Assembly (NCBI RefSeq): GCF_022829445.1
Contig: NZ_JAKSXY010000084.1
Span: forward strand, 62,001-126,000
DNA from: Methylobacterium sp. J-068
Lineage (GTDB): Bacteria; Pseudomonadota; Alphaproteobacteria; Rhizobiales; Beijerinckiaceae
Direction of reading: 5' to 3'
Length of the DNA: 64,000 bases
The translations under genes and the position numbers were made by a program. The first letter of the stretch is position 1. The number at the start of each line of letters is the position of its first letter. Below the pieces are notes generated by a model. That model was given only the letters and a program-made list of their open reading frames with translations, had not been told where the DNA came from and did not search any database. Positions 1 through 64,000 of the stretch are shown one piece after another.

Positions 1-173
1 CGACACAACCGGACACGCAGAGGCTTAACGCCTTCGACACGGCCCGGCCGGATCATTGCCGGATCATGGCGCCGGGACGAGGACGGGGATGGTATGACGG
101 AACCTAGGAAGCGTCGGCGGAGCGGCCGAGGGCCGGGACCGATGCGGGGACGTTTCCGCCGGAACGCGCATTC

Positions 174-2171
174 GTGAGGTGGATCCGGGGGCGGGTTCGC
201 GACACGTCGGGGCTCGGGATCGCGCGGGCGGCCTGGCCGCTCGCCATCGCCTTGGCCGGCGGCGGGCTGGCGGCCGGGCCGGCCGCGGCCTTCGATCTGT
301 TCGGCCTGTTCGGCTCCGAGGAGGAGCCGCCTGCGCCGAGTGAAGGGGCCCTGCCCTACACGGTGAAATTCCAGGGCGTGGACGATGACGACGTCCTGCG
401 CGCGCTCCAGGATACCTCGACGCTTCACCGCCTGCGCCAGGAGGCCCCGCCCGACGGCGAGGGGCTGGTGCGCCGGGCCGAGGCCGACCTGCGCCGCCTC
501 GCCGACGTGCTGTCCGGCTACGGCTATTACCAGGGCCGGGTCACCATCCGCATCGACGGCATCGTGCTGGCGGGCGAGGGCACCGTGGTCGCCGCCGCCC
601 GGGCGGCGGAGGCGTCCCGCGCGCGCGCGCTCGTTCCCGTCAAGGTCGTGCTCGATCCGGGCCCGCTCTACACGTTGCGCTCCGTGGCGGCGCGCGATCC
701 CCGGGGCAACCCGTTCCCCGAGGAGGTCCTGCCCGAGCGCTTCGTCCGTGTCGGTGAGGCGGTGCCGGCCCGCTCGGCCACCGTGCTCGCGCGCGAGGCC
801 CGGATCGTCGATCGCTTCCGCGCGCTGGGCCATCCCTTCGCCAAGGCGGTGACGCGCGATCCGGTGGTGGACGATGCCGCCCACGTCATGGACGTCACCT
901 ACACCATCGATCCGGGGCCGATCGCCGGCCTCGGCGAGGTGGCGGTCCGTGGCACTCAGGGGATCGATCCGGCGGTGGTGCGCTCGTTCATCTACGCCGA
1001 GCCGGGGGACCCGTACTCGCCCAAGGCCGTGTCGGACATCCGCCGCTCGGTGGCCAAGGTCGAGGGCCTCGGCTCGGTCCGGGTGCGCGAGGGAGAGGCC
1101 CTGGACGGCGCCGGCAACCTGCCGATCTTCGTCGATGTCACCGAGCGCGAGCGGAACCTGATCGGCGTCTCGGCTCGCTACTCCACCGTCGATGGGCCGG
1201 GCATCCGGGCCTATTACGCCAACCGCAACCTGTTCGGCGGCGGCGAGACCTTTCGGGTCGATGCCGACATCTACTACCTCGGCAACGATCTCTACGCGAA
1301 GCAGCGCAAGGCCGCCGGCATCGAGTCGAACGGGCTCGGCGGCCGGCTCTCCGCCACCTTCGTCAAGCCGGCCCTCTGGGGCACCCGCAACGACCTCGTC
1401 GCCAACCTGTTCGTCGGGCGCGAGGCGCAGCAATCCTATGTCAGCGATGCGGCCGGCGGTACGGTGGCCATACGGCACCGCTTCTCCGACACGTTCTTCG
1501 CCCAGATCGGCGTCGACGGGCAGGCCGGGCGCTCGCAGGACGCGCTCGGCAAGGTCGATTACCGCCTGATCGGCGTGCCGGTCTCTGTCTCCTACGATTC
1601 CACCGACAACCTGCTCGACCCGACGCAAGGCGTGCGCCTCACCGCCTCGGCGACGCCCTATGCGGGGTTCCTCGGCTCCGATCCGTCGATCTTCGTCGCC
1701 AAGGCGCAGGGCTCGACCTACTACGCCTTCGACGACGAGGCCCGCTACATCCTGGCCGGCCGCATCGGCTTCGGTTCGATCTCGGGGGCCAACCTCGACG
1801 AGATCCCGGCCAATATCCGCTTCTTCGCGGGCGGCGGCGGATCGGTGCGCGGCTTTCCCTACCGCACGCTGGGGCCGCGCGGCCCCTTCAACCTGCCGAT
1901 CGGCGGCCGCAGCCTGCTCGAAGCCTCGGTGGAGGCGCGCATCAAGGTCACGGACACGATCGGCGTCGTGCCGTTCATCGATGCCGGCACGGCGTTCGCC
2001 GGCAGCCTCCCCGATTTCGACGAGCGCATCCGCTACGCGGTCGGCCTCGGCCTGCGCTACTACACCGGGATCGGACCGATCCGCGTCGACGTCGCCTTCC
2101 CGATGGACCGCATCAAGGGCAATCACGAGCGCCCCGTGGCCCTCTACATCAGCCTGGGGCAATCCTTCTGA
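174..2171 (+). CDS. tamA: TamA, outer-membrane translocation and assembly module barrel
   Basis: 665 aa Omp85-family protein. After an N-terminal hydrophobic signal segment (about residues 19-38, ending in an Ala-rich stretch) come POTRA-type repeats (about 55-330) and a C-terminal beta-barrel. The barrel contains the Omp85 signature VRGF at residues 558-561 and ends in an aromatic-terminated strand (SLGQSF). TamA works with TamB to insert or pass some outer-membrane proteins and in envelope lipid homeostasis (family knowledge). The start is GTG at 174; no in-frame ATG lies nearby, and the ribosome site is weak. The next gene, tamB, starts inside this gene's stop codon (TGATG), so the two are translationally coupled. 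Pairing with tamB separates it from BamA, which normally sits beside skp/lpxD. Confidence 0.93.
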   Translation: MRWIRGRVRDTSGLGIARAAWPLAIALAGGGLAAGPAAAFDLFGLFGSEEEPPAPSEGALPYTVKFQGVDDDDVLRALQDTSTLHRLRQEAPPDGEGLVRRAEADLRRLADVLSGYGYYQGRVTIRIDGIVLAGEGTVVAAARAAEASRARALVPVKVVLDPGPLYTLRSVAARDPRGNPFPEEVLPERFVRVGEAVPARSATVLAREARIVDRFRALGHPFAKAVTRDPVVDDAAHVMDVTYTIDPGPIAGLGEVAVRGTQGIDPAVVRSFIYAEPGDPYSPKAVSDIRRSVAKVEGLGSVRVREGEALDGAGNLPIFVDVTERERNLIGVSARYSTVDGPGIRAYYANRNLFGGGETFRVDADIYYLGNDLYAKQRKAAGIESNGLGGRLSATFVKPALWGTRNDLVANLFVGREAQQSYVSDAAGGTVAIRHRFSDTFFAQIGVDGQAGRSQDALGKVDYRLIGVPVSVSYDSTDNLLDPTQGVRLTASATPYAGFLGSDPSIFVAKAQGSTYYAFDDEARYILAGRIGFGSISGANLDEIPANIRFFAGGGGSVRGFPYRTLGPRGPFNLPIGGRSLLEASVEARIKVTDTIGVVPFIDAGTAFAGSLPDFDERIRYAVGLGLRYYTGIGPIRVDVAFPMDRIKGNHERPVALYISLGQSF

Positions 2172-5100
2172 TGCGGTTCTTCGGTTTCTTGAGCGCGCGC
2201 GGTCGGCGTGATCCCCGGATGGCGCGGGGCGGTCTGGTCCGATCCCGTGGGATTTCCGCGAAGGGCACCCTCCCGGCTCTCGTCCTCGCCGCGACCCTTC
2301 TTCTCCCCCTCGGCGGCGCCACCCTCACCCGCGCGGACGAGGGCGAGAAGACGGTGCTCGGCGGCCTGCTCTCGAAGGCCCTCTCGACGCCGGGCTCGCG
2401 CGTCGCCATCGGCGCCGTCGACGGCGCCCTGTCCTCCGACGCCACCATCCGCGACGTGGCGATCAGCGACGCCGACGGCGTCTGGCTGAAGCTCGACCGG
2501 GCGCGCCTCGTCTGGCGCCGCCTCGCCCTGCTCTCCGGCCGCCTCGAGGTCGAGAGCCTGGAGGTCGGGCGCCTCGAAGTCCTGCGGCGTCCCCGCCCCG
2601 CCCCGGTCTCGGCGACGCCCGAGCCCGACGGCTCGCTGCTGCCGGACCTGCCCGTGAAGGTCGAGGTCAAGGCCTTCCGGCTCGCCGAACTCGTCCTCGG
2701 CGAGGCCCTCGCGGGGCAGCCGGCACGCCTCTCCGCCGAGGGCCGGGCCAAGCTCGGCGCTCCCTCCGAGGGGCTCGACCTCGACCTCACCGTGCGCCGC
2801 CTCGACGCCGAAGGCCGCTTCGGCGCCCGCCTGCTGTTCGTGCCCAAGGGCGAGACGCTCGAACTCAAGACCACGCTGGTGGAGCCCGCGGGCGGCCTGC
2901 TCTCGAAGGCCGCCAACGTGCCCGGCACGCCGCCGATCAACCTCGACCTCGACGGGCGCGGCACCCTCGATGCCTGGAACGCGCGCCTCGACCTCGATGC
3001 GGGGCCGGAACTCGGCGCCAAGGGCACCGCGCGCATCTCGCGCATCGGCGCCGAGCGTCGCCTGACGCTCGATCTCGCCTCGCGGATCGAGGCGCTGCTG
3101 CCCGGCCCGGCCGCGGCGATCTTCTCCGGCACGACCAAACTCGACGGTGGGCTGCGCTTCTCCGACAGCGGCGCCTTCGGCATCGACCGGCTCGAACTCA
3201 CCTCCCGCACGGCCCGCCTCGACGCGCGCGGGACGCTGAGCGCCGAGCGGATCGCGGATTTCCTCATCGCGGCTCGTGCCGTTCCGACCGAGGGCGGCGT
3301 GACTAAGGCCGCCGATGCCGAACTCGACAGCCTCGTCTTCGACGGCAGCCTGAAGGGGCCGATCGCCCGCCCCACCGTGAACGGCACGCTCAAGGCCGCC
3401 GGATTGCGGGCCGATGGCAGCGCGCTGGAGCGGATCGACGCCAGTCTGGCGATGATGCCGGCGGGCGCCGAGCCGGGTGCTGCCCGCTTCGCGCTCTCGG
3501 CCGACGCCAAGGTCGACGGCTTGCGCCTCGCCGACCCCGCCCTGCGCCGGGCGATCGGCTCGCGGGCGGCGCTGACCTTCCGGGGCACGCTGCAGCCCGA
3601 CGGCATCGTCGAGGTGGCCAAGCTCGATCTCGACGGCCCGACCGCCCGCGCCTCCTACGCCGGCAAGGTCGGCCAGAACACCCTGACCGGCACCGTCGAC
3701 GCCGCGCTCTCGGACCTCGCGGCCTTCTCGGAGATGGCCGGGCGCCCGCTCGCCGGAGCGCTCACGGCGCGCGCCGTCCTGAGCGGCGATCCGGCGCGCA
3801 AGGCGGTCTCGGCGGATGTGGACGTGCGGACCAGCGGCCTCGCGCTCGCCTCGGCCCCCCTCGATCGCACCCTCGGCAGCGCGCCGCGTTTCAGCGGCCG
3901 CCTCTCGCAGGTCTATGACGGCTACGCCTTCGAGGGCGCTCGGCTGGAGGGCGCCGCGATCGTCGGGCGCCTGGAGGGCCGGGCCACCGCGCGCCTTGCC
4001 GATGCCAAGCTCGTCGTCGACCTGAAGGACCTCTCGGCCCTCGATCCGAAGCTCGCCGGCCGCGCCCTGCTCGACGGCCGCCTCACCGGCACGCTGGAGA
4101 AGCCCGATCTCACCGCGACGCTGACCGCCGGTGACGCGCGCGCCCTCGGCCGTCCGCTGCGCGACCTTCGGGTCGACATGGCGATGACGGATCTCACGGG
4201 GGCCCTCGACGGAACCCTGCGCCTGTCCGGCGACATCGGCGGCAAGCCCCTGCGGGGCGACGCCCACCTCGCGCGGCCCTCCGCCGATGCCTGGTCCCTC
4301 GACCGGCTCGCCTTCCGGCTCGGCTCCGTCTCCCTCGACGGCCGCGCCGCCCTCGACGCCCGCACGCTTCTCACACAGGGCGCGCTCACCCTCGCGGCGG
4401 GTAATCTCGACGATCTCTCGCCCCTCGCCCTGACGCCGCTCGGCGGCAATCTCGACGCTGCCATCACCCTCTCGCGCGAGGGTGGGCGGCAGGACGCTGC
4501 GGTGAAGGCCAGGGGGGCTTCGCTCCGCGCCGGGGAATTCGGACTCGCGCGGCTCGATGCCGACCTGACCGGACGCGACCTGACGGGCCGGCCGGTGATC
4601 GACGGCCGCGTGAACGCCGACCGCCTGATCGCGGCCGGCGAGAGCCTCGATACGGTCCGCCTCGCGGCCGTCGGCGCGCCGAACGCGAGTGACATCACCC
4701 TGTCGGCCAAGGCGCGCGGCTTCGACCTCGACGGTGCCGCCCGCCTCGTGCCGGGCGAGCGCACCCGCATCGAACTCGCCCGGTTCTCCGCCGCGCGTGG
4801 CGGCGACCGTCTGGCGCTCGCGGGGCCCGCCAGCGTGACCCTCGACGGCGGCACGGCGCTCATCGACAACCTCGTGGTGGCCGCCGGCTCCGGCCGCGTC
4901 AGCCTGTCGGGCCGGGCCGGACAGGTCCTCGACCTCAAGCTCGGCATCCGGGCCCTCCCCCTGGCATTGGCCCGCATCGCGTCCCCGAGCCTCGCGCTCA
5001 CCGGAACCCTCGACGGCGAGGCCGACCTGCGCGGATCCACGAACCGGCCGGAGGGCCGCTACGCCTTCACCGTCGCCCGCCTCGTCACGCCGGAGACGCG

Positions 5101-6577
5101 CAAGGCCGGCTTGCCGCCCATCGAGGCCCGGGCCAGCGGAACGCTGAGCGACGGACGCGCCGGGATCGAGGGCCGGGTCTCCGCCGGGCGCGGCGCCGAG
5201 ATGAACATCAGCGGCTCGTTGCCCGTGGCGGCGGGCGGCGCCCTCGCGCTGAAGCTGCGCGGCACCCTCGACGCCGCCCTCGCCAATTCTCTCCTCAGCA
5301 CCGGCGGCCAGCGCGTCGCCGGGCGCATCGCCATCGATGCCGGCGTCACCGGAAACCTCGCCGCGCCGCGCGCCGAGGGGAGCGCCACCCTGGCGAACGG
5401 GGCCTTCACCGATCCGCTCCAGGGCATCCGCCTCACCCAGATCGAGGGGCGCGTCACCGGGCGCGGCGACACCCTGGTGGTCGAGCGCCTCACCGCCCTG
5501 ACCCGCAACGGCGGGACCCTGCGCGGCGACGGGCGCGTCGCGCTGGATCCGGCCGCCGGCTTTCCCGGCACCCTCCGGGTCTCGGCCGAGCGGGCCGAAC
5601 TCGTCTCCAGCCCGCTGATGACGGCGGTGGCGAGCCTCAACCTCGCGCTGACCGGCCCGCTCGCCCGCACGCCGAAGGTGGCCGGGCGGATCGACCTCGT
5701 CTCCGTCGACGTCTCGGTGCCGGACCGCCTGCCCGCGACGGTGCAGCCCCTGCCCGAGATCCGCCGGGTGAACACGCCGCCGGAGGTGCGGGCACGCCTC
5801 GACGCGCGGGCCGACCGGCGTGCGAAGATCGCGGCGCTCGGGCGCAAGGGCCGGAAAGGCGCCGCGCCCTTCGACGCCACGCTCGACGTCGCGGTGAACG
5901 CGCCGAACCGGATCTTCGTGCGCGGCCGCGGCATCGATGCCGAACTCGGCGGCGCGCTGCGCCTCACCGGCTCCTCCCGCGACCCCGTGGCGACGGGGGC
6001 CTTCGAGATGCGGCGCGGCCGCCTCAGCGTGGTCGGCCAGCGCCTCGACTTCACCCGAGGGCGCCTGACCTTCGGCGGCGAGATCGCGGCCCCCGACCTC
6101 GACTTCGTCGCCGAGACCAAGGCGGCCGAGGTCACCGCCCGCATCGCCGTCACCGGGCCGGCCAACCAGCCGAGCTTCCTCCTCACCTCCGATCCGAGCC
6201 TGCCGCAGGACGAGGTGCTCTCGCGCCTGCTGTTCAAGAAGGCATCCGGTGGCCTCTCGCCCTTCCAGGCCCTGCAACTGGCGCAGGCCGTGGCGCAGTT
6301 CTCGGGCGGCGCCGGCGGCGTCGACGTGTTCGAGCAGGCGCGCAAGGGGCTCGGGCTCGACAGCCTCGATGTCTCGACGGGGGCGAGCGGCGGGCCCGCC
6401 CTCGGCGCATCGCGCTATCTCAGCGATCGCCTCAGCGTCGGCGTGAAGGCCGGCGCCAAGCCCGCCGACACGGCCGCCACCGTGGATTACGACGTCTCGC
6501 GCCGGGTCAAGATCCAGGGCGAGGCCGGCAGCGACGGCCGCACCGCCGTGGGTGTCGGGGCCGAGTGGGAATATTGA
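2171..6577 (+). CDS. tamB: TamB, translocation and assembly module inner-membrane protein
   Basis: 1468 aa. An N-terminal hydrophobic anchor (about residues 32-52) is followed by a very long repetitive beta-rich region with recurring short strands of the type LxGxxxLDG and LxARGTLSA, and by the conserved C-terminal DUF490/TamB domain (about 1150-1468). That domain contains LRLTGSSRDP and a typical terminal VGVGAEWEY. TamB spans the periplasm as a hydrophobic groove and partners TamA (family knowledge). The ATG shares one base with the tamA stop codon. It converges with the next gene on the other strand, leaving only 3 bp between stops. A 1377-aa reading frame on the opposite strand is only a shadow of this GC-rich gene. 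Confidence 0.93.
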   Translation: MRFFGFLSARGRRDPRMARGGLVRSRGISAKGTLPALVLAATLLLPLGGATLTRADEGEKTVLGGLLSKALSTPGSRVAIGAVDGALSSDATIRDVAISDADGVWLKLDRARLVWRRLALLSGRLEVESLEVGRLEVLRRPRPAPVSATPEPDGSLLPDLPVKVEVKAFRLAELVLGEALAGQPARLSAEGRAKLGAPSEGLDLDLTVRRLDAEGRFGARLLFVPKGETLELKTTLVEPAGGLLSKAANVPGTPPINLDLDGRGTLDAWNARLDLDAGPELGAKGTARISRIGAERRLTLDLASRIEALLPGPAAAIFSGTTKLDGGLRFSDSGAFGIDRLELTSRTARLDARGTLSAERIADFLIAARAVPTEGGVTKAADAELDSLVFDGSLKGPIARPTVNGTLKAAGLRADGSALERIDASLAMMPAGAEPGAARFALSADAKVDGLRLADPALRRAIGSRAALTFRGTLQPDGIVEVAKLDLDGPTARASYAGKVGQNTLTGTVDAALSDLAAFSEMAGRPLAGALTARAVLSGDPARKAVSADVDVRTSGLALASAPLDRTLGSAPRFSGRLSQVYDGYAFEGARLEGAAIVGRLEGRATARLADAKLVVDLKDLSALDPKLAGRALLDGRLTGTLEKPDLTATLTAGDARALGRPLRDLRVDMAMTDLTGALDGTLRLSGDIGGKPLRGDAHLARPSADAWSLDRLAFRLGSVSLDGRAALDARTLLTQGALTLAAGNLDDLSPLALTPLGGNLDAAITLSREGGRQDAAVKARGASLRAGEFGLARLDADLTGRDLTGRPVIDGRVNADRLIAAGESLDTVRLAAVGAPNASDITLSAKARGFDLDGAARLVPGERTRIELARFSAARGGDRLALAGPASVTLDGGTALIDNLVVAAGSGRVSLSGRAGQVLDLKLGIRALPLALARIASPSLALTGTLDGEADLRGSTNRPEGRYAFTVARLVTPETRKAGLPPIEARASGTLSDGRAGIEGRVSAGRGAEMNISGSLPVAAGGALALKLRGTLDAALANSLLSTGGQRVAGRIAIDAGVTGNLAAPRAEGSATLANGAFTDPLQGIRLTQIEGRVTGRGDTLVVERLTALTRNGGTLRGDGRVALDPAAGFPGTLRVSAERAELVSSPLMTAVASLNLALTGPLARTPKVAGRIDLVSVDVSVPDRLPATVQPLPEIRRVNTPPEVRARLDARADRRAKIAALGRKGRKGAAPFDATLDVAVNAPNRIFVRGRGIDAELGGALRLTGSSRDPVATGAFEMRRGRLSVVGQRLDFTRGRLTFGGEIAAPDLDFVAETKAAEVTARIAVTGPANQPSFLLTSDPSLPQDEVLSRLLFKKASGGLSPFQALQLAQAVAQFSGGAGGVDVFEQARKGLGLDSLDVSTGASGGPALGASRYLSDRLSVGVKAGAKPADTAATVDYDVSRRVKIQGEAGSDGRTAVGVGAEWEY

Positions 6578-6580
6578 GCC

Positions 6581-6769
6581 TCAGCGCGTCAGCCAGAGCG
6601 ACTGGCCGACCTGGCTCAAATGGCCGTGGAAATGGGTCACCAGCACAATCGCCCAGAGAAGGCCGAGGAGGGTCGCCAGCGTCAGCAGGATGACCTCCCC
6701 GGACCCGCGCAGGTCACGGGGCTTGCCGATCGCGGCATCGCGGCGGGCTTCGGAACGACGATCCGTCAT
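6581..6769 (-). CDS. Small single-span membrane protein, unknown function
   Basis: 62 aa. It has a basic N-terminus (MTDRRSEARRDA), then one clear membrane helix at about residues 26-44 (VILLTLATLLGLLWAIVLV), then a short His-containing tail. The reading frame continues upstream, but the ATG at 6769 gives the most sensible protein, with the charged segment directly before the helix. I do not recognise a family. It lies tail to tail with tamB and is divergent from the deformylase-like gene, so it is probably a single-gene unit. Confidence 0.55.
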   Translation of the reverse strand: MTDRRSEARRDAAIGKPRDLRGSGEVILLTLATLLGLLWAIVLVTHFHGHLSQVGQSLWLTR

Positions 6770-6904
6770 TGCGTCTCCGGAACGAGTTTGCTCTGTGTGA
6801 GCGACCGACGCCGCAAGGCGCGGGCCAAAGCACGGATCAGGGGATCGCGCCCGATCCATCGCGGCCCGCGCGCGGTCTGACCTCCCCTCGCTCGGAATCA
6901 CCCG

Positions 6905-7408
6905 GTGTCCTCCGCATCCCTCCTGATCTATCCCGACCCGCGCCTGCGCCTGACGGCCGCCCCCGTCGTGACCTTCGACGCAGCCCTGCGGGACTCCGTG
7001 CGCGACCTCGAAGCGGTCATGCGCTCCGTGTCGGCTCTCGGCCTGACCCTGCCGCATATCGGCCGGCCGCAGCGCGTCGTGCTGCTCCGGATGGAGCCGG
7101 GCGAGCCGACGACGGCCTACGTGAATCCCGAGATCGTCTGGGCTTCGCCCGAGCGCGGTCCCCAGGAGGAGGGCAGCGTCTCCATGCCGGGCGTCATGGA
7201 GATGGTCGACCGCGCCGCGCGGATTCGGCTTCGGTTTCAGGATCTGGACGGTGTCGAGCAGGAGGAGGAAGCGGAGGGGTTTCGCGCCGCCTGCCTCCAG
7301 CACGAGATCGACCAGCTCGACGGCATCTTCTGGATCGAGCGGCTCTCGCGCTTGCGCCGCGACCGCGCCGTGAAGCGCTTCGCGAAGCTGCGGCGCGGCG
7401 CCGCGTGA
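6905..7408 (+). CDS. Peptide-deformylase-like protein lacking two metal ligands
   Basis: 167 aa with the full length and fold pattern of peptide deformylase, which removes the formyl group from nascent N-termini. All three motifs are recognisable but altered. Motif I (GxGLAAxQ) reads GLTLPHIG (46-53), so the conserved Gln is lost. Motif II (EGCLS) reads EGSVS (89-93), so the metal-binding Cys is Ser91. Motif III (HExxH) reads HEIDQ (133-137), keeping His133 and Glu134 but changing the last His ligand to Gln137. With two of three metal ligands gone, normal hydrolysis is unlikely; a ribosome- or substrate-binding role is possible. GTG start at 6905. Expect a canonical def gene elsewhere. It is a lone gene, followed by a weak inverted repeat. 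Confidence 0.82.
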   Translation: MSSASLLIYPDPRLRLTAAPVVTFDAALRDSVRDLEAVMRSVSALGLTLPHIGRPQRVVLLRMEPGEPTTAYVNPEIVWASPERGPQEEGSVSMPGVMEMVDRAARIRLRFQDLDGVEQEEEAEGFRAACLQHEIDQLDGIFWIERLSRLRRDRAVKRFAKLRRGAA

Positions 7409-7521
7409 CGGGACGTGCGCGAGCGTCCCCTCCCGTCGCGCCGTTTCGTGCCCTAAATCCCGTCACAGCCGGAGGGGTTTTGTGAGAGACACTTAAGTCC
7501 GCCCCTCGCGAAAGGTGCCCG

Positions 7522-7929
7522 ATGTCCCCGCTCCGTCTCCTCGGTCTCTGTCTGGTCCTCGGCTTCGGGGCCCCGGTCCCCGCGACGGCGGCGCCCGGGC
7601 CGATCATCGGCTGCCCCTCCCTGGTCAACCTGCGCATGCTGATGCGGCAGACGAAGGCGGATGCCGGCGGCGCCGCGGCGATCCTCGGCAACGACCAGGC
7701 GGATCACCTCGGTTGTGTGGTCCTTGCCCGCGAGGCGGTCACGGCGCTGCAGGAGCACCTCACCCTGAGCGGGAACGCCTACGATTGCCTGACCCTGCGC
7801 AACACCGGAATTTGTCACTGGGTCGTGGCCGGCACCGTCGACCTCGCCGAACCGCCGGCCAAACCGCGACCGGGCCCGAAGGCGGGATCCGGCGACAAAT
7901 CCGGCGCCCCCGAGAAGGCACGCCGATGA
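7522..7929 (+). CDS. Small secreted Cys-containing protein (paralogue 1)
   Basis: 135 aa. Signal peptide with a hydrophobic core at residues 4-17 and likely cleavage after ATAA (about 24). The mature part has four Cys residues in the pattern GCPSLVNLRMLM, then GCVVLA, then YDCLT and GICHW, suggesting two disulfides, followed by a Pro/Lys-rich tail (PAKPRPGPKAG...). The next gene encodes a recognisable relative with the same Cys spacing and overlaps this one by four bases (ATGA). I recognise no characterised family. Probable role: small periplasmic protein. Confidence 0.7.
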   Translation: MSPLRLLGLCLVLGFGAPVPATAAPGPIIGCPSLVNLRMLMRQTKADAGGAAAILGNDQADHLGCVVLAREAVTALQEHLTLSGNAYDCLTLRNTGICHWVVAGTVDLAEPPAKPRPGPKAGSGDKSGAPEKARR

Positions 7930-8225
7930 CGGGATGGCTCCGCACCCTTGGCCCCGCGCTCGCGATCGTGTTGATCGGCGCGAATCTCGCCCCGCTGAGG
8001 GCCGAGACGGCAGTCGTCGCCTGCGAGACGCTGGTGCAGCTGCGCGTGCTGATGGCGTCCGGCGACCGGGTCGCGGCGGAGGCCGCGCTGCCGGGACATC
8101 CGGGCTGCCGTACCATTCCGCGCGGGCGGATCGGTGCCGCCGAGCATCGAGCGATGGTGGGAGGCGCGCCGTTCGAGTGCCTGGCCGTTTCGGGTGAGAG
8201 CGCCTGCGCCTGGGTATGGCCCTGA
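7926..8225 (+). CDS. Small secreted Cys-containing protein (paralogue 2)
   Basis: 99 aa. Signal peptide (hydrophobic core about residues 8-20, cleavage near LRAE). The mature region matches the previous protein: ACETLVQLRVLM, then GCRTIPRG, then FECLAVSG and a final ACAWVWP. The four Cys positions and the LRxLM segment are shared, so the two genes are tandem paralogues in one transcript. The ATG overlaps the upstream stop codon. Unlike its neighbour it lacks the Pro/Lys tail and ends directly after the last Cys-Ala-Trp. Function unknown. Confidence 0.68.
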   Translation: MTGWLRTLGPALAIVLIGANLAPLRAETAVVACETLVQLRVLMASGDRVAAEAALPGHPGCRTIPRGRIGAAEHRAMVGGAPFECLAVSGESACAWVWP

Positions 8226-8448
8226 ACCGTGGGGCGGCCCCCAGGGGTTTGATCGGGGGCGTCCGTCCCGGCACGATGGAACGACCGAGGTCTCCTCGAC
8301 GCCCGATCCGCGTGGCCTCGGGCTCTACGCGATCGGGCGGCAGATCTCCTTCGCCTGCATGAAGCGCTCGCAGGGCGGCTCGCGCCGCGCGACACCGGGC
8401 TCTCGCCCGTCCTGATCCTGCGCACGGGACCGAGGGCGGTTCAGGAGG
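8226..8448. other. Intergenic stretch without a recognisable gene
   Basis: About 220 bp between the small secreted protein pair and the opposite-strand gene ending at 8449. Open frames run through it, but none has a plausible start and family-like composition. No strong hairpin with a T-tract was seen. Confidence 0.5.
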
Positions 8449-8658
8449 TCAGACGCTGAGCGGTGCGCCGATGCGGGCGCGGAGCATGTGACGGAGGTTC
8501 TGGTTCGCGGTCGCGTCCGCGTCGAGCGCCGACATCAACCGCAGCAGCCGGCTGATCGGCGTGGTGCGGTCCTCGACCGCCGAGCGGATCTGGACCTGCA
8601 GCGGGGGCTGCTCGGCCGAGATCTCGGTTTTCAGGTTCGTTTGGGCCGGCTGGGGCAT
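8449..8658 (-). CDS. Small hypothetical protein
   Basis: 69 aa from the ATG at 8658 (a GTG at 8694 would add 12 residues). The N-terminus is polar (MPQPAQTNLKTEIS); the C-terminal half looks helical and basic (SRLLRLMSALDADATANQNLRHMLRARIG). There is no signal peptide or membrane helix. Neither start has a strong ribosome site. I recognise no family; composition is compatible with real coding, but the evidence is weak. Confidence 0.4.
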   Translation of the reverse strand: MPQPAQTNLKTEISAEQPPLQVQIRSAVEDRTTPISRLLRLMSALDADATANQNLRHMLRARIGAPLSV

Positions 8659-8850
8659 GGTCCGCGGATCCGTGGCGTGATCAGGCGCGATCACGGGCGG
8701 CTCGCTACGCCATGAATCGCGCCCGCGCCAGAGTTTTTTGCCATCTATCCATAGCCGGCACGCAATCCTGTCCTGCGCGCGGGAACAAAACGGGTTCTCG
8801 TCAAGAATGTGGGGACGACCCCGTTTCCCATCCGGATGGTGAGGGCCGCG

Positions 8851-9525
8851 TTAGCGCGCGAGGGGAGAATCGCGGTATCCGTCGAGGATGTCCTGCGGGT
8901 CCTGGTAGAGCGCGACGCAGCCCGCGCCGTTGAGGTCCGCTTCGGGAAAGCCGCCGCAGAGCACGCCGATGGTTCGGATCCCGGCCTTGGACGCCGCCTC
9001 GGCGTCGTAGGGCGTGTCGCCGATCACGATGGCGGCCGCTGCGCCGATCGGGGCGAGCTTCTCGAGGGCCGCCGCGAAGATGTCCGGGAAGGGCTTCGAG
9101 CGCTCGACGTCGTCGGAACTCACCACCACGTCCGCCAAGCCCTCGATCCCGAGAAGCTTCTGATATTGCTCGACTTCCTTCGCCTTGCCGGAGGAGGCCA
9201 GCGCCACGGTCAGGCCCTCCGCGCGAAGATGCCGAAACAAGGCAGGCACGCCCGGAAACGGCTTCACCTTCGACAGGTAGTCGCGCTTGAACAGGTCGGA
9301 GCGGTAGGCCTCGATGCGCTCGCCCTCGCGCGCGATGCGCGATTCGTCGAGGAACACCGGGAGCAACTGGTCGCCACCCTTGCCGATCTGGCTCCGGGCA
9401 TCCGCATGGGAGACCGTCACCCCGAAATGCGCGAAGGCATCGACCCAGGCCCGGGCATGCAGGTCGACGCTGTCGAGCAGGGTGCCGTCGATGTCGAAGA
9501 TCACCGCCTGAACGGTCTTTGCCAT
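8851..9525 (-). CDS. HAD-superfamily phosphatase (phosphoglycolate phosphatase-like)
   Basis: 224 aa. HAD subfamily IA enzyme with all four motifs. Motif I is FDIDGTLLDS with nucleophile Asp11 and acid/base Asp13; motif II is ALASSGK; motif III is the Lys in SKPFPD; motif IV is VIGDTPYDA. The cap is a small helical domain inserted after motif I. These enzymes dephosphorylate small phosphorylated metabolites or act as beta-phosphoglucomutases; the substrate cannot be told from sequence. ATG at 9525 preceded by GGACAGGA. It follows a small exported-protein gene on the same strand, separated by a hairpin at 9583-9607, so it is probably transcribed separately. Confidence 0.82.
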   Translation of the reverse strand: MAKTVQAVIFDIDGTLLDSVDLHARAWVDAFAHFGVTVSHADARSQIGKGGDQLLPVFLDESRIAREGERIEAYRSDLFKRDYLSKVKPFPGVPALFRHLRAEGLTVALASSGKAKEVEQYQKLLGIEGLADVVVSSDDVERSKPFPDIFAAALEKLAPIGAAAAIVIGDTPYDAEAASKAGIRTIGVLCGGFPEADLNGAGCVALYQDPQDILDGYRDSPLAR

Positions 9526-9582
9526 GGTCCTGTCCCGTGCCCGTTGCGGCGCGGGGCTGCGGCCCCGTCACCCGTCCCAGGC

Positions 9583-9607
9583 GAACGGCCGGACGGCACG
9601 GCCGTTC
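9583..9607 (-). terminator. Hairpin downstream of the 9621-9908 gene
   Basis: Perfect 9-bp inverted repeat GAACGGCCG with a 7-base loop, 13 bp past the stop codon of the gene ending at 9621 and before the HAD gene. No T-run follows, so it is either a Rho-independent-like terminator of weak form or an mRNA 3' stabiliser. A second small hairpin (GGGGC-TGCG-GCCCC) lies at about 9553-9566. Confidence 0.5.
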
Positions 9608-9620
9608 CAGCTTCGAGCGC

Positions 9621-9908
9621 TCAGCGCGGGAAGATGTGGAATCCGTCGTCGGGCAGCAAGTTGCGGGCGGGGCCGCCGGTCTGCTGTCCGCGCCCCTGCT
9701 GATAATAGGGCAATTCGGGACGGCGATCGTTGTCGCTTCCCGAATCGTATTCCCAGCTGCGGCTCCACGGCGCGCGGCCACCCACGCCGCCGGTCGCGTC
9801 GACATCGACGATCACCGGCGCGCCGCGCGGTGCGCCGGGGCCCGCCACGGCGCCGATGGGTAGCCCGGCCAGGCTGAGGGCGAGCAAGGTGGAGATCGTG
9901 GTCTTCAT
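9621..9908 (-). CDS. Small exported protein, unknown function
   Basis: 95 aa starting at ATG 9908, chosen because it gives a clean signal peptide (MKTTISTLLALSLAGLPIGAVAG, cleavage about residue 22). The mature part is polar and Gly/Pro/Asp-rich (RSWEYDSGSDNDRRPELPYYQQ), ends in DDGFHIFPR and has no Cys. A longer in-frame reading up to 10208 lacks a convincing start. Family not recognised; probably periplasmic. Confidence 0.6.
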   Translation of the reverse strand: MKTTISTLLALSLAGLPIGAVAGPGAPRGAPVIVDVDATGGVGGRAPWSRSWEYDSGSDNDRRPELPYYQQGRGQQTGGPARNLLPDDGFHIFPR

Positions 9909-10041
9909 GACGGCCTCGCGGGGAAAGCATCGGCGGCGCGCTCGCGCGGGGCCGCGCAGGACTGGGAGCTGGTCTGTCAACCGCCAAGGTTCGGCTTCGT
10001 TCCGAACCCGCGCGGGCGACGCTAGGCTCTGAAGCCAAAGG

Positions 10042-10079
10042 AAAAGCCCGCTTCCCTGTCTCGGGGAAGCGGGCTTTTT
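10042..10079 (-). terminator. Rho-independent terminator for the DUF2934 gene
   Basis: Strong GC-rich stem AAAGCCCGCTTCCC with its complement and a short loop, flanked by A-runs on one side and T-runs on the other, so it can work in both directions. It sits just past the end of the minus-strand gene ending at 10114 and is the clearest intrinsic terminator in the window. Confidence 0.85.
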
Positions 10080-10113
10080 CGGATCGGCGGCAGGACGGAT
10101 CGCGGGGCTGCGA

Positions 10114-10641
10114 TCAGTGAACCGTGGCGACGGCTTCGGCGGCACGCGGGCGCGCGGCGGCCTTCGGCGCCTTGGCGACGGCGGTCTTGGCGGCGACGGG
10201 CTTGGCAACGGCGGTCTTGCTCGCGGCAGGCTTCGCGGTTGCCGCCGCCTTGGCCGCCGGGGCGGACTTCGTCGCAGGTGCCGCGGTCTCGGTCGCAGCG
10301 GTCTTGGTCGAAGCGGTCCTGGTCGCGGTCGATTTCGCCGCCTTCGGCGCCGGCTCGGCCGTGGTCCTGGCGGCGGCCTTGACCTTGGCCTCGACCTTGG
10401 CGGTCACGCCACGGGCGCGGCTCGGCTTGGCCTTCAGCGACTCGCCGAGGATCTCGGCGGGGTTCGCCGAGCGCGTCAGGCTCGGGGCCACGGCCTCGAC
10501 CAGGACGGGCGCCGGGCTCAGGCTCGCGTGCAGCTCGGTCTCGGCGCGCAGCCAATGCTCGTCGGCCCGGCCGAACACGCGGCCCTCGCCTTCCCAGATG
10601 TAGTAGGCGCGTTCCCGCACCTGATGTTCGAAGTGGGTCAT
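10114..10641 (-). CDS. DUF2934 protein with Lys/Ala-rich histone-H1-like tail
   Basis: 175 aa. Residues 1-40 match the short DUF2934 pattern (RERAYYIWEGEGRVFG...HWLRAE). From about residue 70 the protein becomes a low-complexity Ala/Lys/Thr/Pro tail with repeated AKAA, KTAVAK and KPAA units, like the C-terminal tails of histone H1 and bacterial H1-like proteins, which bind DNA non-specifically. ATG at 10641 is preferred over GTG at 10644 because AAGGAG lies 6 bases upstream. A strong terminator follows. DNA-binding or nucleoid function is inferred from composition only; phasin-like or scaffold roles are alternatives. Confidence 0.72.
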   Translation of the reverse strand: MTHFEHQVRERAYYIWEGEGRVFGRADEHWLRAETELHASLSPAPVLVEAVAPSLTRSANPAEILGESLKAKPSRARGVTAKVEAKVKAAARTTAEPAPKAAKSTATRTASTKTAATETAAPATKSAPAAKAAATAKPAASKTAVAKPVAAKTAVAKAPKAAARPRAAEAVATVH

Positions 10642-10720
10642 CACACGCTCCTTGTCCTCGCGGTCCGACGGTCCGGGAGACGATGAAAGCGTATGGTTAA
10701 GAGCTGGTTAAAACGGGCGG

Positions 10721-10981
10721 CTAGCGCTTCGACAGGCGCCGGGCGTTCGCCCGCACCTTGCGCCGGTAATCGGCGACGACGCGGGCGGTGGAGCCGCCGG
10801 CCGCGATGAGCAGGGCCGCCTCACTGGCCGCCGTGATCTTCTCGGTGACCATGCGCTGGGCCTCGGCCTGCGCCGCGGAGCCGCCCGCGGACAGCATCGC
10901 GAGCCGCATCCCGATGACCTGCTGCGATTCCATGGCGAGCATCGTCGCATCCATGCCGAGCTTCCACCACGCACCGAACAT
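10721..10981 (-). CDS. Conserved small helical protein, unknown function
   Basis: 86 aa, probably one long amphipathic helical protein: WWKLGMDATMLAMESQQVIG, then MRLAMLSAGG, then EAQRMVTEKITAASEAALL. The pattern resembles small phasin-like proteins annotated as hypothetical in Rhizobiales (from memory, not checked). No signal peptide or membrane span. ATG at 10981 immediately follows the codons for the opening MFGAWW segment. It is transcribed in the same direction as the DUF2934 gene 77 bp downstream and may share a transcript with it. Confidence 0.6.
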   Translation of the reverse strand: MFGAWWKLGMDATMLAMESQQVIGMRLAMLSAGGSAAQAEAQRMVTEKITAASEAALLIAAGGSTARVVADYRRKVRANARRLSKR

Positions 10982-11059
10982 GCAATGTCACTCCGAAACC
11001 AGGGTCAGGTTCAGCGAAAGGCCACGGTTCCCGCGCGGGTGCAAGTCAGACCGGCTGCT

Positions 11060-11103
11060 CCCTTCGGGATGGCGGATCTGGGCTTGGCCCAGGCGCCGCG
11101 CGT
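11060..11103 (-). repeat. Dispersed intergenic repeat, copy A
   Basis: About 43 bp just downstream of the minus-strand gene ending at 11144. It is nearly identical (about 38 of 43 positions by eye) to 53744-53787 in the same orientation relative to the upstream gene. The shared core is CGCGCGGCGCCTG followed by AAGCCCA and ATCCGCCATCCC. See the linked finding. Confidence 0.7.
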
Positions 11104-11143
11104 GCGGGGGCTTCGGCACGGCGCCTCCGTCGGGAGCCCGCTC

Positions 11144-11545
11144 TCAGTCGAACAGGCGGTTCTTCGCGCCGGAGCCGCCGAGGCTGATCTTCTTCGTCCC
11201 CGAGCCGCCGAGGCTGATCTTCTTCGGAGGGGCCGCGGCGGGGGTCGGCGTGGCGGGGCGGGCCGGCTTCAGGCGGGACTGGCCGTAGACCACGGAGCCG
11301 ATCTCGTCGGCCACCCGGACCAGATCCTCGCGCTCGCATTCGCGCGCCACCCGAAGGCCGAGCTGGTGCATGTGGCTCTTGCCGTAGAGGTAGACGGCGA
11401 GGCGCGCCCGCGTCGTCGTCGACATCGCGGCGAGGATCTCGGGCAGGTCGTCCTCGTCCGCCCGGTAGACCTGGCCGAGGAGATCGAGGGAGACCGGGCA
11501 ATCCGGATCGGGAACGGCGCCGCTGGTCGGATGGGCCTGGGTCAT
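11144..11545 (-). CDS. Hypothetical protein with duplicated KKISLGGSG motif
   Basis: 133 aa. The central part (about 16-92) looks globular and helical (LDLLGQVYRADEDDLPEIL, ARLAVYLYGKSHMHQLG), then a Pro/Ala linker leads to a tail containing KKISLGGSG twice in tandem (about 108-126) before NRLFD. The duplication is also visible in the DNA as a 24-bp direct repeat at about 11176-11226. The ATG at 11545 overlaps the stop of the upstream gene (ATGA), so the two are translationally coupled. I do not recognise the family. Confidence 0.62.
   Translation of the reverse strand: MTQAHPTSGAVPDPDCPVSLDLLGQVYRADEDDLPEILAAMSTTTRARLAVYLYGKSHMHQLGLRVARECEREDLVRVADEIGSVVYGQSRLKPARPATPTPAAAPPKKISLGGSGTKKISLGGSGAKNRLFD
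11176..11226 (-). repeat. Tandem 24-bp repeat inside the KKISLGGSG gene
   Basis: Two adjacent copies of a unit containing GAGCCGCCGAGGCTGATCTT, encoding two KKISLGGSG units. The near identity at DNA level suggests a recent duplication or an unstable copy number. Confidence 0.6.
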
Positions 11546-11955
11546 GGGAGGTGTGCCTCTGCGAGGGGCGAGATCGGAACGGCCGTGGACTCGGCCGCGA
11601 CGGGGGTGACGCCGTCCGCGTCCGGATGGACCGGAGCCGGCGGCGTCGATTTCGGGCTGGGCTCGGCCGCACGGGATGCCACGAGGCATCCGGTACAGAC
11701 CGACGCGATGGCGATGCGGGACCGCTGCTCGGCGCGTTGCCACACCGCTTCGCTCCGCGCCCGGGCGGCCCGGGCGATGTCCTCGTCCGAGGGGCCCGCG
11801 CCGCCGAGGCCGGCGGGCGTATCCCCGGCGGGGCGAATGCGCAAGAACAACGGCTCCTGTGCCCGCGCGGCCACCGTCGCGCAAGCCGCGATCGCGGGCA
11901 TGAGGCCGATCAGGCGTCCGGCGACGGCGAGGACAGGGCGGATGGAACGGCGCAT
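11542..11955 (-). CDS. Exported hypothetical protein
   Basis: 137 aa from ATG 11955, selected because GAGGAG lies just upstream and it gives a signal peptide (MRRSIRPVLAVAGRLIGLMP..., cleavage near ARAQ at about 33). Mature protein: PLFLRIRPAGDTPAGLG, a helical stretch rich in Ala/Arg (DIARAARARSEAVWQRAEQRSR), a CTGC pair and a Pro-rich acidic tail. It overlaps the downstream KKISLGGSG gene by four bases, so the two proteins are likely made together. The CxxC might bind a metal or form a disulfide. Family not recognised. Confidence 0.6.
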   Translation of the reverse strand: MRRSIRPVLAVAGRLIGLMPAIAACATVAARAQEPLFLRIRPAGDTPAGLGGAGPSDEDIARAARARSEAVWQRAEQRSRIAIASVCTGCLVASRAAEPSPKSTPPAPVHPDADGVTPVAAESTAVPISPLAEAHLP

Positions 11956-12088
11956 CGGCTCCTCGGATGGATGATCGGCGAGCCGGAACGTTCGACCCGG
12001 CATGGTTAACGCGGACTGAAGCGAACGCGATGCCGCAGCGTCAGAGGGTCGGCTCGACCCCTCGCGGCGGCGCACCTAAGCCGACGCC

Positions 12089-12166
12089 ATGGAACCGAAC
12101 GCCTACCTCCTGATGGCCGCCGCCCTCGCCTATTCCGGCTACATGCTGATCGCCATGCGATCCTAG
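12089..12166 (+). CDS. Possible 25-residue membrane microprotein
   Basis: MEPNAYLLMAAALAYSGYML followed by IAMRS. The whole product is one hydrophobic helix, in the gap between two minus-strand genes. ATG at 12089, TAG at 12164. There is no obvious ribosome site directly upstream, so expression is doubtful. Listed because the composition is that of a membrane span rather than a random Arg/Pro-rich shadow. Confidence 0.3.
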   Translation: MEPNAYLLMAAALAYSGYMLIAMRS

Positions 12167-12189
12167 AAAACGGGCGATCGTGCGTCCGC

Positions 12190-12633
12190 TCAGCGGCGGT
12201 CGTCCTTGTCGATCACCGCGCAGGCCGTGACCGGACTGCCGTTGTATGTCGAGACCGAGCACGTCACGAGCGCCGCGCCCGCGTCCACGTTGCTGTGGCG
12301 GGTGATCATCGCACTGTCGCGCGCCTTCATGCCGGCCTCTGCGATCGCCTCGGCGGAAATGCCCGTGGTCGCGTGCCCGGCCCGGCCGAACAGGGGGAAG
12401 TAGCCGGCGGGCAGCGTCGCCCCCCGGTACTGCACGCCCACCGCCGAGAGGTCGCCGCAGGCCAGCGTCAGGCCGATGCCGTCGCTGGCCGAGAATTCCG
12501 CGAAGTCCGCGGTTCGCTTCACCAGGCTGGCCTGCGTGCCCGCCACCACGCGGTCGATCAGGTCGCCGCAGGCATCCGCCGCGGCGGGGCCGGCACAGGT
12601 GAGGAGGCCGAGGGCGAGAATGAATGCGCGCAT
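12190..12633 (-). CDS. Secreted protein with four Cys, unknown function
   Basis: 147 aa. Clear signal peptide (MRAFILALGLLTCAGPAAADA, cleavage about residue 19). The mature part has CGDLID, then LACGDLS, then VTCSVSTYNGSP and TACAVI, which can form two disulfides. It contains VAGTQASLVKRTADFAEF and FPLFGRAGHATTG but no motif I can assign. It is the last gene before the RlmD-type methyltransferase on the same strand and is likely independent of it. Periplasmic location inferred. Confidence 0.65.
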   Translation of the reverse strand: MRAFILALGLLTCAGPAAADACGDLIDRVVAGTQASLVKRTADFAEFSASDGIGLTLACGDLSAVGVQYRGATLPAGYFPLFGRAGHATTGISAEAIAEAGMKARDSAMITRHSNVDAGAALVTCSVSTYNGSPVTACAVIDKDDRR

Positions 12634-12698
12634 AGCCCGTCACTTAAGGGCCGGGCGCGCTTTGTCGAGACGCCCCGGAGGCTCTTGGTCGAGCCGCC

Positions 12699-13967
12699 CT
12701 ACAGGCGCTTGCGCGGCGGGCGCGGGCGCCGGAACACGCCCACCACCTCCACATGGCCCGAATAGGCGAACTGGTCGACGGGCGTGACCGTCTCCAGCGT
12801 GTAGCCGCCCGCCACCAGGGTGGCGGCGTCGCGCGCGAAGGTGCCGACGTCGCAGGCCACGCCGACGACCAGCGGCACCTTCGACTCGGCGATCCGCGTC
12901 GCCTGCGCCCCCGCCCCCGCGCGGGGCGGATCGAACACCACGGCATCGTAGGCATCGAGTTCCAGGGGCAGGAGCGGGCGACGGAACAGGTCCCGCCGCT
13001 CGGTGGTGACCCGGCGCAGGCCCGGCACGGCCCGCACCGCCCGGTCGAGGCTCGCGAGAGCGGCGGCTTCCCCTTCCACGGCGTGGACGTCGCGGGTCCG
13101 CGCCATGGCGAGGGTGAAGGGGCCGCTGCCGGAGAACAGGTCGACCACCCGCTTCGTCCTCTTGTCGAGGGCGGCGAGGACGGTGGCGGCCAGCACCGCT
13201 TCGCCGGCCTCCGTGGCCTGAAGGAACCCGCCCGCCGGCGGAACGAGGCGCAGGCCCGAGGTCGAGATCGCGGGGGCGCGGCGCTCCACCAGGACGTCGC
13301 CGTGCAGGGCGAGGCGGGCGAGGTCCCACTCGGAGGCGAGGCGCACCAAGGCGGCGCGCACGCCCTCGGCCGCGGGGCCGTGCCCCCGGATGTCGACATC
13401 GAGCCCGGCCTCGGTGGCGGTGAAGGCGACATCGAGGGGCTTGCGGCCGTGGCCGAGCGGTGCGCTCAGGGCCTCGGCGATCCGGGGCGCGGGGTGCAGC
13501 ATCGGCACGGTGATGGGGCAATGGTCGATGGCCACCAGATCGTGGCTGCGCGCGGCCATCAGCCCCGCCTCGGCCCGACCCTCCACGGCGCGCACGTGCA
13601 GGGTCAGGCGCCGGCGCCCCTCCCCCCGCGCATCGATCATCGGCCCCGGCTCCGCCGCGAGCCGCGCCTGGGACAGGGCCTGGACCAGCTGGCCGCGCTT
13701 CCAGGCGGCGTAGGGTTCGGGCGCGAGGTGCTGCACGGCGCAGCCGCCGCAGGTGCCGAAATAGGGACAGAAGGGATCGATCCGATCCGGCGCGGGCCGC
13801 TCGACCGCCAGGAGGTGCCCGCGCGATCCCTCCCGCCGGATGGTGACGCGCTCGCCCGGCAGGGCGAGCGCCACGGCGGTGCCGTCCTCCGCCATGCCGT
13901 CGCCGCGCGCCCCGAGGCGCCGGATCTCGACGGTCTCGGCGGGGATGTCCATCTTCGTCTCGGTCAT
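12699..13967 (-). CDS. TrmA/RlmD-family RNA (uracil-5)-methyltransferase
   Basis: 422 aa. S-adenosylmethionine-dependent enzyme that makes 5-methyluridine in 23S rRNA (RlmD/RlmC type) or a tRNA. An N-terminal TRAM-like domain is followed by a [4Fe-4S] site (Cys67, Cys73, Cys76, and Cys150 in DHCPI). The Rossmann methyltransferase domain has VVDLFSGSGPFTL for SAM and VVFDPPRAG. The catalytic Cys is at 372 in ACDVGTFARD, and the catalytic base is in the terminal HVEVV. The ATG at 13967 overlaps the tlyA stop by four bases, so the two RNA methyltransferases are coupled. The exact target base cannot be told from sequence. Confidence 0.88.
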   Translation of the reverse strand: MTETKMDIPAETVEIRRLGARGDGMAEDGTAVALALPGERVTIRREGSRGHLLAVERPAPDRIDPFCPYFGTCGGCAVQHLAPEPYAAWKRGQLVQALSQARLAAEPGPMIDARGEGRRRLTLHVRAVEGRAEAGLMAARSHDLVAIDHCPITVPMLHPAPRIAEALSAPLGHGRKPLDVAFTATEAGLDVDIRGHGPAAEGVRAALVRLASEWDLARLALHGDVLVERRAPAISTSGLRLVPPAGGFLQATEAGEAVLAATVLAALDKRTKRVVDLFSGSGPFTLAMARTRDVHAVEGEAAALASLDRAVRAVPGLRRVTTERRDLFRRPLLPLELDAYDAVVFDPPRAGAGAQATRIAESKVPLVVGVACDVGTFARDAATLVAGGYTLETVTPVDQFAYSGHVEVVGVFRRPRPPRKRL

Positions 13968-14710
13968 CGTTCGGAATCCAGGCGAGCCCCGATCAGGAAT
14001 TCGCGGTTGCCGTCGCCGCCGGTGACGGGCGACGGAATCAGCCCGAGGATCGTCATCCCCGCGCCTTCGAGGACATCGCGGACCCCGTCGCAGACCGCCG
14101 CGTGGACCGCCGCGTCGCGCACGATCCCGCCGCGCCCGACCCGCTCGCGCCCGGCCTCGAATTGCGGCTTGATCAGCGCCGCGAGCGCGGCTCCGGGCGC
14201 CAGCAGCGGCAGGATGGCCGGCAGGACGAGGCGCAGGGCGATGAAGCTGACGTCGATGGCGCAGAGGCCGGGCGCCACCGGAAGGGCGTGCCGGTCGAGG
14301 GTCCGTGCATCCCGGCCCTCGAGGCTGGTGACGCGCGGGTCGTCCCGAAGGGAGGCATGGAGCTGGTCGCGGCCGACATCGACGGCGTAGACATGCGCGG
14401 CCCCGCGTCCGAGCAGGACGTCGGTGAAGCCGCCCGTCGAGGCTCCGACGTCGAGGCAGGTCCGGCCCGCCGGGTCGAGGCCGAAGGCGTCGAGGGCGGC
14501 CGCCAGCTTGAGGCCGCCGCGCGAGACGAAGGGGTGGGGGGCGCTGGCGGTGATGCGCGCGTCCCGGTCGAGGAGGTCCGAGGGGCGCGTGACCGGGCGT
14601 TCGTCGGCCCGCACCAGCCCGGCGGCGATGGCCGCCTGAGCCCGCGCCCGGCTCTCGAAATGGCCCTGCTCCACCAAGAGGCGATCGGCCCTGAGCCGGT
14701 CCCGATTCAT
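13964..14710 (-). CDS. tlyA: TlyA-family rRNA 2'-O-methyltransferase / hemolysin A homologue
   Basis: 248 aa. An N-terminal S4 RNA-binding domain (1-62, RADRLLVEQGHFESRARAQ) is followed by an FtsJ-type methyltransferase domain with LDVGASTGGFTD (86-97), AVDVGRDQL, IDVSFIAL and ALIKPQFEAGRE. TlyA methylates ribose 2'-OH of cytidines in 16S and/or 23S rRNA (family knowledge). The gene is translationally coupled to the downstream RlmD-type gene. The upstream intergenic gap to the divergent CYTH-CHAD gene (14711-14958) is about 250 bp and should hold both promoters; no clear box was recognised. Confidence 0.88.
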   Translation of the reverse strand: MNRDRLRADRLLVEQGHFESRARAQAAIAAGLVRADERPVTRPSDLLDRDARITASAPHPFVSRGGLKLAAALDAFGLDPAGRTCLDVGASTGGFTDVLLGRGAAHVYAVDVGRDQLHASLRDDPRVTSLEGRDARTLDRHALPVAPGLCAIDVSFIALRLVLPAILPLLAPGAALAALIKPQFEAGRERVGRGGIVRDAAVHAAVCDGVRDVLEGAGMTILGLIPSPVTGGDGNREFLIGARLDSER

Positions 14711-14958
14711 GACCCCGTCCGACGATAGTGCACTCAAGGGCCGCAGCCCGACGCCCTCCGCTACACCACAACACCCCGGGGGCGAACGCATTTCGCAAAG
14801 ATTTCGGTCGCTCCTGAGGCCGGGGCTGCGCCATACAGGGGGTTGGAGCGCGGCCGATTCCACACGGAACGGTCGCGCCGCGTCCGGCTTTCCCCCGGAC
14901 GGAGGGGCCGACCGATTCATCGAGCCCGATGGATCGGGGCCGACGGTTAGGACGAGAC

Positions 14959-16503
14959 ATGGACGCGCCGCGGGAAATCGAATTGAAGCTGCAATGCGAG
15001 GCGGGCGACCTCGCCGAACTCGCCCGCCACCCGTTCCTGCAGGCCGCGTCGCACGAGCAGTCCGCCTTCCTGACCTCGACCTACCACGACACCCCGGACG
15101 GCGATCTGCGCAAGGCCGGCCTGACCCTGCGGGTCCGCCGCGCGGGCGACGCCTTCGTCCAGACGGTCAAGGTCGCCTCGAAGGCGGCCGGTCTGTTCGA
15201 TCGGGCGGAATGGGAAGGCGCGATCCCGGGCGATCGGCCCGACCTCGCGCAACTCGGCGAAACCCCGCTGCCGGCCCTCCTCGAAACCGTGTCCGACCCG
15301 TCCCTGGTCCCGGTCTTCGCGACCCTGGTCGAGCGCCGCTCGCGCAGCGTCAGCTACGGGGCATCCCGCATCGAGGTCGCCTTCGACGAGGGCCGGATCC
15401 AGACGCCGAGCGGCGACGCGCCGCTCTGGGAACTGGAACTCGAACTCAAGGCGGGCGAGCCCGAGGACCTCTTCACCCTGGCCCAGGCGCTTTCCGAAAC
15501 CGTGCCGCTGCGCCTCGGCGCCCTCAGCAAGAGCGCGCGCGGTTTCAGCCTGATCGACGGCACCCTGCGGCGCCCGAGCAAGGCCGGCCCCGTGCATCTC
15601 GGCCCCGAGGCCACGGCTGGAGACGCCTTCCGCGCCATCGCGCAGGCCTGCACGGTACAGCTGCGCCTCAACGAGGACGTGTTCCTTCACGATCACGATC
15701 CGGAGGCACTGCACCAGTTGCGCGTCGCCTTGCGCCGCCTGCGCTCCGCCTTCACGCTGTTCAAGCCGGTCCTGGCGGGCGACGCGACGGCGGGACACCT
15801 GCGCGAGGAGATCAAGCGCATCACCGAGCCGTTCGGCCACGCGCGCAACCTCGACGTCTTCCTCGGCGAGACCCTGCCGGCGGAAGTGGCCAGACGCCCC
15901 GACGAGCCCGGACTGGACGACCTGCGCGCGCGCCTGGAGGCCGAACGGTCCCGCGCCTACGACGCGGTGCTCTCGACCCTGGAATCCCCAGAATGGCGCG
16001 GCCTCGTCCTCGAACTCGCGAGCTGGCTGGAGACGGGGACGTGGCGGACGCTGGAGGCCCCGGAGCGCGACCGGGCGGCGGCCGATTACGCCGCCGACGT
16101 GCTGGACAAGGCGCGCAAGCGCATCCGCAAGCGGGGCCGCCATCTCGACCGGCTCGATCCGGAGGCGCGCCACCGGGTGCGGATCGAAGCCAAGAAGCTG
16201 CGCTACGGCGCCGATTTCTTCGCGAGCCTCTTCACCGACAAGGCGTCGCGCAAGCGGCACAAGGCCTTCGCCTCGGCCCTCTCCGACCTGCAGGACCATC
16301 TCGGCGCGCTGAACGACCAGGCGACCGCGCACGCCGTGCTCGCCAGCCTGACCGTCACCCCGGATCATCCGCCGGTGCCGAGCGAGACGCTGTTCGCGGC
16401 CGGGCTCGCGGCCGGCGACAACGAAGCGAACGCCCGCAAGCTCCTGAAGGCCGCCGCCGAGGCCCATGGCGAGCTTCTCGACGTCAAGCCCTTCTGGCGC
16501 TGA
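14959..16503 (+). CDS. CYTH-CHAD domain inorganic triphosphatase
   Basis: 514 aa. The N-terminal CYTH domain starts with the signature REIELKL (residues 5-11), whose acidic residues bind metal, and continues through strands with paired Arg/Lys such as LTLRVRRAG, FVQTVKVASK and ERRSRSV that bind triphosphate. The C-terminal CHAD domain (about 225-500) carries the conserved His in LHQLRVALRRLRSAF and HRVRIEAKKLRYG, which binds polyphosphate. The closest characterised type is E. coli YgiF, which hydrolyses inorganic triphosphate. The ATG at 14959 was preferred to 14929 because TAGGACGAG precedes it and the protein then begins at the CYTH motif. Probably a single-gene unit. Confidence 0.87.
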   Translation: MDAPREIELKLQCEAGDLAELARHPFLQAASHEQSAFLTSTYHDTPDGDLRKAGLTLRVRRAGDAFVQTVKVASKAAGLFDRAEWEGAIPGDRPDLAQLGETPLPALLETVSDPSLVPVFATLVERRSRSVSYGASRIEVAFDEGRIQTPSGDAPLWELELELKAGEPEDLFTLAQALSETVPLRLGALSKSARGFSLIDGTLRRPSKAGPVHLGPEATAGDAFRAIAQACTVQLRLNEDVFLHDHDPEALHQLRVALRRLRSAFTLFKPVLAGDATAGHLREEIKRITEPFGHARNLDVFLGETLPAEVARRPDEPGLDDLRARLEAERSRAYDAVLSTLESPEWRGLVLELASWLETGTWRTLEAPERDRAAADYAADVLDKARKRIRKRGRHLDRLDPEARHRVRIEAKKLRYGADFFASLFTDKASRKRHKAFASALSDLQDHLGALNDQATAHAVLASLTVTPDHPPVPSETLFAAGLAAGDNEANARKLLKAAAEAHGELLDVKPFWR

Positions 16504-16521
16504 GGGCGCCGAGGACGTCCC

Positions 16522-17349
16522 TCAGCCCCGCGGGCTGAGGGCGTAGAGCGTGATCGCGGCGGCGTTCGAGACGTTGATGCTGCGGATCTCGCCGCTGAAG
16601 GGAATCCGGGCCAGCACGTCGCAATTGTCGCGCGTGCGCTGGCGCAGGCCCTTGCCCTCGGCCCCGAGCACGATCACCGCCGGGCGCTTCGGGCCGATGC
16701 TGGCGAGGTCGGTCTCGGCGTCCGAATCGAGGCCGATGCGCGTGAAGCCGCGCTTGCCGAGGTCGACGAGCGCATCCGAGAGGTTGCGCACCACGATCAA
16801 GGGCACGTGCTCCAGGCCGCCCGAGGCGGACTTGGCCAGGACGCCGGTGGCGTTCGGCGAGTGGCGCGCCGTGGTGACGATGCCCGCGACCCCGAAGGCG
16901 GCCGCCGTGCGCACGATGGCGCCGACATTGTGCGGATCGGTGATCTGATCGAGGGCGAGCAGCAGCACGTCGTCGGGCAGGTCGTCGAGGTCCGGCCCCG
17001 GCAGCGGATCGGCCTCGAGGTAGAGCCCCTGATGCACCGCGTCGGGCCCGAGCAGGGCGTTGATCGCGCTGGGGCGCACGAGTTCGGGATCGATGCGCAG
17101 GGGCCCGATCTCCTCGGTCAGCCGCGCCATGGCGTTCTCCGTCGCCAGGAGCCGGTGCAGGATCCGGCCCTCGTTGGCGAGCGCCTGCGCCACCGGGTGC
17201 CAGCCATACAGCACCACGTGGTCGCCGGAGGCGGCCGCGACGCTGGCCGCGCCGCGCTGGTTCTGGGCCGGTCCACGCCGGAAGGGACCCCGCGTGTAGC
17301 CGGGCTTGCTGGTCCTCGGGCCCGAAGGGCCGTCACGTCGCGTCGTCAT
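16522..17349 (-). CDS. rlmB: SPOUT-class 23S rRNA (guanosine-2'-O)-methyltransferase RlmB
   Basis: 275 aa. A basic, disordered N-terminus of about 40 residues precedes the substrate-binding domain (YGWHPVAQALANEG...) and the knotted SPOUT domain. The diagnostic motifs are in order: NVGAIVRTAAAFGVAGIV, LVILGAEGKGLR-like and IPFSGEIRSINVSNAAAI. RlmB methylates G2251 (E. coli numbering) in the peptidyl-transferase loop. It ends 19 bp after the convergent CYTH-CHAD gene. The tRNA-Glu gene lies upstream on the opposite strand, as often seen for this gene in alphaproteobacteria (from memory). Confidence 0.88.
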   Translation of the reverse strand: MTTRRDGPSGPRTSKPGYTRGPFRRGPAQNQRGAASVAAASGDHVVLYGWHPVAQALANEGRILHRLLATENAMARLTEEIGPLRIDPELVRPSAINALLGPDAVHQGLYLEADPLPGPDLDDLPDDVLLLALDQITDPHNVGAIVRTAAAFGVAGIVTTARHSPNATGVLAKSASGGLEHVPLIVVRNLSDALVDLGKRGFTRIGLDSDAETDLASIGPKRPAVIVLGAEGKGLRQRTRDNCDVLARIPFSGEIRSINVSNAAAITLYALSPRG

Positions 17350-17509
17350 GAATCACAAGGTCCGCTCTCCGGCCGCCGACGAGATGGCCGGGCCGCCGAT
17401 CAAGAAACCGACAAACCGGCCGGCGCCCCATTCGTCAAGCGACAAACGAGTTGGCGAACCCCCGTTGCCCCCGCGAACGAAGCCGCATATAGAACCCCTC
17501 GCCGCAGCA

Positions 17510-17585
17510 GCGCCCTTCGTCTAGCGGTCCAGGACGTCGCCCTTTCACGGCGAAAACACGGGTTCGATTCCCGTAGGGCGCGCCA
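17510..17585 (+). tRNA. tRNA-Glu (anticodon UUC)
   Basis: 76 nt with CCA encoded. The acceptor stem GCGCCCU pairs with AGGGCGC. The anticodon arm is UCGCC-CUUUCAC-GGCGA with anticodon UUC, and the T arm is ACGGG-UUCGAUU-CCCGU. Discriminator base G17582, then CCA 17583-17585. A minus-strand reading frame over this locus (GNRTRVFAVKGR) is the usual tRNA shadow, not a protein. Confidence 0.95.
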
Positions 17586-17976
17586 TCTCCACGCTCAGTC
17601 ATTGCGTTGGCGGGAACTCTCCTCAAATCGGTGCCTTGTCGACCGCCGGTCATCCATTCCGTCGGGACACGTTCGATGGCGCCGATGACGTATCCGATCT
17701 GTGAGCCGCGGCTGGTGTTGCGGACACGCGGTTGAGCGACCTGCGGTTGCCGGCCGAGGTCGGTGCGGACCTCGCGCTCCTACGGGGCGTGATTGCGACG
17801 CCGCCGGGCCGATGGTCCCGGTCCCGTCCCTGGGCCGCCCCGGAGGCCTGCCGCCATACCGGGCCGATCCAGGAAATCTCACCCTGTCGGCCACGACGTG
17901 ACCCGGCTCGTTGCCCGCCGAACGAGGGCGGAGAGCAGCCATCGGGACCGGCAGGCGGCGAGCTGGCGCGCGCGCG
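17586..17976. other. Intergenic region without a supported gene
   Basis: About 390 bp between tRNA-Glu and the haloacid dehalogenase. Short open frames on both strands have only Arg/Pro/Gly-rich, shadow-like composition. No attachment-site duplication of the tRNA 3' end was seen, so there is no sign of an integrated element here. Confidence 0.5.
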
Positions 17977-18714
17977 CTAAAGGTGCTCCGCGAGCACTGC
18001 CAGTTCGCTCAGCGATCCGACGGTGATGTCGGGCTCGTAGCCCAACCTCTCCGTCTGCATGCGCAGGGATTTGAACAGGGTCGCCGGTCCGATCACTCCG
18101 TCCGCCGCGAGTTCCCGGGTGAGCGCCGCCGGCGCGACCCGCTCGATGCGTGCCACGCGGAAGCCGAAGCTCTTGGCCCCGGCGACGTCGAAGCCGTTCG
18201 ACGACACGAAGACCACCTCGTCGGGTCGAACGCCCAAACGCTCCTCGACGAGTTCGTAAGCGCGTGCATCCGGCTTGAACACGCGATGTCCATCGACGCT
18301 GATCGTCGCCTCGAGATGCCGCCCGAGCCGCGAGTTGCTGACCAAAGCCGCCAACATGTCGGGGCTGCCGTTCGAAAGGATCGCGCGACGGTAGCCCGAG
18401 AGCGCCCCGAGCGCGGCCTCGGCGTCCGGATAGGGCGTCAAGTGGTTGTAGGCCTCGGCCACATCCTCGAACAGGCGCTCGTCCGGGGTCAGACCCAGCG
18501 TCCCGAGGGTGTAGGCCAGTGACTCACGCGTGACCGTCCAGAAGTCCTCGTATCGTCCCATGAGGGAGCGCAACCAGCTGTATTCGAGCTGTTTCAGGCG
18601 CCAGACCTGAGTGATGTAGGCGCCGTGGCCGGGGAAGGCGGCGTCGGTCACGGCCTCGACCGATTGCACGTCGTAGAGCGTTCCGTAGGCGTCGAAGACG
18701 AAGGCTTTGATCAT
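17977..18714 (-). CDS. Type II (L-2) haloacid dehalogenase family enzyme
   Basis: 245 aa. HAD enzyme of the L-2-haloacid dehalogenase type, which replaces halide on short 2-haloalkanoic acids by hydroxyl. Family motifs are in place: nucleophile Asp in FVFDAYGTLYDV (about residue 8), LKQLEYSWLRSLMGRYEDFW with the substrate-site Arg/Gln region, LSNGSPDML, VFKPDARAY with the conserved Lys, and VSSNGFDVAGAKSFGF. ATG at 18714. It sits 28 bp downstream of the actP-type symporter on the same strand, so it may be the third gene of that operon; haloacetate uptake by an acetate-like symporter followed by dehalogenation would make sense but is an inference. Confidence 0.85.
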   Translation of the reverse strand: MIKAFVFDAYGTLYDVQSVEAVTDAAFPGHGAYITQVWRLKQLEYSWLRSLMGRYEDFWTVTRESLAYTLGTLGLTPDERLFEDVAEAYNHLTPYPDAEAALGALSGYRRAILSNGSPDMLAALVSNSRLGRHLEATISVDGHRVFKPDARAYELVEERLGVRPDEVVFVSSNGFDVAGAKSFGFRVARIERVAPAALTRELAADGVIGPATLFKSLRMQTERLGYEPDITVGSLSELAVLAEHL

Positions 18715-18742
18715 CGGATGCGATTCCTCGTTCAGGGGCGGG

Positions 18743-20269
18743 TCAGGCGGGCGCGCGCCCGGTGTGGGCCTGGAACAACACGGCGTCGAAGTGGGCGTCG
18801 GCGTCCGGCTCGCGCTTGCCGATGAAGGCGCACAGCACCGCACCGAGGAACCCGAGCGGCATGCTCAGGATCGCCGGGTTCACGATCGGGAAGACGGCCG
18901 CAGGGCCCAGGAAGGCCGGTCCGAGCAGCGCGAGGGCAACGGACGAGATCAGCCCCGTCGCCATGCCGCCGATCACCCCAGCCGTGTTGAACCGCCTCCA
19001 GAACAGCGACAGCACGATGACCGGGAAGTTCGCGCTCGCGGCGATGGAGATCGCCAGGATGACGAGCACGGCGACGTTCACGCCCTGTGCAAGGAGGCCG
19101 AGCAGGACCGCCGCGAGGCCGACTCCGATGGTGGCTCGGCGCGCCACCCGGACCTGGTCGGCCTCGCTCACCTGCCCCCGGCGGATCACATTGACGTAGA
19201 TGTCGTGGGCGATCGCCCCCGACGTCGAGAGCGTCAAGCCGGCGACGACGGCCAGGATCGTGGCGAAGGCGACCGCCGCCACGAAAGCCAGGAAGGCCTG
19301 TCCCCCGATGCTGTCCGGTCCCCCGCCGAGGTATTGCGCCAACAGGGGGAGAGCGAGGTTCCCGCCCCTGTCGGCCGCGCGGATCGCATCCTGGCCGACG
19401 AGCACGGCGGAGACGAAGCCGATCAGGGTCGTGACGAGGAAGAAGGCACCGGCCAGGAACATGACCCAGATGACCGACCGCCGCGCCGCGCGTGCGTCCG
19501 GGACCGTGTAGAAACGGGTCATCACGTGTGGCAGTCCAGCCGTGCCGAGCACGAAGCTCAGACCGAGCGAAAGCTGATCCAGCGGGTTCTTGAGATAGTT
19601 TCCGGGAGCGAGGATCTGCTCGCCGTATCGGGCCTCCATGGCGGCGAGCACGTTGAGCGGATTGAAGTCGAACCGCGCGAGGATCAGGACGACGAGGATC
19701 ACCGCCGTCCCGAGGAGCAGGACCGCCTTGACGATCTGCACCCAGGTCGTCGCGATCATGCCGCCGAAGGTCACGTAGACGATCATGCCGAGGCCCACGA
19801 TCGCCACCGAAACGCCGTAGGGAATCCCGAGCAGGAGCTTGATCAGCGCGCCGCCGCCGGCCATCTGCGGGATCAGGTAGGCGAGGCTGACGACGATGGT
19901 GCCCAGCACCGCGCCGAGGCGCGCGGAGGGGCGCCGCATCCGGAAGGCGATGACGTCGCCCAGCGTGTATCGGCCGGTGTTGCGCAGTGGCTCGGCCACC
20001 AGAAGCAGGATCGGCAGGAAGGCGACGAGCGCGCCGACCGCGTAGAGCGTGCCGTCCATGCCGTAGAGCGCGGCCAGGCCCGTGAACCCGAGGAAGGCGG
20101 CCGCGCTCATCCAGTCGCCGGCGAGCGCGAATCCGTTCTGGAGCGGGGTGAGTCCGCTGTCGGCGGCATAGAAGCTCTCGACCGTCTTGGTCCGGCGCGC
20201 CGCCCAGTAGGTGATGAGCAGCGTGATGCCGACGATCACCGCGAATATGGCGAGGGCGAGGGCCTTCAT
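18743..20269 (-). CDS. actP: ActP-type cation/acetate (organic acid) symporter
   Basis: 508 aa, sodium:solute symporter family with about 13 membrane helices. Characteristic segments include YAADSGLTPLQNGFALAGDW, SAAAFLGFTGL, GRYTLGDVIAFRM, YLIPQMAGGGALIKLLLG and GLPHVMTRFYTV. These match the acetate/pyruvate permease branch (ActP, MctC) and move short monocarboxylates with a cation across the inner membrane. The ATG overlaps the stop of the upstream DUF485 gene by four bases. A sigma-54 promoter lies before that gene, and the divergent gene encodes a sigma-54 activator. The haloacid dehalogenase gene follows after 28 bp. Confidence 0.87.
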   Translation of the reverse strand: MKALALAIFAVIVGITLLITYWAARRTKTVESFYAADSGLTPLQNGFALAGDWMSAAAFLGFTGLAALYGMDGTLYAVGALVAFLPILLLVAEPLRNTGRYTLGDVIAFRMRRPSARLGAVLGTIVVSLAYLIPQMAGGGALIKLLLGIPYGVSVAIVGLGMIVYVTFGGMIATTWVQIVKAVLLLGTAVILVVLILARFDFNPLNVLAAMEARYGEQILAPGNYLKNPLDQLSLGLSFVLGTAGLPHVMTRFYTVPDARAARRSVIWVMFLAGAFFLVTTLIGFVSAVLVGQDAIRAADRGGNLALPLLAQYLGGGPDSIGGQAFLAFVAAVAFATILAVVAGLTLSTSGAIAHDIYVNVIRRGQVSEADQVRVARRATIGVGLAAVLLGLLAQGVNVAVLVILAISIAASANFPVIVLSLFWRRFNTAGVIGGMATGLISSVALALLGPAFLGPAAVFPIVNPAILSMPLGFLGAVLCAFIGKREPDADAHFDAVLFQAHTGRAPA

Positions 20270-20643
20270 GACCGCGCCTCCCGCTCGGCGATGGCGCGGG
20301 CGGCCTGGGGATCGAAGCACGTCTCGGCCAGGAAGGCGTACAGGATCGCGAGCCCCCAGCACATGGCGTAGACCCCCAGCACCAAGCCGTAGCCCAGGTT
20401 GAGCGGCCCCGCGATCTTCTCGGCCATGAGCGGTCTTGCGAAGCCGGCCAGCGCGAGGGTGACGAGAAAGAAGCCCAGACCGCCCGCGAGCATGGGTCCG
20501 ACCACGCGCCGCTTGAGCCTCAACAGGCGCTGGAATTCGACGCCATCGATGATCCGGGCGTCGGCGACGGAACGGGCGGGGTGCGTCGGGCGCCGGGGCT
20601 CGCCGGCGTACGGGGGATGCGATGCGGCGACGGGGGCTGCCAT
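20266..20643 (-). CDS. DUF485 membrane protein, partner of the symporter
   Basis: 125 aa. A cytoplasmic N-terminus of about 50 residues is followed by two membrane helices (MLAGGLGFFLVTLALAGF and LGYGLVLGVYAMCWGLAILY), the DUF485/YjcH pattern. DUF485 genes are regularly found directly before actP. ATG at 20643 with AGGA upstream. First gene of the DUF485-actP unit, about 47 nt downstream of the predicted transcription start at the sigma-54 promoter. Confidence 0.82.
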   Translation of the reverse strand: MAAPVAASHPPYAGEPRRPTHPARSVADARIIDGVEFQRLLRLKRRVVGPMLAGGLGFFLVTLALAGFARPLMAEKIAGPLNLGYGLVLGVYAMCWGLAILYAFLAETCFDPQAARAIAEREARS

Positions 20644-20699
20644 GGCGTTTCCTGCTGGTGTTCTTGGCGCCCGTCGTGATCGCGGGCGCAGGGTCCTGG

Positions 20700-20715
20700 C
20701 GCAATTGGGATGCCA
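20700..20715 (-). promoter_or_regulatory. Sigma-54 (RpoN) promoter of the DUF485-actP operon
   Basis: On the minus strand the sequence reads TGGCATCCCAATTGCG, close to the consensus TGGCACG-N4-TTGCA, with the invariant GG and GC exactly 10 bases apart. The predicted start is near 20689, leaving about a 46-nt leader before ATG 20643. A divergent gene 130 bp away encodes a sigma-54-dependent activator. A second, poorer GG-N10-GC site (TGGTGCCCTTACCGCT on the minus strand) lies further upstream at about 20759-20774. Confidence 0.8.
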
Positions 20716-20780
20716 GCCCGCGCGGGTCCGGTTTCCCTATGATCGTCAGATCTTTAGCGGTAAGGGCACCAGGGCGCGGC

Positions 20781-20808
20781 GATGCATGTCTGCTGCAAGT
20801 GATGCATA
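20781..20808. promoter_or_regulatory. Candidate upstream activator site (GATGCAT repeats)
   Basis: Two copies of GATGCAT 20 bp apart (20781-20787 and 20801-20807), also readable as an inverted TGCAT/ATGCA pair around a 13-bp centre. It lies about 90-110 bp upstream of the predicted sigma-54 start and directly before the activator gene, where enhancer-binding proteins usually bind. Inferred from position and symmetry. Confidence 0.45.
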
Positions 20809-20844
20809 ATCGGTTCAATCATGCTTGGCCGACCAGGATTGCCC

Positions 20845-22479
20845 ATGCCCGCCGACGACCCGCGTACGATTCTGGATGCGCTGCCGCTCTGTATCGAGAT
20901 CTCGGGGGATGACGGCACCGTCTACGCGAATGCCGAGGCTCGGCGGATCGGACTCGGCCCGACCTCGTCGCCGGAAGGTCGGACCCCGAGCGGCGCGCAT
21001 CCATCGCAACGGGCCGCGTCGGACGGCGCTCCGTACCGGGTCGTGGCTCTCGCACTGGGCGACGGTCGGACTTTGCGCCTCGGGATTCCGCCGGCCTTGT
21101 TCGCGGACGCGGAGCCCTGTCCTGTCGAGGCGCAGCGGCTCGCCGAGGACTTCCAGGAGATCTTCCGCAATTCCTTCGACGGCATCTTCGTGGCGGACGG
21201 GGCTGGCCGCACCCTGATGGTCAACGCGGGTTGCGAGCGCAACTACGACCTCTCCGCCCGCGAGATGATCGGTCGCCACGTCTCCGAGTTCGAGGCCCTC
21301 GGCCTGATCCGGCCGGTCATCGCCACGCAGGTGATCACCACGGCCGAACGCGTCACGGCGGTACAGACGACCCACAAGGGCAAGACCATCATGGTGACGG
21401 GCATTCCGCTGTTCGACGAGGACGGCGCGGTCCGGCGCGTGGTGATCAACTCACGCGACACCACGGAGCTGACACAGCTCCAGGCGGAACTCGCGCGAAT
21501 ACAGGCGCACCTCGCGCGGGTGGAAGGCGAGGTTGCCCATCTGCGCCGCGACCGGTTCAAGCTCGACGGCATCGTGCTTCAGAGCACCGCGATGCGCCGG
21601 GTCGCCGAAATGGCCACGCGCGTCGCCAGAGTCGATGCAACCGTCTTGATCACCGGCGAGTCCGGGGTGGGCAAGGAGGTCCTGGCCCGCCTGATCCATC
21701 GGGAGAGCCCGCGCGCCAAGGGCCCATTCATCAAGATCAATTGCGGGGCGATTCCGCGCGAACTCCTGGAATCCGAGCTGTTCGGTTATGAGGGCGGCGC
21801 CTTCACCGGGGCGCGGAGCAAGGGCAAGCCCGGCCTCGTCGAACTTGCCGACGGTGGGACATTGTTTCTCGACGAGGTCGGCGAACTGCCGCTCGACATG
21901 CAGGTCAAGCTCCTGCACGTCTTGCAGGATCGCACGACGACGCGCGTGGGCGGGACGCAATCGGTCAGGATCGACGCTCGGATGGTCGCGGCCACGAACC
22001 GCGATCTCGCGCAGATGGTCGAGGCCAGGAGCTTCCGCGAGGACCTGTTCTACCGTCTGAACGTCGTACCGATCGAGATTCCTCCCCTGCGGGAGCGGCG
22101 GGACGACATCCTGCCGCTCACGGTCCAGGCGCTGGCCGAGATCAACAGCCGGTACCGGACAGCGCGGCGGCTGACTCCGTCCGCCCTGGCCAAGCTGATC
22201 GAACACGACTGGCCCGGCAACGTGCGCGAGTTGCGCAACCTGATCGAACGCCTGGTGGTGATCGCGCAGGACGATACGATCGGGCTCGACGGCCTTCCGC
22301 AACTCCCGAGCCGGCGCTGCAAAGACGGCAACCTGCTCGCCAGCGTCGAGGCCTACGAGCGGCGCCTGGTGGCGGAGGCGGTGGAGCGGTTGGGCAGCAC
22401 GCGCGCGGCCGCGAAGTCTCTCGGCATCAGCCAGTCGAGTGTCGTACGCAAGCTGAAGAGGCCGCTCCTGTCCCGCTAA
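20845..22479 (+). CDS. Sigma-54-dependent Fis-type activator with PAS sensor domains
   Basis: 544 aa from ATG 20845 (AGGA upstream; ATG 20821 would add 8 residues). An N-terminal PAS-like region (1-90) and a second PAS domain (about 100-205, [20 protein letters not shown]) are followed by a short coiled segment and the AAA+ domain. The AAA+ domain has Walker A GESGVGKE (from 271), GAFTGA (318-323), which contacts sigma-54, and Walker [10 protein letters not shown]. The C-terminal Fis-type HTH is [20 protein letters not shown]. It should activate the divergent sigma-54 promoter of DUF485-actP in response to a small molecule sensed by the PAS domains. It lacks a response-regulator receiver, so it is not phosphorylation-controlled in the usual way. 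Confidence 0.9.
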
Positions 22480-22521
22480 GCAGGGCTGCGCCGCCTCCGC
22501 TTCGATCAGGCCGAGACGGCG

Positions 22522-24474
22522 TCAGGCCGCGATCCGCGTGCGGACCCAGTTGATGACGCCCCCCTCCAGCAGCACCTCGATCTGGCGCGGCGACAGGTCG
22601 TGGCGCAGCCGGATCCGCGCCTTGCCGCCGCGCAGGGTGGCCTCGATCTCGGGACCTCCGGCGAGCGCGCCGGGCACATCCGCGATCTCGATCACGTCGC
22701 CGAGTTCGAGCCGGTCGTAGTCGGCGGGATCCACGAAGGTCAGCGGCAGGACGCCGAAATTGACGAGGTTCTGCCAGTGGATGCGGGCGAAGCTCTTGGC
22801 CAGCACCGTTTCCAGCCCGAGATAGCGCGGCGCCAGCGCGGCGTTCTCGCGGCTCGAGCCCTGGCCGTAATTGGAGCCGCCGACGATGGCGTGCCCGGCG
22901 CGCTCCCGGCCGCCCTGCCTGGCGCGCTTCGGGTAGGTGTCGTCGATGGGCTCGAAGGTGAATTCCGAGGTCTTGGGGATGTTCGACCAGTAGGGCATCA
23001 CACGGGCACCGGCCGGCATGATGTCGTCGGTGGAGATGTCGTCGCCGGTCTTCAACATCACCGGCACGCGGATCGAGGTGCCGAGCTTGCCGAGTTCGGG
23101 CAGCGTCGTGATGTTGGCGGATTTCTCCAGGGCGACATCCCGCGCCTCCGCCTCGGACAGGGGCGCCACCAGCATCGCGGCGTTGCCCGTCACCATGCGC
23201 GGGGGCGCGACCCGCGGATAGGGGATGCCGAGGGTGCGCGGATCGGTGATCACGCCGGTCAGCGCCGAGGCGGCGGCGGTCTCCGGGCTGCACAGGAACA
23301 CGCTGTCCTCGCGGGTGCCCGAGCGGCCGGGGAAGTTGCGCGGCACGGTGCGGAGCGAATTGCGCCCCGAAGCCGGGGCCTGGCCCATGCCGATGCAGCC
23401 GTTGCAGCCGGCCTGATGCACCCGCGCCCCGGCGTGGATGAGGTCGGTGAGCTGTCCGTCGCGGATCAGGGTCTCCAGGACCACGCGGGTGGAAGGGTTG
23501 ATGTCGAACGACACCCGGTCGTGGGCTTGGGCGCCCTTCACGATGGCGGCGGCCACGGCGAAGTCGCGGAATCCGGGATTGGCCGAGGAGCCGATATAGG
23601 ACTGATAGATCTCGGTGCCGGCCACCTCCGAGACCGGCACGACGTTGCCGGGACTCGACGGTTTGGCGATCATCGGCACCAGGGTGGAGAGGTCGATCTC
23701 CTCGTGGTCGTCGTAGGCGCAGCCCGCATCGGCGCTGAGCGGCACCCAGTCCTCGCGCCGGCCGACGCTGTCGAGGAACGCTTTCGTGGCGGCGTCCGAG
23801 GGGAAGACGCTCGTCGTGGCGCCCATCTCGGCGCCCATGTTGGCGATGACGTGCCGGTCCATGGCGGTGAGGTGATCGAGGCCGGGTCCGTGATACTCGA
23901 TGATCCGTCCGAAGCCCCCCTCGACGCCGTGGCGCGCGAGCATCGTCAGGATCACGTCCTTGGCGCTCACCCAGTCGGGCAGCCGTCCCGTCAGCCGCAC
24001 GCCCCAGACGCGCGGCATGCGCAGGTTCAGGGGCTGGCCCGCCATGGCGAGCGCCACCTCGACGCCGCCGGCCCCGAAGGCGAGCATGCCGAGCGACCCG
24101 GCGGCCGGCGTGTGGCTGTCGGAGCCGACCAGGGTCTGTCCCGGCTTGCCGAAGCTCTGCATGTGCACGGGGTGGCTGATGCCGTTGCCGGGCCGCGAGT
24201 ACCACACGCCGAAGCGGCGGCAGGCCGAGCGCAGGAACATGTGCTCGTCGGCGTTGAGGTGGTCGTTCTGGACGAGGTTGTGATCGATGTACTGCGCGGC
24301 GAGCCCGACCTTCACCCGCTCGACGCCCATGGCTTCGAGTTCGAGCATCACGAGCCCGCCGAGCACGTCCTGCAGCAGGGTCTGGTCGATCCGGAGGGCG
24401 ATGTCGCCGCCGGGCGTGAGGTCGCCCTCGGCGAGGTGGGCCTGGACGAGCTTCTGCGTGAGGTTCAGAGCCAT
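22522..24474 (-). CDS. Aconitase-family hydro-lyase (Aquifex-type aconitate hydratase)
   Basis: 650 aa with fused large and swivel domains, the compact organisation of the Aquifex-type putative aconitase. Active-site segments: LVGSDSHTPAAGSLGMLAFG, AGCNGCIGMGQAP with Cys357 and Cys360 for the iron-sulfur cluster, GDDISTDDIMPAG, and GGSNYGQGSSRENAA with the catalytic Ser. The first cluster ligand, normally in GSCTN, is replaced: the sequence reads IGSSAN with Ser297. It ends a cluster of LysR, CoA-transferase, HMG-CoA-lyase-type and MFS genes, so it is more likely a catabolic hydratase for an aconitate, citraconate or methylglutaconate-like acid than the Krebs-cycle enzyme. ATG at 24474. Confidence 0.85.
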   Translation of the reverse strand: MALNLTQKLVQAHLAEGDLTPGGDIALRIDQTLLQDVLGGLVMLELEAMGVERVKVGLAAQYIDHNLVQNDHLNADEHMFLRSACRRFGVWYSRPGNGISHPVHMQSFGKPGQTLVGSDSHTPAAGSLGMLAFGAGGVEVALAMAGQPLNLRMPRVWGVRLTGRLPDWVSAKDVILTMLARHGVEGGFGRIIEYHGPGLDHLTAMDRHVIANMGAEMGATTSVFPSDAATKAFLDSVGRREDWVPLSADAGCAYDDHEEIDLSTLVPMIAKPSSPGNVVPVSEVAGTEIYQSYIGSSANPGFRDFAVAAAIVKGAQAHDRVSFDINPSTRVVLETLIRDGQLTDLIHAGARVHQAGCNGCIGMGQAPASGRNSLRTVPRNFPGRSGTREDSVFLCSPETAAASALTGVITDPRTLGIPYPRVAPPRMVTGNAAMLVAPLSEAEARDVALEKSANITTLPELGKLGTSIRVPVMLKTGDDISTDDIMPAGARVMPYWSNIPKTSEFTFEPIDDTYPKRARQGGRERAGHAIVGGSNYGQGSSRENAALAPRYLGLETVLAKSFARIHWQNLVNFGVLPLTFVDPADYDRLELGDVIEIADVPGALAGGPEIEATLRGGKARIRLRHDLSPRQIEVLLEGGVINWVRTRIAA

Positions 24475-24627
24475 ATCGGTCTCCCGGTCTCCTGTTCGAG
24501 GGCAAAGGAATCCCGCCGAGGCAAGGGCCCCGATTGGGCAAGGGCGTCGCTAGGGCGAGCGACCCCGGCGGGCGCCTCCGCTAGAGGCGACCGGCGCTGG
24601 GGCCGCGTCTGTCGGGTGTGGGACGGA

Positions 24628-25950
24628 TCAGACCCTGCGGTCGCTGCGGCGCAGGCTCTCGGGCATCGCGAAGAGCGCGAGCCCGGCCGCGATGAGGCAG
24701 ACGATGCCGATGGCGTAGAGCGCCGGAGTCGTCGAACCCGTCAGGTCCTTGATCCAGCCGACCGCCACGGGGCTGACGATGCCGCCGAACTGGCCCAGCG
24801 TGTTGATGAGGGCGATGCCGCCGGCGGCCCCCGCCCCGGTGACGAGCTTGGCCGGCAGGGTCCAGAAGGTCGGGATCGAGGCGACGATGCCGGCCCCGAC
24901 CAGGGCCAGGGCGAACATCAGCGGCACGATCTGCCGGTCGAACAGGCCGGCGGCGAAGAAGCCGATGGCCGCCGCGATGGCGAGGCCCGCTACGAATTTC
25001 GGCCGCTCGCCGGAGGCGTCCGACAGGCGCCCGACCACGATCATGCTGATGGCGCCGCAGACGTAGGGGATCGCCGTGAGGAAGCCGATGGAGGCCGCCG
25101 TTCCGCCGGTGGCGGTCTTGATCAAGTCCGGCCCCCAGAAGTTCAGGCCGTAGGAGCCCACCTGGAGCAGGAAGTACACCAGCGCGATGAGCAGGAAGCC
25201 CGGCTGCTTGATCGCGCCCCAGAGGGAATGGTCGCCGATGTCGCGGTTGTGGTGGGCGATCTGCGCGGACAGGAGGTCCTTCTCGCGCTGGTTGAGCCAG
25301 CGCGCATCGGCGATCCGGTCGTCGAGGCGGAAGAACACCATCGCGCCGAGCACGAGGCAGGGCAGGCCGCCGGCGAGGAACAGCCACTGCCAGCCGGCGA
25401 GGCCCGCCACCCCGTTGAGGCCGCCGAGGATGAGGCCCGCCACCGGTGCGCCGAAGATGCCCGAGAAGGCCGAGGCCACGAACATGAACGAGGTCACGCG
25501 CCCCCGGAACGAGGCCGGAAACCAGAGGGTCAGGTAGTACAGGATGCCCGGCGCGAAGCCCGCCTCCATGGCGCCGATGATGAAGCGCAGAACGTAGAAG
25601 TGCCACTCGGTGGTGATGAACACCATCAGCGCCGTGGCGATGCCCCAGGACACCATGATGCGGGCGATCCAGCGCCGCGCCCCGACCCGGTAGAGGAACA
25701 GGTTCGAGGGCACCTCGAAGATCACGTAGCCGACGACGAACATGCTCGCGCCGAGACCGTAGGCGACGTTGCTGAAGCCGAGGTCGCTCTGGAGCTGGAA
25801 CTTGGCGAAGCTGATGTTGATCCGGTCGAAGAAGGCGAACATGTAGCAGACCATGATCAGCGGCATCAGCCGCCACGCGGCCTTGCGGACCACGCTGGCC
25901 TCGGTGACGGTGTCTTCGCCCGCGAGCGGGCCGGTCGTGGCAGCGGTCAT
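24628..25950 (-). CDS. MFS organic-anion importer (anion:cation symporter family)
   Basis: 440 aa, 12 membrane helices with a central cytoplasmic loop (DDRIADARWLNQREKDLLSAQI). Typical ACS-family segments: FFDRINISFAKFQLQSDLG near the N-terminus, ARIMVSWGIATALMVF, RFIIGAMEAGFAPGILYYL and WFPASFRGR. The family includes tartrate, galactonate, phthalate and related carboxylate transporters. AGGAGG precedes ATG 25950. It lies between the HMG-CoA-lyase-type and aconitase-type genes on the same strand, so it is presumably the uptake step for the acid that the cluster degrades. Confidence 0.88.
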   Translation of the reverse strand: MTAATTGPLAGEDTVTEASVVRKAAWRLMPLIMVCYMFAFFDRINISFAKFQLQSDLGFSNVAYGLGASMFVVGYVIFEVPSNLFLYRVGARRWIARIMVSWGIATALMVFITTEWHFYVLRFIIGAMEAGFAPGILYYLTLWFPASFRGRVTSFMFVASAFSGIFGAPVAGLILGGLNGVAGLAGWQWLFLAGGLPCLVLGAMVFFRLDDRIADARWLNQREKDLLSAQIAHHNRDIGDHSLWGAIKQPGFLLIALVYFLLQVGSYGLNFWGPDLIKTATGGTAASIGFLTAIPYVCGAISMIVVGRLSDASGERPKFVAGLAIAAAIGFFAAGLFDRQIVPLMFALALVGAGIVASIPTFWTLPAKLVTGAGAAGGIALINTLGQFGGIVSPVAVGWIKDLTGSTTPALYAIGIVCLIAAGLALFAMPESLRRSDRRV

Positions 25951-26116
25951 GGTTTCCTCCTGGGCATGTTTTTTGGGATGGGGACGACCCGTGGCATGCC
26001 GCTCCGCTCGGCGCGGGCGGGTTCACGGGGAGGACGGAGCCCCTTCTGGCGAGGGCTTCCGTCCGGGATCGAGACTGGGGGCGCCCGGGAGCCGGAGCGT
26101 CCGTCGGGGCCCGGCG

Positions 26117-27037
26117 TCAGGCCGCCCGCGGCACCGGATGCAGGTCGCAGGGGCGGCCGGCCTTGGCGACCTGTCCCGGCACCTCGTGCTGGACGAGGCG
26201 TGGCAGGTCGCGGGACAGGCGGATCAGGGCGTCGAGGTCGAGCCCCGTCTCGATGCCCATCTCGTGGGCCATGCTGACGAGATCCTCGGTGCAGATGTTG
26301 CCCGTGGCGCCGGGCGCGAACGGGCAGCCGCCCAGGCCCCCGAGCGCCGCATCGAACCGGCGCGCGCCCACGCGATGGGCGGCGAGCACGTTGGCGAGCC
26401 CGAGCCCGCGGGTGTTGTGGAAGTGCAGGGTCAGGCGCTCGGCCGGCACGAGGCTCAGCGCGCGCGCGACGAGCCGCTCGACCTGGCGCGGGTTGGCCAT
26501 GCCGGTGGTGTCGGCCAGCGTCACTCCCTGGATGCCGAGGGCGAGGTAGCGCTCGACCTGGGCCATCACCGTGTCGGCGTCCTGGTCGCCCTCGAACGGG
26601 CAGCCGAAGGCGGTGGCCACCGTGGCGTTGGTCGAGACGTCGGCCCCCCGCACCGTCTCCATAATCCGGGCGAACCCCTCGATGGAGGCCGCCGGGCTCA
26701 TGCCCATGTTGGCGCGGTTGTGGGTCTCGCTCACCGAGGCGACGAGGTTGATCTCGTCGACCCCCGCCGCCAGCGCCCGCTCCGCGCCCTTCGGGTTCGG
26801 CACCAGCGCGACGTAGACCGTGCCGGGCCGCCGCCGGATGCCGGCGAAGACCTCGGCCGCGTCGCGAAGCGCCGGGACGGCCTTGGGCGACACGAAGGAC
26901 GAGACCTCGATGCGCGAGAACCCGGCCGCCGAGAGCGCATCGATCAGCGCGATCTTGTCGGCGGTCTCGACGTATTGGGCTTCGATCTGAAATCCGTCGC
27001 GGGTGGCGACTTCCTGGATCAGCATGGTCTCGGTCAT
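26117..27037 (-). CDS. HMG-CoA lyase family enzyme
   Basis: 306 aa TIM-barrel DRE-TIM metallolyase. Catalytic residues of HMG-CoA lyases are present: Arg13-Asp14 in TRDGFQIE, the metal ligands His205 and His207 in LHFHNT, and the active-site Cys238 in GLGGCPFAPGATGN. It cleaves a 3-hydroxy-3-methylacyl-CoA into acetyl-CoA and a keto product: HMG-CoA gives acetoacetate, while (R)-citramalyl-CoA, cleaved by a relative in Chloroflexus, gives pyruvate. ATG 27037 overlaps the CoA-transferase stop by four bases, so the two enzymes are translationally coupled, consistent with activation then cleavage of the same acid. Confidence 0.9.
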   Translation of the reverse strand: MTETMLIQEVATRDGFQIEAQYVETADKIALIDALSAAGFSRIEVSSFVSPKAVPALRDAAEVFAGIRRRPGTVYVALVPNPKGAERALAAGVDEINLVASVSETHNRANMGMSPAASIEGFARIMETVRGADVSTNATVATAFGCPFEGDQDADTVMAQVERYLALGIQGVTLADTTGMANPRQVERLVARALSLVPAERLTLHFHNTRGLGLANVLAAHRVGARRFDAALGGLGGCPFAPGATGNICTEDLVSMAHEMGIETGLDLDALIRLSRDLPRLVQHEVPGQVAKAGRPCDLHPVPRAA

Positions 27038-28251
27038 CCGATGGCTCCCTCGCGGCGCAGGCGTTCGATCGTCTTGGCATCCCGGCCCAGATCGGCGAGA
27101 ACCGAATCGGTGTGCGCGCCCAGGGCCGGTCCCTGCCAGTGCACCGCGCCGGGGGTGCCCGAGAGCTTCGGCACGATGCCGGGCATCTTGACCCGCGTGC
27201 CGCCGGGAAGCTCCGCCTCCAGGATCATGTCGCGGGCGGCGTAGTGCGGGTCGGCCACGATGTCGGCCACCGAATAGATCCGGCCCGCCGGAACGTCCGC
27301 CGCGTCCAGCGCCGCCAGGGCCTCGTCCACCGTGCGCGCCTTCGTCCAGTCCCCGATCACGCCGTCGAGCATCGCGGCCTCGGCGGAGCGGCCGTCGTTT
27401 CCGGCAAAGCGCGGCGCCTCGGCGAGATCGGCCCGGCCGATCACGGTCATCAGGCGGCGGAAGATCGGGTCCGAATTGCCCGCGACGACGACGAAGCCGC
27501 CATCCTTCGACGGGTAGGTGTTGGAGGGCGTGATTCCCGGCAGCGCCCCGCCGGTGCGCGTGCGGACCTCGCCGAGGAGGTCGTATTCCGGCACGAGGCT
27601 CTCCATGACGTTGAACACGCTCTCCACGAGCGAGACGTCCACCACCTGCCCCGCGCCGCCGCCGGTCCGGACATGCAGGAGGGCCATCAGGGCGCCGATC
27701 ACTCCGTGGAGCGAGGCCAGGGTGTCGCCGATGCTGACGCCGACGCGGGCGGGCGGGCTGTCCGGGCTGCCGGTGGTGAAGCGGATGCCGCCCATGGACT
27801 CGCCGATGGCGCCGAAGCCCGGCCGGTCGCGATAGGGGCCGGTCTGGCCGTAGCCCGAGATGCGCACCATGACGAGCTTGGGGTTGAGGGCCGAGAGGAC
27901 GTCCCAGCCGAGACCCAGTTTCTCCAGGCCGCCGGGACGGAAGTTCTCGACCACCACGTCGGCGCTCTGCGCCAGATCCTTCACGAGCGCGAGGCCGTCG
28001 GGCGACTTCAGGTTGACGGCGATGGATTTCTTGTTGCGCGACTGCAGGTACCACCAGAGCGAGGTGCCCTCGTGCATCTTGCGCCACTTACGCAGAGGAT
28101 CGCCGTCCTTCGGCGACTCCACCTTGATCACCTCCGCGCCGAACTCGGCCAGGATCTTGGTCGCGAACGGCGCGGCGATGAGCTGGCCGAGTTCGAGAAC
28201 CCGGATCCCGGCGAGCGGGCCGGCGACCGGAGCGTCGGCAGGGCTGTGCAT
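27034..28251 (-). CDS. Class III CoA-transferase (CaiB/BaiF family)
   Basis: 405 aa. Family III CoA-transferase with the catalytic Asp176 in GVSIGDTLASLHG, preceded by LELGQLIAAPFATKILAEFGAEVIKVE-type N-terminal sequence (shown here in part) and NFRPGGLEKLGL. These enzymes move CoA from a donor such as succinyl-CoA to a carboxylic acid. The start at ATG 28251 is fixed by GGAGGA upstream. First gene after the LysR regulator and coupled to the HMG-CoA-lyase-type gene, so it should activate the cluster's substrate acid. Succinyl-CoA:(R)-citramalate CoA-transferase belongs to this family. Confidence 0.9.
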   Translation of the reverse strand: MHSPADAPVAGPLAGIRVLELGQLIAAPFATKILAEFGAEVIKVESPKDGDPLRKWRKMHEGTSLWWYLQSRNKKSIAVNLKSPDGLALVKDLAQSADVVVENFRPGGLEKLGLGWDVLSALNPKLVMVRISGYGQTGPYRDRPGFGAIGESMGGIRFTTGSPDSPPARVGVSIGDTLASLHGVIGALMALLHVRTGGGAGQVVDVSLVESVFNVMESLVPEYDLLGEVRTRTGGALPGITPSNTYPSKDGGFVVVAGNSDPIFRRLMTVIGRADLAEAPRFAGNDGRSAEAAMLDGVIGDWTKARTVDEALAALDAADVPAGRIYSVADIVADPHYAARDMILEAELPGGTRVKMPGIVPKLSGTPGAVHWQGPALGAHTDSVLADLGRDAKTIERLRREGAIG

Positions 28252-28282
28252 CGGCGTTTCCTCCATTTTTGTTGGAGGAGGA

Positions 28283-28345
28283 GATATTGTTCCGGTCTTC
28301 CGAAGTCCAAACGTAATCCGCCATCGGGCATTCTCGGTCGGAGAA
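28283..28345 (-). promoter_or_regulatory. Candidate promoter and LysR box before the CoA-transferase gene
   Basis: On the minus strand TTGGAC (28305-28310) and AATATC (28283-28288) are spaced by 16 bp, resembling -35 and -10 boxes. Just upstream, TTCTC-CGACC-GAGAA (28331-28345) is a perfect dyad containing the T-N11-A core typical of LysR sites. Position, 32-94 bp before ATG 28251 and right after the LysR gene, fits regulation of the catabolic operon. Confidence 0.4.
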
Positions 28346-28365
28346 CGCCGGCCGGACCACACCGG

Positions 28366-29280
28366 TCACGAAGCGTCGTGGAGATGATCGAGGAGGAGGG
28401 ACGCGGCCGGGGACAAGGGGCCGGGCCGGACGACCAGGTTCAGGGTGCGCCGGGCCCAGGGGTCGGTCAGCGGGACGGCGACGAGATTCATCTGCGGGCC
28501 GAGGAGGGCGTGGACGCCTTCGGGCACGACGCCGAGCCCCATCCCGACCTGGGCCATCCGGCAGATGGCATCGAAGCTCGGCACGTGGATGCGCAGGCGC
28601 AGGGGCCGTCCGAGGCGCTGGGCCTCGTCACGCAGGGCCGCGTAGATCGAGCTCTCTTGGTGCAGGCCGACATGGTCGTGATCGAGGGTCTCCGACAACG
28701 CGATGGCGTCCCGGTCCGCCAGCGGATGGCCGGCGGGCACGACCAGAACGAGCCGGTCGCCGCGATAGGGACGGGCGACGAGCGAGCGGGCGTCGGTACT
28801 GCCGGCACAGATGCCGAGATCGGCCGCCCCCTCCTCGACGCCCGCCACCACGCCGCCGCTCGGCCGCTCCTCCAGGTCGATCCGGATGTTCACCTGGACC
28901 GCAAGGAAGGCCTGAAGGTCCTCGGGGAGGAACTGCACGATCGCCGACAGGTTGGCGAGCACGCGCACGAAACCGCGCACGCCCCGGGCGTGCTCGGCGA
29001 GTTCGAGGGTGATCTGCTCGGCGCTCGCGAGCATCCGCCGGGTGTGGTGCAGGAGGGTTTCCCCGGCGGGTGTCGGGCGCATTCCCTTGGGATCGCGGGT
29101 GAGCAGTTCGCAGCCCAGCACGCGCTCCAGTTCGGCAAGGCGCTTGCTGACCGCCGAGGGCGCGATCGCGGCACGCCGGGCCGTGCCGTTGAGCGTTCCC
29201 TCCTCGCAGACGGCCGCGAACAGGCGCAGGGACTTGAGGTCGAGGCGGTTCAGGATGGCTGGCGTTTGACATTCCGGCAT
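28366..29280 (-). CDS. LysR-family transcriptional regulator
   Basis: 304 aa from ATG 29280, which places the winged HTH near the N-terminus (LDLKSLRLFAAVCEEGTLNG, TARRAAIAPSAVSKRLAELE). The C-terminal periplasmic-binding-like effector domain (about 95-300) has VRVLANLSAIVQFLPEDL and LVLVVPAGHPLAD. LysR proteins usually respond to the pathway substrate or an intermediate. Unlike the classic divergent layout, it lies upstream of the CoA-transferase gene on the same strand, with a 114-bp gap that carries a T-N11-A dyad and a promoter-like pair. Confidence 0.88.
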   Translation of the reverse strand: MPECQTPAILNRLDLKSLRLFAAVCEEGTLNGTARRAAIAPSAVSKRLAELERVLGCELLTRDPKGMRPTPAGETLLHHTRRMLASAEQITLELAEHARGVRGFVRVLANLSAIVQFLPEDLQAFLAVQVNIRIDLEERPSGGVVAGVEEGAADLGICAGSTDARSLVARPYRGDRLVLVVPAGHPLADRDAIALSETLDHDHVGLHQESSIYAALRDEAQRLGRPLRLRIHVPSFDAICRMAQVGMGLGVVPEGVHALLGPQMNLVAVPLTDPWARRTLNLVVRPGPLSPAASLLLDHLHDAS

Positions 29281-29513
29281 GGCCGCTCCGTCTGCGACCC
29301 GTCGATCCGAACGGACGGCGCAAATCTGAACGGGCTTGTTCTTACCTCGACTTTGCGCCGCCGAGGTCAACGGTCCGCCGGCTCTCGACCGGGGTCATAT
29401 CCGAGTGAGGAGAGTCGCGGTCCGAATTCCCGCGCCGTGAAGCGCGGCCATCGAGCGATGTCGGCCGAAGCCCTGGATCGAGTGCCCTTCGCGTGGCGCG
29501 CCGGTCTCCGGGG

Positions 29514-30410
29514 TCACTTCGCGGCCGTCGCCGACGCGATGCCGGCGAGCCAACGCTTGATCTTCCGCATCCCGGATGTCCATGGCCCGGGGGGCTTTCG
29601 TTCCAAGGGTGGGTAGGGCGGATAAACGAGGTCGATCCGATCCGCGCAGGCGAGGAAATCGGCCGTCGGGGCCGTCGTCGGCAGGAAGGGGAAGAACCAG
29701 AGCAGCTTGTCCTTCTGCGGAATATTCGGATGGTCGTGGACGGTGGGATACAGCGTCCGCGACGGGGACGGGACCACCGTCGAGGTCTTCACGAAGGACA
29801 GTTCGAGCAGGTTCGAGACCGGCACGCCGTCGACGACATGGAAGCGGTTCGGGCCGTCGCAATTGTTGGCGTGGACGTGGAAGAGGGTGAAGTGCCGGTT
29901 CAGGTTCCGCATCATCGTGCCGAACGCCGCGCGGTATCCCGGATCGGACAGGTTCTTCAGGTCGTGGATCTCGACGACGATCTGCTCGAAACGTGCGAGG
30001 GTCTCCGGCGAGGCCAGGCCGAGCGCCTCGAATTCCGCCCCCTCCACGTCCATCTTCAGGATCATGCGGTCGCCGGTGATCCCATGCCTGCGCAGATGGT
30101 CCTCGATGGAAAACAGGCTGTCCCCGGGGCGGGACGTGCCCGATACGCCCTCCTTGAACCAGTGCATCCGGGCGTTCGCCAGGGGCACACCCGTGATGGT
30201 GTGATCGAACATGTAGACGTCATGGCCGTTCTCGGCCATCAGCGTATCGAAGCGGTATTCGCCCCCGATCCCGTAGCTCAACACGGTCTGATCACTGGTG
30301 ATGCTGTCTACGAAGACGTAGCCTCCGTCCGAATGCGGCCCGATGCGGGTCTTGGGACGATCCATATCGAAGGGGGTCAACAGGGACAGCGCTTCGACAA
30401 CGGCGTTCAT
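29514..30410 (-). CDS. FkbM-family methyltransferase domain protein
   Basis: 298 aa from ATG 30410 (a TTG at 30482 would add 24 residues). The N-terminal half is a SAM-dependent FkbM-type fold: HSDGGYVFVD, SYGIGGEYRFD, and the diagnostic KMDVEGAEFEAL with VVEIHDL. FkbM proteins O-methylate sugars or polyketides. The C-terminal 70 residues are Pro-rich (HDHPNIPQKDKLLWFFPFLP). The gene follows glmS on the minus strand at the edge of the exopolysaccharide region, so methylation of a surface sugar is a reasonable inference. Confidence 0.72.
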   Translation of the reverse strand: MNAVVEALSLLTPFDMDRPKTRIGPHSDGGYVFVDSITSDQTVLSYGIGGEYRFDTLMAENGHDVYMFDHTITGVPLANARMHWFKEGVSGTSRPGDSLFSIEDHLRRHGITGDRMILKMDVEGAEFEALGLASPETLARFEQIVVEIHDLKNLSDPGYRAAFGTMMRNLNRHFTLFHVHANNCDGPNRFHVVDGVPVSNLLELSFVKTSTVVPSPSRTLYPTVHDHPNIPQKDKLLWFFPFLPTTAPTADFLACADRIDLVYPPYPPLERKPPGPWTSGMRKIKRWLAGIASATAAK

Positions 30411-30522
30411 GGTTTCGGCGTCTCGCGGACAGAAACGGGCCGTGCCGTAGGTCGAGCGTAGTTCGCCCCCGAGTATTTGCAAACTCGGAGGCTTCCGCCC
30501 ACCTCGGCGTCGGCCTGCCGGC

Positions 30523-32349
30523 TCACTCGACGGTGACGGATTTCGCCAGATTTCGCGGCTGGTCGACGTCTTTCCCCATGATGGCGGCGGTGTGGTAGGC
30601 GAGGAGCTGGATCGGCATTGCGTAGAGGATCGGCGCCACGGTCGGGTCGATCTCCGGCATCGTCAGGGTCGCCAGGGTCTCGAGCCCGTGCTCGGCCGCG
30701 CCGGCGGCGTCGCCGATGAGGACGATCCGGCCGCCGCGCGCGGCGACCTCCTGCATGTTGGAGACCGTTTTCTCGAACACCGCGTCGTGGGGGGCGATGA
30801 CGATGACCGGCATCGCCTCGTCGATGAGCGCGATCGGCCCGTGCTTGAGCTCGCCGGCCGCGTACCCTTCCGCGTGGATGTAGGAGATCTCCTTCAGCTT
30901 CAGGGCGCCTTCGAGGGCGAGGGGATAGGCCGTGCCGCGGCCGAGATAGAGCACGTCCCGGGCCTTGGCGATCTCCTGCGCGAGGGTCTGGATCTCGCCC
31001 TCCTGCTTGACGGCCCGCGCCATCAGGCCCGGCACGGCGATCAGGGCGTCGACGAGACGGTGCTCTCCGGCGGCATCGAGATGGCCCCGCGCGCGCGCCG
31101 CCGCGATGGCGAGGCAGAGCAGCACCGTGAGCTGGCAGGTGAAGGCCTTGGTGGAGGCGACCCCGATCTCGGGCCCCGCGAAGGTGGGCAGCACCGCGTC
31201 GGATTCCCGCGCCATGGTCGAGGTCGGCACGTTGAGCACGGCGAGGACGTGCTGCCCCTGGGCACGCGCGTAGCGCAGGGAGGCCAGGGTGTCGGCAGTC
31301 TCGCCCGATTGCGAGATGACCAGGGTGGCCTCCCCGGCGGCAAGGGGCGCCTCCCGGTAGCGGAACTCGGAGGCGACATCGACCTCCACCGGAAGCCGGG
31401 CCAGGTGCTCGAACCAATACTTGGCCACGAGCCCGGCATAATAGGCGGTGCCGCAGGCCGTGATGGAGAGGCGCGTCAGGTCCGCGAAGCCGAAGGGCAG
31501 CGCCATGGGCAGCCGCACCCGGCTCGTCGCGAGATCGACGTAGTGGGCGAGCGTGCGCCCCACCACCTCCGGCTGCTCGTGGATCTCCTTGGCCATGAAG
31601 TGGCGGTGATTGCCGCGATCGACCAGGAAGTTGTGGGTGACGATCGTCTGGCGCATCCGCGCGGCGGGCGCTCCGTCCGCTTCGCGAATCTCGGCGCCCT
31701 GGCGTGTCAGCACGGCCCAGTCGCCGTCCTCCAGGTAGGTGATCGAATCGGTCAGCGGCGCCAGGGCCAGGGCATCCGAGCCGAGATAGGTCTCGCCCTC
31801 GCCGAACCCCACCGCGAGCGGCGCGCCGTGCCGGGCGCCGATCAGCAGGTCGGTCTCGCCCGCGAACAGGAAGGCGAGCGCGAAGGCGCCGCGCAGCTGC
31901 GGCAGCGTGGCGGCCACGGCCTCGACCGGATCCATCCCGCATTCCATGTTCCAGCTCACGAGCTGGGCCACCACCTCGGTGTCCGTCTCGGTCTCGAACA
32001 CGATGCCCTCCGCTTGCAGGCGCCGTTTCAGACTCCGAAAATTCTCGATGATGCCGTTGTGGACGACCGCGAGGCGCGTGGTGGCGTGCGGATGGGCGTT
32101 GGTCTCGTTCGGCCGCCCATGCGTCGCCCAGCGGGTGTGACCGATGCCGATGGCGCCCCGCAGGGGCGACTGGACCAATTTCAATTGCAGGTTGACGAGC
32201 TTGCCCTCCGCTCGCCGCCGCTCCAGGCGGCCCGCCTCCAGGGTGGCCAGCCCGGCGGAATCGTAGCCCCGGTATTCCAGGCGGCGCAACGCCTCGACCA
32301 CGGGACCCGCCACCGCCTCACGGCCGACGATACCGACGATTCCGCACAT
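30523..32349 (-). CDS. glmS: GlmS, glutamine:fructose-6-phosphate aminotransferase
   Basis: 608 aa, the usual length. The N-terminal glutaminase domain starts MCGIVGIVG with nucleophile Cys2 after Met removal, and includes HTRWATHGRPNETNAHPH and NGIIENF. Two SIS sugar-isomerase domains follow (SQSGETADTLASLRYA, EIGVASTKAFTCQ), ending in LAKSVTVE. It makes glucosamine-6-phosphate for UDP-GlcNAc. Its position between sugar-nucleotide genes suggests extra supply for an amino-sugar polymer, although it may also be the only housekeeping copy, since glmU is not visible here. AAGGAGG precedes ATG 32349. No glmS ribozyme-like leader is present. Confidence 0.95.
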   Translation of the reverse strand: MCGIVGIVGREAVAGPVVEALRRLEYRGYDSAGLATLEAGRLERRRAEGKLVNLQLKLVQSPLRGAIGIGHTRWATHGRPNETNAHPHATTRLAVVHNGIIENFRSLKRRLQAEGIVFETETDTEVVAQLVSWNMECGMDPVEAVAATLPQLRGAFALAFLFAGETDLLIGARHGAPLAVGFGEGETYLGSDALALAPLTDSITYLEDGDWAVLTRQGAEIREADGAPAARMRQTIVTHNFLVDRGNHRHFMAKEIHEQPEVVGRTLAHYVDLATSRVRLPMALPFGFADLTRLSITACGTAYYAGLVAKYWFEHLARLPVEVDVASEFRYREAPLAAGEATLVISQSGETADTLASLRYARAQGQHVLAVLNVPTSTMARESDAVLPTFAGPEIGVASTKAFTCQLTVLLCLAIAAARARGHLDAAGEHRLVDALIAVPGLMARAVKQEGEIQTLAQEIAKARDVLYLGRGTAYPLALEGALKLKEISYIHAEGYAAGELKHGPIALIDEAMPVIVIAPHDAVFEKTVSNMQEVAARGGRIVLIGDAAGAAEHGLETLATLTMPEIDPTVAPILYAMPIQLLAYHTAAIMGKDVDQPRNLAKSVTVE

Positions 32350-32367
32350 GGGGACCTCCTTCGGGGC

Positions 32368-32412
32368 ACGATTTGCAAGGGGGACGGCTTGCAGGGGGAC
32401 GATTTGCTTTGG
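32368..32412 (+). repeat. Short imperfect tandem repeat between glmS and the SDR gene
   Basis: Three roughly 15-bp units of the type ACGATTTGCAAGGGGG, ACGGCTTGCAGGGGG and ACGATTTGCTTTGG in the 83-bp gap before glmS. It could be a small slipped duplication or a repeated protein-binding site. Confidence 0.5.
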
Positions 32413-32432
32413 ACGAGGCGCGCGTTGCGCGG

Positions 32433-33344
32433 TCAGGCGGCGCGCGCCGGGGCCGTGAGCATTCCGGCGGCCGCCCGGCGCAGGTCGCGCAAGGGCGGCT
32501 GCGCGCCGAGGGTCGCGAGGACGATCGAGGACCCGACGATGATCCGGCGCTCGCCGCCGCGTAGGCGTGCCGGATCGCGCGTGACGGTGATCGGCTTGCC
32601 GGAGGCGGCGATCATGCTGTCCAGGAGATCGCGCAGGCGGGTCGGCACCCCGGTGCAGAGGTTCACCACCCCGCGCGCCTTCGGATTGCCGGCGAGTTCG
32701 GCGAGCGCCCAGGCGAGATCGTCGACGTGGAGCATGTCGCGCCAGACCTCGACGTCGCCGGTGGCCAGGGCCCCGCCCGCCGGACCGATCCCGTCGATCT
32801 GCGCCGCGAAGTCGCCGAGCGCGAGGTGGCGCGGCAGCCCCGGCCCGATCGGGTTGAAGATCCGGGCCACGAGCACGCGCAGATCGGTCTCGGAACCGAA
32901 GGCCAGGGCGGCCCGCGTCTGGGCGAGCTTGCTCTGGCCGTAGGGGGTTCGCGGCGCGCAGGGTGCATCCTCCCGGACCGGGACGCCGTCGATCACCGCC
33001 TCGCCGTACTCGGCCGCGCTGCCGGCCAGGATCAGGGCGGGGCGCTGGCCCGTCCGGCGCAGAGCGCCGAAGAGATCCCGCGCCAGGTCGACGTTGACGG
33101 CCTGGAGCGTCTCGGGGGAGCCCTGGACGGTGCCCGCGAGGTGGAACACCACCTCGGGCCGGACCTGATCGAGGACGCTCTCCCACTCCGCGACGCCCCA
33201 GGGGCCGGGCGCCACATTCCAGTGTCCGGCCCGCTCCGACGGGCGCGTGCCGATCGTGGCGACGGGCAGGCCGCGCCCGTCGAGATGCGCGGTCAGGGCC
33301 CGCCCGATGAAGCCCCCTGCCCCGCTGACCAGGATGCCGGGCAT
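32433..33344 (-). CDS. Sugar-nucleotide SDR (epimerase/reductase)
   Basis: 303 aa extended short-chain dehydrogenase with NAD(P) motif GAGGFIG (8-14), FHLAGTV, and the catalytic pair Tyr135/Lys139 in TPYGQSKL. It also has VARIFNPIGPG and DMLHVDDLAWAL. Best general match: GDP-4-dehydro-6-deoxymannose reductase or NDP-sugar 4-epimerase type. It starts 4 bp after the nucleotidyltransferase stop and precedes glmS, so all three are likely cotranscribed for precursor supply. Confidence 0.82.
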   Translation of the reverse strand: MPGILVSGAGGFIGRALTAHLDGRGLPVATIGTRPSERAGHWNVAPGPWGVAEWESVLDQVRPEVVFHLAGTVQGSPETLQAVNVDLARDLFGALRRTGQRPALILAGSAAEYGEAVIDGVPVREDAPCAPRTPYGQSKLAQTRAALAFGSETDLRVLVARIFNPIGPGLPRHLALGDFAAQIDGIGPAGGALATGDVEVWRDMLHVDDLAWALAELAGNPKARGVVNLCTGVPTRLRDLLDSMIAASGKPITVTRDPARLRGGERRIIVGSSIVLATLGAQPPLRDLRRAAAGMLTAPARAA

Positions 33345-33348
33345 GGGA

Positions 33349-34188
33349 TCACGACGCCAGGAACAGGCTGCGATCCGAGACGAACATCTGCTGGGCCAGC
33401 GCGAAATCGTCCGGGCGCCCGATATCGAGCCAGACGCAATCCTCGTGGAAGCAGTTCACGTCCCCGCCGCAGGCCTTCACCTTCGAAATCAGGTTCGGCA
33501 TGTCGAGGTATTCGTTCGGCACCAGGTGCCGGCGCACCGCCTCGCGCGACAGGGCATAGACCCCCATGCTGACGAAGTGCGTGCTCCTGGGCTTCTCGCG
33601 ATAGGCCGTCATGCGGCTGCGCTCGTCGATCTCGATCAGCCCGAAATCGATCTTCACCTCGCGCTCGAACACGCCGATGGAGATGTCGGCGCCGGCATCG
33701 GCGTGGGCCGCCATCATGTGCTTGAGGCTCAGGGTCGTCAGCAGGTCGCCGTTCGTGACGAAGAACGTCTCGTCGAGGTCGTCCATCATGGCGCCGAGGG
33801 CGCCCGCCGTCCCGAGGGGCCGGTCCTCCAGCCGGTAGCGGATGTTGAGGCCGAGCCGCTCGCCGTCGCGGAAGAACGCCTCCAGCAGGTGGCTGAGGTG
33901 GTTCACGGCCAGGATCACGTCGGTGATGCCCGCACACTTCATCTGGCGCAGCAGGAGTTCGAGCACCGGCATGTCGTTGAGCGGCATCAGGGGCTTGGGA
34001 AACAGGGCCGAGTAGGGATGCAGCCGCGTGCCCTTGCCGCCCGCCATGACAACGGCCTGCTTGATGGCCGGTGCCGCGCTGATCCGTGGCTGCATAAGCT
34101 CGGACGTCGAATCGTACAGATGCAGGGCACGCGCCGGATCGGAAGAATTCGGATGATGATTCGGACGCTCGGAAAGGACTTCAAGCAT
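33349..34188 (-). CDS. NDP-sugar pyrophosphorylase-type nucleotidyltransferase
   Basis: 279 aa. An N-terminal extension of about 42 residues (MLEVLSERPNHHPNSSD...) precedes the Rossmann-like nucleotidyltransferase fold with the signature GGKGTRL (50-56), FPKPLMPLNDMPVLELLL, FVTNGDLLTTL and GVFEREVKIDFGLIEID. It activates a sugar-1-phosphate (for example mannose-1-P or glucose-1-P) to an NDP-sugar; the specificity is not clear. The start ATG 34188 has AGGAGG 7 bases upstream. It has no left-handed beta-helix domain, so it is not GlmU. First gene of the precursor operon. Confidence 0.82.
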   Translation of the reverse strand: MLEVLSERPNHHPNSSDPARALHLYDSTSELMQPRISAAPAIKQAVVMAGGKGTRLHPYSALFPKPLMPLNDMPVLELLLRQMKCAGITDVILAVNHLSHLLEAFFRDGERLGLNIRYRLEDRPLGTAGALGAMMDDLDETFFVTNGDLLTTLSLKHMMAAHADAGADISIGVFEREVKIDFGLIEIDERSRMTAYREKPRSTHFVSMGVYALSREAVRRHLVPNEYLDMPNLISKVKACGGDVNCFHEDCVWLDIGRPDDFALAQQMFVSDRSLFLAS

Positions 34189-34528
34189 TGCATCCTCCTG
34201 GTCGAGTCTTGCGTTGTCTGATCTCGAAACGACGATCATCGATCTCCGCAGGAACAAGTAACGGATTTTTAAGATTTCGAGGCAAGCGACAAGGTAGCCT
34301 TAGTCTTGCTATGCGGGGGGAGTGGTGGGCTAACACCGACGCGGTACAGAGTTGGATCGGCACGGGATCGTTCGATCGGCCGGCTCGAAGCGGCCGCCCT
34401 GCGCGCTGGTCTGACCGGGCATCCCGCGATGCCGCTCTTGGTGCCGAATACCGGCGCGCCGCGCCGGCCTCGCGGCCGGCACGGTGTCGCGCTTCGATCC
34501 TGACGTGAGGGCGTGACGGCGCCCGACT
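34189..34528. other. Intergenic region with AT-rich promoter-like segment
   Basis: 340 bp between the OPX gene and the nucleotidyltransferase gene, both on the minus strand. Positions about 34240-34310 are markedly AT-richer than the surrounding genes (TTTTTAAGATTTCG) and probably hold the nucleotidyltransferase promoter. No gene supported. Confidence 0.5.
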
Positions 34529-35851
34529 TCAGCGCGGCGTGGCGTCGGCGCCTCGCAGGGCGGCGTCGCCCGCGCCCTCCCGTCCGCGCTCGCCGGGGCC
34601 CGGTTCGAGCACGACCTTGAGCACGTCGCCCGGTTCGAGCGTGTCGGTCTCGGCCGCCGGCAGGCTCTGCGGGCCGGCCTGCGTGCTCCGGACGATCCGA
34701 TAGGCGAGCGCCGGGTCGCGCGACCAGCCGGCGCTCATCGTCGCGCCCACCACCGAGGCCGTGGCGAGGGCGCGCTCGGCGGCCACGATCTCCGCGTCGA
34801 CGAGGGCCACCTCGCGCTCGGCGGCGAGCCGATGCTGCGCGCTGCCCTGCTCCACCGCCTCGCGGGTCAGGCGCTGGCGCAGCTCCGCCTGGAGGACGCT
34901 GACCTCGTATTCCCGCCGGCGCCCCTCCATGTCGACGAAGTCGCGGCGCACGTCCGCGACGCGCTCGCTCTCCACGACCTGGCGCGAGAACAGCGCCTCC
35001 ATGGTGCGCAGGCGGTCGCCCCGAGCCGCGATCTGGACGCCGTAGGTCTCCAGGCGCTTGCGCAGCAGGTCGACCTCGCTGACGGAGGCCTCGGCCGCCG
35101 CCCTGCGGCCCCCCTCCTCCCCGGCCTGCAGGTTCGTCTCCAGGCGCACCACCTTCGCCTCCGCCGCCACGAGGGCGCTGGCTTCCTCGGCCCCCGCGAG
35201 GGCGCGCAGCCGCTCGAGCGCGCCTCCCGGCGCCTGTCCGGCGCGTCCGGCCGCCAGCGCGGCCCGGCGCGCCAGGGCGCGCTTGAGCCGGGCGCGGGCC
35301 GTCTCCTCCCGCTCGCGCTCGCGCAGGGATTCGACCACGCCCGCGAGGGTGGCCGGGTCCTTGTCGCGGCCGCCGGCGAGGGCGATCGCCTGCAGCACGA
35401 TCATCCCGCCCGTATACGGATAGGCGCCCGGGTTGCGGACGGAGCCGACGACGAAGACGGGCGCGCGCTGGAGCAGCCCCACCGTCACCCCGCCGTGCCG
35501 GCCGAAGGCGGTCTCGAAGACGCCCATCAGATCCGTCCGCAGGGTCTCCAGCGGCTTGCCGGCCGCCGGCACGAAGCCGAAGAACGGCAGCGAGAGCGTC
35601 CCGCCCTGCTCGATCGCGTAATCGCCCGACAGGTCGATCCGCTGGTAGAAGGTCTGGATCACGGCGGCGGCCCCGGCGGCCGGCCCCTTGTCGCCCTGCG
35701 CCGGGTTCGGGAGCTCCATGGTCTCGTAGAAGGTGATCTTGAGCCGGTCGCCGGCGCGAAGGACCGGACCGCCCTCGGCCCGGGCCTCAAGACCCCGGGC
35801 GACCAGACCCGACAGGACGACGAGCAGCGCGGCGGTGCGTGATCTCAGCAT
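34529..35851 (-). CDS. Wza-like polysaccharide export (OPX) protein with long coiled coil
   Basis: 440 aa. A signal peptide (cleavage near ARAEGG, about residue 26) has no lipobox Cys, unlike Wza. The Poly_export domain (about 30-130: LRAGDRLKITFYETME, YAIEQGGTLSLPFFGFV) is followed by one SLBB motif (VFVVGSVRNPGAYPYTGG), then a long Ala/Arg/Glu-rich coiled coil (about 170-375), then a short second SLBB-like piece (LEPGDVLKVVLEPG). OPX proteins help export polymer through the periplasm and outer membrane. It is cotranscribed with the upstream TPR gene (87-bp gap). Confidence 0.83.
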   Translation of the reverse strand: MLRSRTAALLVVLSGLVARGLEARAEGGPVLRAGDRLKITFYETMELPNPAQGDKGPAAGAAAVIQTFYQRIDLSGDYAIEQGGTLSLPFFGFVPAAGKPLETLRTDLMGVFETAFGRHGGVTVGLLQRAPVFVVGSVRNPGAYPYTGGMIVLQAIALAGGRDKDPATLAGVVESLREREREETARARLKRALARRAALAAGRAGQAPGGALERLRALAGAEEASALVAAEAKVVRLETNLQAGEEGGRRAAAEASVSEVDLLRKRLETYGVQIAARGDRLRTMEALFSRQVVESERVADVRRDFVDMEGRRREYEVSVLQAELRQRLTREAVEQGSAQHRLAAEREVALVDAEIVAAERALATASVVGATMSAGWSRDPALAYRIVRSTQAGPQSLPAAETDTLEPGDVLKVVLEPGPGERGREGAGDAALRGADATPR

Positions 35852-35938
35852 GACCTTGTCTCCTGGGGATGGTTGAGCCGGTGGCCTCTGCGGCGCGGAT
35901 GAGGGGGCGGGCCGGCGCGGGCCGGCATCGGCGGCGGG

Positions 35939-37390
35939 TCACTGCGTCCTCCGGGCGCCCGGCTCCACGTCGGCCTGTGCTCGGGTCTGCACTCGGGCCT
36001 GCGCCGCGATCGGTGCCGGGCTCTGGGTCCGCCGCCGCAACGCGTTCAGGCCGAGGTGCTGTTCGGCCGCGTTGCCGAGGCGCTGCGCCAGCCGGAGCTG
36101 ATTCGGGATGAGGTCGGTGGGCAGCCGGTCCCGGCGCAGGAGGTCGCCCAGCGTCGCCAGGGCCGCCTCGTCCCCGGCGATGAGGCCGAGAAGCGCGAGC
36201 CATTCGGGCCGCGCCGCTCCTGCGAGCCGAGCCGGATCGACGCCCTCGATGAGGTGCCGGGCCAGCAGAGGGTTGCCCTCGTGCAGGGCAAGGCGCGCGG
36301 CGAAGAGCGGCTGCCGGCGCAGGGCCTCGAAGGACAGGCGCGGCCGCAGGGGCGCGATCGCATCGAGCCCGTAGCGCAGGGACAGGGCCTCGGCGATCGC
36401 CACATGGGCCTCGAACCATCCGGGCCGGGACAGGATCAGCGACGCCTTGCGCCACAGGGCCAGCGAATCGCCGACCACGTGGGCCGCCGCCACGTAGCCG
36501 GCGACCTCGTCGGAGGAGGGCTCGGTCGCGCCCTGCGCCCAATCGTCGAGGAGCGCGGTGGCGACACGCCGGTTCCCGTCCTCGGCCACCACCCGGGCGA
36601 GGTAGAAGCGCGTTCCGGGGCTGCGCGCGATGACCTGCGCGCCGAGGGCCAACGCGGAGGCCGGGTCGCCGCGGGCGGCCATGCGGCGCACCACGTGAAC
36701 GCCGAGCCAGGGCTTGTCGCGCCAGACCTCGATCCAGCGGCCCGCCCGCTCGGCGGCCTCCGTCCCCTGGCCGGTCGCGAGGAGGAGGTCGTAGAGCACG
36801 ATCCGGCCGGTCTCGTGCCCGGCGGGCATCAGCGCATCGGCGCGGCGCAGGGCGGCGAGGGCGGCGTCACGCTCCCCGGCCCAGGACAGCAGGATGCCGA
36901 GGCGCTCGATGTCCCCGGGGCGCAGCATCGCCTCGTCCCCGATCGATTTGAGGAGTTCGCGCTCCTCGTCGATGCGTTCCTGGGTCCGGTAGAGGTCGAG
37001 GAGCGCCGACAATCGTGCGCGGGTCGGCTCGATCGCCACGAGGATTTGCAGGGTGCGGGTGGCCCCCGGCCGGTCGTCCGAGGCCTGGTAGAGGCCGGCG
37101 AGCCAGTCGAGCGCCTGAACGTCGCCGGGCCGCTCCAGGAGGTAGCGCTCCAGCAGGTCCTCGGCGAGCACCCGGTTGCCGGTGGATTCGAGGGCCCGGG
37201 CCGCGGCGGCCAGGAAGGCGGGGTCGCGCCGGCCGAGCGCCAGCAGCCGCGCCAATTCGCTCGCCGCCTCGCTGCTGCGCCCGTCCCGCGCCAGCATCGC
37301 GAGCTGCTCCTCCGAGCCGGGCGAGAGGGCGTAGCCGGTCGCGGCGGCCGCGAATGCCCAGAGCGCCAGGAAGCGCCAGTCGGTCTTCAT
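35939..37390 (-). CDS. Membrane-anchored TPR protein, PelB-like TPR portion
   Basis: 483 aa from ATG 37390, which puts a membrane anchor at residues 7-22 (FLALWAFAAAATGYAL). The rest is a superhelix of TPR-like repeats (AARALESTGNRVLAEDLLERYLLERPGDVQ; repeats continue to about 430), ending in a Gln/Ala-rich tail. Pseudomonas PelB has a TPR region of this type followed by a 16-strand outer-membrane barrel; the barrel is absent here. Divergent from the RTX deacetylase and cotranscribed with the OPX gene, it may guide polymer and the deacetylase in the periplasm. The PelB relation is an inference. Confidence 0.68.
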   Translation of the reverse strand: MKTDWRFLALWAFAAAATGYALSPGSEEQLAMLARDGRSSEAASELARLLALGRRDPAFLAAAARALESTGNRVLAEDLLERYLLERPGDVQALDWLAGLYQASDDRPGATRTLQILVAIEPTRARLSALLDLYRTQERIDEERELLKSIGDEAMLRPGDIERLGILLSWAGERDAALAALRRADALMPAGHETGRIVLYDLLLATGQGTEAAERAGRWIEVWRDKPWLGVHVVRRMAARGDPASALALGAQVIARSPGTRFYLARVVAEDGNRRVATALLDDWAQGATEPSSDEVAGYVAAAHVVGDSLALWRKASLILSRPGWFEAHVAIAEALSLRYGLDAIAPLRPRLSFEALRRQPLFAARLALHEGNPLLARHLIEGVDPARLAGAARPEWLALLGLIAGDEAALATLGDLLRRDRLPTDLIPNQLRLAQRLGNAAEQHLGLNALRRRTQSPAPIAAQARVQTRAQADVEPGARRTQ

Positions 37391-37764
37391 GACGGCCCCG
37401 CCCCCCGCGCGCGCGGACGCCCGTGACGAAGGCGGGCCGACCGGAAGCCACACGCCGCAACCATGAAGACCCGCCCGTGCTCGATCTCGGTTCCGCGCCA
37501 TGGAAGCAAGTAAAAATTCAAAACACAAGGATTGATCTTCAATACAATGTTGAACATCATCGGCTGCAAGGTTCGATCGATGGCGTCTATAATGCCAAGG
37601 TAGTACGTGTATCCGCTATTTTATTAAGTGGATGTACGAACGAAGATGTTCGCACGGGTGAGAACTGCTTTTCCGGGTCAGCCGAGCGGCGACCGACGCA
37701 CGAGACACCGAGGTCAGCGACAGATGTCCCACCGGCCAGCGGCGGGCATGGGAGGAATTCCGAC
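37391..37764. promoter_or_regulatory. Divergent AT-rich promoter region, TPR gene / RTX deacetylase
   Basis: 374 bp. Contains a perfect TATAAT at 37588-37593 (plus strand, weak -35), a dyad TTCAA-TACAATG-TTGAA at 37538-37554 and a smaller one CGAAC-N6-GTTCG at 37637-37652. Much AT-richer than the coding sequence on either side. The leader of the RTX gene would be about 165 nt. An open frame runs through here into the RTX gene, but its composition changes sharply and it lacks a ribosome site. Confidence 0.55.
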
Positions 37765-40700
37765 ATGATCATCGACGGACTTCTCGACGATTGGAGCGAA
37801 GCGGACCGGCTCGACTCGTCCCAGACGGGCATTCCGGGCTGGCAGGTCTATGGCCGGGTCCAGGACGGGCAGTTCCTCTTCGCCCTGCACGCGCCGACGG
37901 GCATCGCGATCGGCGCGGGGACGACGTTCTGGCTCAACACCGACCGGAACGCCGCCACGGGCTACCAGATCTTCGGCTTCGTCGGCGGGGCCGAGTACAA
38001 CGTGAACGTCTACTCGGACGGCAAGCCCTATCTGTACACCGGCGCGGCCGGGGAGAACTACGTCTCGGGCCCGGTGCAATACGCCTACGGCGCCGACAAC
38101 CAGACCCTCGAGATCGCGGTGCCGACCGCGGCCGTCGGCGCGACGGCGAGCGCCGCCGACGTCCTCATCGACGTGAACAACGCCGTTTTCCTGCCCGGCG
38201 ACTATTCGGGCGGCGGCTACACCGTGGCGCCCGCGCCGGTGACGCAGCCGAGCCCCGTGATCGGCCCCATCACCCTCGACGGCAGCCTTTCGGACTGGAC
38301 GAGCGCCGACCGGATCGACCATCCGGGCGCGCGTCAGGCCGGCTATGAACTCTATGGCCGCTACGTCGGCGACAACTACGTGGTCGCCATCTCGTCCGCC
38401 GTGGCGATCGGCGCCAACACCACGATCTGGCTGAACACCGACCGCGACGCGAAGACCGGCTACCAGATCTTCGGCACGGGCGGCGGCGCCGAGTACAACG
38501 TCAATTTCGGCAATAACGGGATGCCGGCCCTGTACACCGGGGCCTCCGGCCAGACCCTCGTCGGTCAGGTCGCCTACGGCACGTCGAGCGACCATCGGGT
38601 CGTCGAGATCGCGATCCCGAAATCGGCGCTGGCGGGGGCCCCGAGCGCGATCGACATGCTCCTCGACATCAACGACCAGGCCTTCCTGCCGAACGATTAC
38701 GGGTCCTACCGCTATACCATCACGGACCCGGCCACCCTGCCGGCGGTCGCGAATCACGGCGTGAAGGTCGGCATCGTCTTCTCGGAATCGAGTGCCAAGA
38801 CCTATTTCAGCACGACGGCCTATTCACAGCTCTTCATGGCCGCCCAGAACCAGGCCGCCATGGCGGGCGTGCCGTTCGATCTTCTCACCGAGAGCGACCT
38901 GACCGACATCGCCAAGATCTCGCAGTACAAGTCGCTGATCTTTCCCTCGATGAGCGCGGTCGCGCTCGACAAGCTCGGCGCCGTCGAGAACACGCTCACC
39001 GATGCGGTCTACCATTACGGCGTCGGGCTGGTCACGGCCGGCAACTTCCTGACCAACGACGCCACGGGCGCGCTTCTCCCGGGGGACCCCTATTCCCGCA
39101 TGAAGAGCCTGCTCGGGCTGACCCGGGATGACGGCGCGGGGCTCGGCGCCGTCAAGGTCGAGGCCGGGGACATCAGCCATCCGGTGATGGCCGGTTACAC
39201 CGCCGGGGAGGACATCCGCGACTACGCCGCCCTCTCGACCTCCTGGTTCACGCCCGTCGACGGCAGCGCGACGACGCTCGCGACACAGACCACGTCCGGG
39301 GGAACCCACGCGGCGGTCCTGGCGACGCATACGGGGGGCAACAACGTCCATTTCGCCAACGAAAACCTGCTCGGCGACAACAACATGCTCGGCCACGCCC
39401 TCGATTGGTCGGCCGGCCTGTCGAACGGCCCGTCCGTCAGCCTGCAGATGAGCCGGCAATCGGCGCTGTTCGCCTCGCGCACGGACATGGACCAGTCGCA
39501 GGAATCCTTCGACGTCAGCCCGGAAGGTGGCGGACCGGGGATCTACGACAAGCTGCTGCCGATCCTGGCGCAGTGGAAGGCCGACTACAACTTCGTCGGA
39601 TCGTACTACGTCAACATCGGCAACAACCCGCCCGATCAGACCACGGACTGGACCCGGTCCCTGCCCTATTACCGGCAGATGATCGCCATGGGCAACGAGA
39701 TCGGAACGCATTCCTACACCCATCCGGAGGACACGAACGTCCTCACCCCAGCGCAGATCCAGTTCGAGTTCGAGCAGTCGAAACTCGTCCTGCAGGACAA
39801 GCTCGGCATCCCCGTCACGGGGGCGGCGGTTCCCGGCGCGCCGGAGACCCTCGCCACGGCGCGGCTGATCGACCCCTACTTCTCCTACATCAGCGGCGGC
39901 GCCTCCCTGGCCGGGGCGGGCTATCCGGGCGCCATCGGCTACCTGTCGCCGGACGACAAGAATTCCGTCTACATCGCGCCCGACACGTCCTTCGACTTCA
40001 CCCTGGTGGGCTTCCAGGGCAAGACGGCGGCGCAGGCCTCCGCCGCCTGGGCGGCCGAGTGGGCGGCCCTGAAGGCCCATTCCGACCTGCCGGTGGTGGT
40101 CTGGCCCTGGCACGATTACGGACCGACCGCCTGGCAGACCGACGCGCCGGCCCTGTCGCCCTACAACGCCGACATGTTCACGAGCTTCATCCAGACCGCC
40201 TACCAGGCGGGCTCGGAATTCGTGACCCTCGACGACCTCGCCCGGCGCGTCGCCGCCTTCGAGCAATCGACGCTAGATTTCAGCTTCAACGCGACGAACA
40301 ACGTCCTCACCGCCACGGTGGGGTCGGGCGCCGCCGGCAAGTTCGCCCTCGACCTGGAGGGGGGCGCGGCGATCCGCAGCGTCGCCAACTGGTACGCCTA
40401 CGATTCGGATAGCGTCTTCGTCGCCAGGACGGGGGGAACCTACACGATCGACCTCGGCCCGATCCCCGACGACGTGACCCACATCACGGCCCTGCCGTCG
40501 CGCGCCGACCTCGTCTCGGTCACCGGTGACGGGACGAAGCTCGCCTTCTCGGTGGTGGGCGAGGGCAACGTCCTGATCGACCTCGTCGATCCGGCCGGGC
40601 GAACGCCGCAGGTCACCGGCGCCACCGTCAAGAGCCTGAACGGCGACAAGCTCGAACTCGTCCTCACCGGCACCGGCGAGCACGACGTCACCGTGGGATT

Positions 40701-42771
40701 CGCGAACCGCGCGCCCGTCCTCGCCCACGCGATCGCCGACCAGACCACGAACGAGGACGCGCCCTTCGTCTTCGCGGTGCCAGCCGGCTCCTTCACGGAC
40801 GATCCCGGCGACACCCTCGCCTACGCGGCGACGCTGGCGAGCGGCGCCGCGCTGCCGGCCTGGCTCCACTTCGATGCCGCGACGCAGACCTTGTCCGGGA
40901 CGCCCCTGAACGCCGATGTCGGCACGCTCGCGCTCAAGGTCGCCGCGACCGATCCCTCCGGCGCCAGCACGTCCGGCCTCTTCGCGCTGACCGTGATCAA
41001 CACCAACGACGCGCCCACCCTCGCGGTGCCGATCCCCGATGCCACCGCCGCCGAGGGCACGCCCTTCAGCCTGACCGTGGCGGCCAACACCTTCGCGGAT
41101 GTCGATGTCGGGGATACGCTGCGCTACGCGGCGACCCTGGCCGACGGGTCGGCGCTGCCGGCCTGGCTCAGCTTCGATGCGATCGCGGAGCGCTTCTCGG
41201 GCACGCCGCCCGTGGGAGGCCCCGCGTCGCTGTCCCTGAAGGTCACGGCGACGGATAGCGGCGGGCTCACCGCGAGCGATACCTTCGATGTGGCCATCGC
41301 GGCCAGGAACCTCGTCCTCACCGGAACCACCGGCAACGACACCCTCACCGGCGGGCGCGGCAACGACACCCTGAACGGGCTCGCGGGGAACGATGTCCTC
41401 GACGGCGGCCCCGGCGCCGACACCATGACGGGCGGTGCGGGCAACGACACCTACGTGGTCGACAATGTCGGCGACCGGGTCGTCGAGGCCGCGGGCGGCG
41501 GCACGGACCTCGTGCAGACGACGCTCGGCGCGTACACGCTCCCGGTCAATGTCGAGGCGCTCGTCTTCACCGGCACGGGCGACTTCACCGGCACCGGAAA
41601 CAACCTGGCCAATACCATCACGGGGGGCGGCGGCACCGACGTCCTCGACGGCGGCCTCGGCGCCGACACGCTGATCGGGGGTGCGGGCAACGACACCTAC
41701 ATCGTCGACAATGCCGGCGACCGGGTGGTGGAGGCGGCCGGCGGGGGCATCGACACGGTGCGCACCGCCCTCGCCTACGTGCTGCCGGCGGAGGTGGAGA
41801 ACCTGATCCTCACCGGCACCGCGAACCGGCAGGGCACGGGCAACGCCCTCGACAACACGATCACGGGCAATGCGGGCAACAACGTCCTCGACGGGGGCGC
41901 CGGCGCCGATACGCTGATCGGGGGTGCGGGCAACGACACCTACATCGTCGACAATGCCGGCGACCAGGTCATCGAGGCCGCAGGCGAAGGCACCGACGGG
42001 GTGCGGACGAGCCTCTCCGCCTACACCCTGACGCCCAACGTCGAGACCCTCGCCTTCACGGGGACCGGCGACTTCCACGGCACCGGCAACGCCCTCGCCA
42101 ACACCATCACGGGCGGGGCCGGCAACGACGTCCTCGACGGAGGCCTCGACAGCCTCGCCGACCGGCTCGTCGGCGGGCTCGGCAACGACACCTACATCGT
42201 GCGGGCGGGAGACATCGTCGTGGAGAGCGCCGGGGGCGGCAACGACGTCGTGATGACGGACCTCGCGGCCTACACCCTGACGGCCAATGTCGAGACCCTG
42301 GTCTTCACCGGCACGGGAGCGTTCACCGGCACGGGCAACGCCCTCGACAACGTCATCGTCGGCGGAGGCGGCGACGACGCCCTGCTGGGCAATGCCGGCA
42401 ACGACCGCCTGGAGGGCGGTGCCGGGCACGACACCCTGACGGGCGGCGCGGGCGCCGACATCTTCATCTTCGACGCACCGAGCGGCACCAGCGCCGACCG
42501 GGTGATGGATTTCCGCGTGCTCCAGGGCGACAAGCTCGCCGTCCACGGCTCGGATTACGGGTTGGGGACCGGCCTGCTCCCCGCCGATTATTTCGAGACG
42601 GTCTCCACGCCCGGCGGTCTCGCCACGAAGGCGCATGCGGAGTTCCTGTTCAACAGCGCGTCCCAGACCCTGCTCTGGGACCCGGACGGGTCCGGCGCGG
42701 CGGCCGCCGTCTCGGTGGCGAGCTTCGCCACCAAGGTCGTGCTGCACGAGACGGACTTCGTCATTCTGTAG
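37765..42771 (+). CDS. Giant RTX-type secreted polysaccharide deacetylase (PelA deacetylase-like)
   Basis: 1668 aa; ATG 37765 fixed by GGGAGGA. Domains in order: two related modules starting IDGLLDDWSEADR and LDGSLSDWTSADR (1-158, 166-323; CBM9/DOMON-like); a Rossmann/amidotransferase-like domain (about 332-565); a polysaccharide deacetylase with metal/catalytic Asp574 and Asp576 (TDMDQSQESFD), His649 and His653 (GTHSYTHPE), and His783 (WPWHDYG); two cadherin-like Ig repeats (from about 982 and 1082); hemolysin-type GGxGNDTY calcium-binding repeats (about 1191-1562); a serralysin-like C-terminal secretion domain. It has no signal peptide, so export should be by a type I system, which is not encoded here. 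Central layout matches PelA after its hydrolase domain. Next to pelDEFG. Confidence 0.85.
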   Translation: MIIDGLLDDWSEADRLDSSQTGIPGWQVYGRVQDGQFLFALHAPTGIAIGAGTTFWLNTDRNAATGYQIFGFVGGAEYNVNVYSDGKPYLYTGAAGENYVSGPVQYAYGADNQTLEIAVPTAAVGATASAADVLIDVNNAVFLPGDYSGGGYTVAPAPVTQPSPVIGPITLDGSLSDWTSADRIDHPGARQAGYELYGRYVGDNYVVAISSAVAIGANTTIWLNTDRDAKTGYQIFGTGGGAEYNVNFGNNGMPALYTGASGQTLVGQVAYGTSSDHRVVEIAIPKSALAGAPSAIDMLLDINDQAFLPNDYGSYRYTITDPATLPAVANHGVKVGIVFSESSAKTYFSTTAYSQLFMAAQNQAAMAGVPFDLLTESDLTDIAKISQYKSLIFPSMSAVALDKLGAVENTLTDAVYHYGVGLVTAGNFLTNDATGALLPGDPYSRMKSLLGLTRDDGAGLGAVKVEAGDISHPVMAGYTAGEDIRDYAALSTSWFTPVDGSATTLATQTTSGGTHAAVLATHTGGNNVHFANENLLGDNNMLGHALDWSAGLSNGPSVSLQMSRQSALFASRTDMDQSQESFDVSPEGGGPGIYDKLLPILAQWKADYNFVGSYYVNIGNNPPDQTTDWTRSLPYYRQMIAMGNEIGTHSYTHPEDTNVLTPAQIQFEFEQSKLVLQDKLGIPVTGAAVPGAPETLATARLIDPYFSYISGGASLAGAGYPGAIGYLSPDDKNSVYIAPDTSFDFTLVGFQGKTAAQASAAWAAEWAALKAHSDLPVVVWPWHDYGPTAWQTDAPALSPYNADMFTSFIQTAYQAGSEFVTLDDLARRVAAFEQSTLDFSFNATNNVLTATVGSGAAGKFALDLEGGAAIRSVANWYAYDSDSVFVARTGGTYTIDLGPIPDDVTHITALPSRADLVSVTGDGTKLAFSVVGEGNVLIDLVDPAGRTPQVTGATVKSLNGDKLELVLTGTGEHDVTVGFANRAPVLAHAIADQTTNEDAPFVFAVPAGSFTDDPGDTLAYAATLASGAALPAWLHFDAATQTLSGTPLNADVGTLALKVAATDPSGASTSGLFALTVINTNDAPTLAVPIPDATAAEGTPFSLTVAANTFADVDVGDTLRYAATLADGSALPAWLSFDAIAERFSGTPPVGGPASLSLKVTATDSGGLTASDTFDVAIAARNLVLTGTTGNDTLTGGRGNDTLNGLAGNDVLDGGPGADTMTGGAGNDTYVVDNVGDRVVEAAGGGTDLVQTTLGAYTLPVNVEALVFTGTGDFTGTGNNLANTITGGGGTDVLDGGLGADTLIGGAGNDTYIVDNAGDRVVEAAGGGIDTVRTALAYVLPAEVENLILTGTANRQGTGNALDNTITGNAGNNVLDGGAGADTLIGGAGNDTYIVDNAGDQVIEAAGEGTDGVRTSLSAYTLTPNVETLAFTGTGDFHGTGNALANTITGGAGNDVLDGGLDSLADRLVGGLGNDTYIVRAGDIVVESAGGGNDVVMTDLAAYTLTANVETLVFTGTGAFTGTGNALDNVIVGGGGDDALLGNAGNDRLEGGAGHDTLTGGAGADIFIFDAPSGTSADRVMDFRVLQGDKLAVHGSDYGLGTGLLPADYFETVSTPGGLATKAHAEFLFNSASQTLLWDPDGSGAAAAVSVASFATKVVLHETDFVIL
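41425..42450 (+). repeat. Modular RTX repeats in the giant deacetylase gene
   Basis: Four to five copies of a roughly 240-bp module encoding GGAGNDTYIVDN...GDxVxEAxGxG, then NVExLxFTGTGxF, then GTGNxLxNxIxG. Copies at about 41670 and 41920 share long identical runs at DNA level, so copy number may vary between strains. Confidence 0.8.
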
Positions 42772-42791
42772 GACCGTCCCGGCCTGCTCGC

Positions 42792-42828
42792 GCGCCGGCA
42801 TCGCGATGGTCCCATCGCGGTCCGGCGC
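42792..42828 (+). terminator. Long GC-rich hairpin after the RTX gene
   Basis: Imperfect stem GCGCCGG-CAT-CGCGATGG with its partner CCATCGCG-GT-CCGGCGC, 15 bp paired in total with a small internal bulge and a minimal loop, starting 20 bp past the stop. No T-tract follows. Likely separates the RTX transcript from the regulator gene downstream. Confidence 0.55.
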
Positions 42829-43185
42829 CGGAGGCCGTGACATCCTCGGACCGGGACGATCCCGCGTCGCGCGAATCATCCCGGCGGGGTGCATCGCGCG
42901 TGGCGCCGGGCGCCTTCCCGGACGCCTCGGACCGCGCGACTTCTTGCAATGCGATATCGATTTACTGATTTTAGCGTGATCGACAAGTGACACAATCCGG
43001 CGTTTCAAGCATTCGCGCCGACATCGTTTTCAACAAAAGTTAAGTCTGTGAAATTTTTACAATGATTACTTGTAATTTAGAATACGTCGCTGTAACTGAA
43101 CAAAACGTCGCAGTCTCGTGATCGACCTGTATCGCGACACTACCGACCCAGAAAATTGCAATGATCGCTACGGGAGGTATCGACT
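42829..43185 (+). promoter_or_regulatory. AT-rich promoter and operator of the LuxR-type regulator
   Basis: TTTACA (43056-43061) and TAGAAT (43078-43083) with 16-bp spacing form a good sigma-70-type promoter. A perfect dyad TTACAA-TGATTAC-TTGTAA (43057-43075) overlaps the -35 box and spacer, where a repressor or autoregulator would bind. The leader is about 95 nt, with GGGAGG before the ATG. From about 42950 the region is far AT-richer than its surroundings. Confidence 0.55.
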
Positions 43186-43965
43186 ATGTCACTCGTCGCA
43201 ATGGAGTCGAGCCTTTCGGCGACGGAGAGCGACCCATCCACCGTGGTCATTGTCGACCCGCGCGTCTTGTTCCGGGAGAGCCTGATCTTCCAAATTCAGA
43301 AGAACGGCGGCGCTCCGAACGTGCTGGGCTTCTGCACCGTCGCACAATGGCAGGCCGTTGCACGGGAGAGAGCGCCCGCATCCGTGATCGTGATCGCCGC
43401 CACCCACCGCAGCATCGCGCAGATGGAGTGCGAGCTGGATCTGCTCGCCGCCGTCAGCCCCGGCGTCCCCGTCGTGCTGCTGTCCGAACTGGAGGATTAC
43501 CATCAGGTCGCCGAAGCGATGCGGCGGGGCCTGAGCGGGTTCATCCCGATGACGAGTTCGGTGAAGGTGGCCCAGAGCGCCATCGCGCTCGTGCTGGCGG
43601 GAGGCTGCTTCATTCCCTCCGGCATCGTCTGCACGCGCGACGCGGCGCCCGCCGCGAAGGGACAGGCGAGCGGATCGGTCCGGCTCACCGAGCGGGAGAC
43701 CGCCGTGCTCGGCGCCTTGCAGATCGGCAAGCCGAACAAGGTGATCGCCTACGAACTCAACATGTGCACCAACACCGTGAAGGTTCACGTGCGCAACATC
43801 ATGAAGAAGCTTCAGGCCAAGAACCGCACCGAACTGGCCTACCTCGTCAACACCAAGGGGGTGGTATCCTGGGGGCCGCGGATCGGCGGCGCCTGGTTCC
43901 ACGCGCTGCCGGCGGTCGATCATGGCGCCGCGATGCAGCCCCTCGCCGCTTCGCCCCTGGCCTGA
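43186..43965 (+). CDS. LuxR/NarL-type regulator with degenerate receiver
   Basis: 259 aa. The N-terminal half resembles a response-regulator receiver (VVIVDPRVLFRESLIFQI) but has VDPR in place of the acidic pair and no phospho-acceptor Asp on strand 3 (SVIVIAATHRS), so it is probably not phosphorylated. The C-terminal LuxR HTH is complete: LTERETAVLGALQIGKPNKV, then NTVKVHVRNIMKKLQAKNRTELAYL. CsgD and VpsT, biofilm regulators with similar degenerate receivers, are comparable, but the VpsT c-di-GMP motif W[FLM][TS]R is not seen. It is placed between the deacetylase and the pel operon and is probably their activator. Confidence 0.85.
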   Translation: MSLVAMESSLSATESDPSTVVIVDPRVLFRESLIFQIQKNGGAPNVLGFCTVAQWQAVARERAPASVIVIAATHRSIAQMECELDLLAAVSPGVPVVLLSELEDYHQVAEAMRRGLSGFIPMTSSVKVAQSAIALVLAGGCFIPSGIVCTRDAAPAAKGQASGSVRLTERETAVLGALQIGKPNKVIAYELNMCTNTVKVHVRNIMKKLQAKNRTELAYLVNTKGVVSWGPRIGGAWFHALPAVDHGAAMQPLAASPLA

Positions 43966-44273
43966 GCGAGGCCCCTCGCCGCCGCGACCCTCGCCGCCGG
44001 CGGGGGGCAAGGGATTCGCATCGTCTGGCAGTCGTTCATTCCGGGGCCGCCGAGGGGCTTGCGAACGGCCGGGGATCTGGCGGATCGGGAACCGCCGCTC
44101 ACGCGGACTAACGCCGACGTGTTAGCGCATTCTTCCCCAAGTAATGCAGAGTGATTACAGCACGCATTACGTATTGCAAGGTAAAACCTTGTCCTGTCAG
44201 ATGCTTCTGAAGACGTCGCGCGGAACGACGCCTCGCACCGGAACGGACGGCGATCGAGTCGGGGGAGCAGGCG
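43966..44273 (+). promoter_or_regulatory. Intergenic region before pelD with paired dyads
   Basis: 308 bp. Contains a perfect 7-bp inverted repeat GTAATGC-N16-GCATTAC (44141-44170) and CAAGG-TAAAA-CCTTG (44177-44191) in an AT-rich patch, about 85-130 bp before the pelD start. Likely regulator sites; no clear -10/-35 pair was settled. Confidence 0.5.
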
Positions 44274-45239
44274 GTGAGGGCAGCTTCGGGGCAGGCGTTG
44301 GGAACGGCGGGCTCCGAGCAGTCCGCCCTCCTGCTGGGCTGGCGCCGCTACGTTCCGGAGGCGATCGGGCTCGTCCTCTTCCTGGTCCTCGTGGATCATC
44401 TCTATTTCGACGGCACCCGCTTCGCCTGGATCGCGCCCCGCCCGTTCTGGATTCCCATCATCCTGATCTCGGCGCAGTACGGTCTCGCGGGCGGCGTCTT
44501 CGCCACCCTCGCGTCGACGCTGGCCCTGTACAGTTCCGCGCTGCCGTCGCAGCTCGCGACGCAGGATTACTATGCCTATTCGCGGCTGGTGGTGGCCGAA
44601 CCGACCGCGTGGCTCGCCTGTGCGCTGGTCCTCGGCGGCTTGCGCAGCCTCCACATCTTCCACGCCGCGGAGTTGCGCCAGCAGCGGGACGACGCGCTGC
44701 AGGAGGGCGAGATCCTCGGTCGCGGCCTCTCGGACGCGATGGCGGAGATCGCCCGGCTCGAATTGCGGATCGCGAGCGAGACGCAGACCCTCGGCGCCGT
44801 GGCCCAGGCCTTCGGGCGCCTCGACGCCGGGGACGCGCCTCGGCCGGCCGCGAGCCTCGCCGAACTCGGCCGCCTCCTTATCGGGGCGAGCGCGATCACG
44901 CTCTACGGGCATGGCCCCGAGGGCTTCGCGGCCCTGGCCGTCGCCGGGGACGGCGCATCGCGCGACCACGTCGGCATCCCGCCCCTCGACGACGGCACGG
45001 TGCAGGCCCTGCGCCAGACCCCAGACCTCGTCTGGCGGCGCGACCGCGTGGCCGATGCCGAGCGGATGCCCGCCGGAGCGATCCTCGCCATCGGCATCCC
45101 CGCACCCGACCGCTCCGGCCCGCTCGGCCTCATCCTGGTGGAGCGGCTCCTGCCGAGCCGGACCCTCGCCGCCGCCGCTGCGCAGGCCCGGGACGTGGCG
45201 CGCGGCGTGGCCGGCCTTCTCGGGCGGGTGGAGCGATGA
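44274..45239 (+). CDS. pelD: PelD homologue lacking the GGDEF-like c-di-GMP receptor domain
   Basis: 321 aa. N-terminal membrane helices (YVPEAIGLVLFLVLVDHLYF, FWIPIILISAQYGLAGG, FATLASTLALYSS, WLACALVLGGL), then a coiled linker (LRQQRDDALQEG), then a GAF-type domain (about 165-315, ending ILAIGIPAPD...LGLILVERLLPS). Pseudomonas PelD (about 455 aa) continues into a degenerate GGDEF domain whose RxxD site binds c-di-GMP; here the protein ends right after the GAF part (LLGRVER). The start is GTG 44274 with GGGGGAG upstream. It overlaps pelE by four bases. PelD normally scaffolds PelE, PelF and PelG in the inner membrane. Confidence 0.8.
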   Translation: MRAASGQALGTAGSEQSALLLGWRRYVPEAIGLVLFLVLVDHLYFDGTRFAWIAPRPFWIPIILISAQYGLAGGVFATLASTLALYSSALPSQLATQDYYAYSRLVVAEPTAWLACALVLGGLRSLHIFHAAELRQQRDDALQEGEILGRGLSDAMAEIARLELRIASETQTLGAVAQAFGRLDAGDAPRPAASLAELGRLLIGASAITLYGHGPEGFAALAVAGDGASRDHVGIPPLDDGTVQALRQTPDLVWRRDRVADAERMPAGAILAIGIPAPDRSGPLGLILVERLLPSRTLAAAAAQARDVARGVAGLLGRVER

Positions 45240-46150
45240 TGATCGACGCGGAACCAGGCGGCGTCGCCGCGAGCGCCCGGACCGGCTGGGTCGTCGGCGG
45301 CCTCACGCGGACGCCGCCGATCTGGATCGCGCTCGCCACGGCTCTCGGCGAGGTCGCCCTCGCCCTCGCGCTGGTGAAGGGACTCGCCGGGCCGGCGCCG
45401 GTGCTGGCGGGCCACCTCGCCCTTTGCCTTCTCCTCGGCCTCCGCGCGGCGCAGGACGCGGACGCATCGGCATCCCTCGCCCACCTGACGCTCTGGACCT
45501 TCGTGGCCGGCCCGCTCGGCAGCCTCGTCGCCCTCGGGCTCGCGATCCTCGACGGGGTGGCGGGCAAGCCCGCCCTGGCTCGGGATTTCGGGAGCTGGGT
45601 CGAGGCGGAGGGCGCCCTGGAGCCGACCACCGCCTGCCGTCGCCTGAGCAGCGACCTGCGCGATGGCCGCCTCCGGGTCGGCAATGCCGGCGCGGTGCCG
45701 GCCCTGGCCGATGTCCTCGCGACGGGGCCCAAGGAGGCGAAGTTCGAGGCGCTGGCGATTGTCGGTCGCCGGTTCGATCCCGCCCTCACCCACGTCATCC
45801 GCGCGGCGATCCAGGATGCCGATCCCTCCGTGCGGGTCCTCGCCTCCACGGTGCTCGCCAAGCTCCAGACGCGCTTCACCCGCGACCTCATCGCCCTGGA
45901 GGAGGCCGCCGCGCGATCCCCCGACGACGCGGCGGCCTGGATCGCCCTCGCGCGGGCGCGCCGGACTTACGCCGAATCGGGACTGACCGAACCTCTTCAG
46001 GCCCGCGCGGAACGCGAGGCGGCCCGCCTCGCCGCCGGCCGGGCCGTGGCGGCGGAGCCCCGGAACGCCGCCGCGCAGATCCTGCTCGCGGAGATCGATG
46101 GCGCCGACGGTCGGCCCGCGGATGCGCCTCGACCGGAGACCGGCTCATGA
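45236..46150 (+). CDS. pelE: PelE homologue, inner-membrane TPR protein
   Basis: 304 aa. Two N-terminal membrane hairpins (WIALATALGEVALALALVKG, VLAGHLALCLLLGL, LTLWTFVAGPLGSLVALGLAIL) are followed by a helical repeat region (ALADVLATGPKEAKFEALAIVG...; TPR/HEAT-like with VRVLASTVLAKLQ). Size and topology match PelE (about 329 aa), which binds PelD and helps recruit PelF. ATG ATG at 45236 inside the pelD stop, and its own stop overlaps pelF by four bases. Assigned mainly by position between pelD and pelF. Confidence 0.75.
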   Translation: MMIDAEPGGVAASARTGWVVGGLTRTPPIWIALATALGEVALALALVKGLAGPAPVLAGHLALCLLLGLRAAQDADASASLAHLTLWTFVAGPLGSLVALGLAILDGVAGKPALARDFGSWVEAEGALEPTTACRRLSSDLRDGRLRVGNAGAVPALADVLATGPKEAKFEALAIVGRRFDPALTHVIRAAIQDADPSVRVLASTVLAKLQTRFTRDLIALEEAAARSPDDAAAWIALARARRTYAESGLTEPLQARAEREAARLAAGRAVAAEPRNAAAQILLAEIDGADGRPADAPRPETGS

Positions 46151-47703
46151 CGGCGCGCGGCACGGCAGCACCGTCGGACGTCTGCCTGCTGGTCGAGGGC
46201 GGCTATCCCTATCTTCTCGGGGGCGTCTCGTCCTGGACCGACAGCTACATCCGCAGCTTTCCGCACAAGCGCTTCAGCATCGTGGCCTTCACGGTGTCGA
46301 GCCAGGACCGCACGCCGAAATTCACGCTGCCGCCGAACGTCGACAGCGTCACCGACGTCCTCATCGATGCCTGTCCTCCCGGACGTCTGCCCATTTTACG
46401 CGGGCGCGACCGGGTCGCGCCGATGATCGAGAGTCTGCGCACGGTGCTGACCGAGGGCGACGGGGCGGCCTGGGCCGCCTGCGTCCGCGCCTTCGCGGCC
46501 CGCGGCCTCGGACAGCGGGCGCTGCTCGACTCGCGTGCCGCCTGGACCGCCCTGGAGCGGATCTACGAGGCGATGCTTCCGGGCGCGCCCTTCGTCGATT
46601 TCTTCTGGACCTGGCGCTTCCTGGCCCGCAGCCTCATCGCGGTGGCCACCGCCCCGATCCCGCCGGCTCGGATCTACCACGCGCTCTCGACGGGGTATCC
46701 GGGCCTGTTCGGTGCTCGCGCGCGGATTCTGACCGGCAGGCCCTTCGTCGTGACCGAGCACGGCATCTACACGAACGAGCGCCGGATCGAACTCTCCGTC
46801 GCCGACTGGATCTACGATTCCGGCGCGGGCGGGTTCGACGTGAGCGGCGCCACGCCCGAGTTGCGCCGGGTCTGGCTGAACGCCTTCAACGGCATGGCGC
46901 GGATCAGCTACGATTCCGCGGACCGCATCACGACCCAGTTCCGGACCAACCAGCTCTACCAGATCCAGGACGGCGCCCCGGAGGCGAAGCTCCGCGCCAT
47001 CCCGAACGGCATCCGGCTCGACGAGTTCGCCGCGATTCCTCCGGGGCCGCTGCCGCGCCGCCCCACCGTCCTGCTGGTCGGCCGCGTCGTGCCGATCAAG
47101 GACATCCGCACCTTCATCCAGGCCGCCGGCTTGCTGCGCCGGCAGGTGCCGGAGGTCGATGCGATCATCGTCGGGCCGGAGGACGAGGACCCGGCCTACG
47201 CGGCCGAGTGCCGGGGCCTCGTGCGCCAGCTCGGCCTGCAGGACACGGTCCGCTTCCTCGGCCGGGTCCGGGACGTGCGCGCCTATTTCGGCCAGACCGA
47301 CGTCGTCGCGCTCACCAGCATCAGCGAGGCGCAGCCCCTGGCGATCCTCGAGGCCGGCGCGGCCGGCGTGCCGGCGGTGGCCACCGATGTCGGCTCCTGC
47401 CGCGAGATCCTGGAAGGCCCCGGCGGCCCTGGCTCAGACACCGTCGGCGGCTACGTGGTGCGGGCCTGCGATCCCCAGGCCACCGCCGACGCTCTCGCGC
47501 GAATCCTGCGCGATCCCGCCTTGCGCGACCGCCTGGGGCGGAATCTGCGGGCCCGCATCCATGCCGTGTTCGATCAGGACCGCGTCGTCGGGCTCTACGA
47601 GGCGCTCTACGCCTCCCTGGCCCCGGCGCCCGAACCACCCCAGGGGCGCCCCGACACCGTCGCGGATCCCCCGACACCGTCGAGGGTCCCATGGCCGGCC
47701 TAG
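46147..47703 (+). CDS. pelF: PelF, cytosolic GT4 glycosyltransferase (Pel polymerase)
   Basis: 518 aa, close to Pseudomonas PelF (507). It begins with the PelF-specific segment VCLLVEGGYPYLLGGVSSW, then HALSTGYPGLFGARARILTG, FVVTEHGIYTNERR, RAIPNGIRLDEF and the GT4 donor-site region (VLLVGRVVPIKDIRTFIQAA, then ALTSISEAQPLAILEAGAAG with the EX7E Glu pair). PelF uses UDP-activated N-acetylhexosamine to make the Pel polymer together with PelD, PelE and PelG. It shares 13 bp with pelG. This gene is the most diagnostic evidence that the region is Pel-type. Confidence 0.92.
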   Translation: MTARGTAAPSDVCLLVEGGYPYLLGGVSSWTDSYIRSFPHKRFSIVAFTVSSQDRTPKFTLPPNVDSVTDVLIDACPPGRLPILRGRDRVAPMIESLRTVLTEGDGAAWAACVRAFAARGLGQRALLDSRAAWTALERIYEAMLPGAPFVDFFWTWRFLARSLIAVATAPIPPARIYHALSTGYPGLFGARARILTGRPFVVTEHGIYTNERRIELSVADWIYDSGAGGFDVSGATPELRRVWLNAFNGMARISYDSADRITTQFRTNQLYQIQDGAPEAKLRAIPNGIRLDEFAAIPPGPLPRRPTVLLVGRVVPIKDIRTFIQAAGLLRRQVPEVDAIIVGPEDEDPAYAAECRGLVRQLGLQDTVRFLGRVRDVRAYFGQTDVVALTSISEAQPLAILEAGAAGVPAVATDVGSCREILEGPGGPGSDTVGGYVVRACDPQATADALARILRDPALRDRLGRNLRARIHAVFDQDRVVGLYEALYASLAPAPEPPQGRPDTVADPPTPSRVPWPA

Positions 47704-49091
47704 GCTTCGCGCTGGAGCGCATGACGCAGGGACGCTCGCTGACCAGCACCGCCGGCGCCTACGTCTACGCGGCGCTTCTGGTCGCCGGCCCCTGGATCTT
47801 CACGGTGCTGGCCATCGGCGGCATCGACCTCGCCGCCTGCCCCGGTGGCGACTGCCCCGGCTTGCCCGTCTTCCGGTCGATCATCATCTACAACGCACTG
47901 GTCTCGGCGATCCTGACCGGCCCCATCGCCTTCGTCTGCACCCGCTTCGTCTCGGACCGGATCTGGCTCAAGCGCTACGAGAGCGTCACCTTCGCGTTCG
48001 TGGTCGCCCAATCCGTGTTCGCCGGCACGGCGCTGGCGATCGCGGCACCCTTCTACCTGTTCGCGGCGGATCTGCCCGCCCCCGATGCCCTGGCGGGGTT
48101 GCAGAACCTGATGCTGATGGGGGCGGCCTGGCTCCTCATCCCGTTTCTCGGGGCGATCCGGAGCTACGTCGCCGTGGCCATCGCCTTCGCGGCCGGCGCG
48201 GGCCTCATGGTGGCGCTGATCGCGGTGGCGCCGCGCAGCGATCCCCTGCACCTGCTGACCGCCTTCAACGTCGGCCTGACCGTCATCGACCTGCTCCTCG
48301 CCCGGCGTCTCCTGCGGGAATACGGCATGGCGCTCGTCCCCGACGGCGCTCTGGCCCGCACGCTGCGCACCCACTGGGACCTGCCCTTGATCGGGCTGAC
48401 CTGCGCCCTCGGGCTCTGGGTCGACAAGCTGATCATGTGGTGCGCGGCACCCGTCGGCGTCACCATTGTGGGCGGCGCCTTCCGGACCATGCCGAACTAC
48501 GACACGCCGATGTTCTGGGCGCAGCTGGCCTCGATCCCGATCCTCGCGGTGTTCTTCGTCCACGTGGAGACGAACTTCTTCCGCCTCAGCCGCGCCTTCT
48601 ACGGCAGCCTCGCCAACGGGGTCAGCCGGCGGGACCTGACCCGCATGATGGCGCGGCTGTCGCATTTCGTGATGGCCAAGCTCGTCGGGCTGTTCATCGC
48701 CCTCTCGGCCGTCGCCCTCATCGCGATCCTGATCTCCTTCGTGGTGATCGAGCCCCTCGGCCTGCGGGCGAGCCAGATGGGCATCCTGCGCGCGGCCCTG
48801 GCCGGGATGGTGTTCCAGACCAGCTCCTCGTTCTGCTTCATCTTCCTGCTGTACTTCGACCTGCGCCGGCACGCGCTCGCGGTCTCGGGGACGTACTTCA
48901 TCCTCAACGGCACGCTGACGGCGGCCCTCCTGCCCCTCGGCTTCCCGTATTTCGGCTACGGCAACCTGCTCGCCTCGGCGCTCACCTTCCTGCTCGCGGT
49001 ATTGATCCTCGCCCACGAACTGCCCTGGCTGCATTTCCACGCCTTCGTGACCAACAACACCTCCCTCCGAGCGAGTCCGAGCGATGGATAG
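47691..49091 (+). CDS. pelG: PelG, inner-membrane Pel polysaccharide exporter
   Basis: 466 aa (Pseudomonas PelG 456). About 12 membrane helices of the MOP-like exporter type. The N-terminal GFALERMTQGRSLTSTAGAY and AYAALLVAGPWIFTVLAI segments are typical of PelG, as are RFVSDRIWLKRYESV and KLIMWCAAPVG with MPNYDTPMFWAQL. It works with PelF to move polymer across the inner membrane. ATG 47691 lies inside the end of pelF, and its own end overlaps the hydrolase gene by 8 bp, so the four genes form one tightly coupled unit. Confidence 0.92.
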   Translation: MAGLGFALERMTQGRSLTSTAGAYVYAALLVAGPWIFTVLAIGGIDLAACPGGDCPGLPVFRSIIIYNALVSAILTGPIAFVCTRFVSDRIWLKRYESVTFAFVVAQSVFAGTALAIAAPFYLFAADLPAPDALAGLQNLMLMGAAWLLIPFLGAIRSYVAVAIAFAAGAGLMVALIAVAPRSDPLHLLTAFNVGLTVIDLLLARRLLREYGMALVPDGALARTLRTHWDLPLIGLTCALGLWVDKLIMWCAAPVGVTIVGGAFRTMPNYDTPMFWAQLASIPILAVFFVHVETNFFRLSRAFYGSLANGVSRRDLTRMMARLSHFVMAKLVGLFIALSAVALIAILISFVVIEPLGLRASQMGILRAALAGMVFQTSSSFCFIFLLYFDLRRHALAVSGTYFILNGTLTAALLPLGFPYFGYGNLLASALTFLLAVLILAHELPWLHFHAFVTNNTSLRASPSDG

Positions 49092-50010
49092 CGGTCCCAA
49101 GCACCCGTCCCCGGGCCTCCCGCCCCCGACGCTCCCGCGCCGCAGCGTGCTGGGGCTGCTCGGCGGCCTCGGCGCCGCCGGTCTCCTCGACCGTCCGGCC
49201 CGGGCCCAGCACTGGCTCGCGCGTCCGGGCCTGTCCTGGACCCTCTTCTACGGCGAGGACCTCGATCCCGAGGAATTCGAGGAATTCGACATCGCGGTGC
49301 TCGATCCGGGCTTCAAGCGCCCGGTCGCGTCGGTGACGGCCCTCGGCACGCAGGCGCTGGGTTACCTCAGCCTCGGCGAGATCAAGCGCACGAGCCCGTT
49401 CTTCCCGCGTCTGAACGATCCCGACACCCTGCTGTCCGAGAATCCGAACTGGCCCGACACCGTCCTCTGCGACGTGCGCCGCCCGGCCTGGCGCGCCCTG
49501 GTCCTCGACGTGGCGATTCCGGCCCTGCTGGAGCAGGGCTTCTCCGGCCTGTTCTTCGATACCCTCGATACCCCGCCCCACCTCGAACAGACCGACCCCG
49601 AGCGCTTCGCCGGGATGCGCGAGGCCGCCATCGACCTCGTGCGCACGATCCGCCAGCGCTTTCCCGGCCGGACGCTGCTGATGAACCGCGGCTACGCCCT
49701 GCTGCCCGAGCTGACGGACGCCGTCGACGGCGTCGTCGCCGAGAGCCTGCTGACGACCTATGACGGGCGGGCGAACGGCTATCGCTGGATCGAGGAGACC
49801 GAGCGCGATCAGCACCGGCAGGCCCTGCAGCCGCTGCGCGACGCCTCACCGCCCGTGCCGATCCTCAGCCTGGATTACTGGGACCCGGAGGATGCGGACA
49901 CGATCCGCGAGATCTATGCCCGCGAGCGTGCCCTCGGGCATCGGCCCTACGTCGCGCAGGTCCTCCTCGACAAGATCATCCGCGAGCCCGTCGCAACCGC
50001 GCAGAGATGA
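49084..50010 (+). CDS. Stand-alone endo-alpha-1,4-polygalactosaminidase-type hydrolase (PelA hydrolase-like)
   Basis: 308 aa. An N-terminal Tat-like signal with a twin Arg (PRRSVLGLLGGLGAAGLL, cleavage near ARAQ, about residue 41) precedes a single TIM-barrel GH114/GH166-type domain. The candidate catalytic Glu is Glu220 in DGVVAESLLT, with the acidic FFDTLD pair at Asp159 and Asp162. In Pseudomonas this activity is the N-terminal domain of the multi-domain PelA; here it stands alone, and the deacetylase lies 11 kb away on the RTX protein. It overlaps pelG by 8 bp. Probably periplasmic, trimming polymer during export. Confidence 0.85.
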   Translation: MDSGPKHPSPGLPPPTLPRRSVLGLLGGLGAAGLLDRPARAQHWLARPGLSWTLFYGEDLDPEEFEEFDIAVLDPGFKRPVASVTALGTQALGYLSLGEIKRTSPFFPRLNDPDTLLSENPNWPDTVLCDVRRPAWRALVLDVAIPALLEQGFSGLFFDTLDTPPHLEQTDPERFAGMREAAIDLVRTIRQRFPGRTLLMNRGYALLPELTDAVDGVVAESLLTTYDGRANGYRWIEETERDQHRQALQPLRDASPPVPILSLDYWDPEDADTIREIYARERALGHRPYVAQVLLDKIIREPVATAQR

Positions 50011-50135
50011 AGTCCATGCGTCTGGTCCCGGCTGCTGTCGGATGGTGTCCTAATCCTTTCGTGTCAATTGCGCCGAACGGGTGTGTCCTGTGAACTGATC
50101 CGCGTTGTGCTTGGAAAAAGCCTCGGGGGCATACG

Positions 50136-51134
50136 ATGGACAGCAATATGTGGCAGGCAAAGCGCGTCGCCGTCACCGGGGCCGGCGGCTTCATCGGCAG
50201 TCACCTCGTCGATGGCCTCGTCCGGGCGGGTGCCGAGGTCACCGCGATCGTCCGCTACAATTCCGGCGCGCGGATGGGCAACCTCGACTTCCTCGACCCC
50301 GAGGTGCGGGCCGCGACGACGGTCGCCTTCGGAAACATCGAGGACAGCGACTTCATCTACCAGACCCTCGAGGGCAAGGACGTCGTCCTGCATCTCGGCG
50401 CCCTGATCGCGATCCCCTATTCCTACGAGGCCCCGCGAAGCTACGTGCGCGCCAACATCGAGGGCACGCTGAACGTGCTCCAGGCCGGGCGCCGCGGCAC
50501 GATCGGCCGGATCGTCCACACCAGCACCTCGGAGGTCTACGGCACCGCCCTGCGCGCGCCCATCGACGAGACCCACCCCCTCCAGGGGCAATCCCCCTAC
50601 TCCGCCTCGAAGATCGCGGCCGACAAGCTCGCCGAGAGCTTCTGCCGCTCGTTCGACCTGCCGGTGGTGACGCTGCGGCCCTTCAACACCTACGGGCCGC
50701 GCCAGAGCGCGCGCGCCTTCATCCCGACGATCATCTCGCAGGCCTGCGCCCGCGACGAGATCCGCCTCGGCTCGCTGACGCCCGAGCGCGACATGACCTA
50801 CGTGTCCGACACGGTGGCGGGCTTCCTGGCGGCCGGCGTGCAGCCCGGCATCGAGGGCATGACCATCAATCTCGGCACCGGGGAGACCCACTCGGTCGGA
50901 TGGTTCGCGCGCCGGATCCTCGACCTGATGGGCGTGGACAAGCCCATCGTCACGGAGGCGCAGCGCCTGCGCCCCGAGCAGAGCGAGGTGCTCAAGCTGA
51001 TCTCCGACAACAGCCTCGCCCGCAGGGCCATGGGCTGGACCCCCCGGATGAGCATCGACGACGGACTCTGCCGGATGATCGACTTCGTGCGCTCCAATCC
51101 CGGCTTCTACGCCACCGACCGCTACGTCACCTGA
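50136..51134 (+). CDS. LegB-like NAD-dependent sugar-nucleotide SDR
   Basis: 332 aa. Extended SDR with GAGGFIG (15-21), HTSTSEVYGTA and the catalytic Tyr155/Lys159 in SPYSASKIAADKLAESF, then RPFNTYGPRQSARAFIPT and GSLTPERDMTYVSDTV. These segments match the LegB-type UDP-GlcNAc 4,6-dehydratase / UDP-sugar epimerase group. In the pel context a UDP-GlcNAc C4-epimerase role like PelX, making UDP-GalNAc, is possible; dehydratase activity is the alternative. ATG at 50136 (ATG 50148 is possible). It is 125 bp after the hydrolase gene on the same strand. Confidence 0.85.
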   Translation: MDSNMWQAKRVAVTGAGGFIGSHLVDGLVRAGAEVTAIVRYNSGARMGNLDFLDPEVRAATTVAFGNIEDSDFIYQTLEGKDVVLHLGALIAIPYSYEAPRSYVRANIEGTLNVLQAGRRGTIGRIVHTSTSEVYGTALRAPIDETHPLQGQSPYSASKIAADKLAESFCRSFDLPVVTLRPFNTYGPRQSARAFIPTIISQACARDEIRLGSLTPERDMTYVSDTVAGFLAAGVQPGIEGMTINLGTGETHSVGWFARRILDLMGVDKPIVTEAQRLRPEQSEVLKLISDNSLARRAMGWTPRMSIDDGLCRMIDFVRSNPGFYATDRYVT

Positions 51135-51267
51135 GGGCCGTGGCGCGCCCGGTCCGGCGGCGCGGGATGCGTGAGGGAATTCCCGGATTGACTCGCGCGC
51201 GTGCTTGCGGTTTCCGATGGTGGCCGGGCCGATGACGAACGGGGCCGGCCCGGAAGGCGACGTGACG

Positions 51268-52116
51268 ATGAGGGCGCCCGAGCGATGGGCCGGTGGGGCC
51301 GGGACGGCGGCGCGGCGATCGGCGCGCGCGGCGCTGGCGGTCGTGCTCCTGCTGGCCGGCGGCGCCTCGCGGGCGCGTGCGCAACCCGACGACGTCTCGG
51401 CGCTGTTCGCGCCCGGAACTGTGTTCTCGGTCGGGGCGCTGTCCGGGGTCGGTCCGCGCTTCCAGGGGGCGAACCGGGCCTCGCTCTGGGGCCTGCCCTA
51501 CCTCTCGTTCCGACGTCCCGGCGAAGCGCCGGAATGGTGGTCCCCCGACGATGGCCTCGACGCCGACCTCGTCGAGACGGGTCCGTTGCGGGTGGGCCCC
51601 GTGCTCGACCTGCGCGACGGGCGTTCCGCCCGGGACACCCGCCACGTTCCCGATCTGCCGACGGTGCCGCTCACGGTCGGCCTCGGCCTGTTCGGCGAAG
51701 TCTGGCTCGAGCGGGACACGCTGCGCCTCCGGGCCGAGGTCACCCAGGGCGTGCGGGCGCATGACGGCGTGCTGATCAAGCTCGCGGGCGATGCGATCCA
51801 CCGGTTCGGGCGCTTCACGCTCAGCGGCGGCCCGCGGCTCGTCCTCGCCGACGCGGCCTCCCAGCGAATCGATTTCGGCGTCCCGGACCGTGCCCTTGGC
51901 CTGAAACCCTACGACCCGCGAGGCGGCCCGCGTTCGGCGGGTCTGGCGGCGGCCCTGGCCTACGACTGGTCCGACGATTGGCAGACTCTCGTCTACGGCC
52001 GCTACGACCGGCTGCTCTCCGCCGCCGCCGCGAGCCCGATCGTCCGGCGGTTCGGAACGGTCAACCAATTGTCCGCGGGCGTGGGCGCGATCTATTCTTT
52101 CCGCAGCCCGCCGTGA
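51268..52116 (+). CDS. MipA/OmpV-family outer-membrane protein
   Basis: 282 aa from ATG 51268. Signal peptide with RR and a hydrophobic core (ALAVVLLLAGGASRARA). The mature protein alternates strands typical of MipA/OmpV (FSVGALSGVGPRFQGAN, LWGLPYLSFRR, GLGLFGEVWLERDTLRLRAEV) and ends SAGVGAIYSF. MipA-type proteins are small barrels linked to envelope scaffolding. In this cluster it might serve the polymer route, but at 282 residues it is too small to replace the PelB barrel directly. ATG codons at 51217 and 51232 are possible earlier starts. Confidence 0.75.
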   Translation: MRAPERWAGGAGTAARRSARAALAVVLLLAGGASRARAQPDDVSALFAPGTVFSVGALSGVGPRFQGANRASLWGLPYLSFRRPGEAPEWWSPDDGLDADLVETGPLRVGPVLDLRDGRSARDTRHVPDLPTVPLTVGLGLFGEVWLERDTLRLRAEVTQGVRAHDGVLIKLAGDAIHRFGRFTLSGGPRLVLADAASQRIDFGVPDRALGLKPYDPRGGPRSAGLAAALAYDWSDDWQTLVYGRYDRLLSAAAASPIVRRFGTVNQLSAGVGAIYSFRSPP

Positions 52117-52141
52117 CGGACCCGATCACGCCAACGTCAAA

Positions 52142-52176
52142 CACGAATTCGTGATCGAGTGATGTAAATTTGCATC
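52142..52176. promoter_or_regulatory. Two palindromes upstream of the reductase gene
   Basis: CACGAATTCGTG (52142-52153, perfect) and GATGTAAATTTGCATC (52161-52176, near-perfect), 8 bp apart and within an AT-rich stretch about 90-120 bp before the reductase start. They could be regulator sites for the reductase-SMR pair. Confidence 0.45.
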
Positions 52177-52263
52177 GCGCTCCGCGAATGTCGTTTTGCG
52201 CAGTTTTCGTCCGGATTATTTCTGAATTTGTCTGGCACACCGTCTCCAACGAGGGGGCGGAAT

Positions 52264-53418
52264 TTGAAACGCGTATTGCTCACCGGCGCGACCGGTCTGA
52301 TCGGCGGAGCCGTGCTCCACCATGCTCTCGACCGGGACGACGCCACGGAGTGGGTCTGCCTCGTCCGTTGCGGCAGCATCGAGCAGGGACGCCAGCGCGT
52401 CGCCGCCAGGCTCGCCCGCTTCACCGATCCGTTCACCGCCCAGCGCCTGGCCCGCAAGATCGAGATCGTGCCCGGCGACTTCACCCGCGCCGACCTCGAC
52501 ATGGACCCGCGCCTCGACGGCCTCACCCACATCCTGCACCTGGCCGCCGACACCTCGTGGTGGGGCGACGAGCGGGTCAACCGGACCAACCACGACGGCA
52601 CCCTGGCGCTGGCCCGCCGCGCCCGCGCGATGTCGGGGCTGCAACGCTTCCTCCACGTGGGAACCGCGATGATCTGCGGGGCCAACGCGCCGCATCACGT
52701 CGAGGAGGCCGCCTATCCGGCCGCCGATGCCCGGCATCTCGTCGCCTACACGGTGTCGAAGGCGGCGGCGGAATCCTCCCTCGCCGAGCACTTCTCGGAC
52801 CTGCCGATCGTCGTGGCCCGTCCCTCGATCGTCGTCGGGCACTCCGTCCTGGGCGCCGGCCCGAGTTCCAGCATCCTGTGGGTGGTGCGCGCGGCCGACC
52901 GCCTGCGCATGCTGCCCTGCGCGCCCGAGAGCAAGGTGGACATCGTCCCCTCCGACTGGGTCGCCGAAACCCTGCACGGCCTCCTGTTCAAGCCGAGCCT
53001 CGCGCACCGGCTCTATCACGTCTCGGGCGGTGCCTCGGCGAGCACCTCCTGGGCCGACCTGATGCGGGCCTTCGAAGCGGCCGAGCCCAGTGACGGCATC
53101 CGCGCCTTCACCCGCTTCGATCTGGCCGATCGCGCCACCCTGCGCGCCCGCTTCGCGCAGGTCTTCGGGCTCGACGGTTCCCTGAAGCAGGCGATGCTGC
53201 GCGCGACCCGCGCCTATTACGCGTTCTGCTCCCTCGATCTCAGCTTCGACAACACCCGCCTGCTGGCGGAGGGCTTCGCGGCACCGCCGCCGCTGCCGGC
53301 CTATCTCGGCACCTGCCTGGCGAACTCGGCCGAGATCGTCGACCAGTTCGCCGACGATCTGGAGATGTTCACCGCACCCGCCCCCAGCCAGCCCGCGGCG
53401 CTGACGGCCATCGCATGA
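52264..53418 (+). CDS. NAD(P)-dependent SDR, thioester/acyl reductase-like
   Basis: 384 aa starting at TTG 52264, preferred because GAGGGGG is 7 bases upstream and the protein then opens directly with the nucleotide-binding strand KRVLLTGATGLIGG (a TTG at 52228 would add 12 residues). Catalytic Tyr162/Lys166 in AYTVSKAAAE; VPGDFTRADLDM and HLAADTSWWG resemble the male-sterility/thioester reductase NAD-binding domain found in fatty acyl-CoA reductases. It has no carrier-protein domain. Substrate unknown, possibly a lipid or sugar-lipid. It is coupled by a four-base overlap to the SMR gene downstream. Confidence 0.75.
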   Translation: MKRVLLTGATGLIGGAVLHHALDRDDATEWVCLVRCGSIEQGRQRVAARLARFTDPFTAQRLARKIEIVPGDFTRADLDMDPRLDGLTHILHLAADTSWWGDERVNRTNHDGTLALARRARAMSGLQRFLHVGTAMICGANAPHHVEEAAYPAADARHLVAYTVSKAAAESSLAEHFSDLPIVVARPSIVVGHSVLGAGPSSSILWVVRAADRLRMLPCAPESKVDIVPSDWVAETLHGLLFKPSLAHRLYHVSGGASASTSWADLMRAFEAAEPSDGIRAFTRFDLADRATLRARFAQVFGLDGSLKQAMLRATRAYYAFCSLDLSFDNTRLLAEGFAAPPPLPAYLGTCLANSAEIVDQFADDLEMFTAPAPSQPAALTAIA

Positions 53419-53741
53419 ACCCGTTCCTCATCCTCTCCCTGGCGATCGGCGCGGAGATCACCGCCACCCTCGCCCTGAAGGCCGCCGACGGCCTGACCCG
53501 GCCGGTGCCGACCGTCCTGGTGGCCCTGGGCTACGGCACGGCCCTGTGGCTGATGTCGACCAGCATGGACATGCTGCCGATCGGCGTCGTCTACGCCATC
53601 TGGGCCGGCGTCGGCATGGTGGGCGCGGCTCTGGGCGGCGCGCTCCTGTTCGGCGAGCCGGTCAGCCCGACGATGATCGTCGGGATCGGCGTGATCGCCC
53701 TCGGGGTCGCGATCCTGGCCTCGGCGCAGGTGAGCCACTGA
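53415..53741 (+). CDS. Small multidrug resistance (SMR/EmrE-type) membrane transporter
   Basis: 108 aa with four membrane helices, the standard size. The conserved Glu of the first helix is present in SLAIGAEITATLALKAADG, and the usual YGTALWLMS and GVVYAIWAGVG segments follow. SMR proteins work as antiparallel dimers exchanging protons for cationic compounds; some relatives move lipids or guanidinium. The ATG overlaps the reductase stop, which is unusual for a drug pump and suggests a substrate connected to the reductase. Confidence 0.88.
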   Translation: MNPFLILSLAIGAEITATLALKAADGLTRPVPTVLVALGYGTALWLMSTSMDMLPIGVVYAIWAGVGMVGAALGGALLFGEPVSPTMIVGIGVIALGVAILASAQVSH

Positions 53742-53743
53742 GA

Positions 53744-53787
53744 CCGCGCGGCGCCTGAGCGAAGCCCAAATCCGCCATCCCTCAGGG
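53744..53787 (+). repeat. Dispersed intergenic repeat, copy B
   Basis: Begins 2 bp after the SMR stop codon. Shares CGCGCGGCGCCTG, AAGCCCA and ATCCGCCATCCC with copy A at 11060-11103, in the same orientation relative to the gene it follows. Copy B is extended by a small CCCT/AGGG hairpin. Confidence 0.7.
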
Positions 53788-54112
53788 ATCGCCGGAAGGG
53801 ATCGACCGGCCGGCGGGCGATCCGCCGATGCGGGGCGGCCCGGCTGCGGCTGCCTCGAATTCGACACGCCGTCGCGTAACCTGCACGGAGCGTGGCTGTG
53901 GGAGTCCTGCGGCCTCGCGGATTTTTGCGTTGCGCGCGAAACGATGTCACGCAAATCGCATGCGGATCGCGTATTGCAGCCCGCGATACGTCGGCGACCG
54001 CCGGACCCGTTCTGGAATCGTCGCCCGACGGGGTTGGACGGCGCTTCCACGTCGCGATTCGCATGATGGCCTCATCCGGCGTGTCGTTCGCGTAAAACCG
54101 CGGATCCGCCGG
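53788..54112. other. Intergenic region before the RND operon
   Basis: About 325 bp with no supported gene. A stretch near 53920-53990 (CGGATTTTTGCG, then GCAAATCGCATGCGG) is locally AT-richer and probably contains the promoter of the efflux operon. Open frames here are Arg/Pro-rich shadows. Confidence 0.45.
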
Positions 54113-54151
54113 ATGCCGCTCCACGACCAACCCGAATCGAAGTTACGCCTG

Positions 54152-55435
54152 ATGAATGGGACAAAGCGTTCGATCGCCAGGATCGTCATTCCGCTCGGCC
54201 TGCTGATCTGCGCGATCGTGGCCGCGAGCATCTGGACCGGCCCGACCCTGGGGTTCCTCACCTGGGCGGCCGCCTCGATCCGGGAGCGATTCGCCGCGAC
54301 GGAGACCGCCGGGACGGACGAGTCCGGGGCGCGCCCGGCCCCGGTGGCGCGCGTCTTCCGTCCCACCCCGGCGCAGCGCGCCGCCCTCGACATCGTCACC
54401 GTGAAGGCGGTGGGCTTTCGCCCCGAGGGCATGGCGGAGGGCCGTATCGCCCTCAACGAGGACGACAACGTGCCCGTCACCTCGCCCTATGCGGGCCGGG
54501 TGACGAAGGTGCTGGTCCGCGCGGGCGACGAGGTGAAGGCCGGTGACGTCCTCCTCACCCTCGAGGCCACCGACATGCTCCAGGCCCAGAGCGACTACCA
54601 GGCGGCGCTCAACACCATCGCCAAGGCGGCCGCCCTGCTGAAGCTCGACCAGACCATCGCGGCCCGGCAGCAGGAGCTGTTCCAGGCCAAGGCCGTCGCG
54701 CTCAAGGATTATCAGGCGGCCCAGAACGACGTGATCGGCGCCCAGAGCGACCTGCGCACCGCCGAGGCGAGCCTCGATGCGGTGAAGAACCGCCTGCGCC
54801 TCCTCGGCAAGACGGATGCCGAGATCGCCGCCTACGAGCGCAAGGGCACCCTCAGTTCGGAGACCCAGATCCGCGCCCCGATCTCCGGCACCATCGTCCA
54901 GCGCAAGGTCGGCCTCGGCCAGTACCTCTCCACGTCGAGCGACCCGGTCTTCGTGATCGGCGACCTCTCGACGGTCTGGCTGGTGGCCAACGTGCGCGAG
55001 AGCGAGATCCCCAAGATCCGCATCGGGCAGGAGGTCCAGGCGACGGTGGCGGGCTTCGGCGAGCGGCTCTTCAAGGCGCGGGTCGACTACATGTCGGCGA
55101 GCCTCGATCCGGCGACCCGGCGTCTGGCCGTGCGCAGCGAGGTCGAGAACCCCGACCGGGTCCTGAAGCCCGAGATGTTCGCCAGCTTCACGATCTTCAC
55201 CGGGCCCGAGCGATCGGCGCCGGCCGTGCCGGTCGCCGCCATCGTCTACGAGGGCGCGCGGGCGCATGTCTGGGTCGCCCGCCCCGACGGCGCCATCGAG
55301 GCCCGCGACGTGAAGCTCGGCCTGATCACCGCCGGCATGGCGCAGGTGACGGAAGGGATCTCCGACGGCGAGGACATCGTCACGCGGGGCGCCGTCTTCA
55401 TGGATCGGGCGACCAGCGGCGACAAGGCCTCCTGA
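54152..55435 (+). CDS. RND efflux periplasmic adaptor (CzcB/CusB type)
   Basis: 427 aa from ATG 54152 (ATG 54113 would add 13 residues; neither has a strong ribosome site). N-terminal membrane anchor (IARIVIPLGLLICAIVAASIW), then the split lipoyl domain (VTSPYAGRVTKVLVRAGDEV ... IRAPISGTIVQRKVGLGQYL), an alpha-helical hairpin (AQSDYQAALNTIAKAAALL ...), beta-barrel and membrane-proximal domains. These adaptors link an inner-membrane RND pump to an outer-membrane channel. The N-terminal APVARVFRPTPAQRAALDIV resembles heavy-metal efflux adaptors. First gene of a three-gene efflux operon. Confidence 0.85.
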   Translation: MNGTKRSIARIVIPLGLLICAIVAASIWTGPTLGFLTWAAASIRERFAATETAGTDESGARPAPVARVFRPTPAQRAALDIVTVKAVGFRPEGMAEGRIALNEDDNVPVTSPYAGRVTKVLVRAGDEVKAGDVLLTLEATDMLQAQSDYQAALNTIAKAAALLKLDQTIAARQQELFQAKAVALKDYQAAQNDVIGAQSDLRTAEASLDAVKNRLRLLGKTDAEIAAYERKGTLSSETQIRAPISGTIVQRKVGLGQYLSTSSDPVFVIGDLSTVWLVANVRESEIPKIRIGQEVQATVAGFGERLFKARVDYMSASLDPATRRLAVRSEVENPDRVLKPEMFASFTIFTGPERSAPAVPVAAIVYEGARAHVWVARPDGAIEARDVKLGLITAGMAQVTEGISDGEDIVTRGAVFMDRATSGDKAS

Positions 55436-55484
55436 GCCACCGCGCCCCACCCATCGTCGAGGCCAGCGCCGAGAACCACGTCCG

Positions 55485-58400
55485 ATGAACAGCCTGATCG
55501 TCTTCGCCCTGCGCCAGCGCGTCCTGGTGTTCCTGCTGTTCGTGGTCATGCTCGCGCTCGGCTACGCGAGCTACACGCAGCTCAACATCGAGGCCTATCC
55601 CGACCCGGTGCCGCCGCTGGTCGACGTCATCACGCAGAATCCCGGGCAATCCGCCGACGAGATCGAGCGCTACATCACGATCCCCCTGGAGGTGCAGCTC
55701 GCCGGCATCCCCAACGCCACGGTGGTGCGCACGATCTCGCTGTTCGGCCTCTCCGACGTGAAGGTCCAGTTCTCCTACGCCTTCACCTACCAGCAGGCCC
55801 TGCAGCGGGTGCTCAACCGCCTGTCGCAGCTGCCGCCCCTGCCCAACGGCGCCCAGCCGCAGATCTCGCCCACGAGCCCGGTCGGCGAGATCATGCGCTA
55901 CAAGGTGACGGGGCCGAAGGGATACACCTCGACCGAACTCAAGACCCTGCAGGACTGGGTGCTTCAGCGGCGCTTCAAGGCGATTCCCGGCGTCACCGAC
56001 GTGACGGCCTTCGGCGGCCGGACCAAGGAATACGAGATCGCCGTCGATCTCACCCGGCTCCAGGCGCAGGGGCTGACCCTGGTCCAGCTCGTCACCGCGC
56101 TGAACAATTCGAGCATCAACGTCGGCGGCCAGACCCTGAACGTCGGCGAGCAATCGGCCGTGGTGCGCGGCATCGGCCTCATCCGCGACATGGACGACAT
56201 CCGCGACACGATGCTGACCCAGGTCAACGGCGTGCCCGTGCTGGTGCGCGACGTGGCCGAGGTGCGGGTCTCGAACGCGCCGCGCCTCGGCATCGTCGGC
56301 CATGACGGCGAGAACGACATCGTCGAGGGCATCGTGCTGATGAGCCGCGACGGCGAGAGCCTGCCGACCCTGCGCCTCGTCAACGCCGAGATCGACAAGG
56401 TCAACGCCAGCGGCATCCTGCCCCCCGGCGTGAAGGTGGAGCGCATCTACGACCGCAGCGGCCTCATCCACACCACGACCCACACGGTGATGCACAACCT
56501 CGTCTTCGGCGTGGTGCTGGTCTTCGTGGTGCAGTGGCTGTTCCTGGGCTCGCTGCGCAGTGCCATCATCGTGGCGGCCACGATTCCCTTCGCCCTCGGC
56601 TTCGCCATCCTCATCCTGGTCCTGCGCGGGGATTCGGCCAACCTCCTGTCGCTCGGCGCCATCGATTTCGGCCTCATCGTCGACGCCACCGTCATCATGG
56701 TCGAGAACGTGTTCCGGCATCTGGCCGAACCGGAGCACGGCGAGGGTCAGGCGCCGCCGGGCGGGCTGACCGGGCGTCTCGGCACGATCGCGATCGCGGG
56801 CGCGGAGGTGAACCGGGCGATCTTCTTCTCGGCGACCATCATCATCGTGGGCTTCCTGCCGCTCTTCACGCTCACGGGCGTCGAGGGCCACATCTTCGGG
56901 CCGATGGCCAAGACCTACGCCTACGCGCTGCTCGGCGGCCTCATCGCCACCTTCACGGTCTCGCCCGCCCTGTCGGCGCTGATCCTGCCCAGGCACATGG
57001 AGGAGCGCGACACCCTGGTGGTGCGCCTGCTGCGCTTCGGCCACGTGCTGATCCTGCGCTTCGGCCTGCGCAACAAGGTGCTCTCGCTGCTGGTGCTGGT
57101 CGCCCTGCTCGGCGCTTCCGCCATCGCGGCGCGCACGCTGGGCCTCGAATTCCTACCGAAGCTCGAGGAGGGCAACCTCTACATCCGCGGCACCATGCCG
57201 GCCTCGATCTCCCTGGAGGCCGGCAACGCCTACGTGGAGCGCCTGCGCGGGATCATCGCCGACGTGCCCGAGGTGGTGACCGTGCTCTCGCACCAGGGCC
57301 GCCCGGACGACGGCACCGACGCCACCGGGTTCTTCAACGTCGAGATCCTGGCGCCGCTGAAGCCCTTCGACACCTGGCGCAAGGGCCTCGACAAGGAGGG
57401 CCTGGTTCGCGACCTCTCGGCCAAGCTCGACGAGGCCTTTCCGGGCATCGAGTTCAATTTCTCCCAGTACATCGAGGACAACGTCCAAGAGGCCGCGTCC
57501 GGCGTGAAGGGCGAGAACTCGGTCAAGATCTACGGCAACGACCTGAACGAACTCACCCGCACGGCCGAGGCGATCAAGGCCACGCTGTCGCGGGTGCCGG
57601 GCGTAGCCGACCTCGCGGTGTTCGCCTCCCTCGGCCAGCCCACGGTGCGGATCGACATCGACCGGCGCAAGGCCGCCCGCTACGGCCTCTTGCCGGGGGA
57701 CGTGAACACCACCGTCCAGGCGGCGATCGGCGGCCAGACGGCGGGCGACCTCTACGAGTACGGCTCGGACCGGCATTTCCCGATGCGGGTGCGCCTCGCG
57801 CCGCAATACCGCAGAAGCCTGGAGACCATCCGCAACATCACCGTCGGGGCGACGAACCCGGCCGGCGGGGTGATCCAGGTGCCGCTCTCCGAGATCGCCA
57901 GCGTGGAACTCGTCTCGGGCGCGGCCTTCATCTACCGCGAGAACCAGGAGCGCTACATTCCGGTGAAGTTCTCGGTGCGCGGGCGCGACCTCGGCGGCGC
58001 CGTCTCGGAGGCGCAGGCCCGGATCGCCCAGGAGGTGACGCTGCCGGCCGGCTTCCACCTCGAATGGGTCGGGCAGTTCACCAACCTCCAGGACGCGGTG
58101 CAGCGCCTGTCCATCGTGGTTCCGGTGACGATCGCGCTGATCGCCCTGCTGCTCTACGTGAACTTCAGTTCCGTGACCGACATGGTGCTGACGCTGAGCG
58201 TGATCCCCATGGCGATGATCGGGGGCATCTTCGCATTGTTCCTGACGCTGACCCCGTTCTCGATCTCGGCGGCCATCGGCTTCATCGCCCTGTTCGGCAT
58301 CTCCACCATGGAGGGCGTGATCCTGCTCTCGTACTACAACCAGCTCCTCGACGAGGGCTGGGGCCGGGCGGAGGCCGTGTGGCATGCCGCCAACGTCCGC

Positions 58401-58646
58401 ATGCGCCCGGTGATGATGACCTGCGTCGCCGCCTGCGTCGGCCTGCTCCCGGCGGCGGTCTCCACCGGCATCGGCTCCCAGGTGCAGAAGCCCCTCGCCC
58501 TGGTGGTGGTCGGCGGCATCATGCTCGCCCCGAACCTGATCCTCGTGGTGGTGCCGATCCTGATCGCGCTGTTCTCGCGCCGGACACCGGCCGTGAACGC
58601 GACGCCCCCCGCGGCCCGCGCCGTGGCGCAGGCCGAGCACGCGTGA
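55485..58646 (+). CDS. Heavy-metal-type RND pump (CzcA/CusA family)
   Basis: 1053 aa, the full RND length with 12 membrane helices and two large periplasmic loops. It begins NSLIVFALRQRVLVFLLF and ELxYPDPVPP-like sequence. The helix-4 segment reads AIDFGLIVDATVIMVENVF with the Asp and Glu typical of the HME branch, and later GISTMEGVILLSYYNQ. HME pumps export Co, Zn, Cd, Cu or Ag using the proton gradient; the metal cannot be assigned from sequence because no His-rich or Met-triad motif stands out. It lies 49 bp after the adaptor gene. Confidence 0.9.
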   Translation: MNSLIVFALRQRVLVFLLFVVMLALGYASYTQLNIEAYPDPVPPLVDVITQNPGQSADEIERYITIPLEVQLAGIPNATVVRTISLFGLSDVKVQFSYAFTYQQALQRVLNRLSQLPPLPNGAQPQISPTSPVGEIMRYKVTGPKGYTSTELKTLQDWVLQRRFKAIPGVTDVTAFGGRTKEYEIAVDLTRLQAQGLTLVQLVTALNNSSINVGGQTLNVGEQSAVVRGIGLIRDMDDIRDTMLTQVNGVPVLVRDVAEVRVSNAPRLGIVGHDGENDIVEGIVLMSRDGESLPTLRLVNAEIDKVNASGILPPGVKVERIYDRSGLIHTTTHTVMHNLVFGVVLVFVVQWLFLGSLRSAIIVAATIPFALGFAILILVLRGDSANLLSLGAIDFGLIVDATVIMVENVFRHLAEPEHGEGQAPPGGLTGRLGTIAIAGAEVNRAIFFSATIIIVGFLPLFTLTGVEGHIFGPMAKTYAYALLGGLIATFTVSPALSALILPRHMEERDTLVVRLLRFGHVLILRFGLRNKVLSLLVLVALLGASAIAARTLGLEFLPKLEEGNLYIRGTMPASISLEAGNAYVERLRGIIADVPEVVTVLSHQGRPDDGTDATGFFNVEILAPLKPFDTWRKGLDKEGLVRDLSAKLDEAFPGIEFNFSQYIEDNVQEAASGVKGENSVKIYGNDLNELTRTAEAIKATLSRVPGVADLAVFASLGQPTVRIDIDRRKAARYGLLPGDVNTTVQAAIGGQTAGDLYEYGSDRHFPMRVRLAPQYRRSLETIRNITVGATNPAGGVIQVPLSEIASVELVSGAAFIYRENQERYIPVKFSVRGRDLGGAVSEAQARIAQEVTLPAGFHLEWVGQFTNLQDAVQRLSIVVPVTIALIALLLYVNFSSVTDMVLTLSVIPMAMIGGIFALFLTLTPFSISAAIGFIALFGISTMEGVILLSYYNQLLDEGWGRAEAVWHAANVRMRPVMMTCVAACVGLLPAAVSTGIGSQVQKPLALVVVGGIMLAPNLILVVVPILIALFSRRTPAVNATPPAARAVAQAEHA

Positions 58647-58757
58647 CGTGGCGGGCACATGCGCGATAAGCCGCGTGCGCAACCGATCCGCCGCGTTGAC
58701 TTCGGTGACGTCCCGACGCCTCTACGGCCTCGGACGGCGACAGGATTCTCCGGCACC

Positions 58758-60326
58758 ATGACGGTTTTTCACCCCCATCAGGCTCCGGCCGGCAGGACGC
58801 CGCGTCGATCCGCGCCGATCCGCGCCGGCGTGCTCGCCGCCGCCCTGAGCGCGCTCGGCGGCTGCATGGTCGGGCCGGATTTCGTGCCTCCCGCCGATCC
58901 GCCCGTCGGCCGCTACACCAGCGAGCCCCTGCGCAACCCGAGCGCCTCGGACAACATCCGCACCGCCCATGGCGGCTCGGCCGACCAGAGCTTCGTCTCG
59001 GGCGCCGACGTGCCGGGGCAATGGTGGACTCTGTTCCACTCCCCGGCCCTCAACCGCCTCGTGGACGAGGCGCTCGCCAACAATCCGAACCTCGACGCGG
59101 CCCAGGCGGCCCTGCGGATCGCGCAGGAGAACGTCGAGGCGCAGCGCGGCACGCTGTTTCCGGTGGTCACCGCCAACGGCCTCGGCTCGCGCCAGAAGGC
59201 GCCGGGCGGGGCCCTGCAGGGGCCGCTCAACGACCCGCGGCAGCTCTTCTACAGCCTCTACACGCCGCAGGTGACGGTCTCGTTCACCCCCGACGTGTTC
59301 GGCGGCAACCGGCGCGAGATCGAGTCGCTGGAGGCGCAGGCCGAGAACCAGCGCTACCAGCTCGAGGCGACCTACCTCACGCTGACCGCGAACGTGGTGC
59401 TGGCGGCGATCCAGGAAGCGTCCCTGCGCGCCCAGATCGACGCCACCCGCAAGGTGATCCAGGCGCAGACCGACGTCCTCAACCTCTACAACAAGCAGCT
59501 GTCCCTCGGGCAGATCGCCGGCGCCGACGTGGTGGTGCAGCAGGCCGCCCTGTCGGTCTCGATGCAGCTGCTGCCGCCCCTGGAGAAGCAGCTCGCCCAG
59601 CAGCGCAACCTCCTGACCGCGCTGGTCGGCCGCCTGCCGAGCGAGGAGATCAGCCAGACCTTCACCCTGGCCTCCCTGCGCCTGCCGACGAAGCTCCCGG
59701 TCAGCCTGCCCTCCAGCCTCGTGCAGCAGCGCCCCGACGTGAAGGCGGCGGAGGCCAGCGTGCAGCAGGCGAGCGCGGCGGTCGGCGTCGCGGTCGCCAA
59801 CCGCCTGCCGCAGTTCAACATCACCGCCAATGGCGGTGCCAGCGCGGTTCGGATCGCGCAGCTCGCGGCCTCCAGCGCCTCGTTCTACGGGATCATCGGC
59901 ACCGTGGCGCAACCGATCTTCGACGCCGGAACCCTGTTCCGGCGCCAGCGCGCGGCGGAGGAGACGCTGACCCAGGCCCAGGCGCAGTACCGCGCGGTGG
60001 TGATCGGCGCCTTCCAGAACGTCGCCGACACCCTGCGGGCGCTCCAATCCGACGCCAAGGCGGTGGCGGCGGCCTCTGCCGCCGAGCGGGCGACGGGCGA
60101 GAGCCTCGGGCTGATCCGCAAGCAATACGCGGCGGGGGCCCTCAACAGCACGCAGGTGCTGATCGCGCAGCAATCCTACCTCTCGGCCCTGGTGACTTCG
60201 GCCGGCGCGCGCGCCAACCAGTACGCCGACACCGCCGCGCTCTTCCAGGCGCTCGGCGGCGGCTGGTGGAATCGCTCCGACGTGAGGCCGGCCCCGCCCA
60301 GTCGGGATCCCGCCAAGTTCCTCTGA
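58758..60326 (+). CDS. RND outer-membrane efflux lipoprotein (NodT/CzcC family)
   Basis: 522 aa from ATG 58758, giving a lipoprotein signal with lipobox LSALGGC (Cys36). Two TolC-type repeats each with long helices (LVDEALANNPNLDAAQAALRIAQENV, RQRAAEETLTQAQAQYRAVV), plus beta strands LFPVVTANGLGS and LPQFNITANGGAS. The trimeric channel takes substrates from the pump and adaptor to the outside. It follows the pump by 111 bp. It ends before a small coiled-coil gene. Confidence 0.88.
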   Translation: MTVFHPHQAPAGRTPRRSAPIRAGVLAAALSALGGCMVGPDFVPPADPPVGRYTSEPLRNPSASDNIRTAHGGSADQSFVSGADVPGQWWTLFHSPALNRLVDEALANNPNLDAAQAALRIAQENVEAQRGTLFPVVTANGLGSRQKAPGGALQGPLNDPRQLFYSLYTPQVTVSFTPDVFGGNRREIESLEAQAENQRYQLEATYLTLTANVVLAAIQEASLRAQIDATRKVIQAQTDVLNLYNKQLSLGQIAGADVVVQQAALSVSMQLLPPLEKQLAQQRNLLTALVGRLPSEEISQTFTLASLRLPTKLPVSLPSSLVQQRPDVKAAEASVQQASAAVGVAVANRLPQFNITANGGASAVRIAQLAASSASFYGIIGTVAQPIFDAGTLFRRQRAAEETLTQAQAQYRAVVIGAFQNVADTLRALQSDAKAVAAASAAERATGESLGLIRKQYAAGALNSTQVLIAQQSYLSALVTSAGARANQYADTAALFQALGGGWWNRSDVRPAPPSRDPAKFL

Positions 60327-60415
60327 GGTTCGGCGCCGAGCCCTTTGCCTGAGCTTGACCCCGGCGCCACGGCGCGGGAAGGCACGGGACCAACCGGATT
60401 CGAGGAATTGCCACG

Positions 60416-60625
60416 ATGGCCACGCCCCGCGACCTCAAGGTGCAGATGGCCGGCGAGACCCGCGCCCGCGAGCGCGCGCAGGCCCTGGCGGCGACCCAGG
60501 GCGCGCGCGCAAAGAACGCCGAGGCCGCCGCGCGCGCGATGGAGGCCGACCGCGACGCCTGGAAGGCGCGCGCTTTGAGCGCCGAAGCCGAACTGGCGCG
60601 TCTCAAGGGCGACGCTTCGACCTAA
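60416..60625 (+). CDS. Small Ala-rich coiled-coil protein
   Basis: 69 aa. Almost entirely helical and Ala/Arg/Glu-rich (ARERAQALAATQGARAKNAE, AEAELARLKGDAST), a likely coiled coil without signal or membrane span. GAGGA lies 8-12 bases before ATG 60416. Family not recognised. The ribosome site supports a real gene, although the composition alone would not. Confidence 0.55.
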   Translation: MATPRDLKVQMAGETRARERAQALAATQGARAKNAEAAARAMEADRDAWKARALSAEAELARLKGDAST

Positions 60626-60816
60626 GTCGCGGCAAGCATCACCGCGCCGGGTCGGGTCGAACAGGGTGCGCCGGCCGGCGTGAGACGCCGGGCCAGGGTG
60701 GTGACACGGGCCAGGACGACGATGCGTGCCGGCACCCGTCACGGAACAGGGGTTCCGCCGATGATCTTCTCGTCACGACAGCGAATGCGTTGGCGACAAA
60801 ACGGGAGAGCTTCGAC

Positions 60817-61326
60817 GTGACCACGGATACGCGCGAAATCTATGTGACGGCCCTGAAGAACACGCATGCGCTCGAGATGCAGGCGCTCCAGATCATGGAG
60901 CGGCAGGTCGAGCGCATCCAGCGCTATCCCGAGATGGAGGCGGCCCTGCGCCGGCACATCGAGGAGACCCACGGCCAGCGCACCCGGATCGAGGAGGCCC
61001 TGCACAGCCTCTCGGAGAGCCCGTCGGCGATCAAGGAGGGTGTGCTCGGGTTCGTCGGCAACATGATGGCCCTCGGCCACGTCCCGGCTCAGGACGAGAT
61101 CCTGAAGAACGCCTACGCCAACCACGCCTTCGAGAACTTCGAGATCGCGGCCTACGAATCGCTGATCGCCATCGGCGAGGCCGCCGGGCAGCAGACGGCG
61201 CTCACCGGTTTCCAGCAATCGCTCCGTGAAGAAGAGGGGATGGCCCGCAAGGTCCGCGAACTCATCCGGCCCACCACCCTGCGCTACATCGACCTGACCA
61301 CCTCGGGCGAGAAGGCCGATCGTTGA
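60817..61326 (+). CDS. DUF892 (YciE/YciF) ferritin-like protein
   Basis: 169 aa starting at GTG 60817 (GGGAGAG upstream). Four-helix ferritin-like bundle: YVTALKNTHALEMQALQIME with the first Glu ligand, RRHIEETHGQRTRIEEALHSL, then AYANHAFENFEIAAYESLIAIGEAAG and LREEEGMARKV. These are the Glu/His positions expected for a di-iron site in the DUF892 family, whose members are linked to stress responses (E. coli YciF). Function not proven. Followed by a strong hairpin at 61354. Confidence 0.82.
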   Translation: MTTDTREIYVTALKNTHALEMQALQIMERQVERIQRYPEMEAALRRHIEETHGQRTRIEEALHSLSESPSAIKEGVLGFVGNMMALGHVPAQDEILKNAYANHAFENFEIAAYESLIAIGEAAGQQTALTGFQQSLREEEGMARKVRELIRPTTLRYIDLTTSGEKADR

Positions 61327-61353
61327 TCGGCCGCTCCGCCTCGACGCGCCGAT

Positions 61354-61386
61354 GCATCACGGCCGGCCTCGCGCCGGTCGTGATGC
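61354..61386 (+). terminator. 14-bp stem hairpin after the DUF892 gene
   Basis: GCATCACGGCCGGC pairs with GCCGGTCGTGATGC (one G-T wobble) around a CTCGC loop, 28 bp after the stop. No T-run follows; a terminator or mRNA 3' stabilising element. Confidence 0.6.
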
Positions 61387-61558
61387 CGCGTGTCTCCGAG
61401 CGCGTGTCCGCCCCTCGCCTTCGGCGCCACCCCGCTGTGTCCCGCGCCCGCACCGCCACACCCCGTCCGGCCGGTCTCCCATGATGCTTCTCCGGGATCG
61501 CTGTGGCTCGGACCCGGCGTAGCTGTTAGAGATCCGGCGCTGACCAGGGGAGACGACG

Positions 61559-62869
61559 ATTTTCGACGATGCATGGGCGACCGGCTTGGGCCTCGTTGCC
61601 GTCTTCGCCCTCGTGCTGGCCAACGGGTTCTTCGTGGCCGCCGAGTTCGCCATGGTCTCCGTGCGCAGGAGCCGGGTCGCCGAACTGGTCTCCGAGCGTC
61701 GGACCAACGCCAAGCCGCTCCAGCGCGCCACCGATCAGCTCGATGCCTACCTCGCCGCGACGCAGCTCGGCATCACGATCTCGTCCCTGGCGCTCGGCTG
61801 GGTCGGCGAGCCGGCCCTGGCGCACGTCATCGTGCCGGCCCTGAGCTTTCTGCCGGAGCCGGTCGGCACCACCGCCGCCCACACCATCGCGGTGGTGATC
61901 TCCTTCGTCATCATCACGTCGATGCACATCGTGCTCGGCGAACTGGCGCCGAAGAGCCTCGCGCTCCAGCGCAGCGAGCGCACGGCGCTGGCGGTGGTCC
62001 GCCCGCTCGGCGTCTTTCTGTTCGTCTTCCGCCCCGCCATCCTGTTCCTCAACGGCCTCGGCAACGGCATCGTGCGGATGTTCGGGCTCCAGGCGGGCCA
62101 CGGCGAGGGCTCGCTGCACTCCACCGCCGAACTCAACCTCCTGGTCCAGGCGAGCCAGGAGGCGGGCCTGATCGGCGAGGCCCAGCAGGAGGCCGTGCAG
62201 CGCATCTTCTCCATCGGCGAGCGCCGGGTGCGTGACATCATGACCCCCCGTCACGAGGTGGAGTGGGTCGATGCCGACGAGGAGCGGGAGGCGATGCTCC
62301 GCTCCGTGCGCGAATGCGACCACGCCCAGCTGGTGGTGAGCCGCAGCGAGGTCGATGAGATCGTCGGCGTGGTGCGCAAGCAGGACCTGCTGAACCAGCT
62401 CCTCGACGGCAAGAGCGTGGACGTCCTGGCCGTGACCCAGGCCCCCATCGTGGTCCATGAGAGCATGTCGATCCTCGCCGTCCTCGAGACGTTCCAGGCC
62501 AAGCCGGTGCGGATGGCGGTCGTCGTCGACGAGTACGGCAGCCTCGAGGGCATCGTCACCCAGACCGACCTGCTGGAGGCGATCGCCGGCAACATTCCCG
62601 AGGTCGGCGACGAGCCCAGCGTGGTGGAGCGGGAGGACGGCTCCCTGCTCATCGACGGCATGATGCCGGCCTCGCAGGCCTTCGACCGGCTCGCCTTCGC
62701 GGAGCGGCCGGATTCCGACGATTTCACCACCCTGGCGGGCTTCGTGATCTTCCGCCTCGGCCGCATCCCGGCGACCGGCGACAGCTTCGAATCGAACGGC
62801 TGGCATTTCGAGGTCGTCGACATGGACGGCCGGCGCATCGACAAGGTGTTGGCCTCGCCCCGTCCCTGA
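61559..62869 (+). CDS. CNNM/CorC-family transporter (DUF21, CBS pair, CorC_HlyC)
   Basis: 436 aa if begun at ATT 61559. There AGGGGAG sits 7-8 bases upstream and the encoded start is (M)FDDAWATGLGLVAVF, with the frame opening only at TGA 61541; otherwise TTG 61586 gives 427 aa. Domains: DUF21 with three to four membrane helices (LGLVAVFALVLANGFFVAAE, QLGITISSLALGWVG, HTIAVVISFVIITSM), two CBS motifs (MTPRHEVEWVDADE, VVDEYGSLEGIVTQTDLLEA) and a CorC_HlyC domain. Relatives export or regulate Mg2+/Co2+; the older annotation is hemolysin. Confidence 0.85.
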   Translation: MFDDAWATGLGLVAVFALVLANGFFVAAEFAMVSVRRSRVAELVSERRTNAKPLQRATDQLDAYLAATQLGITISSLALGWVGEPALAHVIVPALSFLPEPVGTTAAHTIAVVISFVIITSMHIVLGELAPKSLALQRSERTALAVVRPLGVFLFVFRPAILFLNGLGNGIVRMFGLQAGHGEGSLHSTAELNLLVQASQEAGLIGEAQQEAVQRIFSIGERRVRDIMTPRHEVEWVDADEEREAMLRSVRECDHAQLVVSRSEVDEIVGVVRKQDLLNQLLDGKSVDVLAVTQAPIVVHESMSILAVLETFQAKPVRMAVVVDEYGSLEGIVTQTDLLEAIAGNIPEVGDEPSVVEREDGSLLIDGMMPASQAFDRLAFAERPDSDDFTTLAGFVIFRLGRIPATGDSFESNGWHFEVVDMDGRRIDKVLASPRP

Positions 62870-62890
62870 CGCCCCGTCGCCCATGCGGCG

Positions 62891-64000
62891 TCAGGCTGCC
62901 AGCGGCTCTCCGCCCCGGCGGGCCGTCAGGGTCAGGACGAGGGCCAGGAGCGCCACGCCGGCTCCGAACCACGGCAGGCTGCCGTAGCCGAAGCCGGCGG
63001 TGACGATGCCGCCTCCCAGGGCCGCGCCGGTGGCGTTGCCGAGGTTGAACGCGCCCTGGTTCAGGGTCGAGGCGAGGTTGGGCGCATCGGTGGCCGCTTC
63101 CACGACCCAGATCTGCAGGGGCGAGACCAGGGCGAAGACGAGCGCTCCCCAGACCGGCAGGGTCAGGACGGCGGGGATCGCGGCCTGCGCCGTGAAGGCG
63201 AACAGGGCCAGCACCGCGACCAGGGCCGCGAAGGCACCGATGACGGTGGCCATCAGGCGCCGGTCGGCGAGGCGCCCGCCGATGAGGTTGCCGAGGGTGA
63301 GCCCCACGCCGAACAGGAGCAGCGCGCCCGTGACCTGGGTCGGCGTCAGGCCGCTGACATTCTCGAGCAGCGGCGTGATGTAGGTGAAGACCGTGAACAG
63401 GCTCACCGAGGCCAGGGTGCTGATCAGCATCGGCAGGAGCACCGCCCAGCGCCGCAGGGAGCGGAACTCGCCCGCCAGCCCCCCGCGCGAGCCGGCCATG
63501 CCGCCGGGGACGAAGGCCAGGATGGCGGCGGCCGCCACGACACCCAGGGCGACCACCGCCCAGAACGTGGCGCGCCAGCCGGCGACCTGTCCCAGGGCGG
63601 TTCCGAACGGAACGCCGAGGACGTTGGCCAGCGTGAGGCCCGCGAACATCAGCGCGACGGCCTGGGCGCGCTGTTCGCGCGGCACCAGGCCGCTCGCCAC
63701 CACCGCCCCGATGCCGAAGAAGGCGCCATGCGCGAAGGCGGTGACGATGCGGGCGATCATCAGAAGGTCGTAGCTCGGGGCGAGCGCACAGCCGACATTG
63801 CCGAACAGGAAGACCGCCATCAGCGTGAGGAGGGCGGTCTTTCGCGGCAGACGGGCGGTGGCGATCGCCACGATGGGCGCGCCGATGGCGACCCCGAGTG
63901 CGTAGCCCGACACCAGCAGCCCGGCGCGCGGGACGCTGACCCCGAAGCTCTCGGCCACCTCGGGCAGAAGCCCCATGATGACGAATTCCGTGGTGCCGAT
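62891..64000 (-). CDS. MFS drug-efflux transporter (DHA1 family), cut at the window edge
   Basis: At least 369 aa; the 5' end lies beyond base 64000. The visible frame begins IGTTEFVIMGLLPEVAESFG, so the first helix and true start are missing; ATG 63976 is internal. About 11 visible helices with VSGYALGVAIGAPIVAIATA, the DHA1 motif region LPRKTALLTLM, and NLGNATGAALGGGIVTAGFG. This pattern fits the arabinose-efflux/YdhP-like branch that exports sugars or drugs. Convergent with the CNNM gene, with 21 bp between the stops. Confidence 0.88.
   Translation of the reverse strand: MGTTEFVIMGLLPEVAESFGVSVPRAGLLVSGYALGVAIGAPIVAIATARLPRKTALLTLMAVFLFGNVGCALAPSYDLLMIARIVTAFAHGAFFGIGAVVASGLVPREQRAQAVALMFAGLTLANVLGVPFGTALGQVAGWRATFWAVVALGVVAAAAILAFVPGGMAGSRGGLAGEFRSLRRWAVLLPMLISTLASVSLFTVFTYITPLLENVSGLTPTQVTGALLLFGVGLTLGNLIGGRLADRRLMATVIGAFAALVAVLALFAFTAQAAIPAVLTLPVWGALVFALVSPLQIWVVEAATDAPNLASTLNQGAFNLGNATGAALGGGIVTAGFGYGSLPWFGAGVALLALVLTLTARRGGEPLAA

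Follow-up and report, generated by a model that had tools for sequence, protein, structure and literature searches.

In Pseudomonas, deacetylation of Pel takes place in the periplasm and is tied to export of the polymer through PelB; the enzyme responsible, PelA, founded carbohydrate esterase family CE21, while the Aspergillus deacetylase Agd3 belongs to CE18 (PMC12022489). In Bacillus cereus, PelA_DA founded a further family, CE26, and has been modelled as lying outside the membrane (PMC13254593). Gram-positive pel operons with a deacetylase-only PelA, as well as rearranged pelA loci, are on record (PMC7112168, PMC7112194), although the words Methylobacterium, RTX and Alphaproteobacteria do not occur in the main text of these two papers. 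RTX adhesins and Pel of pseudomonads have been treated as separate parts of the matrix (PMC7716237). Neither a Pel deacetylase of RTX or type I-secreted kind nor a PelA pseudoenzyme was found described in the parts of the open-licence PMC literature that were consulted.

The window analysed here is a stretch of 64,000 nucleotides from Methylobacterium sp. J-068 (contig NZ_JAKSXY010000084.1, positions 62,001 to 126,000), from a genome assembly of 5.1 Mb in 128 contigs. It contains the following genes around an RTX-tailed deacetylase, termed RTX-DA.

30523..33186, minus strand: ORF with GlmS-like domains (GATase, SIS)
34529..35851, minus strand: polysaccharide export (Poly_export/SLBB) protein (PF02563, PF10531)
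35939..37390, minus strand: TPR protein, perhaps the counterpart of the PelB TPR (PF14559, E 2.7e-6)
37765..42771, plus strand: RTX-DA, a single unbroken ORF of 1668 aa
43186..43965, plus strand: LuxR-type regulator (PF00196, E 2e-18)
44274..45239, plus strand: PelD-like protein, named from position only (no Pfam match)
45239..46150, plus strand: PelE-like protein, named from position (HEAT_2 match under the Pfam cut-off)
46147..47703, plus strand: pelF (DUF3492 and GT4; PF11997, E 5.2e-68)
47691..49091, plus strand: pelG, start approximate (PF16933, E 1.2e-90)
49084..50010, plus strand: stand-alone PelA-type hydrolase half (GH166-like), with a Tat-like N-terminus by eye (PelA hydrolase 5tcb, E 1e-27; PelA 9cgy, E 6.5e-25)
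50136..51134, plus strand: NAD-dependent sugar epimerase/dehydratase, possibly for precursor supply (PF16363; TIGR04180 at 390.9 bits, under its cut-off of 475)

The presence of pelF, pelG and a PelA-type hydrolase, which among solved structures is closest to the hydrolase domain of PelA itself, identifies this as a Pel biosynthetic locus. From the content of the neighbouring genes, the two halves of PelA therefore lie on two genes, the second half being the RTX protein. On the opposite strand to the left of RTX-DA, where a nucleotidyltransferase gene is also found, the TPR and export proteins (34529-37390) stand where Pseudomonas has PelB and PelC. TPR/export pairs related to those of the window occur in other Methylobacterium pel loci, and a Cereibacter plasmid locus also includes a polysaccharide export gene. 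The gene for the LuxR-type regulator lies between those of RTX-DA and the PelD-like protein, and matches to this regulator are found close to RTX-DA in five other loci (L013, L015, L029, L030 and L053).

The polymer made here could be another hexosaminan, assembled by a PelF/PelG-type machine and deacetylated by RTX-DA, rather than Pel. PelG and PelF of the window are distant from those of genomes G019, G022, G028 and G030 (about 28-32% and 43-44% identity, respectively), but closely resemble those of G006 and G015 (66-72% identity), and the operon epimerase/dehydratase is nearest to LegB, under the cut-off of that family. However, the operon includes a PelA-type hydrolase, and both the GlmS-like ORF nearby and the glmS-galE genes that come after RTX-DA on a Cereibacter plasmid would fit a supply of UDP-GalNAc, which leaves this alternative unlikely.

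RTX-DA starts at ATG 37765, with a Shine-Dalgarno-like GGAGGA at 37751-37756, and its stop codon ends at 42771. An upstream GTG at 37423 was rejected as the start since the strong ribosome site precedes ATG 37765 instead. The protein is laid out as follows.

37765..38739, plus strand: two tandem N-terminal modules, residues 1-325, possibly sugar-binding
38758..39444, plus strand: alpha/beta domain, about residues 332-560, equivalent to the second domain of PelA (model pLDDT 94.4; 9cgy alignment from chain residue 279)
39445..40281, plus strand: carbohydrate esterase domain, about residues 561-839 (PF01522; conservation in 70 rows; fold matches)
39484, 39490, 39709, 39721 and 40111, plus strand: codons of the catalytic residues D574, D576, H649, H653 and H783, respectively
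40270..40701, plus strand: beta-rich domain, about residues 836-979, equivalent to the C-terminal beta domain of PelA (DSSP of the model; 9cgy alignment to chain residue 926)
40711..41349, plus strand: two Ig-like He_PIG repeats, the first at residues 983-1077, the end of the second approximate (PF05345, two stretches)
41350..42768, plus strand: RTX repeats and a C-terminus ending in DFVIL (PF00353, seven stretches; 13 GGxGxD motifs)

Pfam places Polysacc_deac_1 at residues 582-692 (E 1.7e-7, 31.7 bits against a cut-off of 23.1), followed by two He_PIG stretches (the best at 983-1077, E 3e-37) and seven HemolysinCabind stretches (E 4.9e-39), and the 13 GGxGxD motifs start between residues 1196 and 1560. 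Four additional frames with a deacetylase domain (PF01522) are present in the same genome. A sequence-only reading of this DNA had described a 1668-aa deacetylase with Ig-like repeats and an RTX tail, and the single ORF, the Pfam domains and 781 relatives reaching E <= 0.001 out of 7994 scored candidates show that protein to be real. The two N-terminal modules, which it had likened to carbohydrate-binding modules, are a tandem repeat with 47% identity over 154 residues (E 5e-48), for which no useful relative was found among PDB sequences. Its placement of the catalytic residues also holds, with D574 and D576 kept in 69 of 70 aligned homologues and H649, H653 and H783 in all 70. With PF01522 above its cut-off and the D/D, HxxxH and H motifs in place, RTX-DA belongs to the CE4-type metal deacetylase superfamily.

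A structural comparison with PelA, which the sequence-only reading had suggested as a check, gave a fold match of the RTX-DA core model to 9cgy over all three domains (PelA residues 293-937). By contrast, RTX-DA and 9cgy gave no match by single sequence at E<=10 or by profile at E<=1, and the hhalign probability against the CE21 profile was 36.8, whereas the positive controls P0224 and P0225 match 9cgy at E 4.5e-145 and 3.1e-64. The only PDB sequence relatives found for the deacetylase were CE4-type and RTX matches. As neither sequence nor profile comparison links RTX-DA with CE21, its kinship with PelA is based on fold. An earlier assignment to a "CE18/PelA group" needs correcting, as the PelA deacetylase is CE21 and Agd3 is CE18 (PMC12022489), and no sequence kinship with PelA was found. 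Agd3 was absent among the fold matches listed and gave no sequence match; the CE26 structure 9ZAU was likewise absent among the fold matches listed, and neither absence from that listing counts for or against kinship. The first Foldseek match for the core was human heparan sulfate N-deacetylase NDST1 (E 1.7e-11), likewise a sugar N-deacetylase, which was discounted at a TMq of 0.29 and an rmsd of 11.9.

RTX-DA thus shares with Pseudomonas PelA (CE21 and GH166, 9cgy) the order and fold of the alpha/beta, esterase and beta-rich domains, the D/D/H/H/H active site and a neighbourhood with pelF, pelG and a gene of GH166 type. It differs in that the hydrolase is encoded by a separate gene, in its RTX tail, its two extra N-terminal modules and its lack of a Sec-type signal, and in sequence, where the CE21 motif HxDxD is absent and R-x-D-M-D stands in its place, with Arg (R572 in RTX-DA, conserved in 69 of 70 rows) at the position of the His proposed to activate the base in CE21. 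Agd3 of Aspergillus fumigatus is located outside the cell. Like RTX-DA, this enzyme (CE18 and CBM87) combines binding and esterase parts, acting as a galactosaminogalactan deacetylase (PMC13254593, PMC12022489), although it is fungal. PelA_DA of B. cereus (CE26 and CBM114) is also a hydrolase-free deacetylase half in a pel operon, with a three-domain layout and proposed action outside the membrane (PMC13254593). Likened here by its description, it is a Gram-positive protein with a transmembrane-helix anchor, whereas RTX-DA has a type I-type tail. That tail is matched by the RTX stretches of type I RTX enzymes such as serralysins and AlgE mannuronan epimerases, whose catalytic domains and polymers differ from those of RTX-DA. 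The AlgE epimerases likewise modify an exopolysaccharide outside the cell. An alphaproteobacterial pel operon on a plasmid of Azospirillum thermophilum also has hydrolase and deacetylase on two genes, but its deacetylase (P0225) is a true CE21 with a hydrophobic N-terminus.

RTX-DA looks like a type I secretion substrate, as had been proposed from the letters of the DNA, in that it has C-terminal RTX repeats and no N-terminal signal by hydropathy scan. The maximum hydropathy over 12 residues within its first 60 is 1.57, compared with 2.94 for the Azospirillum CE21, and none of the 197 Met-starting homologues listed exceeds a mean of 2.0 over 15 residues in the first 45. The scale is crude because the GH166 protein, despite its Tat-like start by eye, reaches only 1.75. 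A strict end motif of an acidic residue followed by three hydrophobic ones is found in 86 of 163 homologues with RTX repeats and in two of 51 others; the DFVIL end of the window protein fails it. On a contig other than that of the window, a PrtD-type ABC gene (722 bits against a cut-off of 510, a level reached in none of 14 control genomes) adjoins an HlyD-type frame, and the pair is an unlinked candidate exporter of RTX-DA. The operon at 53828-60326 was rejected in this role, its HlyD_D23, ACR_tran and OEP domains being those of an RND efflux pump.

Relatives of RTX-DA are widespread. The best 120 of the 781 mostly carry RTX, cadherin-like, Ig-like or DUF4214 tails, and database names among the relatives listed include serralysin, RTX toxin-like and polysaccharide deacetylase family protein. 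In Methylobacterium, RTX-DA and PelG occur in the identical seven of 37 genomes (p 9.7e-8, uncorrected for kinship) and lie within 20 kb of each other in six of the seven, being on separate contigs in G015. Matches G041 (34% over 76 residues), G095 (29%) and G529 were dropped as noise before counting. Second copies of RTX-DA are found at L014 (G030:C45), with no match to a pel query within the 20 kb fetched, and at L018 (G006:C47).

The loci surveyed were the best 80 of 187 from named genomes. Matches to pelD/E/F/G, GH166 or CE21 were present in the fetched flanks of 57, and the 23 loci without pel markers in those flanks include cyanobacteria and contig ends. Across 47 PelG-matching loci, 30, all of sphingomonad type, have the PelG match on the strand of RTX-DA and starting 1-96 nt past its stop codon; seven lack this arrangement, and in ten the RTX-DA frame was missed by the search pattern. 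Leaving aside 11 loci missed by the pattern and four running off the contig, 57 of the 65 RTX-DA frames whose C-terminus is complete carry at least two RTX-like motifs, and the other eight have fewer and end in other tails. Whole-genome checks of 23 RTX-DA genomes (L055 left out) found PelG in 16/16 proteobacteria and 0/7 cyanobacteria, so the family is not bound to Pel everywhere. The cyanobacterial relatives (L039, L040, L049, L071, L081, L082 and L086; 48-52% identity) probably act on another polymer, since their genomes gave no PelG match. RTX-DA is nevertheless a real and widespread protein, and in proteobacteria it is coupled to Pel.

The fate of the CE21 deacetylase was followed with the P0225 protein as query. 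No CE21 was found in the genome of the window. Among 385 alphaproteobacterial genomes, PelG was found in 21 (two of them partial), CE21 in 18 and RTX-DA in two (G000 and G140, after removal of one 29% fragment). G374 has CE21 and no PelG match. Neither CE21 nor RTX-DA was found in G174, whose PelG is complete and which may use a third type of deacetylase, or in G087 and G124, where the PelG matches are partial. Among 22 genomes picked for carrying RTX-DA, CE21 was present in eight and not found in 14. The 606-aa ORF in sphingomonad loci was considered as a disguised CE21 and rejected, because at E <= 1 the CE21 HMM matches nothing in these loci or in the window; relatives of the ORF turn up in 34 further loci of sphingomonad type, and it weakly matches an Azospirillum TPR protein.

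Catalytic columns were read in 48 CE21 rows. Sixteen come from a locus, record or genome with RTX-DA in the same pel setting (seven Methylobacterium and nine Rhodobacterales; 12 found as RTX-DA flankers and four by CE21 searches), and 32 are others (20 from the class sample, nine from plasmids, two Rhodobacterales and one Hyphomicrobiaceae). For the nine plasmid rows, the check for RTX-DA covered the plasmid records only; 12 of the 19 CE21-carrying plasmid records contributed residues, leaving out H32, H36, H39, H41, H45, H46 and H48. The CE21 copies L153 and L154 were removed, and the near-identical L123 and L168, from two strains of one species, were both kept. The D, D, H, H, H set is intact in 32/32 of the other rows, whereas both metal-binding His are lost in 16/16 of the RTX-linked rows. 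In Methylobacterium, Glu replaces the base Asp (7/7), Ser/Ala and Arg replace the two His, and the acid His is kept in four of seven and replaced in three. In Rhodobacterales, the acid His is lost in all nine and the base Asp in eight, L105 keeping both Asp.

RTX-DA lies on the same contig or record for 15 of the 16 broken rows, and on a different contig in G638. A rule fixed before residues were read, that a broken CE21 goes with RTX-DA and an intact one with its absence, held in 4/4 new Rhodobacterales genomes (CE21 broken and RTX-DA present in G638 and G670; CE21 intact and no RTX-DA found in G687 and G708), where broken and intact forms fall in separate tree groups and identities to P0225 were known beforehand. 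Two genomes combine an intact CE21 with RTX-DA: in G140 they are on different contigs, with one PelG, and in G447, which has two PelG, RTX-DA lies beside the PelG without CE21 nearby. G447 (L090, L147) is a Hyphomicrobiaceae MAG, and its RTX-DA relative ends in F5/8-type C domains, not RTX. A quick tree of the 48 rows requires two changes between the dead and the intact state, and the starred branches force one; a single origin of CE21 loss was not rejected (p-AU 0.468). With only one or two independent pairs, the association of CE21 loss with RTX-DA is clean yet represents few events.

The broken CE21 proteins are preserved as long frames, and because the two examined have signal-like N-termini they may remain as periplasmic scaffolds. 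The same features, with the acid His kept in four of the seven Methylobacterium rows and both Asp in L105, could indicate that these RTX-linked proteins retain activity with unusual residues and share the work with RTX-DA. This is very improbable, given the replacement of both metal-binding His throughout and of the acid His in every Rhodobacterales and three Methylobacterium rows, and given that alanine changes at the matching D/D/H/H of PelA leave no detectable esterase activity (PMC12022489).

RTX-DA could also add to the PelA deacetylase, mainly as a matrix adhesin or as a late remodeller of polymer already deacetylated inside the cell. Ig-like and RTX tails, such as those of RTX-DA, are frequent in adhesins, the genome has its four other PF01522 frames, and in G140 an intact-looking CE21 accompanies RTX-DA. 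However, such a role is hard to reconcile with the failure to find CE21 in the genome of the window, with a broken CE21 in 16/16 rows from RTX-DA loci, records or genomes, and with catalytic residues kept in 69-70 of 70 RTX-DA homologues, and we regard it as improbable. A CdrA-like tethering of the polymer to the cell, also put forward in the sequence-only reading, would be no more than a possibility suggested by domain types.

Our preferred reading, with a probability of about 0.7, is that RTX-DA acts as the deacetylase in a Pel-type galactosaminan system whose PelA has been split, with a secreted protein taking over the function of its deacetylase half. Its observed basis is the architecture, the fold, the conserved active site, linkage and co-occurrence with pel, the failure to find CE21 or its catalytically broken state in such loci, and the PrtD-type gene. 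That the protein stands in for the second half of PelA had already been suggested; the three-domain fold match, the pel neighbourhood and the search for CE21 in its own genome make replacement a stronger reading than the sequence-only one could establish. That earlier reading had overlooked the separate hydrolase gene at 49084-50010, how widely the layout is distributed and the broken CE21 partners of related loci. By homology and position, PelF, PelD, PelE and PelG would make a polymer of N-acetylgalactosamine and pass it across the inner membrane, the TPR and export proteins would carry it out, and the stand-alone GH166 enzyme would trim it. RTX-DA, made without a Sec-type signal, would leave through the PrtD-type type I system coded elsewhere, fold on calcium outside and grip the polymer. 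It would then deacetylate it with D574 as the base, D576-H649-H653 as the metal site and H783 as the acid, so that a polymer leaving the cell still acetylated would turn cationic at or beyond the cell surface. Deacetylation has probably moved outside the cell. At slightly better than even odds, the arrival of RTX-DA was followed by conversion of the PelA deacetylase into a pseudoenzyme (Methylobacterium, Rhodobacterales) or by its loss (this genome, sphingomonads, Devosia, Microvirga and Roseomonas), with neutral Pel being exported and becoming cationic and sticky only outside, and only where calcium folds the enzyme.

A natural system with deacetylation outside the cell and a broken PelA remnant would provide a test of whether export needs deacetylation, and the remnant retained in some lineages would do the same for the role of the PelA scaffold without catalysis. 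RTX-DA also points to a large family of enzymes that could make or change galactosaminan biofilms.
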